Source of the DNA: Nitrospirota bacterium
GTDB taxonomy: Bacteria; Nitrospirota; UBA9217
DNA: 64,000 bases
Reading direction: 5' to 3'
Assembly: GCA_029858565.1 (NCBI GenBank)
Contig: JAOUEV010000009.1
Location: 1 to 64,000, forward strand
Of this stretch, positions 1 to 64,000 are shown one piece after another. The position numbers were made by a program, and so were the translations under genes. How positions within the stretch are numbered: position 1 is the stretch's first letter; each line of letters opens with the position of its first letter. The notes under the pieces were generated by a model that was not told where the DNA came from, ran no database searches, and was given only the letters and a program-made list of their open reading frames with translations.

Positions 1-1056
1 CGAAGGAAGTTCCCGCCAACGACCGCCCTGGTCACGGGGCAGCGGGTCATCGATTTCCTGTTTCCCCTGGCGCGCGGCGGCGTGGCCATCATCCCCGGCG
101 GGTTCGGCACGGGCAAGACGATCCTGGAACAGTCGGTGGCCAAGTTCGCGGACGTGGACATCGTGGTCTATGTGGGCTGCGGCGAGCGCGGCAATGAAAT
201 GGCCGACCTGATAGCCGAGTTCGAGGAGCTCGAGGACCCCTGGACCAGGCGGCCCCTGACCGAACGAACGGTCCTGGTGGTGAACACGTCGAACATGCCG
301 GTGGCGGCGCGCGAAGCGTCGATCTATACGGCGGTCACCATGGCGGAGTATTACCGCGACATGGGCTACAACGTGCTGTTCCTGGCTGACAGCCTTTCCC
401 GCTGGGCCGAGGCCTTGCGCGAGATATCCACATCGCTCGAGGAGATGCCCGGTGAGGAAGGTTATCCCACCTATCTCGCGTCGCGTCTGTCGGGATTCAT
501 GGAACGTGCGGGTGTTGTTGAGACCCTGTCCGGAAAACAAGGCTCGCTCAGCATGATCCTGTCGGTCTCTCCGCCGGGCGGCGACTTCACCGAGCCGGTC
601 ACGCAGGCCTGCCTGCGTACCACCGGCGCATTCTTCATGCTCGATACGTCGTTGGCCCACCGCAGACATTATCCCGCCATCAACTGGTTCCAGAGCTACT
701 CGCTCTACAGCAAGGACCTGTCGCAGCATTACAGCAGATCAGTAGCTCCGGAATGGGAGGAGCTTCGGAAGCAATGCAGCCGGCTCCTGCAGCAGGAGGA
801 ATCGATACGCGAGGTCGCGGAGATCGTGGGCATCGAAGGGCTCCAGGACGCTGACCGTCTGGTCATGCGGACCGCTGAACGGGTCCGTTCCGAGTTCCTC
901 GGCCAGAACGCCTACAGCGACGACGCGTTCTCACCGCCCGAGAAGACCCTTTCGATCATACGGGAACTCCTGTCGCTGCACGACCAGGTGGCCGAGAAAC
1001 TGAAGGCCGGGATGAAGCTGGATGAAGCCGTAAAGACAGAGACGAGCGACAAGTGA
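1..1056 (+). CDS. atpA: V-type ATP synthase subunit A (catalytic), 5' truncated by window edge
   Basis: Catalytic subunit of a prokaryotic V/A-type ATPase, which couples ATP to H+ or Na+ movement across the inner membrane. The frame is open from base 1, so the N-terminal half lies outside the window. The Walker A loop GGFGTGKT is at 97-120, and a Walker B region (VLFLADSLSRWAEALREI) and the conserved SVSPPGGDF segment follow. The stop codon lies in the left arm of a hairpin repeat (1039-1136), so the last few residues (TSDK) are repeat-derived. Subunit B follows at once, which fits the usual A-B-D order. Identity is firm; choosing atpA rather than ntpA is nomenclature only. Confidence 0.95.
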   Translation, partial: RRKFPPTTALVTGQRVIDFLFPLARGGVAIIPGGFGTGKTILEQSVAKFADVDIVVYVGCGERGNEMADLIAEFEELEDPWTRRPLTERTVLVVNTSNMPVAAREASIYTAVTMAEYYRDMGYNVLFLADSLSRWAEALREISTSLEEMPGEEGYPTYLASRLSGFMERAGVVETLSGKQGSLSMILSVSPPGGDFTEPVTQACLRTTGAFFMLDTSLAHRRHYPAINWFQSYSLYSKDLSQHYSRSVAPEWEELRKQCSRLLQQEESIREVAEIVGIEGLQDADRLVMRTAERVRSEFLGQNAYSDDAFSPPEKTLSIIRELLSLHDQVAEKLKAGMKLDEAVKTETSDK

Positions 1057-1136
1057 CAAGAGATGAGTAAAGACATGAAGGGTACAATGGTCTGTCTGGT
1101 TATAGCTTGTCTCTCTTCACTCGTCACTTGTCACTG
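1039..1136. repeat. Hairpin repeat, family C (GACGAG/ACAAGTGACAAG arms)
   Basis: The left arm (1039-1067) carries degenerate tandem units such as GACGAGCGACAAGTGACAAG. The right arm (about 1107-1136) carries their complement, CTCGTCACTTGTCACT. The two form a long stem around a central spacer. The left arm overlaps the 3' end of the ATPase A gene, and the right arm ends just before the subunit B ribosome-binding site. A second copy lies at 40890-40965 between argS and tgt. No coding potential is apparent. Confidence 0.75.
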
Positions 1137-1144
1137 AGGTGCAC

Positions 1145-2473
1145 ATGAGGCTTTCCGAACACACCTATCGCACCATATCCACGATCGCGGGACCGCTGCT
1201 GTTCGTCGAAAAGGTCGACGCGGCGAGGATCGGCGAGGTCGTGCGCGTGACCCTGCCCGACGGCAGGACGACCGACGGCGAGGTGCTTGAGATCGAAGGG
1301 AGCACGGTGCTGCTCGAGGTCTATGGAACGACGCAGGGAATGGACATCGAACGCACCGAGGTGACCTTCACCGACGCGATCAAGAAGGTGCCGCTTTCGA
1401 CGGACATCATCGGCCGGGTGTTCAACGGTTCCTTTGAGCCTGCTGACGGCGCGCCGCTCTATATCCCGGAAAAGTGGATGCCCCTCACCGGCGCGCCGAT
1501 CAATCCCGCGGCCCGCGCCCGGCCTGCCGACTGCATCGAGACCGGGATCACCGCCATCGACGGGTTGAACACCCTGGTCCGCGGCCAGAAACTTCCCATA
1601 TTCTCCTGCGCCGGTCTTCCGTCAAAAGAGGTCGTTGCATTCATCCTTCGGAACGCGCGGCTGGCGCGGGCGGACCGGGGCTTCGTCGTGGTATTTGCAG
1701 CCCTGGGCCTCGCATTCCATGAGTATTCGTTCTATCAGTCCGTGCTCGACGAGATGAAGACCGGGTTCGTGGCATTCGTGAACAAGGCGGACGAGCCGGT
1801 GATGGAACGGCTGCTGGCCCCGCGCTTCGCCCTGACCGTGGCGGAGTATCTTGCGTTCGAGAAGCACATGGACGTGCTCGTGATCATCACGGACATGACG
1901 AACTATTGCGACGCGCTGCGAGAGATCTCCACGGCCCGCGAGGAGCTTCCCGGACGGCGCGGCTACCCCGGCTACATGTATTCGGACCTGGCGTCGCTCT
2001 ACGAGCGGGCCGGACGGATCCGGGACATGGAAGGTTCGGTCACCATGCTGCCGGTGGTGACCATGCCCGAGGATGACATCACGCACCCGATCCCCGACCT
2101 GACCGGGTACATCACGGAAGGTCAGATCGTGCTGGCCCGTGAGCTGCACCAGAAGGGCGTGTTCCCGCCGGTCGATGTGCTGCCGAGCCTGTCGCGCCTG
2201 ATGCAGAAGGGCATTGGTGAAGGACGGACGCGCAAGGACCACCGGAACGTGTCGAACCATCTCTACAAGTATTACGCCAAGGGGCGGGACCTCCGGCGGC
2301 TCGAGGCCATCGTGGGCAGGGACGGCCTGATGAAGGCCGATGTGCTGATGCTCGATTTTGCCGACGCTTTCGAGCGCGAGGTGGTGGGCCAGGCTGATCT
2401 GCGCAGGACCGTGCAGGAAAGCCTGGATACGGGGCTTGACCTGATGAAGCGGTTCGATCTTGAGGTGAAGTAG
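1145..2473 (+). CDS. atpB: V-type ATP synthase subunit B
   Basis: Non-catalytic nucleotide-binding subunit that alternates with A in the V1 head. The N-terminus (RTISTIAGPLLFVEKV) and the internal blocks PINPAARARP, IETGITAIDGLNTLVRGQK, VVIITDMTNYCDALREIS and RRGYPGYMYSDLA are family hallmarks, and the degenerate P-loop (FSCAGLPSKE) is typical of B. Length (about 443 aa) is normal. I chose ATG 1145 because GAGG lies five bases upstream; a GTG six bases earlier is also in frame. The start sits directly after a hairpin repeat. Confidence 0.95.
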   Translation: MRLSEHTYRTISTIAGPLLFVEKVDAARIGEVVRVTLPDGRTTDGEVLEIEGSTVLLEVYGTTQGMDIERTEVTFTDAIKKVPLSTDIIGRVFNGSFEPADGAPLYIPEKWMPLTGAPINPAARARPADCIETGITAIDGLNTLVRGQKLPIFSCAGLPSKEVVAFILRNARLARADRGFVVVFAALGLAFHEYSFYQSVLDEMKTGFVAFVNKADEPVMERLLAPRFALTVAEYLAFEKHMDVLVIITDMTNYCDALREISTAREELPGRRGYPGYMYSDLASLYERAGRIRDMEGSVTMLPVVTMPEDDITHPIPDLTGYITEGQIVLARELHQKGVFPPVDVLPSLSRLMQKGIGEGRTRKDHRNVSNHLYKYYAKGRDLRRLEAIVGRDGLMKADVLMLDFADAFEREVVGQADLRRTVQESLDTGLDLMKRFDLEVK

Positions 2474-2540
2474 GCGGTTTGTCGCCGAAATTACATGATC
2501 GCGAAATGAACACACAAACACAGGAAGACAAGAACATTCT

Positions 2541-2631
2541 CGCGCAAAGCCGCAACGCCGCGAAGAAGGTCGCAAAAAAAGAAGGAACGGAGAGCTGTTG
2601 CCTTTCCTTTGCGCCTTGGCGTCTTTGCGCG
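2541..2631. repeat. Hairpin repeat, family A (CGCAAAG.. / CTTTGCG.. arms)
   Basis: The left arm (2541-2575) has units like CGCGCAAAGCCGCAACGCCG. The right arm (2606-2631) reads GCGCCTTGGCGTCTTTGCGC, so the arms pair imperfectly into a stem. It lies between atpB and the next gene. Reading that next frame upstream through the repeat gives a spurious N-terminal extension. Related elements occur at 3921, 42129, 53523 and 55147. Confidence 0.75.
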
Positions 2632-2640
2632 GGATGGTCT

Positions 2641-3966
2641 TTGATCTGTTTTGTCTTTTTCTGCGGTATCGTCGTCGTGCCGACGGTGATGGCCGAGAGT
2701 CCTCCCGGGAAAGGGAAGGCCGTCGTGGTGAACCTGTTCTGGGGCGTCGGGTGTCCTCACTGTGAAAAGGAAAAGATCTTTCTGCAAAAGCTGCAGAAGA
2801 GATATCCCGGCATGGTGGTAAAAGAGTACGAGGTCTGGAAGAACAAGGAGAACGCCGCGCTGTACAAACGGGTCCTGGAAACAGCGAAGATCAAACAGAC
2901 CGGCGTCCCGGGGACCGTGATCGGCGCGTCGGTCTATCTTGGATTCAGCAAGCAGACGGCTGCAGCGATCGAAGAGGCCGTGATCCGTTGTGAGCGTGAC
3001 GGGTGCGTCGACGGGGTCGCGGAGATTTCGAGCGCGTCCCTTGCAACGGGTGAAAAGGCCGCGGAGCCGATCAAGCTGCCCCTGCTCGGAACAGTTGACC
3101 CTGCAGCGGTCTCCCTGCCGCTGTTCACCGTCGTCATTGCCGGGCTCGATAGTTTCAATCCCTGCGCGTTCTTTGTGCTGCTCTTCCTGCTGAGCCTTCT
3201 GGTCCATGCGCGGTCACGGGGGAAGATGTTCCTGATCGGCGGGATCTTCGTCCTGTTCTCCGGTCTCATCTATTTTCTCTTCATGGCAGCCTGGCTCACG
3301 GTCTTCATGATCATCGGCTCGATCACCGCGATCACGGCCGCCGGCGGTGTGGTCGCCCTGATCGTCGGCGGGATCAATGTGAAGGACTTCTTCCTGTTCA
3401 GGCAGGGGGTGTCACTCTCGATCCCCGAATCGGCAAAACCGAAGCTCTTTGAGCGGATGCGGGGGTTGCTCAGGTCGCAGACCCTTCCTGCGCTCGTGGC
3501 CGGGACCGTGGTCCTGGCGATCGCTGCGAACGCCTATGAGCTTCTCTGTACCGCGGGGTTCCCCATGGTCTATACCCGGGTCCTGACCCTGCACAAGCTC
3601 ACAACGTTCCAGTACTATCAGTACCTTGCATTGTATAACGTCATCTATGTTCTGCCGCTCGGTCTCATCGTGACGGTCATCACCATCACCCTGGGCGCCC
3701 GGAAGCTCAGTGAGTGGCAGGGCCGGCAGCTGAAGCTGCTGTCCGGTCTGATGATGACGGCGCTCGGTGTTGTCCTGATCGTTGATCCCGCGCTCTTGAA
3801 CAATGTTGTCGCGTCTGCTGCGCTGCTTGCGGGGGTTATCGTTGCTGCGGGAGGCATTATATTTATTACCCGGAAATTGAAGCCGGAGATTCAGGATCAT
3901 GAACCTGAACCAAACCGGCCTCTCACGAAGCCACGAAGCCACGAAGTGAAAAAAAATCCGGACTGA
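2641..3966 (+). CDS. Thioredoxin-like/DsbD-type transmembrane disulfide carrier
   Basis: Probable membrane thiol-disulfide protein. An N-terminal hydrophobic segment (about residues 1-20) is followed by a thioredoxin-like domain with the active-site motif GCPHC and a VPGTVIG cis-Pro loop. A polytopic domain then shows NPCAFFVLLFLLSLL and a paired Cys in LLCTAGFP, as in the CcdA/DsbD electron-transfer core. The frame is open from 2479, but its first 54 codons cross a hairpin repeat, so I place the start at TTG 2641; this is uncertain. The last dozen codons also run into a repeat (3921-4001). Its position between ATPase subunits B and D is unusual. The substrate is unknown. Confidence 0.75.
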   Translation: MICFVFFCGIVVVPTVMAESPPGKGKAVVVNLFWGVGCPHCEKEKIFLQKLQKRYPGMVVKEYEVWKNKENAALYKRVLETAKIKQTGVPGTVIGASVYLGFSKQTAAAIEEAVIRCERDGCVDGVAEISSASLATGEKAAEPIKLPLLGTVDPAAVSLPLFTVVIAGLDSFNPCAFFVLLFLLSLLVHARSRGKMFLIGGIFVLFSGLIYFLFMAAWLTVFMIIGSITAITAAGGVVALIVGGINVKDFFLFRQGVSLSIPESAKPKLFERMRGLLRSQTLPALVAGTVVLAIAANAYELLCTAGFPMVYTRVLTLHKLTTFQYYQYLALYNVIYVLPLGLIVTVITITLGARKLSEWQGRQLKLLSGLMMTALGVVLIVDPALLNNVVASAALLAGVIVAAGGIIFITRKLKPEIQDHEPEPNRPLTKPRSHEVKKNPD

Positions 3967-4001
3967 CAGACTTTCTTCGTGCCTTCGTGTCTTCGTGCGA
4001 G
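3921..4001. repeat. Hairpin repeat, family A (CACGAAG / CTTCGTG arms)
   Basis: The left arm (3921-3948) is a tandem of ACGAAGCC-like units. The right arm (3975-4001) is the complementary TTCGTGCCTTCGTGTCTTCG. The left arm is read as the C-terminus of the DsbD-like protein (LTKPRSHEV). A close copy is at 42129-42218. Confidence 0.8.
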
Positions 4002-4042
4002 ATAAAGATGCTGATGGTTTTGTCTTGCAGGCGGAGTTATCC

Positions 4043-4675
4043 ATGATGGTCCATCCTACACGCACCAACCTGCTGATGCTGAAGGACAAGCGCAAGTCCG
4101 TTGTCAACAGCATCGGCATCCTGAAGGCGCGGAAGCAGGCGCTGATCAAGGAGTTCCTTGCGGACACGCTGCCGTTCCTCCGTTCACGCGAGGAGATCAG
4201 GAAGACCTATGGCAAGGCGGTGGGAGAACTGGCGGTGTCACAGGGACGGGAAGGGACGGATACGATCGGGTCCATTGCCCTGGCTGCGCAGCGGGATTTC
4301 GGGATCGAGGTGCGCGACAAGAGCATATGGGGTCTTCGGTACAAGGACATCGAATACCATGACGTCCCGGTCCGTACCCCGGACCAGCGGGGCTATTATG
4401 AGCACTCGACAACCCCGCGTCTCATCGAGAGCATTGCCCTGTTCGAGAAACTGCTCGAGAACATGCTCCAGATCGCGGAATATGAGAGCAAGCTCAAGCG
4501 ACTGGGTGAGGAGATCGTCAAGACCACGCGAAGGATCAAGGTCCTGGAGGAACTGGTCCTTCCCGGATTGAAGCAGCAGATCAGGACCATCAGTCAGTAC
4601 ATCGGCGAGCGGGAGCGCGAGGCCTTCTACCGCCTGAAGCGGGTGAAGGGGATGCTGGAGGAGAAGGCGAAATAG
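4043..4675 (+). CDS. atpD: V-type ATP synthase subunit D
   Basis: Central-stalk rotor subunit of the V-type ATPase, joining the A3B3 head to the membrane ring. The start (VHPTRTNLLMLKDKRKSV) is the classical subunit D N-terminus. Long helical segments at both ends fit the antiparallel coiled-coil shaft, and the C-terminus (REAFYRLKRVKGMLEEK) is typical. ATG 4043 has GGAG seven bases upstream; the frame is open from 3995, but that stretch is repeat-derived. About 210 aa, normal size. Separated from A and B by an unrelated membrane gene. Confidence 0.93.
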   Translation: MMVHPTRTNLLMLKDKRKSVVNSIGILKARKQALIKEFLADTLPFLRSREEIRKTYGKAVGELAVSQGREGTDTIGSIALAAQRDFGIEVRDKSIWGLRYKDIEYHDVPVRTPDQRGYYEHSTTPRLIESIALFEKLLENMLQIAEYESKLKRLGEEIVKTTRRIKVLEELVLPGLKQQIRTISQYIGEREREAFYRLKRVKGMLEEKAK

Positions 4676-4754
4676 CGACCCCGGTCCTGCTCGGGGACCC
4701 GGGAACAAGCTCAAAGCATCGGGATCCTGGAATGGTCTTGCGCTTTGAACATCG

Positions 4755-5186
4755 TTATTTCAAATTTTCATCCACCAGCTCGAACCACTTCATAACCTTG
4801 CCCTTGCCATGGTCTGCGGCGAACTTCTCTGCCTGGCTCTTATCCTTGAAGGCAAGGATGCCAAATCCCCGGGGTGTTCTCACATCCGTCTTGAACACGA
4901 AGTATGCCGTGCCCACCGGCAGTTCCTCTCCGGACAGGTAATCAACGACCACCGCGTTGCTGTCGAAAAGCATCTGCCGCGAGGCGCATTCTTCGTCCCT
5001 GCTGATGAGCGCGCAGCCGATGTCGTCGTAGGCCCGGTATTCCATGCCTTTTGGAACCACCAGAGAGAACTTTTTTACCTCATCAGAAAGTGTTGCTGCC
5101 GCGCTTTTGCACTCCGCTGCTTCCGCGGCATTGGTAAGAGCGGCCAGGATGAAGCCGATTGCCAGAACACGCAAGAGTCTGCTCAT
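4755..5186 (-). CDS. NosL-like periplasmic protein
   Basis: About 143 aa with a signal peptide (MSRLLRVLAIGFILAALTNA, cleaved near AEA). The mature part resembles NosL, the copper-binding accessory lipoprotein of nitrous oxide reductase, in FVFKTDVRTPRGFGILAFKD and in KAEAFA-like text (KSQAEKFAADHGKGKV). There is no lipobox Cys and no classical CGM motif, so a copper role is not assured. Start ATG 5186 has a strong GAGGGGGG site upstream. No nos genes are nearby, so the gene stands alone and its function is unproven. Confidence 0.65.
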   Translation of the reverse strand: MSRLLRVLAIGFILAALTNAAEAAECKSAAATLSDEVKKFSLVVPKGMEYRAYDDIGCALISRDEECASRQMLFDSNAVVVDYLSGEELPVGTAYFVFKTDVRTPRGFGILAFKDKSQAEKFAADHGKGKVMKWFELVDENLK

Positions 5187-5349
5187 GATACCCCCCTCGA
5201 TCAGATAATGGAATAGGACATTATACGTCGGACATGCAGATGAGTCCAGCGAAGAAGTGTCCCGGGACCCCGGTCGATATCGAGGCGACCTGGAACAGTG
5301 ACAGACCCGCTGCTCTCGAGAACACCCATGGCGGTCCGTGGATCGCGAA

Positions 5350-5384
5350 CAAAAAAGGCCGCCGGTCTGCATCCGGCGGCCTTT
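5350..5384 (-). terminator. Rho-independent terminator of the CBS-domain gene
   Basis: Perfect 12-bp stem (AAAGGCCGCCGG at 5354-5365 and its complement at 5373-5384) with a 7-base loop. Read on the minus strand it is followed by a run of six T, so it best serves the CBS gene that ends at 5399. Confidence 0.85.
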
Positions 5385-5398
5385 GCTGGTTTGGCGGC

Positions 5399-5827
5399 TT
5401 ACTGGTTGATATAGTCCCGGAGATAGTGGATCTCCGCGTGGAGCTTGCCCACATGGGTCTGGATGATGTCGCGGATGGACAGCATACCCACGACCCGGTG
5501 GTTGTCGATCACCGGCAGGTGCCGGATGTTCTTCTCGACCATGGTGGCCATCACGTCGTTCAGGTCGTCATCGGGAACAGCGACCATCAGGTCGGCGACC
5601 ATCACTTCCTTGACCTGGATGTCCTTGAAGCTCTTGCCGCCCGAGGTGATGTAGCTTCTTACCACATCGCGCTCGGTGAAGATCCCCCTGGTCTTGCCCT
5701 CGTCGTTGACCAAGATGGCGCTGATCTTGCGCGCGTGCATCGCCCGGATGGCGTCCTCCACCGAACTGTTGAGATCTATCGATACGGTGTCCTTTCCCTT
5801 GGTTTCAAGCAGGTCGCGTACCTTCAT
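5399..5827 (-). CDS. Tandem CBS-domain protein
   Basis: A 142-aa protein made of two CBS motifs (about residues 7-65 and 72-130), the usual Bateman module that binds adenosyl ligands. Typical text includes AIRAMHARKISAILVNDEGK, GIFTERDVVRSYI, NIRHLPVIDNHRVVGMLSIRD. No other domain is present, so it is a stand-alone energy or redox sensor or a partner of another protein. Start ATG has GGGGGTG upstream on the minus strand. It is monocistronic, with its own terminator. Confidence 0.88.
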   Translation of the reverse strand: MKVRDLLETKGKDTVSIDLNSSVEDAIRAMHARKISAILVNDEGKTRGIFTERDVVRSYITSGGKSFKDIQVKEVMVADLMVAVPDDDLNDVMATMVEKNIRHLPVIDNHRVVGMLSIRDIIQTHVGKLHAEIHYLRDYINQ

Positions 5828-5987
5828 GTTGGCACCCCCGAGAAATTAGGTCTTGTCCGGCCGCTGGATTCGGCCGAGGTCGAATTGACGGTAATTATAG
5901 CATCACGGTGCCGTGATGTAAATACTTTCGGTTGCCGCTGACCGCCGAGCCGGAAGGCTGACGGAGTGAAGCATGTCGATATCGGCT

Positions 5988-7226
5988 CTATATCCTGCCC
6001 GGAGCGTCATGCGGTCCGCCTCCTCCAACGCGTCTCAGAAGGAACAATCCGACGATGAAGAACGACGCGATCGAGAGAATTGCCGGCCGCTGGCTGCCGA
6101 AGGCTGCGGATAGCTGGCCGAAAACGAGCGGACCAAGGACCGCCGAGGATTTTCCCACGAGGGAGTAGACGCCGAAATACTCGGCTTCCTTGCCCGCAGG
6201 GATGAACCGGGTGAAGAACGCCCGCGTGCCCGCCTGGACAGTGCCGAGCCCAAGACCGGCCGTGCAGGCAACGGCCCAGAACGCTTCCTTGCTCTGCGCG
6301 AAGAACGCCGCGACCGCGACCGTTGCCCAGAGCAGCAGGGAGATCGTCACGACCCGACGGGGTCCCCAGGTGTCGGTGGGCTTCGCCAGCGCGAAAGCGC
6401 CGAGAAGCGCCGTGATCTGGACGACCAGGTAGAGGGCGATCAGCTCCCCCTGGCTGAATCCGAAGGTCGTCGCGGCCAGGCTGCTGGAGAAGACGATGAC
6501 CGTGTTCACGCCGTCCTCATAGATAAGATAGGCGATCAGGAACTTCCGCGGTTCCCGACGCTGCCAGATCTCCCTGATGGTCGCCCAGGCCATGCGGGCG
6601 CCGGCAGTGCCCGCATGCAGGATACCTGCATCGCTCCGCCTGTCCGCGGGGAGATACAAAAATGCCGGCAGGGAAAAAAGAGCAAAAAAAACCGCTACCA
6701 TGAGCCAGATCGTTCCGAAGCTGCCGGACCGGGCGAGGGGGAGTGCGATCAGCAGCGACAGGATGGAACCGGCGTACCCTACGCCGAAGCCCCATGACGA
6801 GACCCTGCCCTGGCGGTCAGGCGGCGCGATTTGCGGGAGAAAGGAATTGTAGAATACCAGGCCGCCTTCCATCCCGATGTTCGCCAGAACGATCAGGGCG
6901 AATCCCGAGATCACCGCGCCGGGCGGGAGAAGCGAAAACCCGGCGACGCTCAGTACGCAGAGCGATGTGTATAGGGCGAGCAGCCGCTTCCGCAGTCCTG
7001 CATGATCGGCGATGCCGCCAAGAAAGGGCGACGACAGGGAAACGGTCAGCATGCTGGCCGAGATCGCCGCGCCCCACCAGAGGTCGCCTCTGCCGGCCTC
7101 GTTCCCGACGATGCGGTTGATATAGTAGACCTGGAACACCACTGCCGCAATGACCGCCGAATAGCTCGAGTTCGCGAAATCGAAGAGGCACCAGCTCAGG
7201 ACCAGTTTTTTGTTCATGGCCGGCAT
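5988..7226 (-). CDS. UMF1/Atg22-type MFS transporter
   Basis: About 412 aa with 12 predicted hydrophobic segments. The opening LSWCLFDFANSSYSAVIAAV matches the UMF1 (Atg22-like) branch of the major facilitator superfamily. The loop DHAGLRKRLL after helix 2 and the WGFGVGYAGS block in helix 5 fit as well. Substrate unknown. ATG 7226 and ATG 7217 (MNKKLVL) are both possible starts and neither has a good ribosome-binding site. The upstream frame extends to a TTG at 7253. Confidence 0.8.
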   Translation of the reverse strand: MPAMNKKLVLSWCLFDFANSSYSAVIAAVVFQVYYINRIVGNEAGRGDLWWGAAISASMLTVSLSSPFLGGIADHAGLRKRLLALYTSLCVLSVAGFSLLPPGAVISGFALIVLANIGMEGGLVFYNSFLPQIAPPDRQGRVSSWGFGVGYAGSILSLLIALPLARSGSFGTIWLMVAVFFALFSLPAFLYLPADRRSDAGILHAGTAGARMAWATIREIWQRREPRKFLIAYLIYEDGVNTVIVFSSSLAATTFGFSQGELIALYLVVQITALLGAFALAKPTDTWGPRRVVTISLLLWATVAVAAFFAQSKEAFWAVACTAGLGLGTVQAGTRAFFTRFIPAGKEAEYFGVYSLVGKSSAVLGPLVFGQLSAAFGSQRPAILSIASFFIVGLFLLRRVGGGGPHDAPGRI

Positions 7227-7397
7227 TATGAAGCATGATGAGGACGATTGCAATACCGATTTGCGCCGGTCCCCTGCCGTATCCCGCCGGACACGAAGGC
7301 GCGCTGCTGAAACACTTTGACATTAGCCGGTGCCTATGCTACAAAGGATGCGCAAAGCATATATGCTTGGATTCACCAATCGGGAGGTTTGTTTTTC

Positions 7398-8084
7398 ATG
7401 GATATCCGCCGTGTCCCGCCGGGACTTCTGATCACCGTTCTCGTCGCCTTATTCTGCTGCGCCGATGTCATGGCAGCGGCGTACAAGTACTGTTACGTGG
7501 ATGCCAAGGGGGAGGCGCACTTTGCCGACAAACCCGAACTGGTCCCTGAGCCGTACCGCGCTGCCGCGGTCATCGTCAGCGTGGAGGAGATCGATGAAAA
7601 GGCGCAGGCCGCTGCCGAGGAGGAACGGTCGCGTGCCGCCGCGGCAGTGGTGAGAACGGAGGCCGCCGGCACGGTGGCGGAGGCTCCACGTCCTTCCCTG
7701 GATCAGCTTCCCGATGCCGGCACTGCCCGGCCATTCCAGGTCATGAGCCTGGTGTGGTCCGGCGCGGCCGTTCTGTCCGTATTCGTTATCATGACGGTGC
7801 TCGGCTGGATCGATGTACTGCGGGAACGGGAAAATATCCTGAACGGGATCCGCACAGGACTGTTCGTACTGCTGGCGGTCTATCTCGTCTTCGCCCACGG
7901 CAGGGACGTCATCGGCCTGTTCTCCAAGGTCGGTTCCTCGATCTCGAAAATAGAACAGCAGTCTGCGGAGCGGGGGAAGAAGGCGGCCCAGTTCTACAAG
8001 ACCTTGGAAAATCTCGCGGAGCAGACCGAGAAGATGCAGAAGGATCAGGAATCGCAGATCAAGGAACTGCAGGAACAAAACTGA
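7398..8084 (+). CDS. DUF4124-like membrane protein with C-terminal coiled coil
   Basis: About 228 aa. A signal-like helix (residues 8-26) is followed by a short DUF4124-type segment (YKYCYVDAKGEAHFADKPE), then an Ala/Glu-rich linker, two transmembrane helices (about 118-138 and 150-168) and a charged C-terminal coiled coil. Start ATG 7398 follows GGGAGG; the open frame upstream from 7317 is not needed. The domain is common in proteobacterial envelope proteins, but its function is unknown. No operon partner. Confidence 0.7.
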   Translation: MDIRRVPPGLLITVLVALFCCADVMAAAYKYCYVDAKGEAHFADKPELVPEPYRAAAVIVSVEEIDEKAQAAAEEERSRAAAAVVRTEAAGTVAEAPRPSLDQLPDAGTARPFQVMSLVWSGAAVLSVFVIMTVLGWIDVLRERENILNGIRTGLFVLLAVYLVFAHGRDVIGLFSKVGSSISKIEQQSAERGKKAAQFYKTLENLAEQTEKMQKDQESQIKELQEQN

Positions 8085-8200
8085 TCGGGAAACGCGGAAG
8101 TGCAGCCGCGATCGTCCGGCCGGTACCGCCGAGTTTCAGGGAAGATTGCAGGAAGGACGCTCATGCCGCGGGCCGGTTGCCGCAGAGGACAGGAAAACGC

Positions 8201-8230
8201 TCTCAGGGCCGCTCCTGGGGGTTTTTCTTT
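8201..8230 (+). terminator. Probable rho-independent terminator
   Basis: A 6-bp stem CTCAGG/CCTGGG (8202-8219, one G-U pair) followed by GGTTTTTCTTTTCTC. It lies about 115 bases after the DUF4124-like gene and would stop its transcript. Confidence 0.5.
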
Positions 8231-8247
8231 TCTCAGGAAGGCGGCTT

Positions 8248-8472
8248 TCAGCGGACCATCAATTGCTTTGCCAGTGCTTCGCCAGCATCATAGTGCCCTT
8301 GATTCCCCTGAAGACTCGCGGCAAAGTCGGATTTGAACGTGGCGGAGATGAGGACCTCGCCGGTGGCCACATTGATCATGCGTCCCTGCGTGCTCGCGCA
8401 GCCCGGGAGCGAAAGCAGGTCCAGGACGCCGGCGGAGAGAACGAGGGGTATCCGATGGCGTATCGTCGGCAT
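8248..8472 (-). pseudogene. Possible remnant of a CsgG/LpoB-like lipoprotein
   Basis: A 74-aa frame starting eight bases after the bioA stop on the same strand. The second half (GRMINVATGEVLISATFKSD then DAGEALAKQL) resembles the C-terminal strand-helix of CsgG-type or related lipoproteins (xxDVxTGEVLxSA). The first half contains LSLPGCAST, a weak lipobox with an unusual Pro. It is too short for the family, and the ATG touches its only GGAG. It may be a decayed gene end or a tiny lipoprotein; I favour a remnant. Confidence 0.35.
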
Positions 8473-8480
8473 CTCCGGGC

Positions 8481-9935
8481 TTACTTCTTCTTGTGCGGGG
8501 TTGTTTTGGCCGGGCTTGCGGGAGCCAGCACACCGCTGCCGGTGACGACCTTGACGCTCTCAATCACAATGTTCACGAGCTTCTGGAGCTCCGCCGGAGA
8601 GATCGAGAGCGGCGGCATGATGACAATGACATTGCCCAACGGCCGGATGATAAGGCCCCGCTTGCGCGCTTCGAAGGCCACCCGGGCTCCGATCGCATCC
8701 GCGAGGGGATAGGGTTCCCTGGTTGCCCGGTTGCGTACGAGCTCGATGCCCACCATGAACCCTCGTTGCCGGATCTCTCCGACGTGCTCGAACTTCTTCA
8801 TGACCTCCAGCGCCTTGGAGAGCAGCTTGATCTTGGGCTGGAGCTTCTGGAGCGTCTTTTCCTTCTTGAAAAGCTCGATGTTCGCCGATGCGGCTGCGCA
8901 GGCCAGAGGATTTCCGGTATAGGTATGGCCGTGGAAGAAGGTCTTGAGGTCCCGGTATTCGCCCAGAAATGCCTGATAGATCTCCTCGGTCGTGAGCGTG
9001 GCCGCGAGGGGGAGATACCCCCCGGTGAGACCTTTGGCTACGGCCATGATGTCCGGTGAGACCTTTTCCTGCTCGCACGCAAAGAGCGTACCGGTCCTTC
9101 CAAAGCCGGTCGCCACTTCATCGGCGATCAGCAATACATTGTTGTCCATGCAGATCTGGCGGATGCGCTTCAGATAGCCCGGAGGCTGGAGCAGCATGCC
9201 CGCGGCGCCCTGGATGAGCGGCTCAATGATGAGAGCGGCTGAAACCGAGGCGTATTTCTGGATCGTCCGCTCGGCGTGCATCAGGCAGGTCATCTGGCAC
9301 TCCGGGTAGGCCAGACCGTATTTGCAGCGGTAGCAGTAGGGTGTCTCGATCTTGTAGCTCTTGAACAGCAGGGGACGATAGAGGTTGTGAAAGAGGTCGA
9401 TGCCCCCGACGCTGACCGAACCGATCGTATCGCCGTGGTATGCTTCGGTTAGTGAAATAAAACCGGTCTTGTTCTGGAAGCCGGGGCCTTTCTGCTGCCA
9501 GTACTGAAAGGCGATCTTAAGCGCGATCTCGACCGCGGTCGAACCGCTGTCGGAATAGAACACCTTGGTCAGGCCGTTCGGCGCCACGGAGAGCAGCTTT
9601 TCCGCGAGCTGGACCGAGGGAACGTTGGAGAGGCCGAGGAGCGTGGAGTGAGCTACTTTGCCCAGCTGGACCGTTATGGCCTTGTCGATCTCCCGTTTTC
9701 TGTGGCCATGGACATTGACCCAAAGCGACGAGGTTCCGTCAAGATAGGTTTTCCTCCGCGTATCGACGAGCGTTGAACCCTTGCCGGACTCGATGATGAT
9801 CTGGGGATCTTTCCGCCAGTCCGCCATCTGGGTAAAAGGGTGCCAGATATGCTGCTTATCGAGCTGTTCCAGCATATCCGCGTGGGTCAGCTTCTTCTTT
9901 TTCGGGCTTTTTGCGGACGCCGTTTTCTTCGCCAT
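8481..9935 (-). CDS. bioA: Adenosylmethionine-8-amino-7-oxononanoate aminotransferase
   Basis: PLP enzyme that uses SAM to convert KAPA into DAPA in biotin synthesis. The N-terminal motif HIWHPFTQMADW, then TYLDGTSSLWVNVHGH, EAYHGDTIGSVSVGG, LLIADEVATGFGRTGTLFACE and the PLP lysine in MAVAKGLTGGYLPLAAT identify BioA. The family has about 430-450 residues; this one is longer because of a Lys-rich N-terminal tail (AKKTASAKSPKKKK) and a short C-terminal tail. ATG 9935 follows GCGAGG; the frame extends to 9962 without a ribosome-binding site. No other bio gene is adjacent. Confidence 0.92.
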   Translation of the reverse strand: MAKKTASAKSPKKKKLTHADMLEQLDKQHIWHPFTQMADWRKDPQIIIESGKGSTLVDTRRKTYLDGTSSLWVNVHGHRKREIDKAITVQLGKVAHSTLLGLSNVPSVQLAEKLLSVAPNGLTKVFYSDSGSTAVEIALKIAFQYWQQKGPGFQNKTGFISLTEAYHGDTIGSVSVGGIDLFHNLYRPLLFKSYKIETPYCYRCKYGLAYPECQMTCLMHAERTIQKYASVSAALIIEPLIQGAAGMLLQPPGYLKRIRQICMDNNVLLIADEVATGFGRTGTLFACEQEKVSPDIMAVAKGLTGGYLPLAATLTTEEIYQAFLGEYRDLKTFFHGHTYTGNPLACAAASANIELFKKEKTLQKLQPKIKLLSKALEVMKKFEHVGEIRQRGFMVGIELVRNRATREPYPLADAIGARVAFEARKRGLIIRPLGNVIVIMPPLSISPAELQKLVNIVIESVKVVTGSGVLAPASPAKTTPHKKK

Positions 9936-10096
9936 GGTCCTGAACCTCGCATATTCCTGCATGATATTGAAGTATTATAGTGGATTCGCCCCGAGTGTCA
10001 ATCAAAAACAGGACGTTTTTACCTGTTGTTAACGTTTTTCCCGGTCCCGAAAAAGGTACTGACGCGCGTCACCGGGGATGGTCTGACAAAAAGAGC

Positions 10097-10126
10097 TTGA
10101 AAATATTCAATTCTTTTTGGTAGTAT
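10097..10126 (+). promoter_or_regulatory. Candidate sigma-70 promoter for htrA
   Basis: TTGAAA (10097-10102), 18-base spacer, TAGTAT (10121-10126), within an AT-rich stretch about 50 bases before the htrA start. TATAAC at 10124 is an alternative -10. Confidence 0.5.
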
Positions 10127-10179
10127 AACCTGTTATTGTGCCGTTACCAGTAGGGCAGCTGTTTCAGGAGGGCCGGTTC

Positions 10180-11679
10180 GTGAACAGGAATAAACGATTC
10201 TATTTGTCCGCAGCCGTTGTTCTGGCTCTTGGCATCTTCGTCGGTCTGGTGATCTCATCGCGCCTGGAAATGACCTCGTCGATAACGGCAAAATCGGGCC
10301 AGGTATCCTCGCGCTCGGTGGAATCGCTGGCGCAGCTGAGCGATGCCCTGTCCGAGGTCGCGGCGGTCGCCACCCCTTCGGTGGTAAACATATCCACCAC
10401 CCGGGTGATCAAGCAGCGGGAAGAGGCCCCTTTCGATTTCTTCGACGATCCGTTCCTGCGGCGGTTCTTCGGCGACCAGTACCAGCATCCGAATACGCCG
10501 AAGGAACACAAGGAGCAGAGTCTCGGATCGGGGGTCCTTGTTTCCGAGGACGGCTATATCGTCACGAACAACCACGTCATCGAAAAATCGCAGGAGATCA
10601 AGGTCCTGCTGTCCAATAAACGCGACTATAAGGCCAAACTGATCGGCGCGGACCCCAAGACGGACATCGCCGTTATCAAGATCGAAGCGAGCGGGCTGCC
10701 GGCGCTCTCGTGGGGCGATTCGAACAAACTGCGGGTCGGCGAACTGGTGTTCGCCATCGGCAATCCCTTCGGGCTCAACTCGACGCTGACCATGGGCGTC
10801 ATCAGCGCCGTGGGGCGGGCCAACGTAGGCATTGCCGACTATGAGGATTTCATCCAGACCGACGCGGCCATCAACCCCGGAAACTCCGGCGGCGCGCTGA
10901 TCAACGCACGGGGAGAGCTGGTCGGGATCAATACGGCCATCGTGTCGCGGAGCGGCGGGTATCAGGGGATCGGCTTCGCCGTACCGAGCGGCATGGCACG
11001 GCAGGTCATGGAGAGCCTGATCAAGTACAAGAAGGTCGTCCGCGGCTGGCTTGGCGTGAGCATCCAGGAGGTGACCTCTGATCTTGCCGAGGAGTTCGGC
11101 GCAAAGGACCTGAAGGGCGCGCTGGTCAGCGGGGTAATGAAGGGAAGTCCTGCCGAGAAAGCGGGCATCCGGCAGGGGGATGTGATACTGAGATACAACG
11201 GCAAAGAGGTGGAGGACACGGGCCACTTGCGGAACATGGTCTCCCAGACGCCGGTGGGGACGCGGGTGTCCGTGAATTTGCTGTGCAATAAGAAGGAATC
11301 GACCATCGAGGTCGTGATCGCGGAGCTTCCCAAAAAGATCGGCGACGCGGCAGGGAGCGATGAGCAGAACAGTGAAGAGCCTGAAGAGAGCAATGCGCTC
11401 TCCGGCCTGACCGTGCGCGAACTGACGCCGAGCCTGGCGAAACGCTTCGGTCTGCATGAGACCGAAACGGGGCTGGTGGTGGTGAAGGTCGATCCGGGCA
11501 GCAGCGCGTTCGAGGCCGGGATCCGCCCGGGCGACCAGATCCTCCAGATCAATCAGCAGGATATCGCGACCATGAACGATTACCGGAAGATCATTGGCAG
11601 GACCAAGGCAAAGGACCGGATGCTCATGCTGATCCGCAGAAAAGGCGAGGACCTTTTCGTAACGATCAAGCCCAGCTAG
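10180..11679 (+). CDS. degP: Periplasmic serine protease, DegP/HtrA family
   Basis: Envelope quality-control protease and chaperone. An N-terminal membrane or signal segment (about 5-28) is followed by a trypsin-like domain with the catalytic triad: His in VTNNHVIE (about 132), Asp in KTDIAV (about 162), Ser in GNSGGAL (about 236). Two PDZ domains follow (about 275-370 and 395-490). About 499 aa, normal for Do-type proteases. GTG 10180 has AGGAGGG seven bases upstream, better than the earlier in-frame GTG at 10138. Transcribed alone or with the PIN/TRAM gene. Confidence 0.93.
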   Translation: MNRNKRFYLSAAVVLALGIFVGLVISSRLEMTSSITAKSGQVSSRSVESLAQLSDALSEVAAVATPSVVNISTTRVIKQREEAPFDFFDDPFLRRFFGDQYQHPNTPKEHKEQSLGSGVLVSEDGYIVTNNHVIEKSQEIKVLLSNKRDYKAKLIGADPKTDIAVIKIEASGLPALSWGDSNKLRVGELVFAIGNPFGLNSTLTMGVISAVGRANVGIADYEDFIQTDAAINPGNSGGALINARGELVGINTAIVSRSGGYQGIGFAVPSGMARQVMESLIKYKKVVRGWLGVSIQEVTSDLAEEFGAKDLKGALVSGVMKGSPAEKAGIRQGDVILRYNGKEVEDTGHLRNMVSQTPVGTRVSVNLLCNKKESTIEVVIAELPKKIGDAAGSDEQNSEEPEESNALSGLTVRELTPSLAKRFGLHETETGLVVVKVDPGSSAFEAGIRPGDQILQINQQDIATMNDYRKIIGRTKAKDRMLMLIRRKGEDLFVTIKPS

Positions 11680-11761
11680 TGGCAGCGGGTTCCGGTGCGG
11701 GCCGTACCGGAACCGGCGCGCAGATCCATATATCCTGTACAGGGAAGGGAGGTGAAGATAC

Positions 11762-12769
11762 ATGGGACTGATAATCATTCGTATGCTCTTTGTGGGCGTG
11801 GGCACACTGCTCGGCTATTACGTTTCCACGCAGCTCGACGAGGTGGTGAGCAAGCCGGAAGGCATGGCAATCGGGTTCTCTGTCGCCGTCGCGATCATAT
11901 TTTCGGAACTTCTGTTCCGGCGCGTGGCGCTCAAGGTCATTATCGGCGGCATCCTTGGATTCATCATAGGTCTTACGTCGGCCAACATCATCGCCACCCC
12001 GCTCAAGCTTGTACCCCTCGAAAGGAGCATCGTCAATTTCCTGGTCCTGCTCCTGAACGCCTTCTTCGGCTACATGGGCGTCACGATCGGGATCCGCGAA
12101 GGCGAACGGTTCAATCCGGCGAACATCAAGAAGCTGTTCCGCGGGGGGATCGAGGAGAACCTCAAGGTCCTGGATACCAGCGTCATCATAGACGGCAGGA
12201 TTGCCGATGTATGTGAGACCGAGTTCCTTGACGGGACGCTGGTGATACCGCAGTTCATCCTGCTGGAGTTGCAGCATATCGCCGATTCCTCGGATTCGCT
12301 CAAGCGGGCGCGGGGACGGCGGGGGCTCGACATCCTGCACCGCATCCAGAAAATGAGCCATATGGAGGTGCGGATCACCGAGGACGATTTTCCCAAGATC
12401 CGCGAGGTGGACAGCAAACTGATCGCCCTGGCGAAGCGCAACGGCGCCAAGATCATCACCAACGATTTCAACCTCAACAAGGTCGCGGAGCTGCAGGGCG
12501 TCAAGGTGCTGAACATCAACGACCTGTCGAACGCGGTGAAGCCGGTCGCACTTCCCGGCGAGACCATGCGGGTCTTCGTGCTGAAGGAAGGGAAGGAAGC
12601 CGGCCAGGGGGTCGCCTATCTGGACGACGGGACGATGATCGTCGTGGAGAACGGCCGCCGGTTCATCAATAAGAACGTGGAGGTCGCTGTCACGAGCGTG
12701 CTTCAGACCGCGGCGGGGAGAATGATCTTCACGCGGCTCAAGGATGAGGAAGAGCACGAAGTGCAATAA
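11762..12769 (+). CDS. PIN/TRAM-domain membrane protein (YacL-like)
   Basis: About 335 aa. Four hydrophobic helices fill the first 110 residues. A PIN nuclease-fold domain follows ([42 protein letters not shown]) with the acidic residues of the active site. A TRAM RNA-binding domain closes the protein (about 265-330: [21 protein letters not shown]). This is the YacL architecture, and the RNA target is unknown. A strong GGAGGTG site lies before the ATG. It precedes yebC by 16 bases, so the two are probably co-transcribed. Confidence 0.88.
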
Positions 12770-12785
12770 TTATCAAGGAGGTTTC

Positions 12786-13538
12786 ATGTCGGGTCATTCG
12801 AAGTGGGCTACAACAAAACGGAAAAAAGCGGCGATCGACTCCAAGCGCGGGAAGATCTTCACGAAGATCACCAAGGAGATCACCGTGGCGGCCCGGATGG
12901 GCGGAGGAGATCCTGACGGGAATCCCCGGCTTCGCACGGCCGTTGACAAGGCGAAATCAGTGAGCATGCCGGCGGACAACATCAAGCGGGCAATCCAGAA
13001 GGGTACCGGCGAACTGCCCGGCGTGGCTTACGAGGAGACAACGTACGAAGGCTACGGCCCGAACGGCGTCGCCATCATCGTCGAGGTCATGACGGACAAC
13101 AAGAACCGCACGGTCGCCGAGCTCAGGCATATCATGGAAAAGCTCGGCAAGGGCATGGGCGAGAACGGCTGCGTGTCCTGGATGTTCCACAAGAAGGGCT
13201 ACATCGTCGTGGCCAAGTCAAAGGCCGATGAAGAGAAGCTCATGAGCATCGCGTTGGACGCCGGCGCGGAGGACATGCAGCCCGAGGATGATAATTTCGT
13301 CATTACATCGGCAACCTTCGATTTTGACAAGGTCAAAAAGGCCCTGGATGCCGCCGGTATCGCCACGGAGGTTGCGGAGGTGACCATGGTCCCGCAGACC
13401 TACGTTACCCTGGAAGGCCAGAAAGAGGCTTCGCAGATGCTGCGTCTTATGGAGGCTCTGGAAGACAACGATGATGTGCAGAACGTTTACGCGAACTTTG
13501 ATATACCCGATGCAGTGATGAATGCCATCGAGGAGTAG
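12786..13538 (+). CDS. yebC: YebC/PmpR family protein
   Basis: About 250 aa. The opening [20 protein letters not shown] is diagnostic, as are [19 protein letters not shown] and the [14 protein letters not shown] block. YebC proteins were first called transcriptional regulators and are now linked to translation of polyproline stretches. ATG 12786 follows AAGGAGG. It sits directly before ruvCAB, the common gene order in many bacteria. Confidence 0.95.
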
Positions 13539-13609
13539 GAGCGTCCCGCCGCAGCGCGCTGGAGTCCAGCGGCCAGCGGCAGGGCCGGCGGTATCAACAG
13601 GGGGATTCG

Positions 13610-14146
13610 ATGCGGGTACTGGGGATTGATCCGGGGACGCTCACGAGCGGATACGGCATTGTGACCGAGGAAGACCATAAGCTCTTCCACGTTATTTCGG
13701 GAGGGATCAGCCCTTCAGCGAAGCAGCCATTCCCCAAGCGGCTGAAGAAGATCTACGAAGAGCTTGAAAAGGTCATTGAAAAGTACAAACCCCAGGTCGT
13801 GGTGATCGAGGACCTCTTCGTATCGAACAATATTAAAGCCGCGCTCAAGCTGGGCCATGCCCGGGGCGTTGCGATCCTTGCCGCGGTGAATGCGGGCCTT
13901 CCGGTGTTCGAGTACGCGCCTACCGAGGTGAAGCAGGCGGTCGTGGGCAGCGGAAAGGCGGATAAAAAACAGGTCCAGCTTATGGTCAAGGTCCTGCTGG
14001 AACTTCCCAAGACGCCCCATCCCGCTGATGCTGCTGACGCGCTCGCTGCCGCTATCTGTCATATCCATTCCTCCCGCATGCGGGAGATGCTCAAGAACCC
14101 CTCGTCCTTCAGGCAGGGGGCACGTTCCTCGGTCAAACTGCGATGA
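13610..14146 (+). CDS. ruvC: Crossover junction endodeoxyribonuclease RuvC
   Basis: Holliday-junction resolvase, about 178 aa. MRVLGIDPGTLTSGYGIV holds the first catalytic Asp, VVVIEDLFVSNNIKAALKLG the Glu, and HPADAADALAAAICH the C-terminal acidic pair. It works as a dimer with RuvAB. Its last bases overlap ruvA by four (ATGA), so translation is likely coupled. Confidence 0.96.
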   Translation: MRVLGIDPGTLTSGYGIVTEEDHKLFHVISGGISPSAKQPFPKRLKKIYEELEKVIEKYKPQVVVIEDLFVSNNIKAALKLGHARGVAILAAVNAGLPVFEYAPTEVKQAVVGSGKADKKQVQLMVKVLLELPKTPHPADAADALAAAICHIHSSRMREMLKNPSSFRQGARSSVKLR

Positions 14147-14748
14147 TCGCATGGCTCTCGGGAAGAATAGTGCGGAAATCCCCGTCCGCCGTTGTCATCG
14201 ATGTCGGCGGCGTGGGGTACGAGGTGGCGGTCCCGCTGTCCACGTTTAACGGGATTCCCGAACCAGGCGCGGACGTGAGCCTGCATGTGCATACCCATGT
14301 TCGCGAGGACTCGCTAAGCCTCTTCGGGTTTTCCACGGAGCTTGAAAAAGAACTGTTCGAGCTCCTGATGGGGGTATCGGGCATCGGTCCGAAGCTGGCG
14401 CTGACCGTCCTGTCGAACCTGTCGGTCGAGAATATCATGCAGTCGCTGAACACCGCGGACGAAGCCGCGTTGTGCCGCATCCCGGGGATCGGGAAGAAAA
14501 CAGCGGCGCGGCTTTGTCTGGAGCTCAAGGACCGGATCGCCAAGCTCAGACCGGCTCTGCCGACTTCAGGCCAGTACCGGCCTGCTGGTGGTGAAGGACA
14601 GCTGGAGGATGCGGTCTCCGCACTGGTCAACCTGGGGTATAAGCGGCAGCAGGCAGAGGATGCCGTACGGACAGCCATGCGCGGCAGACCTGATGTGCCG
14701 ATGGGCGAACTTATCCGCGAGTCGCTGAATCTACTGCTGAAGCGGTGA
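14143..14748 (+). CDS. ruvA: Holliday junction branch-migration protein RuvA
   Basis: About 201 aa. Domain I is an OB fold ([20 protein letters not shown]). Domain II holds two helix-hairpin-helix motifs ([18 protein letters not shown] and [20 protein letters not shown]). Domain III is the C-terminal RuvB-contacting helix bundle ([20 protein letters not shown]). It starts inside the ruvC stop. Confidence 0.96.
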
Positions 14749-14770
14749 CAGGAGACCGGGTGACGAATTC

Positions 14771-15790
14771 ATGAGCGACCGGATCATTGCCGGGGAACGG
14801 AACGAGGACGATATTCAGATCGAACGGAGCCTTCGGCCGAACCGTTTTGACGAGTTCGTGGGCCAGGACCGCATCCGCGACAATCTGTCCGTGTTCATCC
14901 AGGCCGCGCGCGGCCGGGGAGAGGCCCTTGACCATGTGCTTTTCTGCGGACCTCCCGGGCTGGGCAAGACCACGCTGGCGAACATCATCGCCCACGAGAT
15001 GGGTGTGGGCATCAAATCGACCTCGGGGCCGGTCCTGGAACGGGCCGGTGACCTGGCCGCGATCCTCACCAACCTCCAGCCCGGCGATGTGCTGTTCATT
15101 GACGAGATCCATCGGTTGAACCGTGTGGTGGAGGAGGTCCTCTATCCCGCCATGGAGGACTTCCAGCTCGACATCATCATCGGCCAGGGGCCCGGCGCCC
15201 GTTCCATCAAGCTCGATCTTCCCCGGTTCACGCTTGTGGGAGCAACGACGCGGACCGGCCTGCTCACGTCGCCGCTGCGCGACCGCTTCGGGATCATCGA
15301 CCGCCTGAACTTCTATGCTCCGGGGGAACTGCAGCGGATCATCACCCGCTCTTCGGAAATTCTTGGCGTCACCGCTGCGCCGGACGCGGCGGAGGAGATC
15401 GCGCGACGTTCGCGCGGCACCCCGCGGATCGCGAACCGCCTGCTGCGGCGCGTGCGGGACTTCGCCCAGGTTGCGGGAGAAGGCGCCATCGACCGTAAGG
15501 CCGTTGAAAAGGCGATGGACCGGCTCGAAGTGGACAGCAAGGGCTTCGATGAGATGGACCGGAGGCTGCTTCTTACCATCATTGACAAGTTCGGGGGAGG
15601 ACCGGTGGGTCTGGATACCCTGGCCGCGGCGATCAACGAGGATAGGGACACGCTCGAGGATGTCTATGAACCCTTCCTGATCCAGGAGGGATTCCTGGAC
15701 CGTACGCCGCGGGGACGGCTGGCCACGAAACTGTCCTTTGAATATTTCGGCAGGAAAAGAACATCGCCGGCCCAGGAACACCTGCTCTAG
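14771..15790 (+). CDS. ruvB: Holliday junction branch-migration helicase RuvB
   Basis: AAA+ hexameric motor, 339 aa. Walker A is [13 protein letters not shown], Walker B is [11 protein letters not shown], sensor 1 is [20 protein letters not shown], and the winged-helix C-terminus ends ...[17 protein letters not shown]. The first residues [18 protein letters not shown] are standard. It completes the ruvCAB cluster with 22 bases after ruvA. Confidence 0.97.
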
Positions 15791-15820
15791 GCCCTGCTGC
15801 GCGGCGCGGTCCCGTCCAAC

Positions 15821-16228
15821 ATGCGAACGATACTTTCCATACTCATCCTGCTGGCCCTGACAGCGTCGACCGTCCACCGCAATACCGCCTGGAATACCCT
15901 GTTGTCCCTGTGGGAGGATTGCGCCGCAAAGTCCCCGGACAAATCACGGACCCACAATAATCTCGGGAACTGCAACCTGCTGCTCGGAAGGTATTTTCCC
16001 GCGATCGAGGAATACCGGCGGGCAGTTGCGCTTGATCCCGCGAATATGGAAGCCTACTACAATCTGGCGACCACCCTCGATATCGCCGGGCTCTCGGTCG
16101 AGGCGATCGGGCCTTACAGCGTTTTTTGCAGGGAAGCGCCGCGCAATTACGCGGTGCAGCAGCAGCAGGCCTGCGAGCGGTTGCGGGGGCTTATCGCCGG
16201 ATCAGGGAACGCGGGTACGGGGAAATGA
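15821..16228 (+). CDS. Short membrane-anchored TPR protein (paralogue 1)
   Basis: About 135 aa. One N-terminal hydrophobic helix (residues 3-17) is followed by RNTAWNTLLSLWEDCAAKSPDK and about two TPR units (RTHNNLGNCNLLLGRYFPAI, MEAYYNLATTLDIAG). The layout resembles the tail of large multi-pass TPR glycosyltransferase-like proteins, but the multi-pass part is missing. Two relatives with the same TM-R..W..LW...SPDK pattern follow at 16802 and 18606. Its stop overlaps the queH start. Function unknown; partner binding is a guess. Confidence 0.6.
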   Translation: MRTILSILILLALTASTVHRNTAWNTLLSLWEDCAAKSPDKSRTHNNLGNCNLLLGRYFPAIEEYRRAVALDPANMEAYYNLATTLDIAGLSVEAIGPYSVFCREAPRNYAVQQQQACERLRGLIAGSGNAGTGK

Positions 16229-16797
16229 ACCTCCTTCTCCATATGTGCTGCGCACCCTGCGCGATCTACCCTCTGGCGCGTCTCGCGGCTGCGGGCTTCA
16301 GCACGACCGGACTTTTCTACAATCCCAATATTCATCCCTATCAGGAATACGGAAAACGGCTTGAAACGGTCAGGGAACACGCTGTCCGGACCGGTCTGCC
16401 GCTGATCGTCCTGGACCACTACGACCTGGAATCGTTCCTCGCGGTCACCCTGGGCCGGGGCAGCGGAAGATGCGAACAGTGCTATCGCATGCGCCTCGAT
16501 GCCGCTGCGGGGGAAGCGGGCAGGAGGGGATTTGGTCTGTTCTCTTCCACGCTGCTGTACAGCAAATACCAGAACCACGACCTGATCGCCGGTGTTGCGC
16601 GGGAGATGGCCGCGGAGCATAAGGTGGAATTCCTGTACGAGGATTTCCGCGACGGGTGGAAACAGGGCATCGAGGAATCAAAGGCGCTGGGTATGTACCG
16701 CCAGCAGTACTGCGGATGCATCTTCAGCGAGCGGGAGCGGTATGCGCCAGGCTTCCGGAAGAAGTCCGCGAACGCTTCCGCTGAAAGAAAGGGATAG
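16225..16797 (+). CDS. queH: Epoxyqueuosine reductase QueH
   Basis: Fe-S enzyme that reduces epoxyqueuosine to queuosine in tRNA wobble position 34. About 190 aa. The opening LLLHMCCAPCAIYPL carries the adjacent Cys pair and CxxC; CEQCYRMRLD and the C-terminal YRQQYCGCIFSE supply further cluster Cys. FYNPNIHPYQEYGKR is a family signature. It overlaps the preceding TPR gene by four bases. The queuosine pathway is also represented by tgt at 40976. Confidence 0.93.
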   Translation: MNLLLHMCCAPCAIYPLARLAAAGFSTTGLFYNPNIHPYQEYGKRLETVREHAVRTGLPLIVLDHYDLESFLAVTLGRGSGRCEQCYRMRLDAAAGEAGRRGFGLFSSTLLYSKYQNHDLIAGVAREMAAEHKVEFLYEDFRDGWKQGIEESKALGMYRQQYCGCIFSERERYAPGFRKKSANASAERKG

Positions 16798-16801
16798 CCC
16801 C

Positions 16802-17413
16802 GTGTTCTCCTGGTCCCTGCAGACGTTCAGATTCACGCTGATCTCCCTGGTCCTGTGCTTTCTGGGGGTCGCCTCGTTCGCGCGGAACGCGGTGTGGAGT
16901 GACGGTGTGTCGCTGTATGAGGACGTGGTCCGGAAAACCCCGAACAAGTCCCGCGCCTGGGATCATCTGGGCGTCGCCTTCTATCTCCGGTCCGATTATC
17001 CCAATGCGATCGCGGCCTATGACCGCGCCATCAAGCTGGATCCCTATCTGTCGATCAATCCCTACCGCAACCTCGCGCGTCTTTATGTGGATATCGGGGA
17101 ATACGACCGGGCCGTCCAGCTCCTGACCTGGGCAATGTCCATAGATGCGGGCAATTACGAGCTCTATACCACGCGCGGCATGGCATACCACAAGAAGAAC
17201 GAGTTCCCGCAGGCCATAGCGGACTTCTCCCGGGCGCTCGATCTCGAGCGGAACAATCCCGCGATCTATGTTGACCGCGGTCTGGCATACGAAGCGGCAG
17301 GCCGCATCAGAGAGGCTGTCAGGGATTTTGACGAGGCCTGCTCGCGCGGGCGGTCAGCTGCCTGTGAAAAGTCCCGGGCGCTTCGGCCGGACGGAGGCCG
17401 TCCATGGCGGTGA
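16802..17413 (+). CDS. Membrane-anchored TPR protein (paralogue 2)
   Basis: About 203 aa from GTG 16802, which follows AAAGGG and lies four bases after queH. One transmembrane helix (about 9-27), then RNAVWSDGVSLYEDVVRKTP and four TPR units up to about residue 195 (AWDHLGVAFYLRSDYPNAIA, PYRNLARLYVDIGEYDRAV, ELYTTRGMAYHKKNEFPQAI, AIYVDRGLAYEAAGRIREAV). Related to the genes at 15821 and 18606. The upstream open frame to 16592 is a shadow of queH. Probably an envelope scaffold. Confidence 0.65.
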   Translation: MFSWSLQTFRFTLISLVLCFLGVASFARNAVWSDGVSLYEDVVRKTPNKSRAWDHLGVAFYLRSDYPNAIAAYDRAIKLDPYLSINPYRNLARLYVDIGEYDRAVQLLTWAMSIDAGNYELYTTRGMAYHKKNEFPQAIADFSRALDLERNNPAIYVDRGLAYEAAGRIREAVRDFDEACSRGRSAACEKSRALRPDGGRPWR

Positions 17414-18537
17414 TGGCGCCACGTTCTGCCGGGATCCCATTTTCGATTCGCGGACCGGTCAGGCATTGTTCGTTTATCCTTGCTGTCGGAGCGCTGCTCT
17501 TCGCCCTTTCTGCCGAGTGTCTTGGTGCTGCCCGCATCCGCGTGGCCATTGCTGATTCGTCAACACAGGTGGTTCTCCAATCACCAGCAGGGCTCACGAT
17601 CGGCCGCGGGCGGACAGCTAAGGTTCGCCGCACAATCACCCTGACGCCCGCGGACCTGGGGACCGATCCGATCCTCGTCCGCTCCCGGGGCAGCAGCATC
17701 TCGGTGAACGGCAAGAAGTACCGGGGGACGATGGAGGTGCGCAGGAACGGGATAGGCCGGATCCGGGTGATCAACGATCTTGATCTTGAGGACTATCTCA
17801 AGGGCGTTGTGGCGGCCGAGATCCCTCATGAATGGGAAATGGAGGCGCTCAAGGCCCAGGCTGTCGCATCGCGAACCTATGCCTTGCATCAAAAGGAAGC
17901 ATCAGGCGGACGTTCATACCATCTGCTGGCGACGGTAGACAGTCAGATGTACGTGGGGATGGAGGGAGAGCGTCCGCGGGCTGTCCGTGCGGTGGATGAT
18001 ACCCGGGGTGAGGTGCTGCAGTACGAAGGCAGGTTGATCTCGGCCTATTACCATTCCAGCTGCGGAGGACACACCGAGGACGCGCTCGAGCTCTGGGGGA
18101 TCGACGCTTCCTACCTTCGCGGCGTTGATTGTGACTGTCAGCGCATATCGACCTACGGTCCGTGGGAAAGAAAATTTTCCATCCCCGAGGTCATCGGGGC
18201 GCTCCGGCGGGAAGGTTACCCGATCACCGATATCGCGGCGGTGGAGAACGGGGATATCACCCCTGCGGGCCGCGTCAAGCGCGTCCTGTTCAGGTCGTCG
18301 CAGGGGATGATTTCCATCCCTGCGGAATCGCTTCGTTCCATCCTCGGCTATTCCCGATTCCTGAGCGTGTTCATAGAGCCTGAACTGGTTGACCGGGAGA
18401 TCGTGATCTCGGGGCGGGGACGGGGGCACGGCGTCGGGCTATGCCAGTGGGGTGCTCAGGACCTGGCGCTGCAGGGCAAGGAGTACCGGGCCATACTGGA
18501 ACATTATTATCCCGGAACAAAGATCGTACGGCGATAG
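17404..18537 (+). CDS. SpoIID/LytB-domain protein
   Basis: About 377 aa, exported (hydrophobic segment about residues 22-42). The SpoIID domain is clear: INDLDLEDYLKGVVAAEIPH, MEALKAQAVASRTYAL, then YHSSCGGHTEDALELWG, and near the end GRGRGHGVGLCQWGAQDLA. In spore formers SpoIID is a lytic transglycosylase acting on stripped peptidoglycan; in other bacteria such proteins act on cell-wall remodelling or division. It overlaps the preceding TPR gene by ten bases. No sporulation genes are in the window. Confidence 0.85.
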   Translation: MAVMAPRSAGIPFSIRGPVRHCSFILAVGALLFALSAECLGAARIRVAIADSSTQVVLQSPAGLTIGRGRTAKVRRTITLTPADLGTDPILVRSRGSSISVNGKKYRGTMEVRRNGIGRIRVINDLDLEDYLKGVVAAEIPHEWEMEALKAQAVASRTYALHQKEASGGRSYHLLATVDSQMYVGMEGERPRAVRAVDDTRGEVLQYEGRLISAYYHSSCGGHTEDALELWGIDASYLRGVDCDCQRISTYGPWERKFSIPEVIGALRREGYPITDIAAVENGDITPAGRVKRVLFRSSQGMISIPAESLRSILGYSRFLSVFIEPELVDREIVISGRGRGHGVGLCQWGAQDLALQGKEYRAILEHYYPGTKIVRR

Positions 18538-18568
18538 GGCCGGAGGAGCGCTGGGCCGACCATTCTGC

Positions 18569-18598
18569 TTGACAGGCGGCCGTGCCAGCCGATACAAT
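18569..18598 (+). promoter_or_regulatory. Sigma-70-type promoter, apparently driving a leaderless mRNA
   Basis: TTGACA (18569-18574), 18-base spacer, TACAAT (18593-18598). The expected transcription start, seven bases later (18605-18606), falls on the ATG of the next gene. No ribosome-binding site is present. A second promoter with the same geometry is at 46107. Confidence 0.6.
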
Positions 18599-18605
18599 GG
18601 GTTCG

Positions 18606-19409
18606 ATGAAAAAGAAAACTGCAAGAACAAAGACACAGCAAGCGCCATCGCCACAGGTCAAAGCACAAGTGCCTCAGGATCCCTTCCTGGTATTGACAGC
18701 ACTTGCTCTTATGGCGTTGTTCATTGCCTCCCTCACGACTGCAGCACTGCTTCGCAACAGGATCTATGAAACGGGACTGTCGGTCTGGAAAAGCATGGTC
18801 GAAAGTTCGCCTGACAAACGCCGGCCCCATGAGAATTACGGCCAGGCGCTGTCAACAGCCGGCCGTTTGCAGGAGGCCTTGCAGGAGTTCAAGACCGTGC
18901 TCAGTCTGCCTGATGACGGCAGTGTACCTCTCCGGGATGTATATCGCGAGATCGGCGTGGTCTATTTCCGTCTCGGCCTTTTCGACGAGTCCATTACCGC
19001 GTGGAAGACCGGTTTGGTCCATGCTCCGCTCGACGCGGGATTGCTGAACAATATAGCCATTGCCCTGCTCAAGCAGCAGCGCTATGACGAGGCGGTCTCA
19101 CACGCGGAAACAGCCGTGCGGGCGAACAATACGATGCCTGAACCGGTCAATACGCTGGGCGAGATCTACCTTGCCAAAGGGGAGTTTGCGCGGGCAGCTG
19201 AATTCTTCAAGCGGTATATATACCTTCGGCCCGAGGACCCCCGTGGGTCCTGGAATGTAGCGATCGCGCTGGCTCGCGGCGGAAGATATGAAGAGGCCTA
19301 TCAGCATGTCAATCGCTTCCTCGCGTCGGAGCTCGATCCCCGCGAGCGGGCCGGTGCCACTGATCTGCTTAATTTCATCAATGAAAGTATGAATAAAAAG
19401 AGGCACTGA
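18606..19409 (+). CDS. Membrane-anchored TPR protein (paralogue 3)
   Basis: About 267 aa. A Lys-rich cytoplasmic tail (MKKKTARTKTQQ), one transmembrane helix (about 28-50), then RNRIYETGLSVWKSMVESSP and about five TPR units to residue 250. It shares the helix-linker-TPR plan of the genes at 15821 and 16802 but is longer. ATG 18606 fits a leaderless transcript from the promoter at 18569; ATG 18597 overlaps the -10 box. Function unknown. Confidence 0.65.
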   Translation: MKKKTARTKTQQAPSPQVKAQVPQDPFLVLTALALMALFIASLTTAALLRNRIYETGLSVWKSMVESSPDKRRPHENYGQALSTAGRLQEALQEFKTVLSLPDDGSVPLRDVYREIGVVYFRLGLFDESITAWKTGLVHAPLDAGLLNNIAIALLKQQRYDEAVSHAETAVRANNTMPEPVNTLGEIYLAKGEFARAAEFFKRYIYLRPEDPRGSWNVAIALARGGRYEEAYQHVNRFLASELDPRERAGATDLLNFINESMNKKRH

Positions 19410-19521
19410 TGGCGTGTCTGACGGCTTTCTGCTTTAAGCAATCCATTATAATTTGGTAGTCGCAGGCTTTCGCCCGGGATATCAGCCGGTTAACAGAGTT
19501 GTAGCGTTTGGGGCTATGCAA

Positions 19522-19541
19522 AACTACCCTTTTGGGTAGTT
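19522..19541. repeat. Short perfect hairpin (AACTACCC-TTTT-GGGTAGTT)
   Basis: Perfect 8-bp inverted repeat with a TTTT loop in the 434-base spacer before the cytochrome gene. It could be an operator or an RNA hairpin. It is not followed by a T-run. Confidence 0.5.
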
Positions 19542-19595
19542 CCCATGCTGCCTCTCTTGTATATGTATGCTCTTTCCCTATAATTCCTTGTGCAT

Positions 19596-19635
19596 ATTCC
19601 AACAGGATGAGCATAAATGCGCATACTGTTGGAAT
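19596..19635. promoter_or_regulatory. 40-bp imperfect palindrome upstream of the cytochrome
   Basis: The outer arms ATTCCAACAG (19596-19605) and CTGTTGGAAT (19626-19635) are perfect. The inner arms ATGAGCAT and ATGCGCAT pair with one mismatch around an AA centre, and there is one further mismatch between inner and outer arms. Its length and symmetry suggest a binding site for a dimeric or tetrameric regulator, or a strong cruciform or RNA hairpin. Confidence 0.5.
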
Positions 19636-19653
19636 GATTTAGCGCGCACCAGT

Positions 19654-19671
19654 TTTAAAATGCATTTTAAA
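19654..19671. promoter_or_regulatory. 18-bp perfect palindrome TTTAAAATGCATTTTAAA
   Basis: Uninterrupted self-complementary 18-mer in an AT-rich stretch 173 bases before the cytochrome start. It is a candidate operator. It is the third symmetric element in the same spacer; the rest of 19672-19843 shows no clear promoter beyond general AT richness. Confidence 0.45.
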
Positions 19672-19843
19672 TTCAACATGTTAGGGTATGGCATAAGCGT
19701 TGCAATATCAATGGATAATTACTAGCATCAACCGCATTATCCAATTACCACTATTTTGCGAAACTGTATGTAATAATATGGATTTCTAAATTGAGCGTCG
19801 CAATACGCATCAATTATTTCACATGAGGAGGAAGGAGAAGAAC

Positions 19844-20491
19844 ATGAAGAAGCTTCTAGTAGTAGCAGTTGCAGTATCCATGGTGTTGATGGCGACCTCC
19901 GCGTTCGCACTCATCGCTGGTTCAAAGCACGACCTGTCTTTGACCACCGGTGGATCGAACTCGGTACATGCCGACAACACCACGCTTTCGTCCTGTCAGT
20001 TCTGCCACACCCCGCACAATGGCGTTGCCGTTGCCGGAGCACCGCTCTGGAACCGGACTTTGCCGAACACGACGTACACGTTCTACGCTACCGCAGCAGC
20101 CTCGACCACGGCGTTTGATGGTGGTCTTGGCCCGAACTCGCTCACCTGCCTGAGCTGCCATGATGGTACGGTCAGCGTCGGCGATGTGCTCGTGGGAACC
20201 GATGGTGTTTTCACCGCAAATGCAAATGTTAATGCTGATGGCACGTTGGGTGCAACCCAGTATAATCTCGGCACCGACCTGACGAATGACCACCCGGTCG
20301 GCTTCGTGGTTGACGATCAGAGCGGCAAGGCCGGTCTGACGAATATTGCTGCGATGCAGACTGCTGGTGCCAAGTTCTACACCGGCCGCATGGAGTGCGC
20401 GACCTGCCATGATCCGCATCAGACGACCTATGGCAAGTTCCTTCGCTGGAGCGGTGGTTCCATGTGCTCCGATTGCCACGCCCTGAAGTAG
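19844..20491 (+). CDS. Secreted tetrahaem c-type cytochrome, OmcE-like
   Basis: A 215-aa protein with signal peptide (1-22, cleaved near AFA). Four CxxCH haem sites lie at C51-H55 (CQFCH), C102-H106 (CLSCH), C185-H189 (CATCH) and C208-H212 (CSDCH). Five other His residues (29, 42, 58, 150, 192) are available as distal ligands. The order and flanking text (SKHDLS, CHTPHNG, PLWNR, CLSCHDGT, TNDHPVGF, CHDPH, FLR) closely recall OmcE, the tetrahaem cytochrome that polymerises into extracellular filaments in Geobacter. Start ATG follows GGAGGAAGGAG. It has its own terminator and is followed by NHL, parvulin and beta-barrel genes. Filament formation is an inference. Confidence 0.85.
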   Translation: MKKLLVVAVAVSMVLMATSAFALIAGSKHDLSLTTGGSNSVHADNTTLSSCQFCHTPHNGVAVAGAPLWNRTLPNTTYTFYATAAASTTAFDGGLGPNSLTCLSCHDGTVSVGDVLVGTDGVFTANANVNADGTLGATQYNLGTDLTNDHPVGFVVDDQSGKAGLTNIAAMQTAGAKFYTGRMECATCHDPHQTTYGKFLRWSGGSMCSDCHALK

Positions 20492-20530
20492 GTTTAAGTC
20501 AGGATAGGCATAAGGGAATTGAATCATGAA

Positions 20531-20568
20531 CGAGAGGAGGGGTGAAAGCCCTTCCTCTCGTTTTTTTT
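20531..20568 (+). terminator. Rho-independent terminator after the cytochrome gene
   Basis: Stem CGAGAGGAGGGG (20531-20542) pairs with CCCTTCCTCTCG (20549-20560, one G-U or mismatch) and is followed by eight T. It ends the cytochrome transcript 40 bases after the stop, so the cytochrome may be more abundant than the genes downstream. Confidence 0.9.
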
Positions 20569-20762
20569 CAGGGATCATTGTGCATTCTTCGAAGCATAGC
20601 TCAAAGTGTCCGATCAGTATGTTCTGTTCTTTCCGGGGCGGAAGGTAAGAAGCACATTAATATCTATTTGCAAGATTGATCTTCCTGTCCAGGGGGCAAC
20701 CGGCAATGTTAATATCGTGGTAGTACCAATGTATAAAAGACCATCATTGAGCATCCGATGAG

Positions 20763-20784
20763 CAGTTGATCACAAGATCAACTG
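20763..20784. repeat. Perfect 9-bp inverted repeat CAGTTGATC-ACAA-GATCAACTG
   Basis: Lies in the 20569-20926 spacer between cytochrome terminator and NHL gene. Candidate operator or RNA hairpin; no T-run follows. The rest of this spacer has no convincing gene. Confidence 0.45.
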
Positions 20785-20926
20785 GTGCACATCTTTGAGT
20801 CAGGTAGTACCGCCTGAAATCTCTGTTAGTTCGCGAGTTCGGGGATCACAAGATGATCAGCACTATTCATGCTGGCGGGTTCGCATTAATCAAGTTTATT
20901 CCTTACGGAGATCCTCTAAAATCGCT

Positions 20927-20956
20927 TTGACTTACCCTTGCGCTCCATGGTAAATT
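20927..20956 (+). promoter_or_regulatory. Candidate sigma-70 promoter for the NHL gene
   Basis: TTGACT (20927-20932), 18-base spacer, TAAATT (20951-20956), 50 bases before ATG 21007. It would drive the NHL-parvulin genes apart from the cytochrome. Confidence 0.45.
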
Positions 20957-21006
20957 GGCTCATATCCAGGCAACAAAAATCCGCGACTGATAAGGGGAGT
21001 TCCACT

Positions 21007-22092
21007 ATGATGCGCAATTTCCTGCGTCTACTCGTCATTATGACGCTCGCAATCTCTGTTCTTATCGGATGTGCCTCGACACCAGGGAAAAAAGAGCGGG
21101 TCGTTTTCTGGCCAGATCCTCCCGAGGAACCGAGAATATCCTATATAAAGAGCTACCGGACGGAGACCGATTTTCGCGGTAAGAGCTTCTTTGATATGAT
21201 ATTTGGTGTTTCTAATATAGCGCTTTTCAGCAAGCCCTACGGTGTTTACTCAGACGGTGGTCTGATCTATGCGACTGATACCGCGAGCGGTGGTGTTCTT
21301 GTATATAATCCGCTGGATAAAAAAATGCGGTTTATCATGGGTGACAAGGATAAGCTGCAGCGGCCGGTTGGCGTTGCTACGGCAGCTGACGGCACGGTCT
21401 TTGTTTCAGACGCGAAGCAGTCAAAGATCTTTGGCTATGACAACCAGGGGAAACAGGTCATGACCATCGGCAGCAGGGCCCAGTTGAATAATCCTGCCGG
21501 AATTGCCATTAACAAGGACCTCGGCCGCTTGTATATAACTGATAGCAGGGAACATAAGGTTTTCGTATTCTCTGTTAAGGGGGAGTTCCTTTTCTCCTTT
21601 GGCCAGCAGGGAACGGGGGATGGAGAATTTATTGCACCCACGAACGTTGCCATAGATAGGCGGAACGGCACCGTGTATATCGTGGATACGCTCAATTGCC
21701 GTGTGCAGGTCTTTGACAAGGATGGAAAGTTCCTCAGAAAGTTCGGAGAACTCGGTGATTCGCCTGGTTCTTTCACACGGCCAAAAGGGATCGGTGTGGA
21801 CACGGAAGGTCATGTGTATGTAGCTGATGCCGCATTCGATAACTTCCAGATCTTTGATGAGAATGGCCAGATACTTATGTTCGTGGGATCCGCAGGCCGG
21901 GGGCCGGGTCGCTTTTCCCTTCCTGCAGGCATGTACGTTGATGAGAATGATGTGATCTATGTGGCAGACCAGGTGAACCAGCGGATACAGTTGTTCCAGT
22001 TCCTGAGCGACAAGTGGAAAAAAGACCACCCTGAGGAATATCAAAAGATCCTTGCGCCCAAACAGGAACAGGAAAAATCCGGAGAGAAGTGA
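21007..22092 (+). CDS. NHL-repeat beta-propeller lipoprotein
   Basis: About 361 aa. A lipoprotein signal (MMRNFLRLLVIMTLAISVLIGC, lipobox LIGC) is followed by WPDPPEEPRISYIKSY, a stretch common in this family, and six NHL blades (for example FSKPYGVYSDGGLIYATDT, LNNPAGIAINKDLGRLYITD, FTRPKGIGVDTEGHVYVADA, FSLPAGMYVDENDVIYVADQ). Such propellers accompany multihaem cytochromes in metal reducers and probably scaffold envelope complexes. ATG 21007 has AAGGGGAG upstream; the earlier in-frame ATG at 20938 precedes the promoter. The parvulin gene follows by nine bases. Confidence 0.88.
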   Translation: MMRNFLRLLVIMTLAISVLIGCASTPGKKERVVFWPDPPEEPRISYIKSYRTETDFRGKSFFDMIFGVSNIALFSKPYGVYSDGGLIYATDTASGGVLVYNPLDKKMRFIMGDKDKLQRPVGVATAADGTVFVSDAKQSKIFGYDNQGKQVMTIGSRAQLNNPAGIAINKDLGRLYITDSREHKVFVFSVKGEFLFSFGQQGTGDGEFIAPTNVAIDRRNGTVYIVDTLNCRVQVFDKDGKFLRKFGELGDSPGSFTRPKGIGVDTEGHVYVADAAFDNFQIFDENGQILMFVGSAGRGPGRFSLPAGMYVDENDVIYVADQVNQRIQLFQFLSDKWKKDHPEEYQKILAPKQEQEKSGEK

Positions 22093-22101
22093 TCGGCTAC
22101 A

Positions 22102-23061
22102 ATGGCGGCAAAACGTGTCCTGATAATTGCTGGGCTGACCGGTGTGCTCATTTCGACCATCGTCCATGGTCAGGCCGACATCGCGGCAAGGGTCAACGGA
22201 ACGGTGATACCTCGTGCGCTGCTCGAGGAAGCGGTCGATGAGATAATCCCGCGGGCCACATTTCACGGAGCGTTGTCCGATGACCGGCGGCAGGAGTTGC
22301 GGGAAAAGGCTCTTGAAGCTTTGATCATCGCCGAACTGCAGTATCAGGATGCGCTTGCACTGGGTATGAAAGTGGATAGCGGTCTTGTCAAGGACCAGAT
22401 GAAACGGGTCCGCGACTCATTCCGTTCCTCCAAGGACTATCAGCTCTGGCTGGAAAAGAAACGGATGAGCGAGGACCAGTTGAGGGCTCGTATTGAACGG
22501 AGCCTGCTTGTCCGAACCGCTGTTGAAAAACACGTGGAAGAACCCTCCCGCTTGAGCGAGCAGGAACTGCGGGATTTTTATGACGCCAATCCGGAGCATT
22601 TCAAGGAAACGGAAAGCGTTCATGTCAGGATCATTTCTACCAAGAGTGAGACCAAATTGAACGATATTCTCGGCAAGCTCAAAACGGGTGAGGATTTCGG
22701 TTCAATCGCGTCTCGAATGTCCGATGATGGATACCGCGTGAAAGGCGGGGATATCGGTTTTGTGAAACGCGGTATGATCTACCCCGCACTTGAGGAGCGA
22801 GCCTTTTCATTGAAGCCCGGAAACAGAAGCGATGTTCTCATGGTCGATGGCACGTTCTATCTTGTTAAAGTTGAGGAGTATCGCCCGTCCCGGATTATAC
22901 CGTTCAGCGAGGCGAGAGAAGATATTAAAAAGGACCAGGAGAAGAAGCGCAGGTCTGTGTTACTGGACAAGTGGCTGACGTCTTTGCGCGCAAAGGCGGA
23001 CATTCAGGTAATTATCGGTGATATTGAAACGAAGAATGACAGTAAGAATAAGCTGCATTGA
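22102..23061 (+). CDS. Periplasmic peptidyl-prolyl isomerase, SurA/PpiC (parvulin) type
   Basis: About 319 aa. Signal peptide (about 1-25), a SurA-like N-terminal chaperone helix domain (ARVNGTVIPRALLEEAVDEI through about residue 150), then one parvulin domain (about 170-265: VHVRIISTKSETKLNDILGK, DGYRVKGGDIGFVKRG). It helps outer-membrane proteins and secreted cytochromes fold. Directly after the NHL gene and before the beta-barrel gene, which suggests that these are its clients. Confidence 0.85.
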   Translation: MAAKRVLIIAGLTGVLISTIVHGQADIAARVNGTVIPRALLEEAVDEIIPRATFHGALSDDRRQELREKALEALIIAELQYQDALALGMKVDSGLVKDQMKRVRDSFRSSKDYQLWLEKKRMSEDQLRARIERSLLVRTAVEKHVEEPSRLSEQELRDFYDANPEHFKETESVHVRIISTKSETKLNDILGKLKTGEDFGSIASRMSDDGYRVKGGDIGFVKRGMIYPALEERAFSLKPGNRSDVLMVDGTFYLVKVEEYRPSRIIPFSEAREDIKKDQEKKRRSVLLDKWLTSLRAKADIQVIIGDIETKNDSKNKLH

Positions 23062-23304
23062 TCTGAAAGCATCCTGACGTAGATAAGTATTTCACACTAA
23101 AGAATCACAACTAATTGTTTTATCGTGAAATTTACCATAGTGTAATAATACTCAACTTTAGAGCGATATTGCTCATCACCTCTTTTTTTAATTACCTTTC
23201 TTTCAAACAACACATTGATAATAATAGAATTTAATACGGTTCTTCTGGGCAGGTTTATTGCATAAAAAACATTATCCAGTAGTACGCCTTTTGGAATAAA
23301 ACAA
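23062..23304. other. AT-rich intergenic spacer before the beta-barrel gene
   Basis: A 243-base spacer clearly richer in A and T than its surroundings. It contains no recognisable terminator or promoter of good quality. A minus-strand frame (23097-23357) crosses it but is not supported as a gene. Confidence 0.6.
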
Positions 23305-25212
23305 GTGTTAAATAGTAATAAAATAAAAATAATCCTTTGCTCGGCAATGCTATTCATTCTGGCTATGCCTGCTTCCTCTGCGTATGCCTACTACTACGTA
23401 TCTGGCGTGGTCGATTTTTCTTATACCTCCTATACAACCAAGATCGGAGAAAAGAAAACAACGGATACTTCCTGGACCGAGCATTATGGTGTTACGCTCG
23501 GAACAGCGGTCATAGATCCCCGTTTCCTCCAGTTGACCGCAGGCGTAAGCTATCAGAAGAGCCATTTATACAAGACGCCTGACCAGGATATTATGTCGTA
23601 CAGCATCAATGCTTCCTTCTTTCCAGGCAGGATGATCGCCTGGACACTTTTTGGAGCAAAGAGCATATTGAATGTCCCGAGCACATATAACCTTGCCGGT
23701 TATGATGTGGAGTCTTCGTCTTATGGCGGGACCATGTACTTGAAACTGAGCCTGCTTCGCAGGAAATCAGGCAATAATAATTTTTATAACAACAACAGAA
23801 ATTACAACAACAACAATAATAATAATAACAGGAGGGGTGCGTCGTTTGCTTTGCCGGACCTCACTCTGTCCGCCACGCATGCCGACGTTCAGTCGATGAA
23901 TGTAAACTTTCCCCTTCATGAAGCCCGGGACAATGTGTCAGCCCTGATGCTGTACCAGATCACGCCGTCGATCAATCTGAATGTGGATGGCAGGCGGGAG
24001 GAGTACCAAAATCTTCTGAATAATAGTACCTATACGTTTACCACGCTGGACATGGTATCGAATGTTCACCTTGCCCGGAGCGGTGAACTCCGCCTGACCG
24101 GCCGCACGACTGAGCGGGCCTATGACAATATTGGCGGATCAACAGGCACAATCAGCACCTACCTTGTGGGCGCCCAACTCGACCTGCAGCCGAAAAAGAG
24201 CATCTCCCAGTCTTATCGCACCAACTACGGACGTGTGGAGTCCATGGGTGCAGAGATCATCAGCAAGGATGCACGGGCACAGATCCAATATGCCATGCTT
24301 CGGGAACTCTCATTCAAATCGGCCATTTCCTATGGCGAGACGGACTACCGGCGCGATGCCACAGCTGCTACACCAGCAACACACAGCAATATTAAGACTG
24401 GGGCATTGTCGGTCGGAGCCCACTACCTGAAGGAGTTCAAACCCGAGATGCTCGATCCGTTCATCGTGCGGGCTGGGTATGATTTCGATACCGGATTTAC
24501 GGACATCACCTACGAGTCCGGGCAACAATCCAAGGGGAAATTCTATCAGAATCAGGCAAGTCTTGGTCTGCTCAGTTCCGGTTGGAGGTTCGAGACCCTT
24601 GAGTTGGGGTATAGCTACGTGAGCAGACGGGATAATTCGCTGATGAACCAGAACTTGCTGAGCGAAAACTATTGGCTATCTATGAGCACGCGGCGCATTC
24701 CCAGATCAAGGTTGAACGCATCGGTCAAATATTCCTTAAGTACGACCAATACCGGTCCTTCACCAGATCCTTTTGTGTCCCAGCAGCCTGAAACAAACAG
24801 GGATGCGCGGTTTTTGCAGTATAACGCCAATTTCGAGCATGACATATCCTCGAACCTGAGCTTTATATCCGGGGCGAGCCGGGCAAAGACAAATTCGAAC
24901 TCTGCCTACACCCTGGCGACGGTTCCATTATATGGCGCCTCGGATGTTACTTCAGAAAGGTATTTCGCGTCCTTGAACGGGAATTATCCACTGGGACGGG
25001 CATTGCAGCTGCGCTGCCAGGCTTCCGAGGAATGGTCGAATACCGAGCCCAATGGTTCGCGGTTACAGTCCCATTTGCTCAGTGCGGGTATCGACTGGCG
25101 TCTCAGAAAGATATTTATCAACGCCGATTATCGGTGGCGGCAGGATATGCGTGAGGCGAGCCCAACGATACAACAACAGTATTTCTTTGTCAAGGCGGTA
25201 CGTCCTTTCTAA
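23305..25212 (+). CDS. Outer-membrane beta-barrel protein (porin-like)
   Basis: About 635 aa. Signal peptide (about 1-30, cleaved after AYA), then many alternating amphipathic strands with Tyr/Ser/Thr-rich turns (VSGVVDFSYTSYTT, YGVTLGTAVIDPRFLQLTAG, SLGLLSSGWRFETLELGYSY) and a terminal aromatic residue (VKAVRPF), the usual outer-membrane sorting signal. Family assignment is uncertain: size and context resemble barrels that house or export cytochromes. A poly-Asn stretch encoded at 23771-23830 looks like an exposed loop. GTG 23305 keeps the charged start of the signal peptide but has a weak ribosome-binding site; ATG 23347 is the alternative. Confidence 0.75.
   Translation: MLNSNKIKIILCSAMLFILAMPASSAYAYYYVSGVVDFSYTSYTTKIGEKKTTDTSWTEHYGVTLGTAVIDPRFLQLTAGVSYQKSHLYKTPDQDIMSYSINASFFPGRMIAWTLFGAKSILNVPSTYNLAGYDVESSSYGGTMYLKLSLLRRKSGNNNFYNNNRNYNNNNNNNNRRGASFALPDLTLSATHADVQSMNVNFPLHEARDNVSALMLYQITPSINLNVDGRREEYQNLLNNSTYTFTTLDMVSNVHLARSGELRLTGRTTERAYDNIGGSTGTISTYLVGAQLDLQPKKSISQSYRTNYGRVESMGAEIISKDARAQIQYAMLRELSFKSAISYGETDYRRDATAATPATHSNIKTGALSVGAHYLKEFKPEMLDPFIVRAGYDFDTGFTDITYESGQQSKGKFYQNQASLGLLSSGWRFETLELGYSYVSRRDNSLMNQNLLSENYWLSMSTRRIPRSRLNASVKYSLSTTNTGPSPDPFVSQQPETNRDARFLQYNANFEHDISSNLSFISGASRAKTNSNSAYTLATVPLYGASDVTSERYFASLNGNYPLGRALQLRCQASEEWSNTEPNGSRLQSHLLSAGIDWRLRKIFINADYRWRQDMREASPTIQQQYFFVKAVRPF
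23771..23830 (+). repeat. AAC/AAT trinucleotide repeat within the beta-barrel gene
   Basis: Impure AAT/AAC triplets encode runs of Asn (NNNN then NNNNNNNN with Tyr and Arg breaks). A replication-slippage tract in the reading frame; copy change in whole triplets would only alter loop length. Confidence 0.8.
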
Positions 25213-25436
25213 CCGATCTCTCACCAGGGATTCCGGCACTTTTCCTTTCTAACCCATTTAGCGCCAGTAACTTGTTCGCTTGATAATATTTGTATCATGA
25301 AAAAAGAGGTGGGATGGTCCATTCGACTCCTGGTTAACAAGGTGTAAAACGAGTCATCTCCATGGCGGAGTCTTCGAATGCCTTGTGTCGGGGAGCATAG
25401 ATGCCAGGAGAAGTGATCGAAGTTTGGTAAAACAGG

Positions 25437-25470
25437 AAAGCCCGGAATGCTAATGGCACTCCGGGCTTTT
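25437..25470. terminator. Bidirectional terminator between convergent genes
   Basis: AAAGCCCGGAATGC (25437-25450) pairs with GCACTCCGGGCTTT (25456-25469) with one mismatch. T-rich sequence follows on both strands. It serves the beta-barrel gene and the OmpA-like gene. Confidence 0.75.
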
Positions 25471-25498
25471 GGTGTTTACGCTAGAGATCAGCTGGAGC

Positions 25499-26299
25499 TT
25501 ATTGGACCTTTTTAGGAGGCGCGGTCGTGATGGGAATAGGCTTCTGCTGGGGACCGGGCGGCGGGGCCGTTGTCGTTGCTGAAGAACTGGCGACTGCCGA
25601 GGGTTTGGCAGCTGCTTGTGGCGCAACAGCAGGCATGTCCTGTGTGGCCGCTACGGGAGGCGAGATGACGATGATCGTTTTCTGGTCCTTGATCTTGAAT
25701 CCGCGATCAGGCAGTTTCGCAGGATAGGATGATGCCACCAGCAGTTCCTCTGATACTCCGTTCTTGACAAGGTACTTCACCAACTCGCCGGACCGAGCAG
25801 CTGCAATGGTCCTGCCATCTTTTGCCGGTGTCTTTTTGCGGCCCCTTCCCTGAGCTGGAACAGACTGGGTCATATTTCCGATCAGGATCTCCTTATCCTT
25901 GAACTCTTTGAGCAGGGAAGCAAGGTTTTCCAGGACCGCGATGCTGCTCTTGCCTCCGAAGGTCACCGAGCGGGGAGTGAAAAGCAAAGACTCCGTTATG
26001 TTCAGGACGATGCGGTTGTCCACAACTGTTATTTCAGCCTTGCCTTCGGATATCTCTTTTTCAAATCCTTTTTTCAGGAGATCTGTCGCCGGAGCGATCC
26101 ACGCTGTTTCCTGCTTGATCCTGGACTCGCGCTCTTTAAGTTTTTTCAACTCTGTGCGGGTCTTGTCAAACTCCGGTTGAGCGGCCTTGAACCTGTCCAG
26201 GTCTGCTGACAGTGGTTTGTATACAGCCATATAGAAGTACCCAGCGCCTGCAAGGCCTGCGACCAGCAGCCCGATAAGGATATACGCGACGATCTTCAT
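25499..26299 (-). CDS. Membrane-anchored OmpA/MotB-like protein
   Basis: About 266 aa. One N-terminal transmembrane helix (4-26), a coiled coil (about 35-70), then an OmpA-like peptidoglycan-binding fold (about 85-215: ITESLLFTPRSVTFGGKSSI, LLKEFKDKEILIGNMT, AAARSGELVKYLVKNGVSEE). The C-terminal 45 residues are Ala/Pro-rich and low complexity. A Lys/Arg insert (GRGRKKTPAKDGRTI) lies just before the helix. GGGAGGT precedes the ATG. Its exact role is unknown; anchoring to the wall is likely. Confidence 0.7.
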   Translation of the reverse strand: MKIVAYILIGLLVAGLAGAGYFYMAVYKPLSADLDRFKAAQPEFDKTRTELKKLKERESRIKQETAWIAPATDLLKKGFEKEISEGKAEITVVDNRIVLNITESLLFTPRSVTFGGKSSIAVLENLASLLKEFKDKEILIGNMTQSVPAQGRGRKKTPAKDGRTIAAARSGELVKYLVKNGVSEELLVASSYPAKLPDRGFKIKDQKTIIVISPPVAATQDMPAVAPQAAAKPSAVASSSATTTAPPPGPQQKPIPITTAPPKKVQ

Positions 26300-26369
26300 G
26301 ATACCTCCCTCAACACGGATAGTTTCCGCGCTATTTCAGAATTTCTTCCTGAGAAGAACGGATCCCCTC

Positions 26370-27569
26370 CTACTTTAGCTTTGCAAGTGCTGTTTCCATT
26401 CTATCCATGCCCTTGGTGATGGTTTCCAGGGAAGTGGCATAGGATAAGCGGATATAAGCATCCGCACCGAAGGAGTCGCCGGATACAAGAGCAACCTTGG
26501 CCTCTTCAAGAAGATAAGCGGCCATATCGCCGGAATTTCCGATCACCTTGCCTGCAGCAGCTTTCCCGTACAGCTTCGCCACATTTGGAAATGCGTAGAA
26601 TGCCCCGACCGGCATGATGCACGATGTTCCCGGCATTTTGTTCAGGCGCTCTACCATATATTTCCGGCGCTTGTCGAATTCCTTGTTCATGACCGGCAGG
26701 AAATCCTGGGTGCCTTTGAGCGCCTCGAGAGCGGCCTTCTGGGAGATCGATGTCGGATTGGACGTGCTCTGGCTCTGGATGTTCGCCATGGCCGTGATGA
26801 CGTCCTTGGGCCCTGCCGCGTACCCGATGCGCCAGCCGGTCATGCAATGGGATTTTGAAACACCGTTGACCACGATCGTGAGGTCCTTGATCTCCGGACC
26901 AAGGGAGGCGATGCTGGTGTGGGTGAAACCATCGTACACCAGTTTCTCATAGATCTCGTCGGAGATCACATATATCTTATGCTTCACTGCGACCGCGGCG
27001 ATCGCCTCCAGTGTCTTGCGGTCGTAGGCAAGGCCGGTCGGATTCGACGGGCTGTTCAGGATGATCGCCTTGGTCTTTTTGGTAACAGCTTTTTCCAATT
27101 TTTCCGCTGATATCCTGAAACCCTCGGCTTCGGTCGTCTCGACGATCACCGGCGTCGCATCGTTCAGGAGGACCTGGTCGGGATAGGACACCCAGTAGGG
27201 CGAAGGGATGATGACCTCGTCACCGGGGTCGAAGATCGCTTCGGCAATATTGTAAAGGCTGTGTTTTGCCCCGCAGGAGATCAGGACCTGCGATTTTTCA
27301 TAGGAAAGTCCGTTGTCCTTCTTGAACTTTTCAACAACAGCATCCTTGAGCTCATCAGTGCCGCCGGCGGGCGTATATTTGGTGAATCCCGCCTCGATCG
27401 CCTTGATACCGGCCAGTTTCACATTCTCCGGAGTGTCGAAATCCGGCTCTCCGACACCGAAATCGACTACATCGATGCCTTGGGCCTTCATGGCCTTTGC
27501 TTTTGCGGCCATTGCCAGAGTTGGTGACGGTTTGATCGCCTGAGCACGTTTTGCAATTCCGATTGTCAT
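26370..27569 (-). CDS. aspC: Aspartate aminotransferase (class I PLP)
   Basis: About 399 aa. Ig-type aspartate aminotransferase: VVDFGVGEPDFDTPENVK, KYTPAGGTDELKDAV, SPYWVSYPDQV, ILNSPSNPTG, VISDEIYEKLVYDG, PLP lysine in GVSKSHCMTGWRIGY, and the C-terminal RLSYATS arginine. It transfers the amino group between aspartate or glutamate and 2-oxo acids in the cytosol. The usual AM before TGW is CM here. Substrate could also be prephenate. Monocistronic. Confidence 0.92.
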   Translation of the reverse strand: MTIGIAKRAQAIKPSPTLAMAAKAKAMKAQGIDVVDFGVGEPDFDTPENVKLAGIKAIEAGFTKYTPAGGTDELKDAVVEKFKKDNGLSYEKSQVLISCGAKHSLYNIAEAIFDPGDEVIIPSPYWVSYPDQVLLNDATPVIVETTEAEGFRISAEKLEKAVTKKTKAIILNSPSNPTGLAYDRKTLEAIAAVAVKHKIYVISDEIYEKLVYDGFTHTSIASLGPEIKDLTIVVNGVSKSHCMTGWRIGYAAGPKDVITAMANIQSQSTSNPTSISQKAALEALKGTQDFLPVMNKEFDKRRKYMVERLNKMPGTSCIMPVGAFYAFPNVAKLYGKAAAGKVIGNSGDMAAYLLEEAKVALVSGDSFGADAYIRLSYATSLETITKGMDRMETALAKLK

Positions 27570-27792
27570 ACTGAGGGAAACCTTTCTCGCATGGAATGAG
27601 TTGAAATTCTTTCGTTTTTAACATGGCCCGTCGGTATTGTCAATTGATTTTTGTTGAACCCGGGTTGCAGGAACAGGGTTCGAAGGAGCGGATAATGTTC
27701 ATTCGCGCAGGCTTGTCATCTGTGCGAACATCTTGCGAAGCATATGCGCACCATGGTATAGTTCCTTGTCATCCAATCCCAGGAGGATATTT

Positions 27793-29274
27793 TTGGATCT
27801 GCTGCTGCTTCTCGGTTATCCACTGGTCCTGGTCGCCGGTCTTGAGATCCTGCTCGCGGTACTGCTTCTCTACCAGAACCAGCGCCAGAGCCGCGTGAAC
27901 CGGGCTGTTGCGGCATTTTCTTTCATTTCCGCAGCCTTTTCCCTGAGTACGTCGCTCATGTACCTTTCTGCAGCAGCAGGTCTTGATCATATCCTGTTCG
28001 CGCGTTTTAACTGGATAGGCTGGCTCAGCATCCCGGCCTCGCTGCAATTTATCTTCTATCTTCGCGATGAGAACAGTTCAAAGGGACATTTTGTGGGCTG
28101 GGCCCTCTACGCTTTCTGGACAGTGGTGCTCGGCATCGCGCTTTTAACGGATCTTATCGTTACCGATCACTATAGGCTGATCCCTTTTGAGAACCGACCT
28201 GGTCCCCTGGAAAATCCACTGCGCTTTCTGGGTGGTGCACTTATCGTGTGGCTGATGGTCGAGATCGTGAAACTGCGAAGGGAGGTTTCAGGTGTCAAGC
28301 GGGCGCAACTGAACTATTTCTTTCATGGCACGCTCATATTTGCCACGATGGGATCGTTGACCGCAGGATTCCTGCAGGTATTCGGAGGATTCGGGTTCGA
28401 ACCAGGACTTGCTTCGTACTTCAGCTTTCCCTGGGTGGTGCTGACGTTCTATGCCATTACGCGATATCGGTTGTTCGATATTCGCATCGTCATATCGAAA
28501 GCGCTCAGCGTGGCGCTGCTGTTTGTCCTGTTTGCCTGGGCTCACGTGGTCCTGTTCCAGGTGCTGACCCCCATTTTGGGGAGTTCCCTGGCTGTACTTG
28601 TGTCGCTCACGCTCACGGTGCTCGTATTTTTCGGGACCCCCTTCAGCAGCAGGGTGCGGGAACTTGTCCAGCGCACCATCCTGCAGGACAAATATCTTTA
28701 CCAGGACGTTCTCAAGGAATCGGTCAAGGCGATCGTCACGATCCTGGACTTTGGTGAACTCCTGGACTACATCGTTGACACGATCAGGAAGAGCCTGCAG
28801 GCCGAGAATGTCGCATTGTTCCTCAAAACACCTGAAGGGACCTATGCGCTTCGTCACGGCATTGGCAGTGCGGTGCTGATGCGAGAAGAATGCATCCTGG
28901 ACCCGGGGGTCATCGAGCTTGTTCAGCAGGCAGGCCAGGCCGTAGTGCGTGAGGAAGTGGAGCGGATCCTCCCGGATGATGTCTTTGGTACTCTCAACAG
29001 GTCGCTCCGGGATATCGACGCCGAACTGCTGCTTCCCCTGCGTTACAAGGGACAGCTCCAGGGCGTGCTCACCGTAGGGAAAAAAGGGAGCGGAGAGCAT
29101 TATCTGCAGAGCGACATCGATCTGCTCGATGCTCTTGCGGGGCATGCCGCGGTCGCCATCGAGAACGCCCGTCTCTATGAGGAGGCGAAGCTCGCGCACG
29201 AATCACTGCAACAGAGCGAGGCGCGCCTCTCCGCCATGGCCGAGCATTCTATCGGCAAATATCTTTCCCGCTGA
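27793..29274 (+). CDS. 7TM-GAF protein, resembling a histidine kinase that lacks its kinase
   Basis: About 493 aa from TTG 27793 (AGGAGG six bases upstream). The N-terminal half holds eight or so transmembrane helices with the 7TM-histidine-kinase pattern (FNWIGWLSIPASLQFIFYLR, FSFPWVVLTFYAITRYRLFDI). A GAF domain follows (about 325-470: TILDFGELLDYIVDTIRKSL to DALAGHAAVAIENARLYEEA). The protein stops in the linker that normally leads to a PAS or kinase domain (LHESLQQSEARLSAMAEHS-like). No kinase follows, so it is either a true kinase-less sensor or a truncated gene. Confidence 0.7.
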   Translation: MDLLLLLGYPLVLVAGLEILLAVLLLYQNQRQSRVNRAVAAFSFISAAFSLSTSLMYLSAAAGLDHILFARFNWIGWLSIPASLQFIFYLRDENSSKGHFVGWALYAFWTVVLGIALLTDLIVTDHYRLIPFENRPGPLENPLRFLGGALIVWLMVEIVKLRREVSGVKRAQLNYFFHGTLIFATMGSLTAGFLQVFGGFGFEPGLASYFSFPWVVLTFYAITRYRLFDIRIVISKALSVALLFVLFAWAHVVLFQVLTPILGSSLAVLVSLTLTVLVFFGTPFSSRVRELVQRTILQDKYLYQDVLKESVKAIVTILDFGELLDYIVDTIRKSLQAENVALFLKTPEGTYALRHGIGSAVLMREECILDPGVIELVQQAGQAVVREEVERILPDDVFGTLNRSLRDIDAELLLPLRYKGQLQGVLTVGKKGSGEHYLQSDIDLLDALAGHAAVAIENARLYEEAKLAHESLQQSEARLSAMAEHSIGKYLSR

Positions 29275-29375
29275 ACAGCGGGCGTCGGGAAGAATCTCCT
29301 TGTCAGGAGTTCAGTTCCCGCAGTCCATAGGATTACTTGCGTGATATCACTACCCGTTCTCCGGATGATCCGCCG

Positions 29376-30590
29376 ATGAGTCAGCCTTCCGAGCCCTCTG
29401 CATCTTTCTGGCGCCGCGGTCTGTCGCGGAACGTTGTGATACTGGGCTTTGTCAGTCTCCTGAACGATGCTGCCTCGGAAATGATCTATCCCCTGCTTCC
29501 GGTGTTCCTTACGTCAGTGCTTGGCGCGGGACCGGCGGCGTTAGGGATCATCGAAGGAATCGCTGAGTCCACGGCTTCGTTCTTGAAGCTTTACTCCGGC
29601 TACCTCTCCGACCGGTTTCGACGCAGAAAAGCCTGGGTCGTCATCGGCTATACCCTTTCGAACATTATCCGTCCGCTCATTGCCGTTGCCGGTTCCTGGT
29701 TCCAGGTCCTGACGCTTCGCTTTGCCGATCGGGTGGGGAAAGGTCTCCGGACCTCTCCTCGGGACGCGCTGATCGCAGATTCGACGCCTGAGGAAATGCG
29801 GGGTGCGGCCTATGGGTTCCACCGGGCCATGGACCATGCCGGCGCTATCGTGGGACCGCTGCTTGCAACAGGCCTCCTGCTCCTGCTGCATGACAGTATC
29901 CCGACGGTATTTCTTCTGTCGGTCATCCCGGGCACGCTGGCCGTGGTCCTGCTGCTCGTCGGGCTCCGGGAAAAAGAGCGGGAAGCGCCGAAGCCAGGCG
30001 TTCGTTTCCAGTTCGGGACAGCATGGGACGAAATGCCGGGATCCTTCCGAAAATACCTCCTCATCCTTTTGCTCTTTACGCTCGGGAACTCCACGGACGC
30101 ATTTTTGCTCGTACGGGCGCAGTCCCTCGGCGTTCCGGTGGCGCTGCTTCCGACAATCTGGGTAGCCCTGCACGTCGTAAAAATGCTTTTTTCCGTGCCC
30201 GGCGGGATGCTTTCGGACCGCGTCGGCAGGAAGTCCGTCATAGTCGCGGGATGGATCATCTACGCCGCCGTGTATGCCGGTTTCGGCGCAGCCAGCCAGG
30301 CATGGCATGTCTGGGTGCTGTTCGCGGTGTATGGTGTTTACTTCGGCCTGACCGAGGGGGTGGAGAAGGCGTTGGTTGCCGATTTCGCACCTGCTCATCT
30401 TCGGGGCTCCGCGTTCGGCCTGTACCATCTGACCATGGGGATCGGCGCGCTGCCGGCTTCCCTGCTCTTCGGTTTTATCTGGCAGTCCTTTGGACCGGCC
30501 ATGGCATTCGGAATGGGAGCGGCGCTCGCTCTTTTTGCCGGCCTGCTTTTGGCGTTCCTGCCGGCGGTCAGGAAAGCGCCTGCAACGTAG
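29376..30590 (+). CDS. MFS transporter
   Basis: About 404 aa, 12 hydrophobic segments. Loop motifs YSGYLSDRFRRRKAWVVIGY after helix 2, ADRVGKGLRTSPRDALIADS after helix 4 and GGMLSDRVGRKSVIVAG after helix 8 place it in the drug/metabolite branch of the major facilitator superfamily. The RTSPRDALIADS text is common in a group of uncharacterised transporters. ATG 29376 was chosen over 29337 because the protein aligns from there. Substrate unknown. Confidence 0.82.
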   Translation: MSQPSEPSASFWRRGLSRNVVILGFVSLLNDAASEMIYPLLPVFLTSVLGAGPAALGIIEGIAESTASFLKLYSGYLSDRFRRRKAWVVIGYTLSNIIRPLIAVAGSWFQVLTLRFADRVGKGLRTSPRDALIADSTPEEMRGAAYGFHRAMDHAGAIVGPLLATGLLLLLHDSIPTVFLLSVIPGTLAVVLLLVGLREKEREAPKPGVRFQFGTAWDEMPGSFRKYLLILLLFTLGNSTDAFLLVRAQSLGVPVALLPTIWVALHVVKMLFSVPGGMLSDRVGRKSVIVAGWIIYAAVYAGFGAASQAWHVWVLFAVYGVYFGLTEGVEKALVADFAPAHLRGSAFGLYHLTMGIGALPASLLFGFIWQSFGPAMAFGMGAALALFAGLLLAFLPAVRKAPAT

Positions 30591-30683
30591 CGATCGCACC
30601 TGCGCGTTTACGGCAGTGCTCCCGGCTTGTCCGGGGCCTGCTCGAGATAGTGACAACAACCCACATTAGGAACGGAGATATTC

Positions 30684-31283
30684 ATGGGGATCTATACAAT
30701 CGGGATAACTGGCGCCAGCGGATCGGCCTATGCATTGCGGCTCTTGCAGATACTGGTCCAGGGGGGACATAATATCTATCTCTGCATCTCCGGGGACGGG
30801 CTCAAGATCATGAATGATGAGTCCGGGATCCTGCTCAAGGGATCGGAAACGGACATCCAATATGCCTTTGAGCGGCATCTGGACGCCAAGGATGGCCAGA
30901 TCCGCTATTTCGACGAGGAGAATATGTATACCCCGATCGCCAGCGGTTCCACGCATGTGGATGCCATGGTGGTCGTGCCCTGCTCCATGAAGGCCCTTGG
31001 CTCCATCGCGAACGGCATCGCGTCCAACCTTATCGAACGGGCAGCGGATGTCACGATCAAGGAAAAACGCAAGCTCATCATGGTCCCGAGGGAAACGCCG
31101 CTTTCGGCTATCCATCTCAGGAATATGCTGACCCTGGCTGAGCTGGGGTGTCACATGGTCCCGGCTATGCCCGGCTTCTATCACCATCCGAAACATTTGC
31201 AGGACATCGTTGATTTTGTCGTGGGAAGGGTGCTGGATACGATGGGGATCGAGAACGAGATATCGCCGAGATGGGGACTGTAA
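30684..31283 (+). CDS. ubiX: Flavin prenyltransferase UbiX
   Basis: About 199 aa. Makes the prenylated FMN cofactor of UbiD-type decarboxylases. GITGASGSAYALRLLQ is the N-terminal flavin/phosphate-binding signature, with SGSTHVDAMVVVPCSMKALG and RKLIMVPRETPLSAIHLRNM also typical. No ubiD gene is in this window. GGAG precedes the ATG. Confidence 0.93.
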   Translation: MGIYTIGITGASGSAYALRLLQILVQGGHNIYLCISGDGLKIMNDESGILLKGSETDIQYAFERHLDAKDGQIRYFDEENMYTPIASGSTHVDAMVVVPCSMKALGSIANGIASNLIERAADVTIKEKRKLIMVPRETPLSAIHLRNMLTLAELGCHMVPAMPGFYHHPKHLQDIVDFVVGRVLDTMGIENEISPRWGL

Positions 31284-31739
31284 TTACGCGTTATACTCCG
31301 TTCCTCCGCCTTCGCCGAGGTTCTTCATCCACTGGTCAATAGTGGACTGGTCCTGCTTGGCAAGGACCTCCTCCTGCACGAAGATGGGCGCGCTCATGCG
31401 TATGGCGAGGGCGATCGCGTCGCTGGGACGGGAATCGATATGGAACTCCTTGCCGTTCTGGAGCAGGTAGAGCGAAGCATAGAAGGTATTCTCGATGAGA
31501 TCGCTCACCACGATCCTGGCGACCTCGATTTCCAGGCGGTCGAAGATCGAAGCGATCAGATCATGGGTGAGAGGGCGGCTCGCCTTCATGTTGCTCATGG
31601 CAAGGGCGATCGAGTTCCCTTCCGCGGCGCCGATCCAGATCGGGAGAATCTTTTTGCCGGTCTCATCCTTCAGCACAACTATATAGCTGCTGTTCTTGCT
31701 GTCGAAAAGGACCGTATTGACGGTCATCTGTATCCACAT
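31284..31739 (-). CDS. Bifunctional nuclease-domain protein (DUF151)
   Basis: About 151 aa. The BFN fold is clear from ILPIWIGAAEGNSIALAM, RPLTHDLIASIFDRL, FYASLYLLQNGKEFHIDSRPSDAIALAIR. Plant and bacterial members show RNase/DNase activity; the bacterial role is unclear. A second Met (MTVNTVLF, five codons in) is also a plausible start. Ends one base from ubiX, convergent. Confidence 0.85.
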   Translation of the reverse strand: MWIQMTVNTVLFDSKNSSYIVVLKDETGKKILPIWIGAAEGNSIALAMSNMKASRPLTHDLIASIFDRLEIEVARIVVSDLIENTFYASLYLLQNGKEFHIDSRPSDAIALAIRMSAPIFVQEEVLAKQDQSTIDQWMKNLGEGGGTEYNA

Positions 31740-31843
31740 GTTCTTTCCCGCCTATTGATTTACATTACCACACTCCCCATACCATGTAAACCCTGATATT
31801 GCCGCGACGGTCCCGGACGGGCAGATGATCCGGCGGATAATAC

Positions 31844-31872
31844 TTGACAAAATTAGTCAGGTTTGTTAAGTT
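31844..31872 (+). promoter_or_regulatory. iscR promoter with overlapping dyad
   Basis: TTGACA (31844-31849), 17-base spacer, TAAGTT (31867-31872). A dyad TGAC-N7-GTCA (31845-31859) covers the -35 box, as expected for an autorepressing Rrf2-type regulator such as IscR. Confidence 0.65.
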
Positions 31873-31905
31873 ACGTTTATGCAAGAGGCTTGTCCGGGAT
31901 AGGTC

Positions 31906-32379
31906 ATGAAACTGTCGACAAAAGGAAAATACGGTGTCCGGGCTCTTTTTGAGATAGCGCGCCAGTACGGTCAGGGGCCGCTCTCCATTAAAGAGATATC
32001 GGAACGTCAGAAGATATCCCTTTCCTATCTGGAGCAGATTCTGCATCGACTGGGAAAAGCCGGCATCATTGAGAGCGTGCGGGGGCCTCACGGCGGATAT
32101 GTTCTTGCCCGGCGACCCGCCGAGGTTACGATCGGCGACGTTGTACGTGCGCTCGAGGGACCTATTGCCCTGTCCCATTGCCTCGAGCCCGGGTTCGGAT
32201 CGGAGTGTTATCAAGCCGATGACTGCGTGGCCCGGATGGTCTGGACCAAGGTGGGGGAAAAGATAGAAGAAGCGCTGGACAGCATCAGTTTTGAGCATCT
32301 CCTGCAGCAATACCACGGCAAGGATCGGGAACTGGTTCCAGGAAAAAAACGGGCCGTGGCAGGGAAAGGGGCATGTTGA
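31906..32379 (+). CDS. iscR: Rrf2-family Fe-S regulator, IscR-like
   Basis: About 157 aa. N-terminal winged helix (MKLSTKGKYGVRALFEIARQ, ISLSYLEQILHRLGKAGIIE, RGPHGGYVLARRP). The [2Fe-2S] ligands are the three Cys in HCLEPGFGSECYQADDC, spaced as in IscR. It senses cluster status and likely represses its own operon through the dyad at 31845. The stop overlaps the start region of the cysteine desulfurase gene, so iscR-nifS-iscU-tusA form one operon. Confidence 0.9.
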   Translation: MKLSTKGKYGVRALFEIARQYGQGPLSIKEISERQKISLSYLEQILHRLGKAGIIESVRGPHGGYVLARRPAEVTIGDVVRALEGPIALSHCLEPGFGSECYQADDCVARMVWTKVGEKIEEALDSISFEHLLQQYHGKDRELVPGKKRAVAGKGAC

Positions 32380-32381
32380 TC

Positions 32382-33566
32382 ATGCGAAAAGTATACCTCG
32401 ATCATGCGGCCACAACGCCGGCGCATCCCAAAGTGGTGGAGGCGATGCTGCCCTACTTTACCGGAAAGTTCGGAAACCCCTCGAACCTGCACGATCCGGG
32501 ACGGGAAGCCAAGAACGCGGTTGAAGATGCCCGTGCCAAAACAGCGGCATTGATCAATGCAAGACCGGAGGAGATATTCTTCACCTCCAGCGGCACGGAG
32601 TCGAACAACTTCGCGATCAAGGGTCTTGCCCAGGCGAATAGTCAGAAGGGCAATCATATCATAGTATCTCAGGTGGAACATTTCTCCGTGCTCCATCCGG
32701 TCAAGACTCTTGAAAAGGCGGGATTCAAGGTCACCTCCATCTCACCTGACAAGGAAGGATTTATCGATCCGGCGGAAGTTGCGAAGGCTATCACCAAGGA
32801 GACCGTCCTCGTCTCGATCATGCATTCCAACAATGAGATAGGAACGCTCCAGCCTATTGAAGAGATCGGCAAGATCACCAGGGAAAAGGGCGTTCTGTTC
32901 CATACCGATGCTGTTGCGTCGGTCGGTTGGGTTCCGGTGGATGTCGCGGCCCTTGGCGTGGATGCACTTTCGCTATCCGCCCATCAATTTTACGGTCCCA
33001 AGGGCGCGGCTGCGTTGTTTGTCCGGAAGGGCGTGCGGATCAAACCGCAGATCGAAGGGGGCGTTCAGGAGGACGGCAGGCGGGGCGGGACGGAGAACGT
33101 TCCCGCTCTTGTTGGCCTTGGCAAGGCTGCTGAGATCGCCGCGGTGGATCTTCCCGCAAGGATGAAGCAGATTTCCTCACTTCGGGACAAACTGTTAACG
33201 GGGATGGGTGAGCGAATTCCCGATATGATCGTTAACGGCCACCCGACACGAAGGCTTCCGAATAATGTCAACGTATCCTTCCTTTACGTGGAAGGGGAGT
33301 CCATGCTGCTTTTTTTGAACATGGACGGAATTTACGTATCGAGCGGATCGGCGTGCACCTCCCGGTCGCTCAAGTCTTCTCATGTGCTGTCATGCATCGG
33401 CACGGACGCAGCCGCGGCGAACGGCACACTGCTCATGACCCTGGGCACCGGGACCTCGGGTGAGGACATTGATTATGTCCTGGAAAAGCTGCCGCCCATT
33501 GTGCAGCGTCTGCGCGAGATGTCGCCGCTCTATGAAGATGTGGTGAAAAAACGGAAAACTTCCTGA
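32382..33566 (+). CDS. nifS: Cysteine desulfurase (NifS/IscS type)
   Basis: About 394 aa PLP enzyme that moves sulfur from cysteine to the IscU/NifU scaffold. VYLDHAATTPAHPKVVEAML is the opening signature, then TSSGTESNNFAIKG, HSNNEIGTLQPIEE, the PLP lysine region SLSAHQFYGPKGAA and the active Cys loop SSGSACTSRSLKSSHVL. ATG 32382 is ten bases after AAAGGGG; ATG 32373 almost touches it. Operon context (IscR, IscU) suggests housekeeping cluster supply, though the sequence is NifS-like and could also serve nitrogenase. Confidence 0.92.
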   Translation: MRKVYLDHAATTPAHPKVVEAMLPYFTGKFGNPSNLHDPGREAKNAVEDARAKTAALINARPEEIFFTSSGTESNNFAIKGLAQANSQKGNHIIVSQVEHFSVLHPVKTLEKAGFKVTSISPDKEGFIDPAEVAKAITKETVLVSIMHSNNEIGTLQPIEEIGKITREKGVLFHTDAVASVGWVPVDVAALGVDALSLSAHQFYGPKGAAALFVRKGVRIKPQIEGGVQEDGRRGGTENVPALVGLGKAAEIAAVDLPARMKQISSLRDKLLTGMGERIPDMIVNGHPTRRLPNNVNVSFLYVEGESMLLFLNMDGIYVSSGSACTSRSLKSSHVLSCIGTDAAAANGTLLMTLGTGTSGEDIDYVLEKLPPIVQRLREMSPLYEDVVKKRKTS

Positions 33567-33576
33567 GGAGGGGAAT

Positions 33577-34005
33577 ATGGAACAGTATAGTTCGAAAGTG
33601 ATGGAACATTTCGCTCAACCGCACAACGTGGGCGAGATCGAGAATGCCGACGGGGTGGGGACCGTGGGAAATCCCGTATGCGGCGATGTGATGCGCCTGT
33701 ATATCAAAGTGGACAATAACACGATCACGGACGCCAAGTTCAAGACCTTTGGATGCGGCGCGGCCATTGCGACGAGCAGCATGGTCACGGACCTGGTGAA
33801 AGGCAAAACGATCGATGAGGCGCTCCAGATATCGAATGCCGCGGTCGCCGAGGCCTTGGGCGGGCTTCCCAAGGTAAAGATGCACTGCTCGGTCCTGGCC
33901 GAGGAAGCGCTCAAGTCCGCGTTGGACGATTACTACAAGAAAAAAGGCATTCCGTCGCCGGTGAAGATGCCGGCCGAGAGCGGCCATGAGCATGAGATGG
34001 AGTAG
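33577..34005 (+). CDS. iscU: Fe-S cluster scaffold IscU/NifU N-terminal type
   Basis: About 142 aa. Three scaffold Cys are present in GNPVCGD (about 36), FGCGAAIA (about 61) and KMHCSVLAEE (about 104). The protein ends shortly after, so it lacks the central ferredoxin-like and C-terminal Nfu domains of full NifU. Ten bases after nifS; transfers clusters assembled with NifS. Confidence 0.92.
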   Translation: MEQYSSKVMEHFAQPHNVGEIENADGVGTVGNPVCGDVMRLYIKVDNNTITDAKFKTFGCGAAIATSSMVTDLVKGKTIDEALQISNAAVAEALGGLPKVKMHCSVLAEEALKSALDDYYKKKGIPSPVKMPAESGHEHEME

Positions 34006-34010
34006 TTCGA

Positions 34011-34058
34011 TTGCGGATTTCAGATTGCGGATTTCGGATTGAACGTCGAGAGATCCTG
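34011..34058. repeat. Tandem repeat, family D (ATTGCGGATTTCGG units)
   Basis: Three or so degenerate copies of GATTGCGGATTTC between iscU and tusA. Similar GCGGAAT/GCGAAGT strings occur at 53469, 58155 and 60325. It has no paired arm here, so it is a half element. Confidence 0.6.
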
Positions 34059-34090
34059 CAAAGATAATTCGGATAATCGGAGAAATCCCC

Positions 34091-34333
34091 ATGGACGTGA
34101 AGGACATTAAACCGGATGAAGTGCTGGACTGCGTGGGGCTGGCCTGCCCTATGCCGATCTTCAAGACCGCGAACCGGATCAAGGAAATGCAGCCGGGCCA
34201 GGTCCTGGAGGTGCAGTCGGACGACGACGGCATCAAGAAGGACATGCCCGCATGGTGCAACAAGACAGGCCATGAGTTCCTCGGCCTTGAGCAGCAGGGC
34301 GAGGAGTACCGCGTGTTCGTGCGAAAAAAGTAG
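34091..34333 (+). CDS. tusA: TusA-family sulfurtransferase
   Basis: About 80 aa. DCVGLACPMPIFKTANRIKE holds the active CPxP motif of TusA/SirA proteins that carry persulfide sulfur for tRNA thiolation, molybdopterin or sulfur metabolism. Located last in the isc operon, where it can accept sulfur from the desulfurase. A half repeat separates it from iscU. Confidence 0.88.
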   Translation: MDVKDIKPDEVLDCVGLACPMPIFKTANRIKEMQPGQVLEVQSDDDGIKKDMPAWCNKTGHEFLGLEQQGEEYRVFVRKK

Positions 34334-34360
34334 CAGGGAACGGACAAATCCAATAAAATC

Positions 34361-34389
34361 AATACCCGGCACGCACAATGTCGGGTATT
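34361..34389 (+). terminator. Weak hairpin after tusA
   Basis: AATACCCG (34361-34368) pairs with CGGGTATT (34382-34389). Only GCTGTTTC follows, so termination would be inefficient. Confidence 0.4.
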
Positions 34390-34414
34390 GCTGTTTCAGG
34401 GGGGGAATTAGCTG

Positions 34415-34443
34415 TTGATTTTCCCCTGGACCGCGGTTAATAT
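34415..34443 (+). promoter_or_regulatory. Candidate ferredoxin promoter
   Basis: TTGATT (34415-34420), 17-base spacer, TAATAT (34438-34443), about 50 bases before the ferredoxin ATG. Confidence 0.55.
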
Positions 34444-34490
34444 ATGCCAGTTTTATGCAACACCCATTTTGTTGAAGGAGGACTAGCAGC

Positions 34491-34676
34491 ATGATCATGG
34501 TGAACATCGACCTTGCCAAATGTGATGGGGACGGCACCTGCGCGAACCTTTGCCCGCAGGCGGTCTTCAAGGTCAATAACGGCAAGGCTGAAGCGGTCAA
34601 TATGGCCGAGTGCATCAACTGCCAGACCTGCGTGGAGAACTGCCCGCAGAGCTGCATTACCGTCACCGAGATGTAA
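34491..34676 (+). CDS. Small 2[4Fe-4S] ferredoxin
   Basis: A 61-aa electron carrier with two cluster sites: CDGDGTCANLCP (first, with an expanded CxxxxxCxxxCP spacing) and CINCQTCVENCP (CxxCxxCxxxCP). The first spacing differs from the textbook CxxCxxC, so the first cluster may be altered or only three-iron. Monocistronic with a strong GGAGG site and a perfect terminator, which suggests high expression. Partner unknown. Confidence 0.88.
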   Translation: MIMVNIDLAKCDGDGTCANLCPQAVFKVNNGKAEAVNMAECINCQTCVENCPQSCITVTEM

Positions 34677-34697
34677 TCATCCGAGAACGGCAAACTA

Positions 34698-34737
34698 AAA
34701 AGGGACCGGTTCAATGAACCGGTCCCTTTTCTTTTTT
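34698..34737 (+). terminator. Strong rho-independent terminator
   Basis: Perfect 14-bp stem (AAAAGGGACCGGTT, 34698-34711 and its complement 34717-34730), 5-base loop, then CTTTTTT. It is bidirectional and also ends the convergent slipin gene. Confidence 0.92.
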
Positions 34738-34753
34738 CATGGGTTGCACAAAT

Positions 34754-35533
34754 CTACTTTGGCTTGTCCTGGGGCATGGAGAAGGCCCGCAGCAGGTCGA
34801 TCGGCAGCGGGAAAACGATGGTGGTGTTCTTCTCGGTCCCGATCTCGGTCAGGGTCTGCAGGTACCGAAGCTGGAGCGCGGTCGGGTCCTTGCTGATGAT
34901 CGCCGCGGCCTCGCCCAGCTTGGTGGATGCCTGGAGTTCTCCTTCGGCGTGGATGATCTTGGCCCGACGTTCCCGCTCGGCCTGGGCCTGGATGGCCATG
35001 GCCCGCTGCATCTCCACGGGCAGGTCCACGTTCTTCACTTCCACTGCCGTGACCTTCACACCCCAGGGTTCCGTCTGATCGTCGATCACCTTCTGGAGCT
35101 CGGCGTTGATCGCCTCGCGGTTCTAGAGCAGGTCGTCCAGGGAGTTCTGGCCCAGGATGCTCCGGAGCGTGGTCTGGGAGATCTGGGATGTGGCGTAGAA
35201 ATAATCCTCCACCTCGATGATCGCCTTGCGCGGATCAATGACACGGAAGTAAATGACCGCGTTCACCTTGACCGTCACGTTGTCCTTGGTCACCACGTCT
35301 TGCGACGGCACGTCCATGGTCACGGTCCGGAGGCCGACGCGCACCATTTTCTGGATGCCTGGAAGCAGGATTATGAGCCCGGGGCCTTTGACGCCTCCCA
35401 CATCGGGAACACGCCCGAGGGTGAAGATGACCCCGCGCTCGTACTGTTTCAGGATCTTGAGCGTGTTGAACAGGAACCATGCAACGATGAAAACAAAGAT
35501 CATGAAACCAAGACCAAATGCCTGTGCGCCCAT
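34754..35533 (-). pseudogene. SPFH/slipin (stomatin-like) protein interrupted by an in-frame TAG
   Basis: Codes for a membrane-anchored SPFH protein: one N-terminal helix, [56 protein letters not shown], then after the stop [20 protein letters not shown] and a coiled-coil tail ([17 protein letters not shown]). The TAG on the minus strand (35125-35123) falls in DDLL-stop-NREAIN, where relatives have a residue such as Ser or Glu; the frame is otherwise intact on both sides. So it is a single nonsense change, a sequencing error, or a read-through site. ATG 35533 follows GGGAGG. Pairs with nfeD, as usual. Confidence 0.85.
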
Positions 35534-35608
35534 AACCAACCTCCCTGGTGTCGTGATACCGCGAATCTCAAGGAAACCGATGCCTGACGGTCGCCCCGGT
35601 TCCGTGGG

Positions 35609-36964
35609 TTACTTCTGAGATCGTGTTACCTTCAGCCGAAGACCATCCACTGCGACGACCGAGACCTTCTCGCCCTTCATGATCGATTCGTCGCTCCAGG
35701 CGTTCCAGTACTCGCCGCGCACGAATATCTGTCCCCTGTCGTTTTCGCTGATGTTCGTTCTCGCCTCGCCGATCAGGCCGACAAGACCCTCCTTGCCCGT
35801 GTCAACCTTGGACCGCTGCGCGCGGATGGCCACGGTCAGCGTCACAATGAACAGGAGCGCTGATGCCGCAACAACGGGGGCGATGACGGTCCAGGATATC
35901 TGGAGCGCCGGTTCAGGCGAGTCGATCAGCATCATGGAACCGAATGCCATGGCAATGGCTCCTCCCACGCCGAGCACGCCATGGCTGGTGATAAAGGCTT
36001 CGGCAATGAACAGGACGATACCCAGTATGATGAGCATGAGTCCGGCATAGTTGATCGGCAGGGTCTGGAGCGCGTAAAAAGCCAGGATCAGCAGGATCGC
36101 TCCTACCACGCCCGGGAAGATGGCGCCGGGATTGGAGAGCTCGAAATAGAGGCCGTAAAAGCCGAGGATCATCAGGATATAGGCGATATTCGGATTGCTG
36201 ATGATGCCCAGGATCCTGTGGCGGAAACTCATATCGTATGTTTTTACAGTTGCAGAGGACGTATGCAGGGTTTTCTTCCCCATGACCGTGTCTACGGTCT
36301 TCCCGTCTATCTTGGCGAGGAGTGTCTGGATGTCCGGCGCAATAAGATCTACCACTTTGAGCTTGAGCGCCTCGGTCTCGGTCGCGGAAACGGCCTTGCG
36401 CACCGCTTCCTCGGCCCATGCGGCGTTCCTGTGACGTTTTTCCGCGATGCCCCGAACCATGGCGGCAAGATCATTGGTGATCTTCTTTGCCATGGTCTCG
36501 TCCATCTTCCCTTCCATCTGGACCGGTGACGCGGAGCCGATCCGCGTGTTCGGCGCCATGGCCGCGATGTTCGCGGTCAGGGTGATGAAGACCCCTGCGG
36601 AGGCGGCACGTGAACCGTCGGGGGCCACATAGACCACCGTAGGAACCTCAGCGGCCAGCATCTTCTTTACGATCTCCCGTGTTGATTCTACCAGGCCGCC
36701 CGGGGTGTCCATCTGGATGATCAGGGCTTCGGCTTTCATTTCCGTAGCTCTATCAATGGATTTTATAATGTATTCAGCGATCACCGGAGTAATGGGATCG
36801 TCGATCCTGATCAGGAGAACAAAAGGTTTCGGCGTTTCTGATTGAACGGTCGTGGTCGGTTTGCTGTCTTCCTGTTCCGGAGCGGACAGGAGCATTCCTG
36901 CCGTGCCGGTCAATGCCAGGAGCAGGAAAAGTGAAAGAGCTATCCAGCGGCCAAATGTTCGCAT
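35609..36964 (-). CDS. nfeD: NfeD membrane-bound protease (ClpP-class)
   Basis: About 451 aa. Signal segment (about 5-25), a ClpP-like Ser protease domain (about 48-240: IIQMDTPGGLVESTREIVKK, VVYVAPDGSRAASAGVFITL with catalytic Ser in the ASAG turn), four or five transmembrane helices (about 250-370), and a C-terminal OB domain (about 385-450: LVGLIGEARTNISENDRG). Acts with slipin to cut membrane proteins. Lies 75 bases upstream of the interrupted slipin gene in the same direction. Confidence 0.9.
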   Translation of the reverse strand: MRTFGRWIALSLFLLLALTGTAGMLLSAPEQEDSKPTTTVQSETPKPFVLLIRIDDPITPVIAEYIIKSIDRATEMKAEALIIQMDTPGGLVESTREIVKKMLAAEVPTVVYVAPDGSRAASAGVFITLTANIAAMAPNTRIGSASPVQMEGKMDETMAKKITNDLAAMVRGIAEKRHRNAAWAEEAVRKAVSATETEALKLKVVDLIAPDIQTLLAKIDGKTVDTVMGKKTLHTSSATVKTYDMSFRHRILGIISNPNIAYILMILGFYGLYFELSNPGAIFPGVVGAILLILAFYALQTLPINYAGLMLIILGIVLFIAEAFITSHGVLGVGGAIAMAFGSMMLIDSPEPALQISWTVIAPVVAASALLFIVTLTVAIRAQRSKVDTGKEGLVGLIGEARTNISENDRGQIFVRGEYWNAWSDESIMKGEKVSVVAVDGLRLKVTRSQK

Positions 36965-37076
36965 GGGAAATAGGGTCTCCTAGGGGTGGGCGGGGATGAC
37001 AACCGTGCGACTCTACGACAAAATTATAACGGTTAGACGCCGCGCTGTCAAGAAAGGTACCCACGGGGAACAATGC

Positions 37077-37105
37077 TTGACTTGAACGGTCTTTTTCTGT
37101 AGCAT
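37077..37105 (+). promoter_or_regulatory. Candidate promoter of rsmD
   Basis: TTGACT (37077-37082), 17-base spacer, TAGCAT (37100-37105). The predicted start leaves only about ten bases of leader before ATG 37122 and there is no clear ribosome-binding site. Confidence 0.55.
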
Positions 37106-37121
37106 CGTTCCACGGATCATT

Positions 37122-37676
37122 ATGCGAGTTACCGGAGGAACAGGAAGAGGAAAGCGGCTGAGGGTCCCGGCGGGAGACCGCGTCCGTCCCACATCTGACA
37201 AGGTCAAGCAGGCCCTGTTCAATATCCTGGGGGACCGGGTCACGGGAACGGCGTTCCTCGATCTTTTTGCGGGCGCCGGCGGAGTGGGTATTGAGGCGTT
37301 GAGCCGGGGAGCCAGCCGCGTGGTGTTCGTGGACGACGACCGGAAATCGCTCAAAGTGATCCGGCTGAACGTCGAGGATTCGGGGTTCGGGGATCGGGCC
37401 GAGGTCATTGCGGCCAAGGCCGAATCCTTTATCAGGAAATCGGAGGAACGGTTCGCTGTTATTTTCCTGGACCCGCCGTACAGCCTTGAGATCAGGCCTC
37501 TGCTGGAGCAGATCGCTGATTCGGACCTGCTGGAGCCTGATGCTGTCGTGGTCGCAGAGCATTTCAAGAAGCAGTCGTCGCCAGCGCAGGCGGGAATGCT
37601 CACCCGATATCGCGAAGCTGTGTATGGCGATACGGTGCTGGCATTCTATAAAAAAGAAACAGGCGGTAAGGGGTAA
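37122..37676 (+). CDS. rsmD: 16S rRNA (guanine-966-N2)-methyltransferase RsmD
   Basis: About 184 aa. MRVTGGTGRGKRLRVP and RPTSDKVKQALFNIL are the RsmD opening, LDLFAGAGGVGIEALSRGA is the SAM-binding motif I and FLDPPY the catalytic motif IV. Methylates G966 in the 30S subunit. Upstream of coaD, a very common pairing. Confidence 0.93.
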   Translation: MRVTGGTGRGKRLRVPAGDRVRPTSDKVKQALFNILGDRVTGTAFLDLFAGAGGVGIEALSRGASRVVFVDDDRKSLKVIRLNVEDSGFGDRAEVIAAKAESFIRKSEERFAVIFLDPPYSLEIRPLLEQIADSDLLEPDAVVVAEHFKKQSSPAQAGMLTRYREAVYGDTVLAFYKKETGGKG

Positions 37677-37705
37677 AGGGTGAGGGGTGAGGAGTGAGGA
37701 GCAAA
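37665..37705. repeat. G-rich tandem (GGTAAGGGGTAAAGGGTGAGGGG)
   Basis: Degenerate GGGTGA/GGGTAA/GGAGTGA units spanning the rsmD stop. A similar string is at 59474-59500. No complementary arm is seen. Confidence 0.5.
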
Positions 37706-37766
37706 ACCGCGCCGTCCTCGCGAACTTCACGCTGTTCAGACTATCTAAGCCTTTGGAGGGCCAGCA

Positions 37767-38273
37767 ATGAAACGCATAGCCGTTTATCCCGGAACCTTTG
37801 ATCCGGTAACCTATGGTCATGTTGACCTGACCGAGCGGAGCCTTCGCATGTTCGATAAGGTGATCATTGCGATCGCGGCCAATCCCAAGAAGGCGCCGCT
37901 GTTCACCCTGGAAGAGCGTATAGACATGTTCCGGCGTGCCATTGGCAAGAAACATAATGTGGAGATCGAGGGATTCGATTGTCTTCTTGTTGATTATATG
38001 AAGCGGAAGAGGGCGGTTGGCCTGATCAGGGGTCTCCGTGCCGTGTCCGATTTCGAGTATGAACTTCAGATGGCCCTGATGAACCGGAGACTTGACAGCT
38101 CTGTGGAGACCGTGTTCCTGATGCCGAGCGAGGAGTATTCCTTTATTACCTCGACGATCGTGAAGGAGGCGGCGAGCTATGGCGGCGATGTTTCGAGCCT
38201 CGTGCCGAAGACCGTGGTTGAGAAGTTGAAGCGGAAGTTCGGGAACAAGCAGAAGTGCTCAGCCGGATCATGA
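37767..38273 (+). CDS. coaD: Phosphopantetheine adenylyltransferase
   Basis: About 168 aa. Penultimate step of coenzyme A synthesis. AVYPGTFDPVTYGHVDLTER holds the nucleotide-binding motif, KKAPLFTLEERIDMFRRAI and IRGLRAVSDFEYELQMALMN are also diagnostic. Ends convergent with, and overlapping by six bases, the TrmH-type gene. Confidence 0.95.
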   Translation: MKRIAVYPGTFDPVTYGHVDLTERSLRMFDKVIIAIAANPKKAPLFTLEERIDMFRRAIGKKHNVEIEGFDCLLVDYMKRKRAVGLIRGLRAVSDFEYELQMALMNRRLDSSVETVFLMPSEEYSFITSTIVKEAASYGGDVSSLVPKTVVEKLKRKFGNKQKCSAGS

Positions 38274-39089
38274 TCCTGAAGAGCGCTGGCGCAGCGCTTC
38301 GTAGAGAAATACAGCTACCGACGTCGCCGCATTCAAGGACTCGATGGTCTCTGCCATGGGGATGCGGACCCGGTGATCGGCTTGAGAGGTGATTTTTTCC
38401 GGCAATCCAGCCCCTTCCTGTCCAACGATCACCACCAGCGGCTTTCTCATATCTAATTCATAATGCGTTATCCCACCACCAAGGGTCATTGCAGCTGTTT
38501 GGAGTCCATTATCGGCGCATTTCTTGACAAAAAGCTCTACATCTCCCACTTTTACCACTGGTAGTCGAAGAATACTGCCCATGGATGCGCGTAAGGTCTT
38601 TGGGTTATATGCATCAACAGTATTTCCGGCAATTGCTACGCCCGATGCACCGGCTGCTTCCGCTGTTCTTAAGATCGTGCCGAGGTTCCCGGGATCCTGA
38701 AGCTGGTGGCACAGGACAATGAGCTTTGAGCTATGGGCAATGAGCTGTTCTTCCGTATGAGCCGGCATCTCCACAAGGGCCATTACCGGCTGGGGTGTTT
38801 TGCTGTCGCTCAGCTGGTCCATCAGGCGGTCCGAGATCCAGAGCAGAGGAACACCGCTCTTTTCCGCCAGATTGATCACTCCCTTGCCATGATGTTGGGT
38901 CAGCGAGGTCGCGGCAATGACCTGTCGCACCCCGGTCTTATCACGTAGCGCTTCCTCGACCATCTTGACGCCTTCGATCAGGAAAGCCTGCTCCTTTTTC
39001 CGGACCTTGGCATCGGATAAGGAAGCGAGGAACTTATATGCTTTATTCTCTTTGCTGCTGAGCGGAGTATGAGGGGACGTGCGATCCAT
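38268..39089 (-). CDS. TrmH-family RNA 2'-O-methyltransferase
   Basis: About 273 aa. N-terminal substrate-binding domain (EQAFLIEGVKMVEEALRD) and C-terminal SPOUT knot: QLQDPGNLGTILRTAEAAGA, PLVVIVGQEGAGLPEKI, RIPMAETIESLNAATSVAVFLYEA. Methylates rRNA or tRNA; RlmB-like or TsnR-like cannot be told apart here. Confidence 0.88.
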   Translation of the reverse strand: MDRTSPHTPLSSKENKAYKFLASLSDAKVRKKEQAFLIEGVKMVEEALRDKTGVRQVIAATSLTQHHGKGVINLAEKSGVPLLWISDRLMDQLSDSKTPQPVMALVEMPAHTEEQLIAHSSKLIVLCHQLQDPGNLGTILRTAEAAGASGVAIAGNTVDAYNPKTLRASMGSILRLPVVKVGDVELFVKKCADNGLQTAAMTLGGGITHYELDMRKPLVVIVGQEGAGLPEKITSQADHRVRIPMAETIESLNAATSVAVFLYEALRQRSSGS

Positions 39090-39146
39090 GGGCAGGAGTA
39101 TACCATGGCAGGCATGCAGGGGAAATGGGAAAATGGGATTATTTTA

Positions 39147-39174
39147 TTGACTTTTTCCATGTATACGATATACT
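39147..39174 (+). promoter_or_regulatory. Candidate promoter of argS
   Basis: TTGACT (39147-39152), 16-base spacer, TATACT (39169-39174), 38 bases before ATG 39212. A GCGGAG site lies in the leader. Confidence 0.65.
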
Positions 39175-39211
39175 GACACGCTTGTAACGTGCGGAGAATA
39201 TACGGAAATCA

Positions 39212-40885
39212 ATGAAACAGACACTAACGGAGATCCTCCTTCAGGCCCTGCGCCGGGCAAAAGATAAAGGCGAACTGAAGCTCGAAACCCAGCCGACCAT
39301 CACGCTGGACACCCCGAAGGACAAGAACCACGGCGACCTCGCCACGACCATGGCCCTGGCTATGGCCAAGGCAGAAGGCAAGCCTCCCCGGAAGGTCGCC
39401 GAGACCATCCTGGCGAACATTCAGGATGAGGAAGGCATCATCGCGAAGACCGAGATCGCGGGGCCGGGGTTCATCAACTTTTTCCTGAAGCAGGATAGAT
39501 GGCGTAAGACGCTCTTTGACATCGACGATCAGGGCCACGAGTTCGGGTTCAAGGACATCGGCAAGGGCGAAAAGGTCCAGGTCGAGTTCGTGAGCGCCAA
39601 CCCGACGGGACCGCTCCACGTAGGGCATGGTCGGGGTGCCGCTGTTGGCGACGCTCTGGCGAACCTGCTGGCCGCGGTCGGTTACGATGTGCAGCGGGAG
39701 TTCTATATCAATGATGCCGGGCGGCAGGTCAAGCTCCTTGCTCGATCGGTGTACAGCCGATATCGGCAGATGCACGGCAAGGATGAACCTTTTCCAGAGG
39801 ACGGCTATCACGGCACGTATATAAATGAAATTTCGGCATCCGCATCAACATCGGCATCAGTCGGACTTGAGTATATCGATAGATCCTTTGAAGAAAGCGA
39901 GCGGGCCTTTGCTGAATACAGCAAGGACCAGATGCTTGCGGACATCAAGAAGGACCTGGAAGATTTCGGTGTCCGCTTCGATGTCTGGTTCAGCGAGAAA
40001 AGCCTGCTTGCGGACGGTTCAGTTAAAAAGTCGATCGAGGAACTGAAGGAGCGCGGTTTTGCCTACGAACAGGACGGCGCGCTCTGGCTCAAGTCCACGG
40101 CCTTTGGCGATGACAAGGACCGGGTGATCATCAAGAAGGACGGCGAGTACACCTACCTTGCCACGGACATCGCCTACCACCGCAACAAGCTGGCCCGGGG
40201 GTTCAGCCAACTCGTGAACATCTGGGGCGCGGACCATCACGGATATATCCCTCGCGTACAGGCCGTGATACAGGCTTTTGGCCATCCCAAGGATTCGCTT
40301 CATGTCATTCTGATCCAGCTGGTGGCCATTCTGCGCCACGGCCAGCCGGTACCCATGTCCAAGCGCGCGGGCACCTTTGTGACCTTGCGTGACGTGGTGG
40401 CTGACGTAGGCGCTGACGCGGCACGGTACATTTTCCTGACGCGGAAGACCGACAGCCACCTGGACTTCGATCTCGATATTGCGAAAGAACAGTCCCGGGA
40501 GAACCCGGTCTACTATGTGCAGTACGCTCATGCGCGCATCTCGAGCATCTTCCGCGAGACCGAGTCCCGGGGCATAAAGATCCCTGCGCGGGAGACCGTG
40601 CAGATAGATCTCCTTGACCTTGAAGAAGAACAGAACCTGATCAAGGCCCTGGCCCGGTTCCCTGAGATGATCGAGGAAGCGGCCCTGGCATATGAACCGC
40701 ACCGTTTGACGTTCTATCTCCAGGACCTGGCCGGCACGCTGCATAATTATTACTACAAACATCGCGTTATTGACGCTGAGAACCCGGCAAAGACCGGCGC
40801 GCGGCTCTTCCTGATGAAACAGATCAGGATCGTCATCCAGAGCGCTTTGAAAATACTCGGTGTTGCAGCTCCTGAAAAGATGTAA
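39212..40885 (+). CDS. argS: Arginyl-tRNA synthetase
   Basis: About 557 aa class I synthetase. N-terminal Add-1 domain, then ANPTGPLHVGHGRGAAVGDA with the HIGH motif, LVNIWGADHHGYIPRVQAVI, the KMSKS-like PMSKRAGTF and the C-terminal anticodon-binding DALR domain (LTFYLQDLAGTLHNYYYKHR). An in-frame stretch ISASASTSASVG at about residue 207-218 is encoded by CATCGG-like tandem DNA (39832-39864) and looks like a recent insertion after YHGTYINE. Confidence 0.95.
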   Translation: MKQTLTEILLQALRRAKDKGELKLETQPTITLDTPKDKNHGDLATTMALAMAKAEGKPPRKVAETILANIQDEEGIIAKTEIAGPGFINFFLKQDRWRKTLFDIDDQGHEFGFKDIGKGEKVQVEFVSANPTGPLHVGHGRGAAVGDALANLLAAVGYDVQREFYINDAGRQVKLLARSVYSRYRQMHGKDEPFPEDGYHGTYINEISASASTSASVGLEYIDRSFEESERAFAEYSKDQMLADIKKDLEDFGVRFDVWFSEKSLLADGSVKKSIEELKERGFAYEQDGALWLKSTAFGDDKDRVIIKKDGEYTYLATDIAYHRNKLARGFSQLVNIWGADHHGYIPRVQAVIQAFGHPKDSLHVILIQLVAILRHGQPVPMSKRAGTFVTLRDVVADVGADAARYIFLTRKTDSHLDFDLDIAKEQSRENPVYYVQYAHARISSIFRETESRGIKIPARETVQIDLLDLEEEQNLIKALARFPEMIEEAALAYEPHRLTFYLQDLAGTLHNYYYKHRVIDAENPAKTGARLFLMKQIRIVIQSALKILGVAAPEKM

Positions 40886-42094
<1,209 letters not shown>

Positions 42095-42128
42095 TGAAGT
42101 TCCCCCTGATTCAGAAGCAAAAGCATTC

Positions 42129-42218
42129 TCTCACGAAGGCACGAAGACACGAAGGAATGCTAAAGAACAGACGCAGATTCGACGTTTCTCCTTTGCGGGC
42201 TCCGTGGCTTCGTGCGAT
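42129..42218. repeat. Hairpin repeat, family A
   Basis: The left arm TCTCACGAAGGCACGAAGAC (from 42129) and the right arm GGGCTCCGTGGCTTCGTGCG (42188-42217) pair imperfectly. It sits in the tgt-yajC spacer and is a sister of 3921-4001. Confidence 0.75.
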
Positions 42219-42274
42219 ACATAGATTTTTGATTCTAGTTTAAATGTTTGAATAAATTCCAAGGAGGAACATCC

Positions 42275-42613
42275 ATGTTCGTTTCAATAGCACACGCAAT
42301 GGGCGCGCCGGGCGGCGCCGCAGGACAGCAGGGCGGAGGAGGGTTCTCGGGTCTCATCATGATGGCCGTTATCTTCGGCATATTCTACTTCATCCTGATC
42401 CGTCCCCAGCAGAAGAAGATGAAAGAGCACAAGAAGATGGTCGACGAACTCAAGAAGGACGACAAGATCATCACCGGCGGCGGCATCTACGGCGTGGTCA
42501 AGGCCACGTCGGAGAACACGGTGACCGTGGAGATCGCCGACGGCGTGCGGGTGAAGCTCTCGCGCGGGTCGGTCGCCCATGTGCTGACGAACGAAGAAGC
42601 CAGCAAGGAATAA
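42275..42613 (+). CDS. yajC: Preprotein translocase subunit YajC
   Basis: About 112 aa. One transmembrane helix (about 26-45: LIMMAVIFGIFYFILIRPQQ) and the conserved KKMKEHKKMVDELKKDDKII then GGGIYGVVKATSENTVTVEI. Accessory of the SecDF complex. ATG 42275 follows AAGGAGG. An 86-base element separates it from secD. Confidence 0.94.
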   Translation: MFVSIAHAMGAPGGAAGQQGGGGFSGLIMMAVIFGIFYFILIRPQQKKMKEHKKMVDELKKDDKIITGGGIYGVVKATSENTVTVEIADGVRVKLSRGSVAHVLTNEEASKE

Positions 42614-42616
42614 TGC

Positions 42617-42702
42617 AAAATCCAGAATGAAAAATGTAAAATGACGGCGAGCGCGAAACGCTCGTCCGGTATTTCGCATTTCGAACTTTTTGTTTTGCAC
42701 TT
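42617..42702. repeat. Hairpin repeat (GCAAAATCCAGAATG / CATTTCGAAC.. arms)
   Basis: The left arm TGCAAAATCCAGAATGAAAA and the right arm TTTCGCATTTCGAACTTTTT with TGTTTTGCACT form a loose stem. A third style of tandem-unit hairpin, between yajC and secD. Confidence 0.6.
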
Positions 42703-42720
42703 GATCTGAGGAGGAATTCC

Positions 42721-44292
42721 ATGAAAAAAAGCATTCAGTGGCGGCTCGGCCTGATCCTGCTGTCGGTGATCGTGGCGCTGTTCCTGTTCCTGCCGTCCAC
42801 GCCCATTGGGGCGAAGCTGCCTGATGTGTGGAAACAGAACGTGTCGAAGATCGCTCTGGGGCTCGACCTCCGGGGCGGCAGCCACCTTGTCATGCAGGTG
42901 GAGACGGACAAGGCCGTGGAAGCGGCGGTGGACAACATCATCGCGGACCTGCAGACCACTGCGGCGTCGCAGCAGGTGAAGGTGGTCTTTACGCGCAGCG
43001 GCCAGGACATCACCGCGAAGTTCGAGGAATCCCTGGAGGAAAAGGTCCGGGATTTCGTGACAAAGACCTATGCCGTGCTGAAGGAAACGTCCCGGGGCCG
43101 CGGCGAGCTGATGTTCGCGCTCGATCCGGTCCGCGCGACCGAAATGAAGGATGATGCGGTCCGGCAGGCCAAGGAGCGGACCGAGCGCAGGATCAACAAG
43201 TTCGGCGTTGCCGAGCCCAATGTGTACAAACAGGGCAGGGACCAGCTGGTGATCCAGCTGCCGGGCATCAAGAACCCCCAGGAGGCGATCTCCTTCATGA
43301 AGACCGCCGGCAGGCTCGAGTTCAAGCTTGTGGACACCGAGTCGGACCTGCAGAAGGCCCTGTCCGGAAAAGTGCCTGACGGCCGGGAGATTCTGTACAG
43401 CGAGGGAGTGGGCGAGTCGGGCAAGATATCCCGCCAGCCCTATATTCTGCACAAACAGACGCTCCTGACCGGCGACCGGCTGAAAGAGGCCAAGGTCGGC
43501 ATAGATGAATACGGCAAACCGTCGGTGAGCATCACCTTCGACGGCGATGGGGCCCGGGTGTTCGAGCGCATCACCGGGGAGAACGTGGGCAGGCAGCTGG
43601 CCATCGTGCTTGACGGCATCGTGCATTCCGCTCCGCGTATCAAGGACCGCATCTCCGGCGGCAGCGCCCAGATCACCGGCAGTTTCACCCATGACGAGGC
43701 AGCGAAGCTGGCTATCGTGCTGCGCGAGTCGCTTCCGGCACCCATGAAGGTCGTGCAGAACGTCACGGTAGGACCGTCGCTTGGCCAGGATTCGATCAAC
43801 AAGGGGGTCCGGGCGGCGCTCATCGGCGGGCTGGTCGTGGTGGTGTTCATGGTCGTGTACTACGGCATGTCCGGCATCATCGCGGACTACGCCATCGTTC
43901 TGAACCTGGTGCTGCTTCTGGGCGCCATGGCCTTCCTGAACGCGACGCTGACCCTGCCGGGCATCGCCGGCATCATCCTGACCGTCGGCATGGGCGTGGA
44001 CTCGAACGTGCTGATGTTCGAGCGCATCCGCGAGGAGATCCGGGCGGGCAAACCTCCGCGGCCTGCCATCGACTCGGGTTACGACAAGGCGTTCCTGACC
44101 ATCCTGGACTCCCATGTGACCACGCTGATCACTGCCGCCATGCTGTTCATGTTCGGCACCGGCCCTATCAAGGGCTTTGCGGTCAGTTTGAGCCTGGGGA
44201 TCATGATCAATCTCTACTCGGCGCTCGTCGGCACCAAGGTGATCTTCGATATCATCAACGCCAAGTGGAAGCTGGAGAAACTGAGCATTTAA
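42721..44292 (+). CDS. secD: Protein translocase subunit SecD
   Basis: About 523 aa. One N-terminal helix, GLDLRGGSHLVMQVETDKAV (D1), a large periplasmic P1 domain with KFGVAEPNVYKQGRDQLVIQ and GDGARVFERITGENVGRQLA, then five helices (about 350-510) with GVDSNVLMFERIREEI and a closing ...GTKVIFDII. Uses proton flow to pull pre-proteins out of SecYEG. secF follows after a family B hairpin. Confidence 0.96.
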   Translation: MKKSIQWRLGLILLSVIVALFLFLPSTPIGAKLPDVWKQNVSKIALGLDLRGGSHLVMQVETDKAVEAAVDNIIADLQTTAASQQVKVVFTRSGQDITAKFEESLEEKVRDFVTKTYAVLKETSRGRGELMFALDPVRATEMKDDAVRQAKERTERRINKFGVAEPNVYKQGRDQLVIQLPGIKNPQEAISFMKTAGRLEFKLVDTESDLQKALSGKVPDGREILYSEGVGESGKISRQPYILHKQTLLTGDRLKEAKVGIDEYGKPSVSITFDGDGARVFERITGENVGRQLAIVLDGIVHSAPRIKDRISGGSAQITGSFTHDEAAKLAIVLRESLPAPMKVVQNVTVGPSLGQDSINKGVRAALIGGLVVVVFMVVYYGMSGIIADYAIVLNLVLLLGAMAFLNATLTLPGIAGIILTVGMGVDSNVLMFERIREEIRAGKPPRPAIDSGYDKAFLTILDSHVTTLITAAMLFMFGTGPIKGFAVSLSLGIMINLYSALVGTKVIFDIINAKWKLEKLSI

Positions 44293-44297
44293 AGACG

Positions 44298-44355
44298 GTA
44301 GGGGCGGCCCTGCGTGGCCGCCCGGGTCAGGGCAACCACACAGGGTTGCCCCTAC
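44298..44355. repeat. Hairpin repeat, family B (GTAGGGGCGGCC ... GTTGCCCCTAC)
   Basis: Ends GTAGGGG/CCCCTAC are inverted. Inside are a GGCGGCC/GGCCGCC stem and a GGGCAACC/GGGTTGCC stem, so the RNA or DNA can fold as a cruciform. Near-identical copies at 56774 and 59918; each lies between genes of one operon. Confidence 0.9.
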
Positions 44356-44388
44356 ATCAAAATGACAAAAACGGTTTCGGAGGCAACA

Positions 44389-45297
44389 ATGCTGCAAATA
44401 CTGCATAAGACCAACATCAATTTCATGGGATGGAAGAACCTGTCCTTCTCGATCGCGGCGGTCATGATCTCGCTCGGGCTTCTCGCGCTGGTCCAGATCA
44501 GCCGCGGCAAGGCGAACATGGGCATTGACTTCGTCGGCGGCACCACGGTGCAGTTGAGCTTCAAGGACCGCCTCCCGATCGACGAGGCGCGGACCGCGCT
44601 CGACAAGGCCGGGTACCAGGGGTTCACTCTCCAGGAGTTCAGCGACGGCAACAAGATCCTGATCCGGCTGAGGGAGCATGAGGGCGTCGCCGAGAAGGTC
44701 GTGGGAACCATCAAGACCGCATTTCCCGCCAGGCCGTTCGAGGTGGACAGTACGACCGAGATCGGGCCGACGATCGGAGCGGATCTTCAAAAGGACGCGC
44801 TGCTTGCCGTGGTCTTTTCGGTGATCGCGATCATCATCTATATAGCTATCCGGTTCGAGTTCAAGTTCGGCGTGGCAGCGGCCATCGCCACGATCCATGA
44901 TGTCTGCGCGGTGCTCGCAGTCTTCTGGATCATGAACAAGGAGATCAACCTCCTGATCGTAACGGCTCTCCTGACCCTGGCAGGTTACTCCCTGACCGAC
45001 ACGGTCGTGGTCTTTGATCGCATCCGGGAGAACCTCAAGAAAGCGAGAAGGGAGCCGTTGCCGCAGCTCGTGAATGACAGCATCAACGAGGTCCTGTCCC
45101 GGACGATCATCACCTCGCTCACCGTGGTGCTCGTGCTGGTGCCGCTCGTCATGTTCGGCGGGGAGGTCCTTCACGACTTTTCGCTGGCATTGCTGCTCGG
45201 CGTAATGGTCGGAACGTACTCCTCGGTGTTCGTTGCAAGCCCGATCCTGGCCGTGTGGCACGCGAAGGCCGGCGGTCAATTGATCAGGAAAAAATAG
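44389..45297 (+). CDS. secF: Protein translocase subunit SecF
   Basis: About 302 aa. Six helices with GIDFVGGTTVQL in the first periplasmic turn, TTEIGPTIGADLQKDAL before helix 2, and SLTDTVVVFDRIRENLK, which is the SecF signature. ATG 44389 follows CGGAGG; the open frame above it lies in the family B repeat. Partner of SecD. Confidence 0.96.
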   Translation: MLQILHKTNINFMGWKNLSFSIAAVMISLGLLALVQISRGKANMGIDFVGGTTVQLSFKDRLPIDEARTALDKAGYQGFTLQEFSDGNKILIRLREHEGVAEKVVGTIKTAFPARPFEVDSTTEIGPTIGADLQKDALLAVVFSVIAIIIYIAIRFEFKFGVAAAIATIHDVCAVLAVFWIMNKEINLLIVTALLTLAGYSLTDTVVVFDRIRENLKKARREPLPQLVNDSINEVLSRTIITSLTVVLVLVPLVMFGGEVLHDFSLALLLGVMVGTYSSVFVASPILAVWHAKAGGQLIRKK

Positions 45298-45336
45298 TCC
45301 CACGGGCGCCAACAGAGAACCAAGGAATATATCCGG

Positions 45337-45368
45337 TCCCCTCCCGTTACGGGAGGGGATTCCTTTTT
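45337..45368 (+). terminator. Rho-independent terminator after secF
   Basis: TCCCCTCCC (45337-45345), 5-base loop, GGGAGGGGA (45351-45359), then TTCCTTTTT. Confidence 0.88.
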
Positions 45369-45418
45369 GGCGCCAGGGAAGAGCGGGTGAAGCAGGATAG
45401 CACCGTACGAGAAATACT

Positions 45419-46093
45419 ATGAAGAGAAAGACCATACGCATTGCCGGCAGTGATTCTGTTGCCATGGAAATGAACGACCCTGTCGGTCTCACCTGCGGCG
45501 TCGCGGGCTGCGACGCGAACTGTTGCAAGAACGGGCCGCACATCATCCTGAATCCCTATGAGATTGCGCTTATCTGCTCGGCGAGCGGCCTCTCCTACGA
45601 AGATCTGCTCGATGTGGTGGAAACGGACCGTGTGAACGGATTTCCGCTCGTGATGCTGCCACGCGATCCGGCCTGTCATTTCTGGACAGAGCAGGGGTGC
45701 AGCATCTATGCTGCCCGACCCCTTGCCTGCAGGCTCTTTCCCCTGGGCAGGGTTTTTGACCATGGCCGGTCCTTCTTCGTCACGCCGGACCGGAACCTAT
45801 GCAAAGGGCTGGCGCAGGCGCCCAGTCGTACTCTGGCCCAATATCTTGACGAGCAGGACACGAAAACGCAGATCACCATGGCCGACCGGTGGATCGAGTT
45901 CGTCACTGAGATGGAGCAGCAATCCTTTCCGGATAAGCCGGTGACCTCGGTCGCGTTCCATATGCTCGTATACAGTCCGGATACGCCCCCATCTTCCGAT
46001 TCTGCGCAATCACCCGAATCTCCGGAAGATCGGTTCCTTCTTCGCATGGACACCGCGAGACGCAAGCTTCCCCAATTTTTACGGTCCTCTTGA
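45419..46093 (+). CDS. YkgJ-family Cys-cluster protein
   Basis: About 224 aa. CGVAGCDANCCKNG near the start, ACHFWTEQGCSIYAARPLACRLFPL in the middle: the Cys pattern of the YkgJ/UPF0153 zinc- or iron-binding family. No tested function. C-terminal 60 residues are Ser/Pro-rich and variable. Stands between terminator 45337 and the promoter of the next gene. Confidence 0.82.
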   Translation: MKRKTIRIAGSDSVAMEMNDPVGLTCGVAGCDANCCKNGPHIILNPYEIALICSASGLSYEDLLDVVETDRVNGFPLVMLPRDPACHFWTEQGCSIYAARPLACRLFPLGRVFDHGRSFFVTPDRNLCKGLAQAPSRTLAQYLDEQDTKTQITMADRWIEFVTEMEQQSFPDKPVTSVAFHMLVYSPDTPPSSDSAQSPESPEDRFLLRMDTARRKLPQFLRSS

Positions 46094-46106
46094 GCAAGAA
46101 GGTCTC

Positions 46107-46135
46107 TTGACAGGCCTTCCATGCCTCTATAATAT
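46107..46135 (+). promoter_or_regulatory. Sigma-70-type promoter, apparently leaderless
   Basis: TTGACA (46107-46112) with TAATAT (46130-46135, 17-base spacer) or TATAAT (46128-46133, 15-base spacer). The start site predicted from TAATAT is 46142, the A of the next ATG. No ribosome-binding site. Its first bases match the promoter at 18569 (CTTGACAGGC). Confidence 0.6.
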
Positions 46136-46141
46136 AGACCT

Positions 46142-48637
46142 ATGTGGGGACAGTATATCCTATTGAGCGCTTACCGCCGAACGTTTCCGGCTGCGATTAC
46201 CGCCTGCCTGGTCTGTTCAACGGCGCTTGTGCTCGGAACAGGATGCGCGACCACGGCTGTTAACACTCCGCCCCCTGCCACCGCCATATATCATCATATG
46301 GCGTCCCATACAGCAGCGACCGCTGCCTCCACGCAGTCCCCAATATCCATGCCCGAGATCGCCGATCCCGGAACAGGTTTTCGCGCTGCCATGGATGCCT
46401 TTGCCGCAGGCGACCACGAACGGGCCGCGCTTTTGTGCCGCGGTATGATGGAACGCTATCCGGAAAGCCCCTGGAAGCGCCGCTCGCACTTCCTGCTGGG
46501 GCGGACATTCCTTGCCCGGAACATGACCGCTGATGCGGAAGAGGCCCTGCAGCGCGTGGCGGCGGAATATCCTGATTTTGCAGACTACGCCTTGTTCCTG
46601 CTGGCAGAGCATCTGCGGACCCGGCAGCGGCCTGCGGATGCGGCGGCGATCTGGCATCGGCTGGCCACCCATTATCCGTCGAGCCTGCTCGTTCCCCGGG
46701 CGCTCACGCTGCGGGCGCAGGCGTTGATGGAAGCGGGCCTGCACAAGGAAGCAGTATCGGCCTTTGAGCAGGTCCTGCGCGAATACCCCCGGTCGGACGC
46801 CGCGGCCGATGCCGCGTTCGGGCTCGGGACCGCGCGCGTCGGCGCCGCGGACCTGGCCGGAGCCGCACAGGCGTTCCAACTGGTGAAGATCAAGTATCCT
46901 TCTCCGGAGCGGGACCAGACAGCGGACCGCGCGATCGCCCGACTGGCGGATTACGGGATCGAGGCGCCGCGGATGACCGCAGAAGAACTTCTCGAGCGTG
47001 CGCGGAACCTCTATCGTTCAAGTCAGTTCGATCGCGCGCAGATCTCCTACCTGGCTGTCCTGGACCGCGATCCGGCGCATTCCCAAAAGGCTGAGATACT
47101 GCTCCGGAGCGGCATTGCCCTTTACAATATCGGGAGGCGCGTGGACTCTGCCGCAGTGCTGGAGCGGCTGCTGAAGGCGAAACTGCCGGACTGCAGATGC
47201 GCCGAAGCACTGCACTGGCTCGGCAAATCCTATAGCAGGCTTGGTATGCGCGAAGAGGCCGTGCGCACCTTTCTCCGGCTCACGCGGGACCATCCGGACA
47301 GCGACTGGGCCGATGATGCGCTCTATCTTGCCGGGAACGTGTACCGCGACGCAGGGGACATGAATAAGGCGCTGGTCTACTACCGGAGATTGACTGCGGA
47401 ATATCCGGAAAGTTCTTTTGCCGACAGCGCCCTCTGGTGGGAAGGCTGGAACGCCTACAGTGCCGGTGAATACTCAAAGTCCATCAGCGTTCTGCGCGAG
47501 ATCGTACGCCGCTATCCACGGTCCTTTCTCGTGAACCAGGCGCTGTACTGGATGGGACGGTCCGCGGACGCCTCGGGTGACCAGGCGGCCGCTGCTGCCC
47601 ACTATCGCCGCGTTCTCAGCCACGGGCCGTATACCTATTACGGAACGCTTGCCGCGCAGCGTCTTGAACGGTCGTTTTCCCTGATGCCCGCTTCTCTCGA
47701 CCTGCACGATGGGGCGGAGGAGCAGGATTCGGATCAGACGGAGGATGGGGAAGTTGACGATGACGGGCTTCTGCCCCAAGGAAGTCCTCCTGCATGGACC
47801 GAGGACGCCATTGAAGCGCTGTCGAGCAATCCCTCGTACCGCCGGACCCTCGAACTGATGTATCTCGGCATGAAGAAAGAGGCTGCTGCTGAACTCTGGT
47901 CGCTCCTGGACCTGATGCCCGGCAGGTCGGGCGCGGTCCTGGGACTTTCCAAGGCCTTTTTCGAACTGGGCGACTATCACAGTTCCATCATCATCGTCCT
48001 GCGGAACTTTGAGCGGCTTCTGGAGAGGCCTTCGGAGCGGTTGCCCGAGGACCTCTGGCGGCTTGCTTATCCCCAGGGTTTCTGGCCGAACATTACGTCA
48101 AGTGCGAAGAAATACGGACTGGACCCCTATTTTGTCGCTGCCATCATCCGTGAGGAGAGCCAATTCAGGCCTGACGCGGTCTCTCCGGCAGGCGCCCGCG
48201 GTGTCATGCAGGTCATGCCGTCGACCGGAGAATGGATCGCACGGAATACGGGTATCTCCGGGTTCGAGCGCTCCCGGCTGTTCGAGGCCGAGACGAACAT
48301 CAGTCTCGGTGCCTGGTATCTCGCACATCTCATGAAGAAGTTCAACGGGAGCCTGACCCTCGTGAGTGCGTCCTATAATGCAGGACCGGAGCCGGTGATG
48401 GCGTGGTCAGCAAGACCGGGGGGAACTGCTGATCCCGCGGTGTTCGTGGAAATGATCCCCTATGCAGAGACGCGGGGGTACGTAAAAAAGGTCCTCAGGA
48501 ACTACGCTGAATACCGCAGACTCTACGGTACTGCCGGCCAGGCCATGCTCTCTCCTGCCGGTTATCAGGGCAAGGCCGGCGTTCCGTCCGCGCTGCACGA
48601 GAATGCTCGGTTGTGCAAGGCGGGGGGCTGCCCATGA
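46142..48637 (+). CDS. Lytic transglycosylase with TPR repeats (Slt-like)
   Basis: About 831 aa. N-terminal lipoprotein-like signal (ends LGTGCATT), then many TPR or Tol-Pal-like helical repeats (residues 80-600: for example CRGMMERYPESPWKRRSHFL, YRRLTAEYPESSFADSALWW), and a C-terminal SLT domain (about 640-790: IIREESQFRPDAVSPAGARG with catalytic Glu, VMQVMPSTG, ASYNAGP). Cuts peptidoglycan to anhydromuropeptides at the outer membrane. Overlaps the next gene by four bases (ATGA). Confidence 0.9.
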   Translation: MWGQYILLSAYRRTFPAAITACLVCSTALVLGTGCATTAVNTPPPATAIYHHMASHTAATAASTQSPISMPEIADPGTGFRAAMDAFAAGDHERAALLCRGMMERYPESPWKRRSHFLLGRTFLARNMTADAEEALQRVAAEYPDFADYALFLLAEHLRTRQRPADAAAIWHRLATHYPSSLLVPRALTLRAQALMEAGLHKEAVSAFEQVLREYPRSDAAADAAFGLGTARVGAADLAGAAQAFQLVKIKYPSPERDQTADRAIARLADYGIEAPRMTAEELLERARNLYRSSQFDRAQISYLAVLDRDPAHSQKAEILLRSGIALYNIGRRVDSAAVLERLLKAKLPDCRCAEALHWLGKSYSRLGMREEAVRTFLRLTRDHPDSDWADDALYLAGNVYRDAGDMNKALVYYRRLTAEYPESSFADSALWWEGWNAYSAGEYSKSISVLREIVRRYPRSFLVNQALYWMGRSADASGDQAAAAAHYRRVLSHGPYTYYGTLAAQRLERSFSLMPASLDLHDGAEEQDSDQTEDGEVDDDGLLPQGSPPAWTEDAIEALSSNPSYRRTLELMYLGMKKEAAAELWSLLDLMPGRSGAVLGLSKAFFELGDYHSSIIIVLRNFERLLERPSERLPEDLWRLAYPQGFWPNITSSAKKYGLDPYFVAAIIREESQFRPDAVSPAGARGVMQVMPSTGEWIARNTGISGFERSRLFEAETNISLGAWYLAHLMKKFNGSLTLVSASYNAGPEPVMAWSARPGGTADPAVFVEMIPYAETRGYVKKVLRNYAEYRRLYGTAGQAMLSPAGYQGKAGVPSALHENARLCKAGGCP

Positions 48638-48927
48638 TCGGCGTCCGGCAGGGACGGGGAGGGGCAGGCGGAGGCGATCTGCGAGCGAGGCTCGCGGAAG
48701 TGGAGCAGCGGGTCAAGAACATTGTCCTGGACAATCGGCAGCTGCGTTCCCGCGTACAGGAACTTGAGCAGGAACTGGGCCGTGCGCAGGCGGAACTTCA
48801 GGGCCTGCAGGTCGCAAAGAAGAAGCACAGTGATGTCCGCGGCCGGCTCGAGCGGATACTTGCTGTTATCGAGTCCCTGAAAAGCCGGGACAGGGAAGAT
48901 AACCCGGAATCCACGCCGCAAGAATAG
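48634..48927 (+). CDS. Small coiled-coil protein
   Basis: About 97 aa. After a Gly-rich start, residues 18-65 form a continuous coiled coil with heptads (LRARLAEVEQRVKNIVLDNR, ELEQELGRAQAELQGLQ). Size and position recall ZapB-like division proteins, but there is no sequence proof. Translationally coupled to the transglycosylase. Followed by 228 AT-rich bases without a gene. Confidence 0.65.
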   Translation: MIGVRQGRGGAGGGDLRARLAEVEQRVKNIVLDNRQLRSRVQELEQELGRAQAELQGLQVAKKKHSDVRGRLERILAVIESLKSRDREDNPESTPQE

Positions 48928-49155
48928 CATTGCATCGCTCTGCAGTATTATGCAAAAAAAGGATATCAAGGCCAAGTGTTTTGAATTACGGCAATTCTAA
49001 TAGAAAAAAGTGTGGCAAAAATGTCAATATGGTTCCATTTAGGTGAAAATAAAAGAGAATTGGCCAATGCGTATATTACGGAATTACACCTTTACAGCAG
49101 GCCACTCAGTGGCATATACTCGTAGCTAGTAAATTCTGTACAGAGGATATTGGTT

Positions 49156-50166
49156 ATGAACGATAATAATACCGGTTCCCAGGAAAATGCGTTGGCTGAG
49201 TTGAGTAAGCACACTGGAGCGTTTGTTAAAAAACTGCTGCAGATTGAGCAAAGCATCAATCAAAAAGCTGATGAGTCCGAGATGACTGCTCAGATCGTTG
49301 AAGCGGCCGGTATTATGGAAAAACAGTGTGATGAGTTTGAAAGGGCTGTAGCATATGATAAAGACATAATTAAGAGCGCCCAGGCTCGGTTCAGAGCCGA
49401 TACAGACATCATTTTCCTGAAAAGCTATTTTTTGCTGCGAGCCCGCACGTGGCCGGCAGGGAATGCAGGAGATCACGAAACAATTGAGTCAATATATAGA
49501 AATGCACCACTATCGTCTGGAATCGGACGTATTCTGGATCAGCTTTTCCTGAAATCAACGCTTGCAATGGCCGTAAAAGAGAGAAAGGAAGTCATAAAGC
49601 AATTACTCAAGCGGGAAATAAAAAAAAGAAACGAACCCAAAATGCTCAATGTGGCAAGCGGTTCCTGTCGCGAACTTGTGGAAATAGCGCAAGATATAAA
49701 AACATCCAACACCCATCTCATATGTGTGGACATCAGTTCTCAAGCCCTTGAAGCCGCTTCCATGCGTTTATCATACGCCAACCTCGGGACTGACCAGGTG
49801 CAATTCAGAAAATACAATGCGCTAAAAATGATCAGCTCCGATCGAAACATCAAGGAATTCGGGAAGCAGGATATCATTTACAGCATAGGGCTTTTTGACT
49901 ATCTGAGCGATGACATGTTGGTGCGCCTGTTGAGCGCTTTATATGATTGCCTTGAGCCTGGCGGCGTCCTAATAACATCCTACAAAGACAAGGAACATTA
50001 CAAGTTGTTCGATTATCACTGGCTCACTGATTGGACAAGCTTCTACCAGCGCTCAAAAGAGCACGTGCGTCAGATATATGCGTCAACGAATATTCCAGCA
50101 ACGAATGTTGCCTATGAAAAAATGAATTTGCCGGCTATCTACTTTATTCTCGCGACAAAACCATAA
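49156..50166 (+). CDS. SAM methyltransferase, PhcB/LqsA-neighbourhood-like
   Basis: About 336 aa. N-terminal helical region (residues 1-140) without known domain, then a class I methyltransferase: motif I LNVASGSCRELVEIAQD, LICVDISSQALEAASMRL, YSIGLFDYLSDDMLVRLL, LEPGGVLITSYKDKE. The NxASGxCREL text is typical of the group that includes PhcB, maker of 3-OH fatty-acid methyl ester signals. A sensor kinase follows 21 bases later, as PhcS follows PhcB. DNA is more AT-rich than neighbours. ATG 49156 has GAGGA upstream. The substrate is inferred. Confidence 0.7.
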   Translation: MNDNNTGSQENALAELSKHTGAFVKKLLQIEQSINQKADESEMTAQIVEAAGIMEKQCDEFERAVAYDKDIIKSAQARFRADTDIIFLKSYFLLRARTWPAGNAGDHETIESIYRNAPLSSGIGRILDQLFLKSTLAMAVKERKEVIKQLLKREIKKRNEPKMLNVASGSCRELVEIAQDIKTSNTHLICVDISSQALEAASMRLSYANLGTDQVQFRKYNALKMISSDRNIKEFGKQDIIYSIGLFDYLSDDMLVRLLSALYDCLEPGGVLITSYKDKEHYKLFDYHWLTDWTSFYQRSKEHVRQIYASTNIPATNVAYEKMNLPAIYFILATKP

Positions 50167-50187
50167 ATTTCAAACGAAAGAACATTG

Positions 50188-52353
50188 ATGATGCAACAAC
50201 TCAATAAAGCCGCTTCCAGAACTCCCCGTGGTCAATACATGCGGGAGCAAATGGAAATTAAATTACAGTATTGGACCGGCAATGTGATGATTATGGGGAT
50301 CATCTTGTTTCCGCTCATATCAATTGCCGACTATTTCCGGACGAAAAGCGAGTTCGCCACGTTCGCGGGGTACAGAGCCGCCGTAACGCTGATATTGATA
50401 CTTACCTACTATCTGAACAAGATCAAAAGAAGTCTTCAATATCAGTATTCGCTTATTATCATTGGCACCATCGCATCGGCGGTTACCATAGAAGCAATGA
50501 TACTTTCCCTGGGTGGCCACCAATCCTCATATTATGCAGGGATGAGTTTGCTGGTGATCGGAGTGATAGGGCTGATTCCCTATGACATATATGTGGCTGT
50601 TCTGATGGCGGTAATCATCTACGCAATATACCTGGTGCCGATCCTCGTGCTGGATCCGATCACGAACAGCGCATTATTTGTGGAAAACAACGTATTCTTG
50701 TTGTCCACCATTGTCATTACATCAACGTGGCGCTATATCTTTCAGCGAATTATGCTGAATGAAATGAGTTTGCAGTACGAGCTCACGGAGGATCGAGATA
50801 AACTCGAACGCGAGGTTCAGCAGAGAACTCAGGACCTGTATCAGTCGGAGCTTTGGCACCGCTCGCTGTTCGAGAATGCGACTGACGGGATTATGGTCCT
50901 CGACAAAAGCGGCATCATTGTGAACGTCAATGCAAAAGCATGCGCAATCTACGGTTTCCCGCAGGAAGCCATGATAGGAACGCAAGTTGCGCTGCTGGCT
51001 GCCGAAGAAAAGGACCAAGTGGCAAATCGCCTTCACAAAATACTTGACGGCGAGACCATGTACTACGAGGCTGAGCACTACCGCCGGGACGGGAAGCGCA
51101 TTGCGGTCGAGATCAGCGCGAAGGCGATCAAACTGGGAAACGAGACCTACATCCAGTCATTCCAGCGCGATGTTACGGAAAAGAAAAAGATCCAGGACCA
51201 TCTGGTCCAGTCCCAGAAGATGGAATCCATCGGCATACTGGCCGGAGGCATTGCCCACGACTTCAACAACGTTCTGACCGCCATCCTCGGCTTTATCGGA
51301 TCGATCATGAAAGAGAACATCCAGAGCGAGAAGATACTGAAACGTCTGCGGGTCATGGAGCGGACCGCTCAGAATGCCTCGCGGATGGTATCACAGCTCC
51401 TGGGTTTCGCGCGGAAGAGCGAGATGAAGTTCGTTCCCCTGAACCTCCGGGACATCATTCTGGACACCTCAAAGCTCCTCGAAGGGTTTATGGAAAAAAC
51501 GGTAAGACTCGACCTGCAGATCGACCGAAATCTGCCGATCATCAAGGGGGATATCGCTCAACTGGAGCAGGTATTGATGAACCTCGTCATGAATGCGCGC
51601 GACGCCATGTCCGGAGGCGGGATTGTGACGATCAAGGCGGAAGCGGTCCGGGCGGGCGCCGGCACTCCGCACATCCCTCCGTATATTCCCGACGGCGAGT
51701 ATGTCGAGCTGACCGTATCCGACACGGGTCGCGGCATCCCCGAGAACATCAAGGACAAGATCTTCGAACCCTTTTTCACGACCAAGGACCGGGGAAAAGG
51801 GACCGGACTCGGACTTTCCATGGTGTACGGCTCCGTGACCGACCACCAAGGGTATATCACGGTCAGAAGCAAGGTAAACAAAGGAACGACATTCACCATC
51901 TACTTCCCCGTATGCGGAGAAGAACTGCCGACAGCGGCGGTGGAGAGCGGTCACCCGGTCCCGGCGAAGCTTGCGGGGAGCGAGACTGTACTGGTCGTGG
52001 ACGATGACGAGAACGTGCTGACCTTTGTCAAGGACACGCTCGAGTCCAACGGCTACCGGGTTCTGGCCACCAGCAGTCCCATGAATGCAATCGATCTGTT
52101 CACCAAGATGCACGAGGAGATCGACCTGGTGATCACCGATGTGATCATGCCGCTCATCGACGGCGGCGAGCTCATGCGGCAGGTCCGGGCGGTCAAGCCG
52201 GATGTCAAGGTGCTCACCATATCGGCCTACCGCGATTTCGGCGACCGTGCGGACGATATTCGCTCAACTCCGTTCCTCCAGAAACCCTTCAACGGCTCCC
52301 ATCTTCTCGCGACGATACGGAATATGCTCGACACCGGAAAAGTATCCGCCTAG
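50188..52353 (+). CDS. Hybrid sensor histidine kinase (6TM-PAS-HisKA-HATPase-REC)
   Basis: About 721 aa. Five to six helices (about 30-195), coiled coil, a PAS domain (about 218-330: SLFENATDGIMVLDKSGIIV), HisKA with GILAGGIAHDFNNVLTAILG (His about 362), HATPase with NLVMNARDAMSGGG, DTGRGIPENIKDKIFEPFFT, GKGTGLGLSMVYG, and a C-terminal receiver (ETVLVVDDDENVLTFVKD, phospho-Asp in DLVITDVIMP). Paired with the methyltransferase. The sensor part is AT-rich and the kinase part GC-rich, so it looks like a join of two origins. Confidence 0.88.
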   Translation: MMQQLNKAASRTPRGQYMREQMEIKLQYWTGNVMIMGIILFPLISIADYFRTKSEFATFAGYRAAVTLILILTYYLNKIKRSLQYQYSLIIIGTIASAVTIEAMILSLGGHQSSYYAGMSLLVIGVIGLIPYDIYVAVLMAVIIYAIYLVPILVLDPITNSALFVENNVFLLSTIVITSTWRYIFQRIMLNEMSLQYELTEDRDKLEREVQQRTQDLYQSELWHRSLFENATDGIMVLDKSGIIVNVNAKACAIYGFPQEAMIGTQVALLAAEEKDQVANRLHKILDGETMYYEAEHYRRDGKRIAVEISAKAIKLGNETYIQSFQRDVTEKKKIQDHLVQSQKMESIGILAGGIAHDFNNVLTAILGFIGSIMKENIQSEKILKRLRVMERTAQNASRMVSQLLGFARKSEMKFVPLNLRDIILDTSKLLEGFMEKTVRLDLQIDRNLPIIKGDIAQLEQVLMNLVMNARDAMSGGGIVTIKAEAVRAGAGTPHIPPYIPDGEYVELTVSDTGRGIPENIKDKIFEPFFTTKDRGKGTGLGLSMVYGSVTDHQGYITVRSKVNKGTTFTIYFPVCGEELPTAAVESGHPVPAKLAGSETVLVVDDDENVLTFVKDTLESNGYRVLATSSPMNAIDLFTKMHEEIDLVITDVIMPLIDGGELMRQVRAVKPDVKVLTISAYRDFGDRADDIRSTPFLQKPFNGSHLLATIRNMLDTGKVSA

Positions 52354-52472
52354 TCCGCTGTACAACCGCATTCGGAAAAAGATCCGCTGTTCCGGCGACC
52401 ATCAAGCTGCGTGTCTGATCTGCGTCTCCTCTCAGGTAATTTCTGTTTATCATTTCATCAGTTGATTAATAA

Positions 52473-53468
<996 letters not shown>

Positions 53469-53620
53469 GCAAGGAATGCGGAATGCGGAATCCGGAGTGC
53501 GGAATGGTAATGAAAAACAAATTCGCGCAGAGGTAGGAGACGCGGAGAAATGATAGCCTGACAGCTTTGCCGTTAAGGAAAATGAATCAACCCGGCGCTC
53601 TCTGCGTGCTCCGCGCGAGA
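53469..53620. repeat. Repeats between nifH and nifD (family D half plus family A hairpin)
   Basis: 53473-53512 is a tandem of GGAATGCGGAAT-like units. 53523-53549 (CGCAGAGG..GACGCGGAGA) pairs with 53597-53620 (CTCTGCGTGCTCCGCGCGAG). Together they fill the 200-base nifH-nifD spacer; no other signal is seen. Confidence 0.75.
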
Positions 53621-53670
53621 TAGCATCGGATTGTCAATCGCTTCCGGTTCGTCCGGGTTAGGAGAAAATC

Positions 53671-55098
53671 ATGAGCGCAAATATCAAAGACACGCAAAGA
53701 ATGATCGAAGAAGTCCTGGAAGCCTACCCCGAGAAGTCGAAAAAGGACCGGGCCAAGCACCTTGCTGCGAACGATCCCACAGGGCAGTGCAGCGCCTGCC
53801 AGGTGAAGTCGAACATCAAGTCCCGGCCCGGGGTCATGACCGTGCGCGGCTGCGCGTACGCGGGCGCAAAGGGCGTGGTCTGGGGACCGGTGAAGGACCA
53901 GATCACGATCAGTCACGGTCCTGTGGGCTGCGGCCAGTATTCCTGGTGGTCACGCAGGAATTACTATAACGGCCAGACCGGCATAGACGCCTTCGGCACG
54001 ATGCATATCACCACCGACTTTCAGGAGAAGAACATCGTTTATGGCGGAGACAAGGGGCTGGATGCGGCAATCAAGGAGCTGCATGGCCTGTTTCCGCTCG
54101 GCCGGGGTATCGGCATCCTGTCCGAATGCCCTGTAGGCCTTATCGGCGACGATATCGAGGCGGTCTCGAAGCGTGTGGCAAAGGAGATCAATATCCCGAT
54201 CGTTCCGGTGCGGTGCGAAGGGTTCCGCGGTGTTTCCCAGTCCCTGGGCCACCATATCGCGAACGACACGATCCGCGACTACGTGCTTGGCAAGGGTACG
54301 CTTGAAAAGACCACTCCCTACGACGTGAACCTGATCGGCGACTACAATATCGGCGGAGATGCCTGGGCGTCGCGCAAGATCCTCGAAGAGATGGGCTTGC
54401 GCGTGATCGCCCAGTACACCGGCGACTCGACGATCAACGAGATCGGGATAGCGACCAAGGCGAAGCTGAACCTGATCCACTGCTACCGGTCCATGAACTA
54501 CATCTGCCGTCACATGGAAGAGACCTACGGTATACCGTGGATGGAGTTCAACTTCTTCGGACCCACGAAGACGATAGACAGCATCAGGAAGATCGCGGCC
54601 AAGTTCGACGAGAAGATCCAGAAGAACGCCGAGGCGGTGATCGCGAAATATCAGCCGCTTATGGACAAGGTGGTTGAGCAGTATCGGCCGAAGTTGGAAG
54701 GCAAGAAAGTGATGCTCTATGTCGGCGGTCTGCGGCCGCGCCATACCATCGGCGCCTATGAGGATCTTGGTATGGAAGTCGTGGCCTCAGGTTATGAGTT
54801 CGGCCATGGCGACGATTACAAGCGAACCTATCCTGAGATGAAGGAAGGCGCGGTGATCATGGATGACGCGACGCTGTACGAGCTTGAGGAGTTCACCCGA
54901 AGGCTCAAGCCCGACATGGTGGGTTCGGGCATCAAGGAAAAGTATTCCTACCACAAGCTCGGGGTGCCGTTCAGGCAGATGCATTCCTGGGATTATTCGG
55001 GGCCTTATCACGGATTCGACGGGTTCCCGGTCTTCGCGCGGGACATGGATATGACCGTGAACAGCCCGACGTGGGGATTAATCCGAAGGAAGAAGTAG
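53671..55098 (+). CDS. nifD: Nitrogenase MoFe protein alpha chain
   Basis: About 475 aa. P-cluster Cys in RGCAYAG (about 61), [10 protein letters not shown] (about 86) and [12 protein letters not shown] (about 152); FeMo-co ligands Cys in [11 protein letters not shown] (about 271) and His in [16 protein letters not shown] (about 437). HIANDTIRD with [15 protein letters not shown] is present, so this is a true NifD rather than an NflD or AnfD/VnfD look-alike. The short form without long insertions fits Mo nitrogenases of anaerobes. Confidence 0.97.
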
Positions 55099-55146
55099 GA
55101 ACGAAGAATTAAGAAAAGAAGCTCGAAAACAAAAGACAAAGCATCT

Positions 55147-55242
55147 ACCGCTGAGCCGCGGAGACGCAGAGAACGGCGATTATATAGAAGTTTGAAAGAA
55201 ACTAATTCGGTTTTCCTCGGCGCCTCGGCGTCTCTGCGGTGA
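55147..55242. repeat. Hairpin repeat, family A, nifD-nifK spacer
   Basis: The left arm (55147-55172) ACCGCTGAGCCGCGGAGACG.. and the right arm (55215-55241) CTCGGCGCCTCGGCGTCTCT.. pair. The right arm ends 20 bases before the nifK ATG, next to its GGAGG site. Confidence 0.8.
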
Positions 55243-55261
55243 AAAAAGTCTGGAGGATTCT

Positions 55262-56770
55262 ATGAAGATCAGAGACCATAGCGAGTTGTTCAAACAGCAG
55301 GATTACCAGGAGCAATTCCAACGCAAGAAGGAATTCGAGAACGGCTGGCCCGCGGAGAAGGTGAAGGAGGTCTCCGAGTGGACCAAGACCAAGGAGTACC
55401 AGGAGCTGAACTTCAAGCGGGAGAATATCAAGATCAATCCCGCGAAGGCCTGCCAGCCCCTGGGAGCGGTGTTCTGCGCATCAGGATTCGCCGGCGCCAT
55501 GCCTTTTGTGCAGGGAGCGCAGGGATGTGTTGCCTATTTCCGCAGCCATCTTTCCCGCCACTTCAAGGAGCCTTTTGCCGCCATTTCCACGTCCATGACC
55601 GAGGACGCGGCGGTCTTCGGCGGCCTGAACAACATGCTGGAGGGCCTGGAGAACGCCCATACGTTGTATAAACCGAAGATGATAGCGGTCTCCACGACCT
55701 GCATGGCCGAGGTGATCGGCGATGATCTGAACGCCTACATCAAGACCGCGAAGGAGAAAGGCGTCATACCGCAGGACCTTCCGGTGCCTTTCGCGCATAC
55801 CCCGAGCTTTGTGGGCTCCCACATCGTGGGCTACGATAACATGATGAAGGGCATACTAAAGACACTTTCGGCGGGAAAGAAAGGCGAATCAAACGGGAAA
55901 GTGAACATTATCCCCGGATTCGACACCTACACGGGCGATTATCACGAGATCAAGCGTCTGATGGGCTTGATGGGAGTAGAGGCCACGGTGCTTGCCGATG
56001 TGAGCGACACCTTTGATTCTCCCAACACCGGTGAATACAAGCTTTACCCCGGAGGCACGCCGCTCGATGCCGCAATGGACGCGGTGAACGCCGTCGGATC
56101 GATCGCGCTTCAGAGCTATTCCACGGCAAAGACCATGGATTTCATTGAGAAGGAATGGGGCCATCAAAAAAGGCTGTCCATAACCCCTATCGGCGTAAGA
56201 AATACCGATAAGTTCTTTGAAGAACTGAGCAAGCTTACCGGCAAGGCAATGCCGGCTGCAATCGAGGCAGAACGGGGCAGGGCTGTTGATGCTATGGTGG
56301 ATTCGCACCCCTATGTTCACGGCAAACGCTTTGCCCTGGTTGGCGATCCGGACATGCTGCTCGGCATGATCAGCCTGATCATGGAAATGGGCGGCGAGCC
56401 CGTGCATGTGGTCTGCACGAACGGGGACAAGAAATTCGAGGCCGAAGCAAAGGAACTGCTCGCATCGAGTCCCTTTGGCGCCAATGCCACGGTATACGCG
56501 GGCAAGGACATGTGGCACCTCCGGTCGCTCCTGTTCACGGACCCGGTGGACCTTCTGGTCGGGAACTCCTATGCAAAGTTCCTGAAGCAGGATACGGGAA
56601 CGCCCCTGGTGCGGTTCGGTTTCCCGATCTTCGACCGGCACCATCTGCACCGTCAGCCGGTGATCGGGTATCAGGGCGTGATCAATCTTGTGACCATGCT
56701 GGTGAATACGGCATTGGAGGAGCTGGACAAGAAGACCGAAGGGTCGGCGAGCTTTGATGTGATCAGATAA
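55262..56770 (+). CDS. nifK: Nitrogenase MoFe protein beta chain
   Basis: About 502 aa. P-cluster Cys in AKACQPLGAVFCASG (about 64), VQGAQGCVAYFRSHLSRHFK (about 89) and STTCMAEVIGDDL (about 147). C-terminal region with RFGFPIFDRHHLHRQPVIGY and GAINLVTMLVNT-like text (GVINLVTMLVNTALEELDKK). N-terminal extension is that of Mo-type NifK. Forms the alpha2-beta2 tetramer with NifD. Confidence 0.97.
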   Translation: MKIRDHSELFKQQDYQEQFQRKKEFENGWPAEKVKEVSEWTKTKEYQELNFKRENIKINPAKACQPLGAVFCASGFAGAMPFVQGAQGCVAYFRSHLSRHFKEPFAAISTSMTEDAAVFGGLNNMLEGLENAHTLYKPKMIAVSTTCMAEVIGDDLNAYIKTAKEKGVIPQDLPVPFAHTPSFVGSHIVGYDNMMKGILKTLSAGKKGESNGKVNIIPGFDTYTGDYHEIKRLMGLMGVEATVLADVSDTFDSPNTGEYKLYPGGTPLDAAMDAVNAVGSIALQSYSTAKTMDFIEKEWGHQKRLSITPIGVRNTDKFFEELSKLTGKAMPAAIEAERGRAVDAMVDSHPYVHGKRFALVGDPDMLLGMISLIMEMGGEPVHVVCTNGDKKFEAEAKELLASSPFGANATVYAGKDMWHLRSLLFTDPVDLLVGNSYAKFLKQDTGTPLVRFGFPIFDRHHLHRQPVIGYQGVINLVTMLVNTALEELDKKTEGSASFDVIR

Positions 56771-56773
56771 TTC

Positions 56774-56831
56774 GTAGGGGCGGCCCCGCGTGGCCGCCCT
56801 ATGCAGGGCAACCACATGGGGTTGCCCCTAC
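56774..56831. repeat. Hairpin repeat, family B, nifK-nifEN spacer
   Basis: Opens GTAGGGGCGGCCCCGCGTGG and closes GGGGTTGCCCCTAC. Two internal stems as in the copies at 44298 and 59918. It occupies nearly all of the spacer before nifEN. Confidence 0.9.
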
Positions 56832-56843
56832 GGAGAGAATCTT

Positions 56844-59474
56844 ATGACCACGGCAATCGACAAATACACGGCAGACGGATGCGCCACCGACGACAAGCAC
56901 AAGGTCTGTCGTTCCCGGGGCGGAGAATCCTGCGCTTTCGACGGTGCGATGATCGTGCTCCAGCCGATAAAGGACGCTGCACACGTGGTCCACGGTCCTA
57001 TCGCCTGCTGCGGCAATTCATGGGAGGGCAGGGGCACACTGTCGCGTTCCGTGAATGCGGCCGAGTTCCCCCTGGTCCGCATGGGCTTCACGACCGACAT
57101 GACGGAGATTGACATTGTTTACGGAGCTGAAGAAAAGCTCTACCGGGGGATACTGAAGACCGCGGCCCGGGTGAAGCCAAAGGCCCTGTTTGTCCACGCA
57201 ACCTGTGTGAGCGGTCTGATCGGCGAAGACATAAACGCTGTCTGCAAAAGGGCGCAGCTTGAACTCGGCATCCCGGTGATCCCGGTCAATGCTCCGGGTT
57301 TCACCGGTCCCAAGAACCTGGGCAACCGGATCGCCGGGGAGGTGCTCCTGGACCATGTCATCGGTACTGACGAGCCTCCTGTGCAAACGCACTTCGACAT
57401 CAACCTTATCGGCGAATACAATATCGCCGGCGACCTTTGGCTGGTCGAGCCGCTACTGACAGCCGCGGGTATTCATGTCCTGTCAAGGATCACCGGAGAC
57501 GCGACCTTTGAAGAGATCACCTGGGCGCACCGGGCAAAGCTTAATGTGGTGGTCTGCGGCAGAGCGCTGATCAACGTTGCCCGGGAGATGGAACGGAGAT
57601 ATGGCATTCCTTTTGTGGAAGTGTCGTTCTTCGGCAGCACCGAAATTGCCAAGGCACTACGGGCTATCGGCAACAAACTGCAGGAGTCGGGATGCGCGGG
57701 CCTCCTCGATGTCGTAGAAACGCATATTAAGGTCGCTGAAAAGAAGCTCCAGGAAGAACTAAAGCCTTACAGACACTTGCGCGGCACGAAGGCTGTGCTT
57801 TACACGGGCGGAGTAAAAAGCTGGTCGTTCATATCGGCGCTCCGGGACCTGGGTATCGAGGTCGTTGCCGTGGGAACGAAGAAGAGCACGTTCGAGGACG
57901 AGGAGAAAATGAAAGAACTTCTCGGGCCGCAGGCGCCTCTCATTGAGGACGTTACCCCGAAGAACCTGCTGCGGCTCTTGAAGGAACACAAAGCCGATAT
58001 GCTGATCGCGGGAGGAAGGAATCAGTATCTGGCTGTCAAGGAAGGGTATCCTTTTGTTGATGTGAACCAGGAGCGCCATACTGCCTACGCGGGATATGAT
58101 GGACTGGTCAATCTGGCGGAGCAGATCAGCAATGGCATGCGGTTCTACAAAGGCAGTGCGAAGTGCGAAGTGCGGAGTGTGGATTACGGAGCAAAGACGA
58201 CCACGGCCAAAGAACTAAATTCCGCACTCAGAATCAATCCCCTGAAGCATTCTCCCGCCATTGGTGCTGCCATGGCGATCCAGGGCATCCACAACGCGCT
58301 GCCGATTATCCATGGAGCGCAGGGTTGCGGATTTCTCGGCAAGGTATTGTTGACGAAACACTTTCGGGAGCCTGTCGCGCTTGCCACATCCAAGCTTTTT
58401 GTCGAAGACGTGGTGATGGGCAGCGAGGAGCGGTTGATCAATACCGTGAAGGATTTCATGGAAAAGAGTTCGCCTGACCTGATCGCCGTGCTTACCTCGG
58501 GGCTTTCGGAAGTGAAAGGGGACGATGTTCAAGCAGTTGTCAGGAAGCAGGAAGCAGAAGCAGGAAGTAACGGAAGGAATACGTCGATCATTCATGTATC
58601 GACACCGGACTATGACGGAGGACTTGAATCGGGCTACGCAAAGGCAGTAGAGGCAGCTCTGGAAATTGCGGTGCGCGAAGTGCGGAGCGCGGAGTCGGAT
58701 CAAATCAACGTTCTAGCGGGTTCACACCTGACGCCCGGAGATATCAACGAGCTGCGTGACATTGTCGAGTCCTTCGGACTGCGGCCGATCATTCTTCCTG
58801 ATCTGTCGTCGCTCGACGGCAGCAGGCAAGGCTTCTCGGGTCTTTCCAAGGGAGGAACACAGTTAACGGACATCCGGTCCATGGGTTCTTCACTCCGGAC
58901 GTTCGCGATCGGCAGAAGCATGGAGCGGGCGGCCGGAATTCTCCGGGACCGCTACGGTGTCGCCGCTGTTCTTCTTGATTCTGTAGCCGGACTGGAAGAT
59001 ACCGACAGGTTGCTGCATGAACTGAGCCTTGTCAGCGGCCGTCGGATACCGGAACGTTACCAGCGGCAGCGCAGGATGCTTGTGGACGGAGTGCGGGACG
59101 GACAGTTCTATTTCGGATCAAAGAGGGTCTGCCTGGCGCTGGAACCGGATCACTCCTTGCAGATGTCCCGGTGGCTCAGGGAGACAGGGGCGACAACGGC
59201 ATTGAGCATCATTCCAACACTGAGCAACGCAGCGGATCACATCGAAGCGGAGCATGTGGAGATCGGAGACCTCTTCTCGATCCAGGGAAAATACGATCTG
59301 ATCATCGCGAATTCTCATGCTCAGGAAAGCGCGGAGCAAATGAGGATCCCGCTCTATGAAGCGGGGTTTCCAGTCTTTAAATCGCTGGGATATGCGCAAA
59401 AGGCGATGGTCGGGTATCGAGGAGCACTTGCCATGGTGAATGAGATCGGGAGTTTGTTAATGCGGGGGCATTAA
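56844..59474 (+). CDS. nifEN: Fused nitrogenase cofactor scaffold NifE-NifN
   Basis: About 876 aa. Residues 1-437 are NifE (RGGESCAFDGAMIVLQPIKD, HGPIACCGNSWEGRGT, HATCVSGLIGEDINAVCKRA, NLIGEYNIAGDLWLVEPLL). Residues about 465-876 are NifN (INPLKHSPAIGAAMAIQGIH, HGAQGCGFLGKVLLTKHFRE, VLTSGLSEVKGDDVQAVVRK). The linker (GSAKCEVRSVDYGAKTT and on) is encoded by a family D hairpin. Two more tandem inserts lie in the NifN half (58545-58585 and 58670-58705). NifEN normally is an alpha2-beta2 scaffold where NifB-co matures to FeMo-co. ATG 56844 follows GGAG. Confidence 0.93.
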   Translation: MTTAIDKYTADGCATDDKHKVCRSRGGESCAFDGAMIVLQPIKDAAHVVHGPIACCGNSWEGRGTLSRSVNAAEFPLVRMGFTTDMTEIDIVYGAEEKLYRGILKTAARVKPKALFVHATCVSGLIGEDINAVCKRAQLELGIPVIPVNAPGFTGPKNLGNRIAGEVLLDHVIGTDEPPVQTHFDINLIGEYNIAGDLWLVEPLLTAAGIHVLSRITGDATFEEITWAHRAKLNVVVCGRALINVAREMERRYGIPFVEVSFFGSTEIAKALRAIGNKLQESGCAGLLDVVETHIKVAEKKLQEELKPYRHLRGTKAVLYTGGVKSWSFISALRDLGIEVVAVGTKKSTFEDEEKMKELLGPQAPLIEDVTPKNLLRLLKEHKADMLIAGGRNQYLAVKEGYPFVDVNQERHTAYAGYDGLVNLAEQISNGMRFYKGSAKCEVRSVDYGAKTTTAKELNSALRINPLKHSPAIGAAMAIQGIHNALPIIHGAQGCGFLGKVLLTKHFREPVALATSKLFVEDVVMGSEERLINTVKDFMEKSSPDLIAVLTSGLSEVKGDDVQAVVRKQEAEAGSNGRNTSIIHVSTPDYDGGLESGYAKAVEAALEIAVREVRSAESDQINVLAGSHLTPGDINELRDIVESFGLRPIILPDLSSLDGSRQGFSGLSKGGTQLTDIRSMGSSLRTFAIGRSMERAAGILRDRYGVAAVLLDSVAGLEDTDRLLHELSLVSGRRIPERYQRQRRMLVDGVRDGQFYFGSKRVCLALEPDHSLQMSRWLRETGATTALSIIPTLSNAADHIEAEHVEIGDLFSIQGKYDLIIANSHAQESAEQMRIPLYEAGFPVFKSLGYAQKAMVGYRGALAMVNEIGSLLMRGH
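58155..58235. repeat. Family D hairpin read through as the NifE-NifN linker
   Basis: The left arm has GCGAAGTGCGAAGTGCGGAG (58156-58180) and the right arm ATTCCGCACTCAGAATC (58220-58236). The arms are complementary (GAGTGCGGAAT). The whole element has no stop in the nifEN frame. The same strings occur in spacers at 53469 and 60325. Confidence 0.7.
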
Positions 59475-59509
59475 GAGACCGGAAGGGGTAAGGGGGAAGG
59501 AGGAACGTC

Positions 59510-59902
59510 ATGAAGGTCGCATTCGCTACATCCGACGGGAAAAATGTTGATGAACATTTCGGCAGAGCAGGGAAGTTTGCGGTCTATGAGATGAACGCAA
59601 GCGGTTTCCTGTATCTGGAAACGAGGACCTTTGCCGAAGGACTGGACCTGGCAGTCACATCCACAAAGGACAAGGGGCAGGCGCATGAAGACGCTGTGCA
59701 GGCAAAGGTGGAAAAACTCGCCGACTGCAGGCTGATCTATCTGACGGAGATCGGCGGACCGTCAGCCGCGCGTCTGGTCCGTAAGGGCATCATGCCGATG
59801 AAGGTCAAGGAATCCGGGCCCATTGAGATAGAGCTTGACCGTCTCTCGACACTCATAAGGACATCGCCGCCGCCGTGGTTGAAAAAGTCGATAAACAATT
59901 AA
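59510..59902 (+). CDS. nifX: NifX-family FeMo-cofactor carrier
   Basis: About 130 aa, dinitrogenase iron-molybdenum cofactor biosynthesis fold. KVAFATSDGKNVDEHFGRAG is the opening signature; CRLIYLTEIGGPSAARLVRKGIMP is also typical. Binds NifB-co or VK-cluster between NifB, NifEN and the apo-enzyme. It follows nifEN in the same operon. Confidence 0.9.
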   Translation: MKVAFATSDGKNVDEHFGRAGKFAVYEMNASGFLYLETRTFAEGLDLAVTSTKDKGQAHEDAVQAKVEKLADCRLIYLTEIGGPSAARLVRKGIMPMKVKESGPIEIELDRLSTLIRTSPPPWLKKSINN

Positions 59903-59917
59903 GGGAATATCGCGAAT

Positions 59918-59974
59918 TTAGGGGCGGTCCTGCGTGGCCGCCCGGGGAGGGCAACCACATAGGGTTGCCCCTAC
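59918..59974. repeat. Hairpin repeat, family B, nifX-nifI1 spacer
   Basis: TTAGGGGCGG..TGGCCGCCC and GGGCAACC..GGGTTGCCCCTA form the same two-stem element as at 44298 and 56774. The terminal G is replaced by T. Confidence 0.85.
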
Positions 59975-60004
59975 TTAATATCTGAGGAACGAAGGAGGCA
60001 TGCA

Positions 60005-60322
60005 ATGAAGATGATTCGAGCTTTTATCAGGCCGGAAAAAGAGCAGGAAGTGGTGTTGGCGCTGGATGGTGCGGGCTTCCCCTCGCTCACCAAGATGCCG
60101 GTGTTCGGAAGGGGAAAGCAAAAGGGGCTCACCGTCGGGCCGGTCCATTACGACGAGTTGCCCAAGACGCTTATTATGACCGTTGTCGAGGACAAGGACA
60201 CCGACAAGGTCATTAAAGTGATCCAGGACAAGGCAAAGACCGGTTTCATCGGCGACGGCAAGATCTTTGTCAGCCCGGTGGAGACCGCTTTTACGGTCAG
60301 AACCGGCGAAGCAGTGCTGTAA
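60005..60322 (+). CDS. nifI1: PII-family nitrogenase regulator NifI1
   Basis: About 105 aa. PII fold with FGRGKQKGLTVGPVHYDELPKT as the NifI1-type T-loop and TGFIGDGKIFVSPVETAFTVRTGE as the C-terminal signature. With NifI2 it binds NifDK and blocks Fe-protein docking when 2-oxoglutarate is low. A second Met two codons in is also possible. Confidence 0.93.
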   Translation: MKMIRAFIRPEKEQEVVLALDGAGFPSLTKMPVFGRGKQKGLTVGPVHYDELPKTLIMTVVEDKDTDKVIKVIQDKAKTGFIGDGKIFVSPVETAFTVRTGEAVL

Positions 60323-60324
60323 GA

Positions 60325-60356
60325 AGTGTGGAATGCGAAGTGCGGGGTAAGAAGCG
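60325..60356. repeat. Family D half repeat between nifI1 and nifI2
   Basis: GTGTGGAATGCGAAGTGCGGGG: degenerate GCGGAAT/GCGAAGT units, like the strings in the nifEN linker. Confidence 0.5.
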
Positions 60357-60406
60357 AATCCATCACCGCTCTTCTGCGGCAATATATTTAATTTGGAGGT
60401 TTCAAT

Positions 60407-60823
60407 ATGAAGGAAATAACTGCCATCATTCGACGGGACAAGCTTCCCGAGACCAAGAAAGCCCTGGACGACCTCGGCTATCCATCGCTCACGATCCAGA
60501 GCGTTGAGGGCCGGGGCAAGCAAAGGGGCGCCATGTGCGGGGAGATGGATTCGGAACTGCCGGAAAGCTTCTGTACCACGGCAAAGCTTAAACCCACACC
60601 GTCCGCTTATGCGCTGGAGCATACGCTCCCCAAGGTGGCGCTCTATGTGCCCAAGCGGCTCCTGACCATCGTGGTCCCCGACGACGTGGTCACGACCGTG
60701 GTCAAGTCGATCGTGAAGGTGAACCAGACAGGTAAAGCAGGCGACGGCAAGATCTTCGTGGCGCCCGTGGAGGGTGCACTGCGGGTCCGGACCGGGGAAA
60801 AGAACGGGGAAGCAATAGCGTAA
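60407..60823 (+). CDS. nifI2: PII-family nitrogenase regulator NifI2
   Basis: About 138 aa. EGRGKQRGAMCGEMDSELPE and the long T-loop up to PKVALYVPKRLLTIVVPDD are the NifI2 form; GKAGDGKIFVAPVEGALRVRTGE closes it. Acts with NifI1 as a hetero-complex. Located downstream of nifX, not between nifH and nifD where the pair lies in methanogens and many anaerobes. Confidence 0.93.
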   Translation: MKEITAIIRRDKLPETKKALDDLGYPSLTIQSVEGRGKQRGAMCGEMDSELPESFCTTAKLKPTPSAYALEHTLPKVALYVPKRLLTIVVPDDVVTTVVKSIVKVNQTGKAGDGKIFVAPVEGALRVRTGEKNGEAIA

Positions 60824-60830
60824 AGAACGT

Positions 60831-60882
60831 GGCCGGTGGCCCGTAGCCTGGAAGTGCGAATTCCCGGCTCCCGGCTACCGGA
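60831..60882. repeat. Imperfect hairpin (GGCCGGTGGCCCGTAGCC / GGCTCCCGGCTACCGG)
   Basis: Arms at 60831-60848 and 60866-60882 are roughly complementary, flanking a short GAAGTGCGAATTC core. It sits between nifI2 and the ferredoxin and resembles the other tandem-unit hairpins. Confidence 0.5.
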
Positions 60883-60908
60883 CCCTGGTCCCATTTTGGG
60901 AGGTTGTT

Positions 60909-61187
60909 ATGTCTCAAATAATCGGAACCACCCGGGGCGGGAAGTCCTGGAAACCCCGGTTTATCGATGCCATTGTAATGGAAAAGTGCATCGGCTGCGG
61001 ACGCTGCTACAAGGTCTGCGGTTTCGATGTGCTCGAGTTGATCGAAAAGCCTTTTGAAGGTGAAGACGAATACGGCGATGACATGGGCAACAAGGTCATG
61101 TCCGTGGCGCGGCCGGAGAACTGCATCGGCTGTGAAGCCTGCGCCAGGACCTGTACGAAGAAATGTCACGTACACGTTGAATTGTGA
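60909..61187 (+). CDS. fdxB: nif-specific ferredoxin III
   Basis: About 92 aa. Two 4Fe-4S sites: CIGCGRCYKVCGFDVLEL and CIGCEACARTCTKKC. The long spacer (EKPFEGEDEYGDDMGNKVMS) is typical of ferredoxin III linked to nitrogenase. Probable electron or cluster donor for NifB or Fe protein. GGGAGG precedes the ATG. Confidence 0.92.
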   Translation: MSQIIGTTRGGKSWKPRFIDAIVMEKCIGCGRCYKVCGFDVLELIEKPFEGEDEYGDDMGNKVMSVARPENCIGCEACARTCTKKCHVHVEL

Positions 61188-61194
61188 GCTGCCA

Positions 61195-61713
61195 ATGCCT
61201 GGATCGGACGCAAAGAACCGGCTCCATGGCGCTCCATCAGCGGTTCCGGGACTGAGCAGGGGGGAAATCACGGTCAGACCGGCGCGGCCGGGGGATATTC
61301 CCCGAATGGCGGAACTGCTTGCGGACCTCTTTGCCCTGGAGTCGGATTTCACGCCCCAACGGGAACAGCAGATCGACGGCTTGAGCTATCTGCTTGCAGA
61401 CCCTATCGGCAGGACGCGGGTGTTTGTCGCTGAACACGCCTGTACGGTTGTGGGCATGGCATCGGTGCAGATGCTCATTTCGACGGCCGAGGGCGGCAGG
61501 GTCGGCATCGTGGAGGATGTTGTTGTGGAACTCAAGTACCGGCGGCGAGGCATCGGAGCGCTGTTGCTCAGGGAACTCGTTGACTGGAGCAAACAAAAAG
61601 GGCTTCGGCGACTTCAGCTGCTTGCAGATCACGATAACCGCAGGGCGCTCGATTTTTACCATAAGAACGGGTGGGTCGGTACAAATTTGATCTGCCTGAG
61701 AATGATGCTCTGA
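61195..61713 (+). CDS. GNAT-family acetyltransferase
   Basis: About 172 aa. ITVRPARPGDIPRMAELLAD, EDVVVELKYRRRGIGALLLR (acetyl-CoA loop) and LLADHDNRRALDFYHKNGWV define the GNAT fold. It begins seven bases after fdxB with no strong ribosome-binding site. Its role within a nif operon is unknown; similar GNAT genes do occur beside nif genes in other genomes. Confidence 0.83.
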   Translation: MPGSDAKNRLHGAPSAVPGLSRGEITVRPARPGDIPRMAELLADLFALESDFTPQREQQIDGLSYLLADPIGRTRVFVAEHACTVVGMASVQMLISTAEGGRVGIVEDVVVELKYRRRGIGALLLRELVDWSKQKGLRRLQLLADHDNRRALDFYHKNGWVGTNLICLRMML

Positions 61714-61884
61714 CCGTGAGCCGGATATTCAAGACGAACGCCTGACCTGACCATGAGTTGCCTAAGAGAACGATGAGCCTGAATCTCTCCATGATCTGCT
61801 TAATCCTTGAGCAGGTGCTTCAACCCATGCATAAACATCCCCGCAGCTGGATCGCTATCCGCTTGTAAATCCGCATCAATGATC

Positions 61885-61900
61885 TGGCAGCGTAATTGCT
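61885..61900 (+). promoter_or_regulatory. Sigma-54 promoter of nifB
   Basis: TGGCAGCGTAATTGCT: GG and GC ten bases apart, matching TGGCAC-N5-TTGCW in all but one base. About 40 bases before ATG 61939. The rest of 61714-61884 shows no clear NifA site. Confidence 0.85.
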
Positions 61901-61938
61901 ATGTAGCTCATCAAGATAAGTGAATCGAGGTGACGACC

Positions 61939-62820
61939 ATGGCAAAGAGCAATCAGGACATACTGAGCACCCATCCCTGTTTCAATGTGAACGCTCATGG
62001 ATCCTTCGGCAGGATCCACCTTGCCGTAGCTCCGGCGTGCAATATCCAATGCCGCTATTGCGAACGCAAGTACGATTGTGCCAATGAATCGCGGCCCGGT
62101 GTCACGAGCAGGGTCCTCGATCCCGGGGAAGCGGTGGAGCGGGTCGGAACGTTCCTGGAACGGAACAGCAGGGTGAGCGTGGTCGGCATCGCGGGTCCGG
62201 GCGATCCGCTTGCGAACGACGCGACCTTCGAGACCCTGCGGGCGATCCACGGGAAATTCCCCGAGCTTACGCTCTGCGTTTCCACGAACGGCCTGCTGCT
62301 CTCCGAACGTCTCTCGGACCTGGTTAGTGCCGGCGTCAGGAGCATAACGGTCACGATCAACGCGGTATCACCGGCCGTGGCTGAAAAAGTATATGCCTGG
62401 GTATCGTACCGGGGACGGAAATTATCAGGTGTTCAGGCAGCCGAAACGCTGGTGCGCAATCAGTGGCAGGGACTGATCAATGCGATCGAAGCGGGGCTGC
62501 TGGTGAAGGTCAATTCAGTGTACATCCCCGGCGTGAACGGCGATGAACTTGTCAGGATAGCGCGGCTTGCCGGGAGCTTCGGCGCGGATATCATGAACGT
62601 TCTGCCGCTCATTCCCCAGGCATCGTTCAAAGAGTTCAAGCGGCCAGGTTATGAAATGCTCCATGCGAAGCGTGACGAGCTTCGGCCTTTTATCAGCCAG
62701 ATGTCCCACTGCCGCCAATGCCGGGCTGATGCCTGCGGTACCCTGGGCGAGGACAAGGACATGGATACCGAGCTGCTCATGGCGCGGATCGGCGAGGAAT
62801 ATACGGAGTCGGTCGTCTAG
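61939..62820 (+). CDS. nifB: Nitrogenase cofactor biosynthesis radical SAM protein NifB
   Basis: About 293 aa. Makes the 8Fe-9S-C core (NifB-co). Radical SAM Cys in APACNIQCRYCERKYDCANE; VVGIAGPGDPLAN, LCVSTNGLLL, and the C-terminal HCRQCRADACGTLGEDKD complete the signature. No NifX-like extension, so it is the short form found in archaea and many anaerobes. ATG 61939 follows GAGGTG by six bases; a GTG at 61930 overlaps that site. Confidence 0.96.
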   Translation: MAKSNQDILSTHPCFNVNAHGSFGRIHLAVAPACNIQCRYCERKYDCANESRPGVTSRVLDPGEAVERVGTFLERNSRVSVVGIAGPGDPLANDATFETLRAIHGKFPELTLCVSTNGLLLSERLSDLVSAGVRSITVTINAVSPAVAEKVYAWVSYRGRKLSGVQAAETLVRNQWQGLINAIEAGLLVKVNSVYIPGVNGDELVRIARLAGSFGADIMNVLPLIPQASFKEFKRPGYEMLHAKRDELRPFISQMSHCRQCRADACGTLGEDKDMDTELLMARIGEEYTESVV

Positions 62821-62830
62821 GTGGTTCGCG

Positions 62831-62998
62831 ATGGTTATCCTGCTTGGCGTAGCATCTTTCGGGATCGTGGCCTTTGTCCTGTCCTTGGCGATGGGCAAAC
62901 GGACCAAGAGCGCCGATCAAAGCGAGGTCTCCGCTTCGGTTCTCCTGGTATCCTGGGATGAGATGCTTTTCGGCATGTATCTCATGCGGTTCTCGTAG
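62831..62998 (+). CDS. Small single-helix membrane protein
   Basis: 55 aa. One transmembrane helix (residues 2-20: VILLGVASFGIVAFVLSLAM), then GKRTKSADQSEVSASVLLV and an amphipathic tail. Ten bases after nifB with GGTGG as a possible ribosome-binding site. No known family recognised. Its place between nifB and modA makes a link with nitrogenase or molybdate uptake possible but unproven. Confidence 0.45.
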   Translation: MVILLGVASFGIVAFVLSLAMGKRTKSADQSEVSASVLLVSWDEMLFGMYLMRFS

Positions 62999-63045
62999 CG
63001 GTCGGCGAAGGCGGTGCTGTTGCACACCGTTCGCGAGGAGGTTCT

Positions 63046-63819
63046 ATGCGCGCATTCGAGAAATTGATCATCGTTATCGCAACGATCCTTTGCTGTACCG
63101 CCGGGGCCGCATGGTCGCAGCCGGGACAGGAGTTGACCGTGGCGGCAGCGCTCAGCCTGAAGAGCGCATTCGAGGAGATCGCTGTCCTGTACGAGGAGAA
63201 ATACCCCGGAGAGCGCATAAGGTTCAACTTCGCCGCATCCGGTGTGCTGCAGCGACAGATCGAGGCTGGAGTGCCGGTGGATGTTTTTGCTTCGGCAGCA
63301 TCCCGCGAACTGGACGAACTGGAGCGTAAAAAACTGCTTGCCGATGGTTCGAGAAGGAGCTTTGCCCGAAACCGGATCGTTCTGATCGTTCCTGCCGGCG
63401 TAACGACCAGGATTCATTCCTTCGCGGACCTTGCGGATATTGCGGTGAAGCGGCTCGCCATGGGTAATCCCGCCACCGTGCCCGCGGGAAAATATGCAGA
63501 TGAGGTTCTGCGGCTGAGTGGTATGCGTGACAGGTTATCCGGCAGACTGGTCCTTTGCGAAAACGTGCGGCAGGTGCTGGATTACACCGTCCGCAACGAG
63601 GTGGATGCCGGGATCCTCTTCGCGACCGATGCCGCTGCCGTTCGCGGGGTCGTGGTAGCTGCGACAGCCCCTGCGGGAAGCCACAGCCCGGCGGTCTATC
63701 ACGCTGCGGCCTTGAAGGACGCTAAACGCGGGGCTGCCGCACGAAACTTTATCGATCTGCTGCTTTCCTCGGAGGGGCAGGCGGTGCTGAAGCGCAGGGG
63801 ATTCCAGGCTGCTCAATGA
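63046..63819 (+). CDS. modA: Molybdate ABC transporter substrate-binding protein
   Basis: About 257 aa. Signal peptide (1-24), then ELTVAAALSLKSAFEEIAVL, FNFAASGVLQRQIEAGVPVD, VFASAASRELDELE, MGNPATVPAGKYADEVL, VLDYTVRNEVDAGILFATDA. These are the anion-binding loops of ModA. Supplies Mo for FeMo-co. Preceded by GAGGAGG. Followed by modB. Confidence 0.94.
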   Translation: MRAFEKLIIVIATILCCTAGAAWSQPGQELTVAAALSLKSAFEEIAVLYEEKYPGERIRFNFAASGVLQRQIEAGVPVDVFASAASRELDELERKKLLADGSRRSFARNRIVLIVPAGVTTRIHSFADLADIAVKRLAMGNPATVPAGKYADEVLRLSGMRDRLSGRLVLCENVRQVLDYTVRNEVDAGILFATDAAAVRGVVVAATAPAGSHSPAVYHAAALKDAKRGAAARNFIDLLLSSEGQAVLKRRGFQAAQ

Positions 63820-63829
63820 AGGAGACACT

Positions 63830-64000
63830 ATGGAATCGTCAACCCTGTTTTCGCTCAGACTCTCCCTGCAGGTCGCGGCGGTGGCCACGATTCTCATCTT
63901 CGCCGCAGGCGTGCCGATTGCCTATCTGCTGGCCCGTGGGGTCTTTCGCGGCCGCGAGGTTGTGGATGTGCTGATCACCCTGCCGCTTGTGCTTCCTCCC
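63830..64000 (+). CDS. modB: Molybdate ABC transporter permease ModB, 3' truncated by window edge
   Basis: First 57 residues only: MESSTLFSLRLSLQVAAVAT, ILIFAAGVPIAYLLARGVFR, then VVDVLITLPLVLPP, the standard ModB start with the first helix and the loop into the second. AAGGAG at 63819-63824 precedes the ATG. Rest lies outside the window. Confidence 0.93.
   Translation, partial: MESSTLFSLRLSLQVAAVATILIFAAGVPIAYLLARGVFRGREVVDVLITLPLVLPP

Follow-up and report, generated by a model that had tools for sequence, protein, structure and literature searches.

Four genes on the forward strand of the window, the whole 64,000-nucleotide stretch of Nitrospirota DNA analysed here, encode a secreted multihaem cytochrome, an NHL-propeller lipoprotein, a peptidyl-prolyl isomerase (PPIase) and an outer-membrane barrel, with a strong terminator after the first of them (Table 1). 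The original prediction had placed the four genes at 19844-25212, and these coordinates proved correct; the propeller lipoprotein and parvulin that it put behind the cytochrome are borne out by the Pfam matches. Orthologues of the NHL protein at the matching place in relatives' loci are 40-54% identical, and those of the PPIase 39-47%. AlphaFold2 predicted about 26 long strands in the fourth protein (pLDDT 74.5, pTM 0.65), which, together with its C-terminal end, agrees with the 635-aa barrel that had been claimed. The structure predictions were built on sequences from the window and related loci, with the closest barrel orthologues left out. Sequence searches of Pfam and the PDB found no relative of the barrel (the PDB gave one chance match only), and a profile of its family matched a single gene in the whole of its own genome, the one in the window.

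Table 1. Features of the cytochrome locus
Feature	Position	Strand	Evidence
OmcE-like secreted tetrahaem cytochrome, candidate filament subunit	19844..20491	+	215 aa; phmmer, Foldseek, distal His
Strong intrinsic terminator directly 3' of the cytochrome gene	20528..20563	+	16-pair stem and U-run, -27.2 kcal/mol
NHL six-bladed propeller lipoprotein	21007..22092	+	Pfam NHL E 8e-32; signal peptide, lipobox LIGC
Periplasmic parvulin/SurA-type peptidyl-prolyl isomerase	22102..23061	+	Pfam Rotamase_2 E 3e-17, SurA_N_3 E 6e-13
635-aa outer-membrane beta-barrel, unnamed family	23305..25212	+	AlphaFold2, about 26 strands; C-terminal RPF

The cytochrome has a signal peptide and four CXXCH motifs (CQFCH, CLSCH, CATCH and CSDCH), and it carries the landmarks SKHDLS, PLWNR, CLSCHDGT, TNDHP, CHDPH and FLR in the order claimed for it. 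Its likeness to OmcE, a protein known to assemble into conductive filaments, was noticed from such motifs and is one of homology, not chance: phmmer aligned it over its full length (residues 7-212) with OmcE (PDB 7tfs) at E 1.8e-23, and likewise with a second tetrahaem entry, 9yuq, at E 2.5e-22. A profile of the OmcE type, which itself contains OmcE, matched it at E 1.1e-74. In a Foldseek search, 7tfs was the top and only significant PDB match (E 6e-6, TM 0.49/0.52), although the monomer model behind this match is of low confidence (pLDDT 60) and lacks haems; a TM of about 0.5 from such a model places the protein with the OmcE fold. We read the conservation of the four CXXCH motifs and four distal histidines from three alignments, which hold 10, 51 and about 148 sequences. 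H29, H58, H150 and H192 are kept in 90/90 stand-alone relatives compared and in 98-100% of 58 fused OmcE-like domains, whereas H42, a fifth histidine of the window protein, is not conserved among the relatives aligned. All eight histidines predicted to ligate haem are invariant in OmcE-like relatives, and their number is compatible with one ligand acting across subunits, as in the OmcE scheme. Identity to OmcE is about 34-36%, and in a tree the window cytochrome falls among the tetrahaems of Nitrospirota, with OmcE not its direct neighbour. Sequence, fold and ligand invariance together support its assignment to the OmcE type.

The four genes recur together. The contiguous order cytochrome-NHL-PPIase-barrel is found in the window and in two loci of the same family (L039 and L048), as well as in four Campylobacterota loci (L061, L062, L072 and L112), and variants of it occur in four further Nitrospirota loci (L056, L057, L060 and L128). 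The original prediction had named the gene order in related genomes as a check and its lack of conservation as grounds for refutation; the order is conserved within the family, in other genera and in Campylobacterota, and that objection therefore falls away. With the cytochrome as the sole query, 45 long loci were retrieved; an NHL gene is present in 43 of them and a member of the barrel family in 36. Of 296 Nitrospirota genomes, 80 have the barrel family, and in 78 of those an OmcE-like cytochrome accompanies it; 24 of the 216 barrel-free genomes have such a cytochrome. The window's own genome has just a handful of such NHL genes, and all three of its clear OmcE-like cytochromes lie next to one of them. 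Propeller, PPIase and barrel go with OmcE-like cytochromes in many bacterial phyla. Geobacter sulfurreducens was absent from the locus scan results, and a Geobacteraceae metagenome-assembled genome stood in for it, with the order 9-haem, 8-haem, NHL, OmcE-like, NHL, barrel (L096). The neighbourhood of the four genes is not accidental. Bearing indirectly on the glycosylated surface of OmcE-type filaments, O-antigen-ligase-like and glycosyltransferase genes lie within or beside the locus in relatives; the window has none there.

The private terminator that had been claimed behind the cytochrome gene exists, and a comparable hairpin with a U-run lies 47-71 nt past the cytochrome in all six syntenic loci of the family (6/6). 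Because of this conservation, we rejected the idea that it is local noise. A terminator after the first gene would keep subunit mRNA above helper mRNA.

On balance, we favour the reading that the four genes form a locus dedicated to building an extracellular cytochrome filament of the OmcE type, with helpers for folding, docking and outer-membrane crossing. The tetrahaem protein would be secreted, loaded with four haems and polymerised outside the cell. Cross-subunit haem ligation is common to OmcE and OmcS (PMC9473688); if the window cytochrome polymerises, a haem of each subunit would be ligated, as in OmcE, by one of the four conserved distal histidines of its neighbour, and the stacked haems would run on in an unbroken chain. 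The PPIase may assist periplasmic folding of the mostly loop-structured subunit, the NHL lipoprotein would serve at the outer membrane as a scaffold for assembly or docking, and the large barrel would give the subunit, or the filament as it grows, a way across that membrane. We infer polymerisation and these three roles, including the choice of an exit pore for the barrel over a conduit sheath. In the literature consulted, we found no demonstration that OmcE secretion in Geobacter needs such helper genes, and the physiological relevance of cytochrome filaments is disputed (PMC11077965).

A possible but less probable arrangement is that the tetrahaem protein is the filament subunit and the barrel sheathes an electron conduit of the porin-cytochrome type across the outer membrane, as proposed for OetABI. 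A multihaem protein inside the barrel, the 10-11-haem protein with an OmcE-like N-terminal domain in fuller modules, would then feed the filament, and the subunit would be exported by another route. MtrB (6r2q_B) had the highest TM-score among the fold matches listed for the barrel (0.42/0.41), but TonB receptors, LptD and the FimD usher match too, and the matching is weak and generic. We rejected the barrel as an MtrB/PioB-family porin, to which it has no family match or sequence relationship. A genome-wide search found no MtrB/PioB-family gene in the window's own genome, and therefore another conduit would be needed. A porin-cytochrome system of the MtrAB/PioAB kind is marked by an MtrB/PioB porin with an adjacent periplasmic decahaem cytochrome, and no decahaem gene lies beside this barrel. 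Many loci carry, in addition to the four genes, a second NHL gene and the 10-11-haem fusion, and in 24 of them these directly follow the barrel, which favours the conduit. By contrast, in the window the module consists of the four genes alone; its barrel adjoins no multihaem partner except the tetrahaem, and the fusion of its own genome is on another contig. The PPIase directly 5' of the barrel also suggests biogenesis. For the Geobacter osc/oet cluster, the literature holds both export and electron-conduit views, and Murali 2023 interprets oet as a conduit of the porin-cytochrome type (PMC10553843).

The fusion is a candidate filament anchor. We tentatively suggest, as a conjecture that may well be wrong, that the barrel is one widespread unnamed family solely for OmcE-like cytochromes and that the 10-11-haem protein anchors the filament: its OmcE-like N-terminal domain would use that same histidine, the one acting across subunits, to dock where the tetrahaem polymer ends, and its 6-7 further haems would run through the barrel to the periplasm. 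If this is true, export pore and electrical feed-through would be one machine.

It is unlikely that the tetrahaem protein stays unpolymerised, as a carrier in solution or loosely held at the surface, and that the helpers mature cytochromes in general. Homology is no proof of polymerisation and identity to OmcE is modest, but the profile and ligand set of the protein are those of OmcE, and two relatives have been solved, the OmcE filament and 9yuq, whose entry holds 16 cytochrome chains. The co-occurrence counts also make the helpers specific to OmcE-like cytochromes. That the four genes are chance neighbours, a periplasmic cytochrome beside unrelated envelope genes, is very improbable: gene 1 does stand apart from genes 2-4, with about 0.5 kb and the terminator in between, but the same order in other genera and another phylum, and the 78/80 co-occurrence, contradict it.

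The diazotroph setting claimed for the locus is real, as nifH/D/K/EN/B lie in the same window at 52482-62820, and the locus adds a nif-bearing lineage of Nitrospirota to those with OmcE-type potential. Folding, export and cell wiring of cytochrome filaments have been called unresolved even in Geobacter (PMC12307469). The window locus is a compact four-gene case with a conserved barrel that lends itself to deletion or to expression as one unit, and the question of how cytochrome wires leave the cell becomes easier to test with such a locus; since the module recurs in Campylobacterota and elsewhere, work in a tractable host is feasible.

The system is of a known kind, the OmcE type, with a new member in Nitrospirota and putative assembly roles for its helpers. 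The original prediction is confirmed in what it observed and supported in part in how it was interpreted, on firmer grounds than the sequence alone could give it. Propeller, PPIase and outer-membrane barrel are encoded with a candidate filament cytochrome, as in osc-type clusters, whose exact set we take to be these three. The osc (omcS companion) operon of Geobacter, GSU2493-GSU2504, is the precedent: genes proposed for folding and secretion lie beside that of a filament cytochrome, omcS (PMC12977616, PMC13194489). It probably overlaps the oetABI of other authors. It differs from the window locus in its subunit, the hexahaem OmcS, which has no sequence similarity, and in having a 26-haem cytochrome. 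A cytochrome operon of SEEP-SRB1 (Skennerton 2017, PMC5539420) has 16- and 26-haem cytochromes and no OmcE-like subunit reported in its core, but that core likewise joins a six-bladed propeller and a peptidyl-prolyl isomerase with cytochromes. The cytochrome itself has a full-length match in 9yuq chain N, a putative multihaem cytochrome c. OmcE (GSU0618, Geobacter sulfurreducens) belongs to another phylum and a separate tree grouping, and the window protein is a putative filament former, but the two share four CXXCH motifs, the same four distal histidines, the motif order, a full-length alignment and a predicted fold.

We compared the window cytochrome with all PDB chains and found that its best match is OmcE (GSU0618; 7tfs), the tetrahaem nanowire cytochrome of Geobacter sulfurreducens (phmmer, residues 7-212, E = 1.8e-23). 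Chain N of 9yuq, a second solved tetrahaem relative, also matched (E = 2.5e-22), and the following match reached only E = 0.06. An AlphaFold2 model built from 40 relatives without haems was of low confidence (pLDDT 60, pTM 0.53); its sole significant Foldseek match was OmcE (E = 6e-6, TM 0.49/0.52). Three alignments, of 10, 51 and about 148 sequences, showed the histidines of the four CXXCH motifs and exactly four more to be invariant or nearly so, and a fifth extra histidine of the window protein, H42, lacked such conservation. OmcE has bis-histidine haems, with one ligand supplied by the adjacent subunit (PMC9473688; PMC12954529), and four haems with four conserved distal histidines, as read from the alignments, would fit such ligation. 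These results bear out the original prediction of an OmcE-like cytochrome, whose landmark motifs were all present in the order given. The accompanying label of diazotroph is sound at the level of gene content, with nifH, nifD, nifK, a nifEN fusion and a nifB-like gene scoring slightly under the NifB cut-off at 52482-62820. At the same ruv-linked site in another genome of the family (L037 18675-19316), the cytochrome clusters with OmcE itself (support 0.93) and not with the window protein, which implies that the subunit encoded at one site has either diverged strongly or been replaced. Just 5' of the window cytochrome, the stretch 15821-19409 holds a SpoIID gene surrounded by genes for three short TPR proteins, each with a membrane stretch at its N terminus; this group is retained in part at that place in relatives.

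Features of the locus and of a related fusion protein
Feature	Position	Strand or location
Secreted tetrahaem cytochrome, 215 aa	19844-20491	+
Intrinsic terminator, strong	20528-20563	+
NHL-propeller lipoprotein (NHL)	21007-22092	+
Parvulin/SurA-type prolyl isomerase (PPIase)	22102-23061	+
Predicted outer-membrane barrel, 635 aa	23305-25212	+
Short TPR proteins near SpoIID gene	15821-16228; inside 16592-17413; 18603-19409	window
Conserved extra histidines	H29 of KHDLS; H58 of TPH; H150 of NDHP; H192 of CHDPH	window cytochrome
10-11-haem protein with N-terminal OmcE-like domain, adjoining NHL gene	L050 4968-7046 (contig C106, own genome)	57 further such proteins in fetched loci

The order cytochrome-NHL-PPIase-barrel proved to be conserved in the family and in Campylobacterota (L061, L062, L072, L112). 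It is uninterrupted in L048 (same genus) and L039 (same family), split by glycosyltransferase, radical SAM, methyltransferase and TPR genes in L044, and broken off at contig ends in L037, L041 and L165 (all same family); contigs L161 and L163 carry matching NHL/PPIase/barrel or PPIase/barrel fragments, and other Nitrospirota carry variants (L056, L057, L060, L128, L168, L170). Scanning named genomes with the cytochrome alone yielded more than 500 relatives. Of the loci retrieved in this way, 45 span at least 15 kb; an NHL gene of the window's family is present in 43 of them, the barrel family in 36 and the PPIase in 13, with all three together in 12. In 18 loci (for example L076, L083 and L118; Bacteroidota and others), the gene between NHL and barrel encodes a small cytochrome, often five-haem, instead of the PPIase. 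NHL and OmcE-like genes also occur on a 3.8-kb contig assigned to a Desulfurococcales archaeon (L089), an assignment that is probably a binning error.

In the window's own genome (3.9 Mb, 144 contigs), the NHL profile matches at four places only: the window, C106, C41 and a pair on C76. Each of the three clear OmcE-like cytochromes (window, C106, C41) adjoins one match. The C76 pair is the only one with no OmcE-like cytochrome in view; there, the contig end (L177 9160-12531) carries a row of genes for a five-haem protein, two NHL proteins and two Kup-like potassium transporters. On C41 (L051 9591-19852), a second OmcE-like tetrahaem protein is followed by a 928-aa NHL protein and 23-haem and 12-haem cytochromes, and L036 and L038 hold similar clusters.

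The barrel has no assigned Pfam or NCBIfam family and no sequence relative in the PDB. Iterated profiles gathered about 80 barrel ORFs from the fetched loci, most with the R-x-F type C terminus of outer-membrane barrels. A profile built from 38 of them matched the window gene alone in the entire own genome and is therefore not a generic barrel detector. It is present in 80 of 296 Nitrospirota genomes, and OmcE-like cytochromes occur in 78 of these 80 against 24 of the 216 barrel-less genomes (Fisher p = 5e-47, ignoring kinship between genomes). For the 61 best barrel matches, the distance to a listed cytochrome match is no more than 10 kb in at least 46.

In each of the six family loci examined, a hairpin (-17.6 to -27.2 kcal/mol) with a U-run after it begins 47-71 nt 3' of the cytochrome stop codon, and comparable hairpins occur in L056, L057 and L072. 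Geobacter omcE, next to gsu0615-0617, is likewise predicted as a single-gene transcript (PMC1829397). The private terminator of the original prediction stands; these observations support, short of proof, a subunit made in excess.

Beyond the barrel, many loci carry a second NHL gene and a 10-11-haem protein, with barrel, NHL and fusion in unbroken series in 24. Most of these proteins have a full N-terminal OmcE-like domain, with four haems and a KH[ND]L motif, ahead of a further 6-7 haems. In a FastTree phylogeny, the 58 fused domains cluster in a single group with 66 members (support 0.975) that is separate from OmcE, 9yuq and most stand-alone subunits. Such fusions are candidates for a filament anchor or cap; in the own genome, this second half of the module (NHL and 10-haem fusion) lies on C106. 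Four genomes of another Nitrospirota family (L167, L168, L170, L171) have a membrane-protein gene between cytochrome and PPIase. In L168, the one scanned, it encodes a Wzy_C O-antigen-ligase-like protein with TPRs (5694-7628), possibly a glycosyltransfer enzyme for the filament subunit; this agrees with a report that OmcE filaments are glycosylated (PMC9473688).

The best-supported reading is that of an OmcE-type filament subunit served by a folding factor, a scaffold and an outer-membrane passage of its own: the tetrahaem cytochrome would polymerise, the PPIase would fold it, the NHL lipoprotein would serve as scaffold at the outer membrane and the barrel would provide the route across. The locus originally described is real, and its reading as a nanowire system is largely right as a homology claim. 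The data show homology, conserved ligands, synteny and co-occurrence; polymerisation and the helper roles are what we infer. The main rival also has a filament, with the barrel as an electrical feed-through. The AlphaFold2 prediction of the barrel has about 26 long strands (pLDDT 74.5), and its fold matches are generic large barrels, with MtrB second by E-value and having the top TM-score among the matches listed (0.42).

The locus belongs to a known type of system, not a new one. This analysis adds the synteny and co-occurrence tests, the conserved terminator and the OmcE-domain fusions as testable anchor candidates. An operon of propeller, prolyl isomerase and cytochrome was recorded earlier by Skennerton 2017 (PMC5539420). 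Where PMC12977616 and PMC13194489 cite Shen 2025, osc genes are assigned to OmcS folding and secretion, and Murali 2023 proposes that OetABI is a porin-cytochrome conduit (PMC10553843); we infer that osc and oet are one cluster or two that overlap. For this Geobacter cluster, apparently analogous to the window locus, the literature is split in the same way, between export and folding on the one hand and a conduit on the other.
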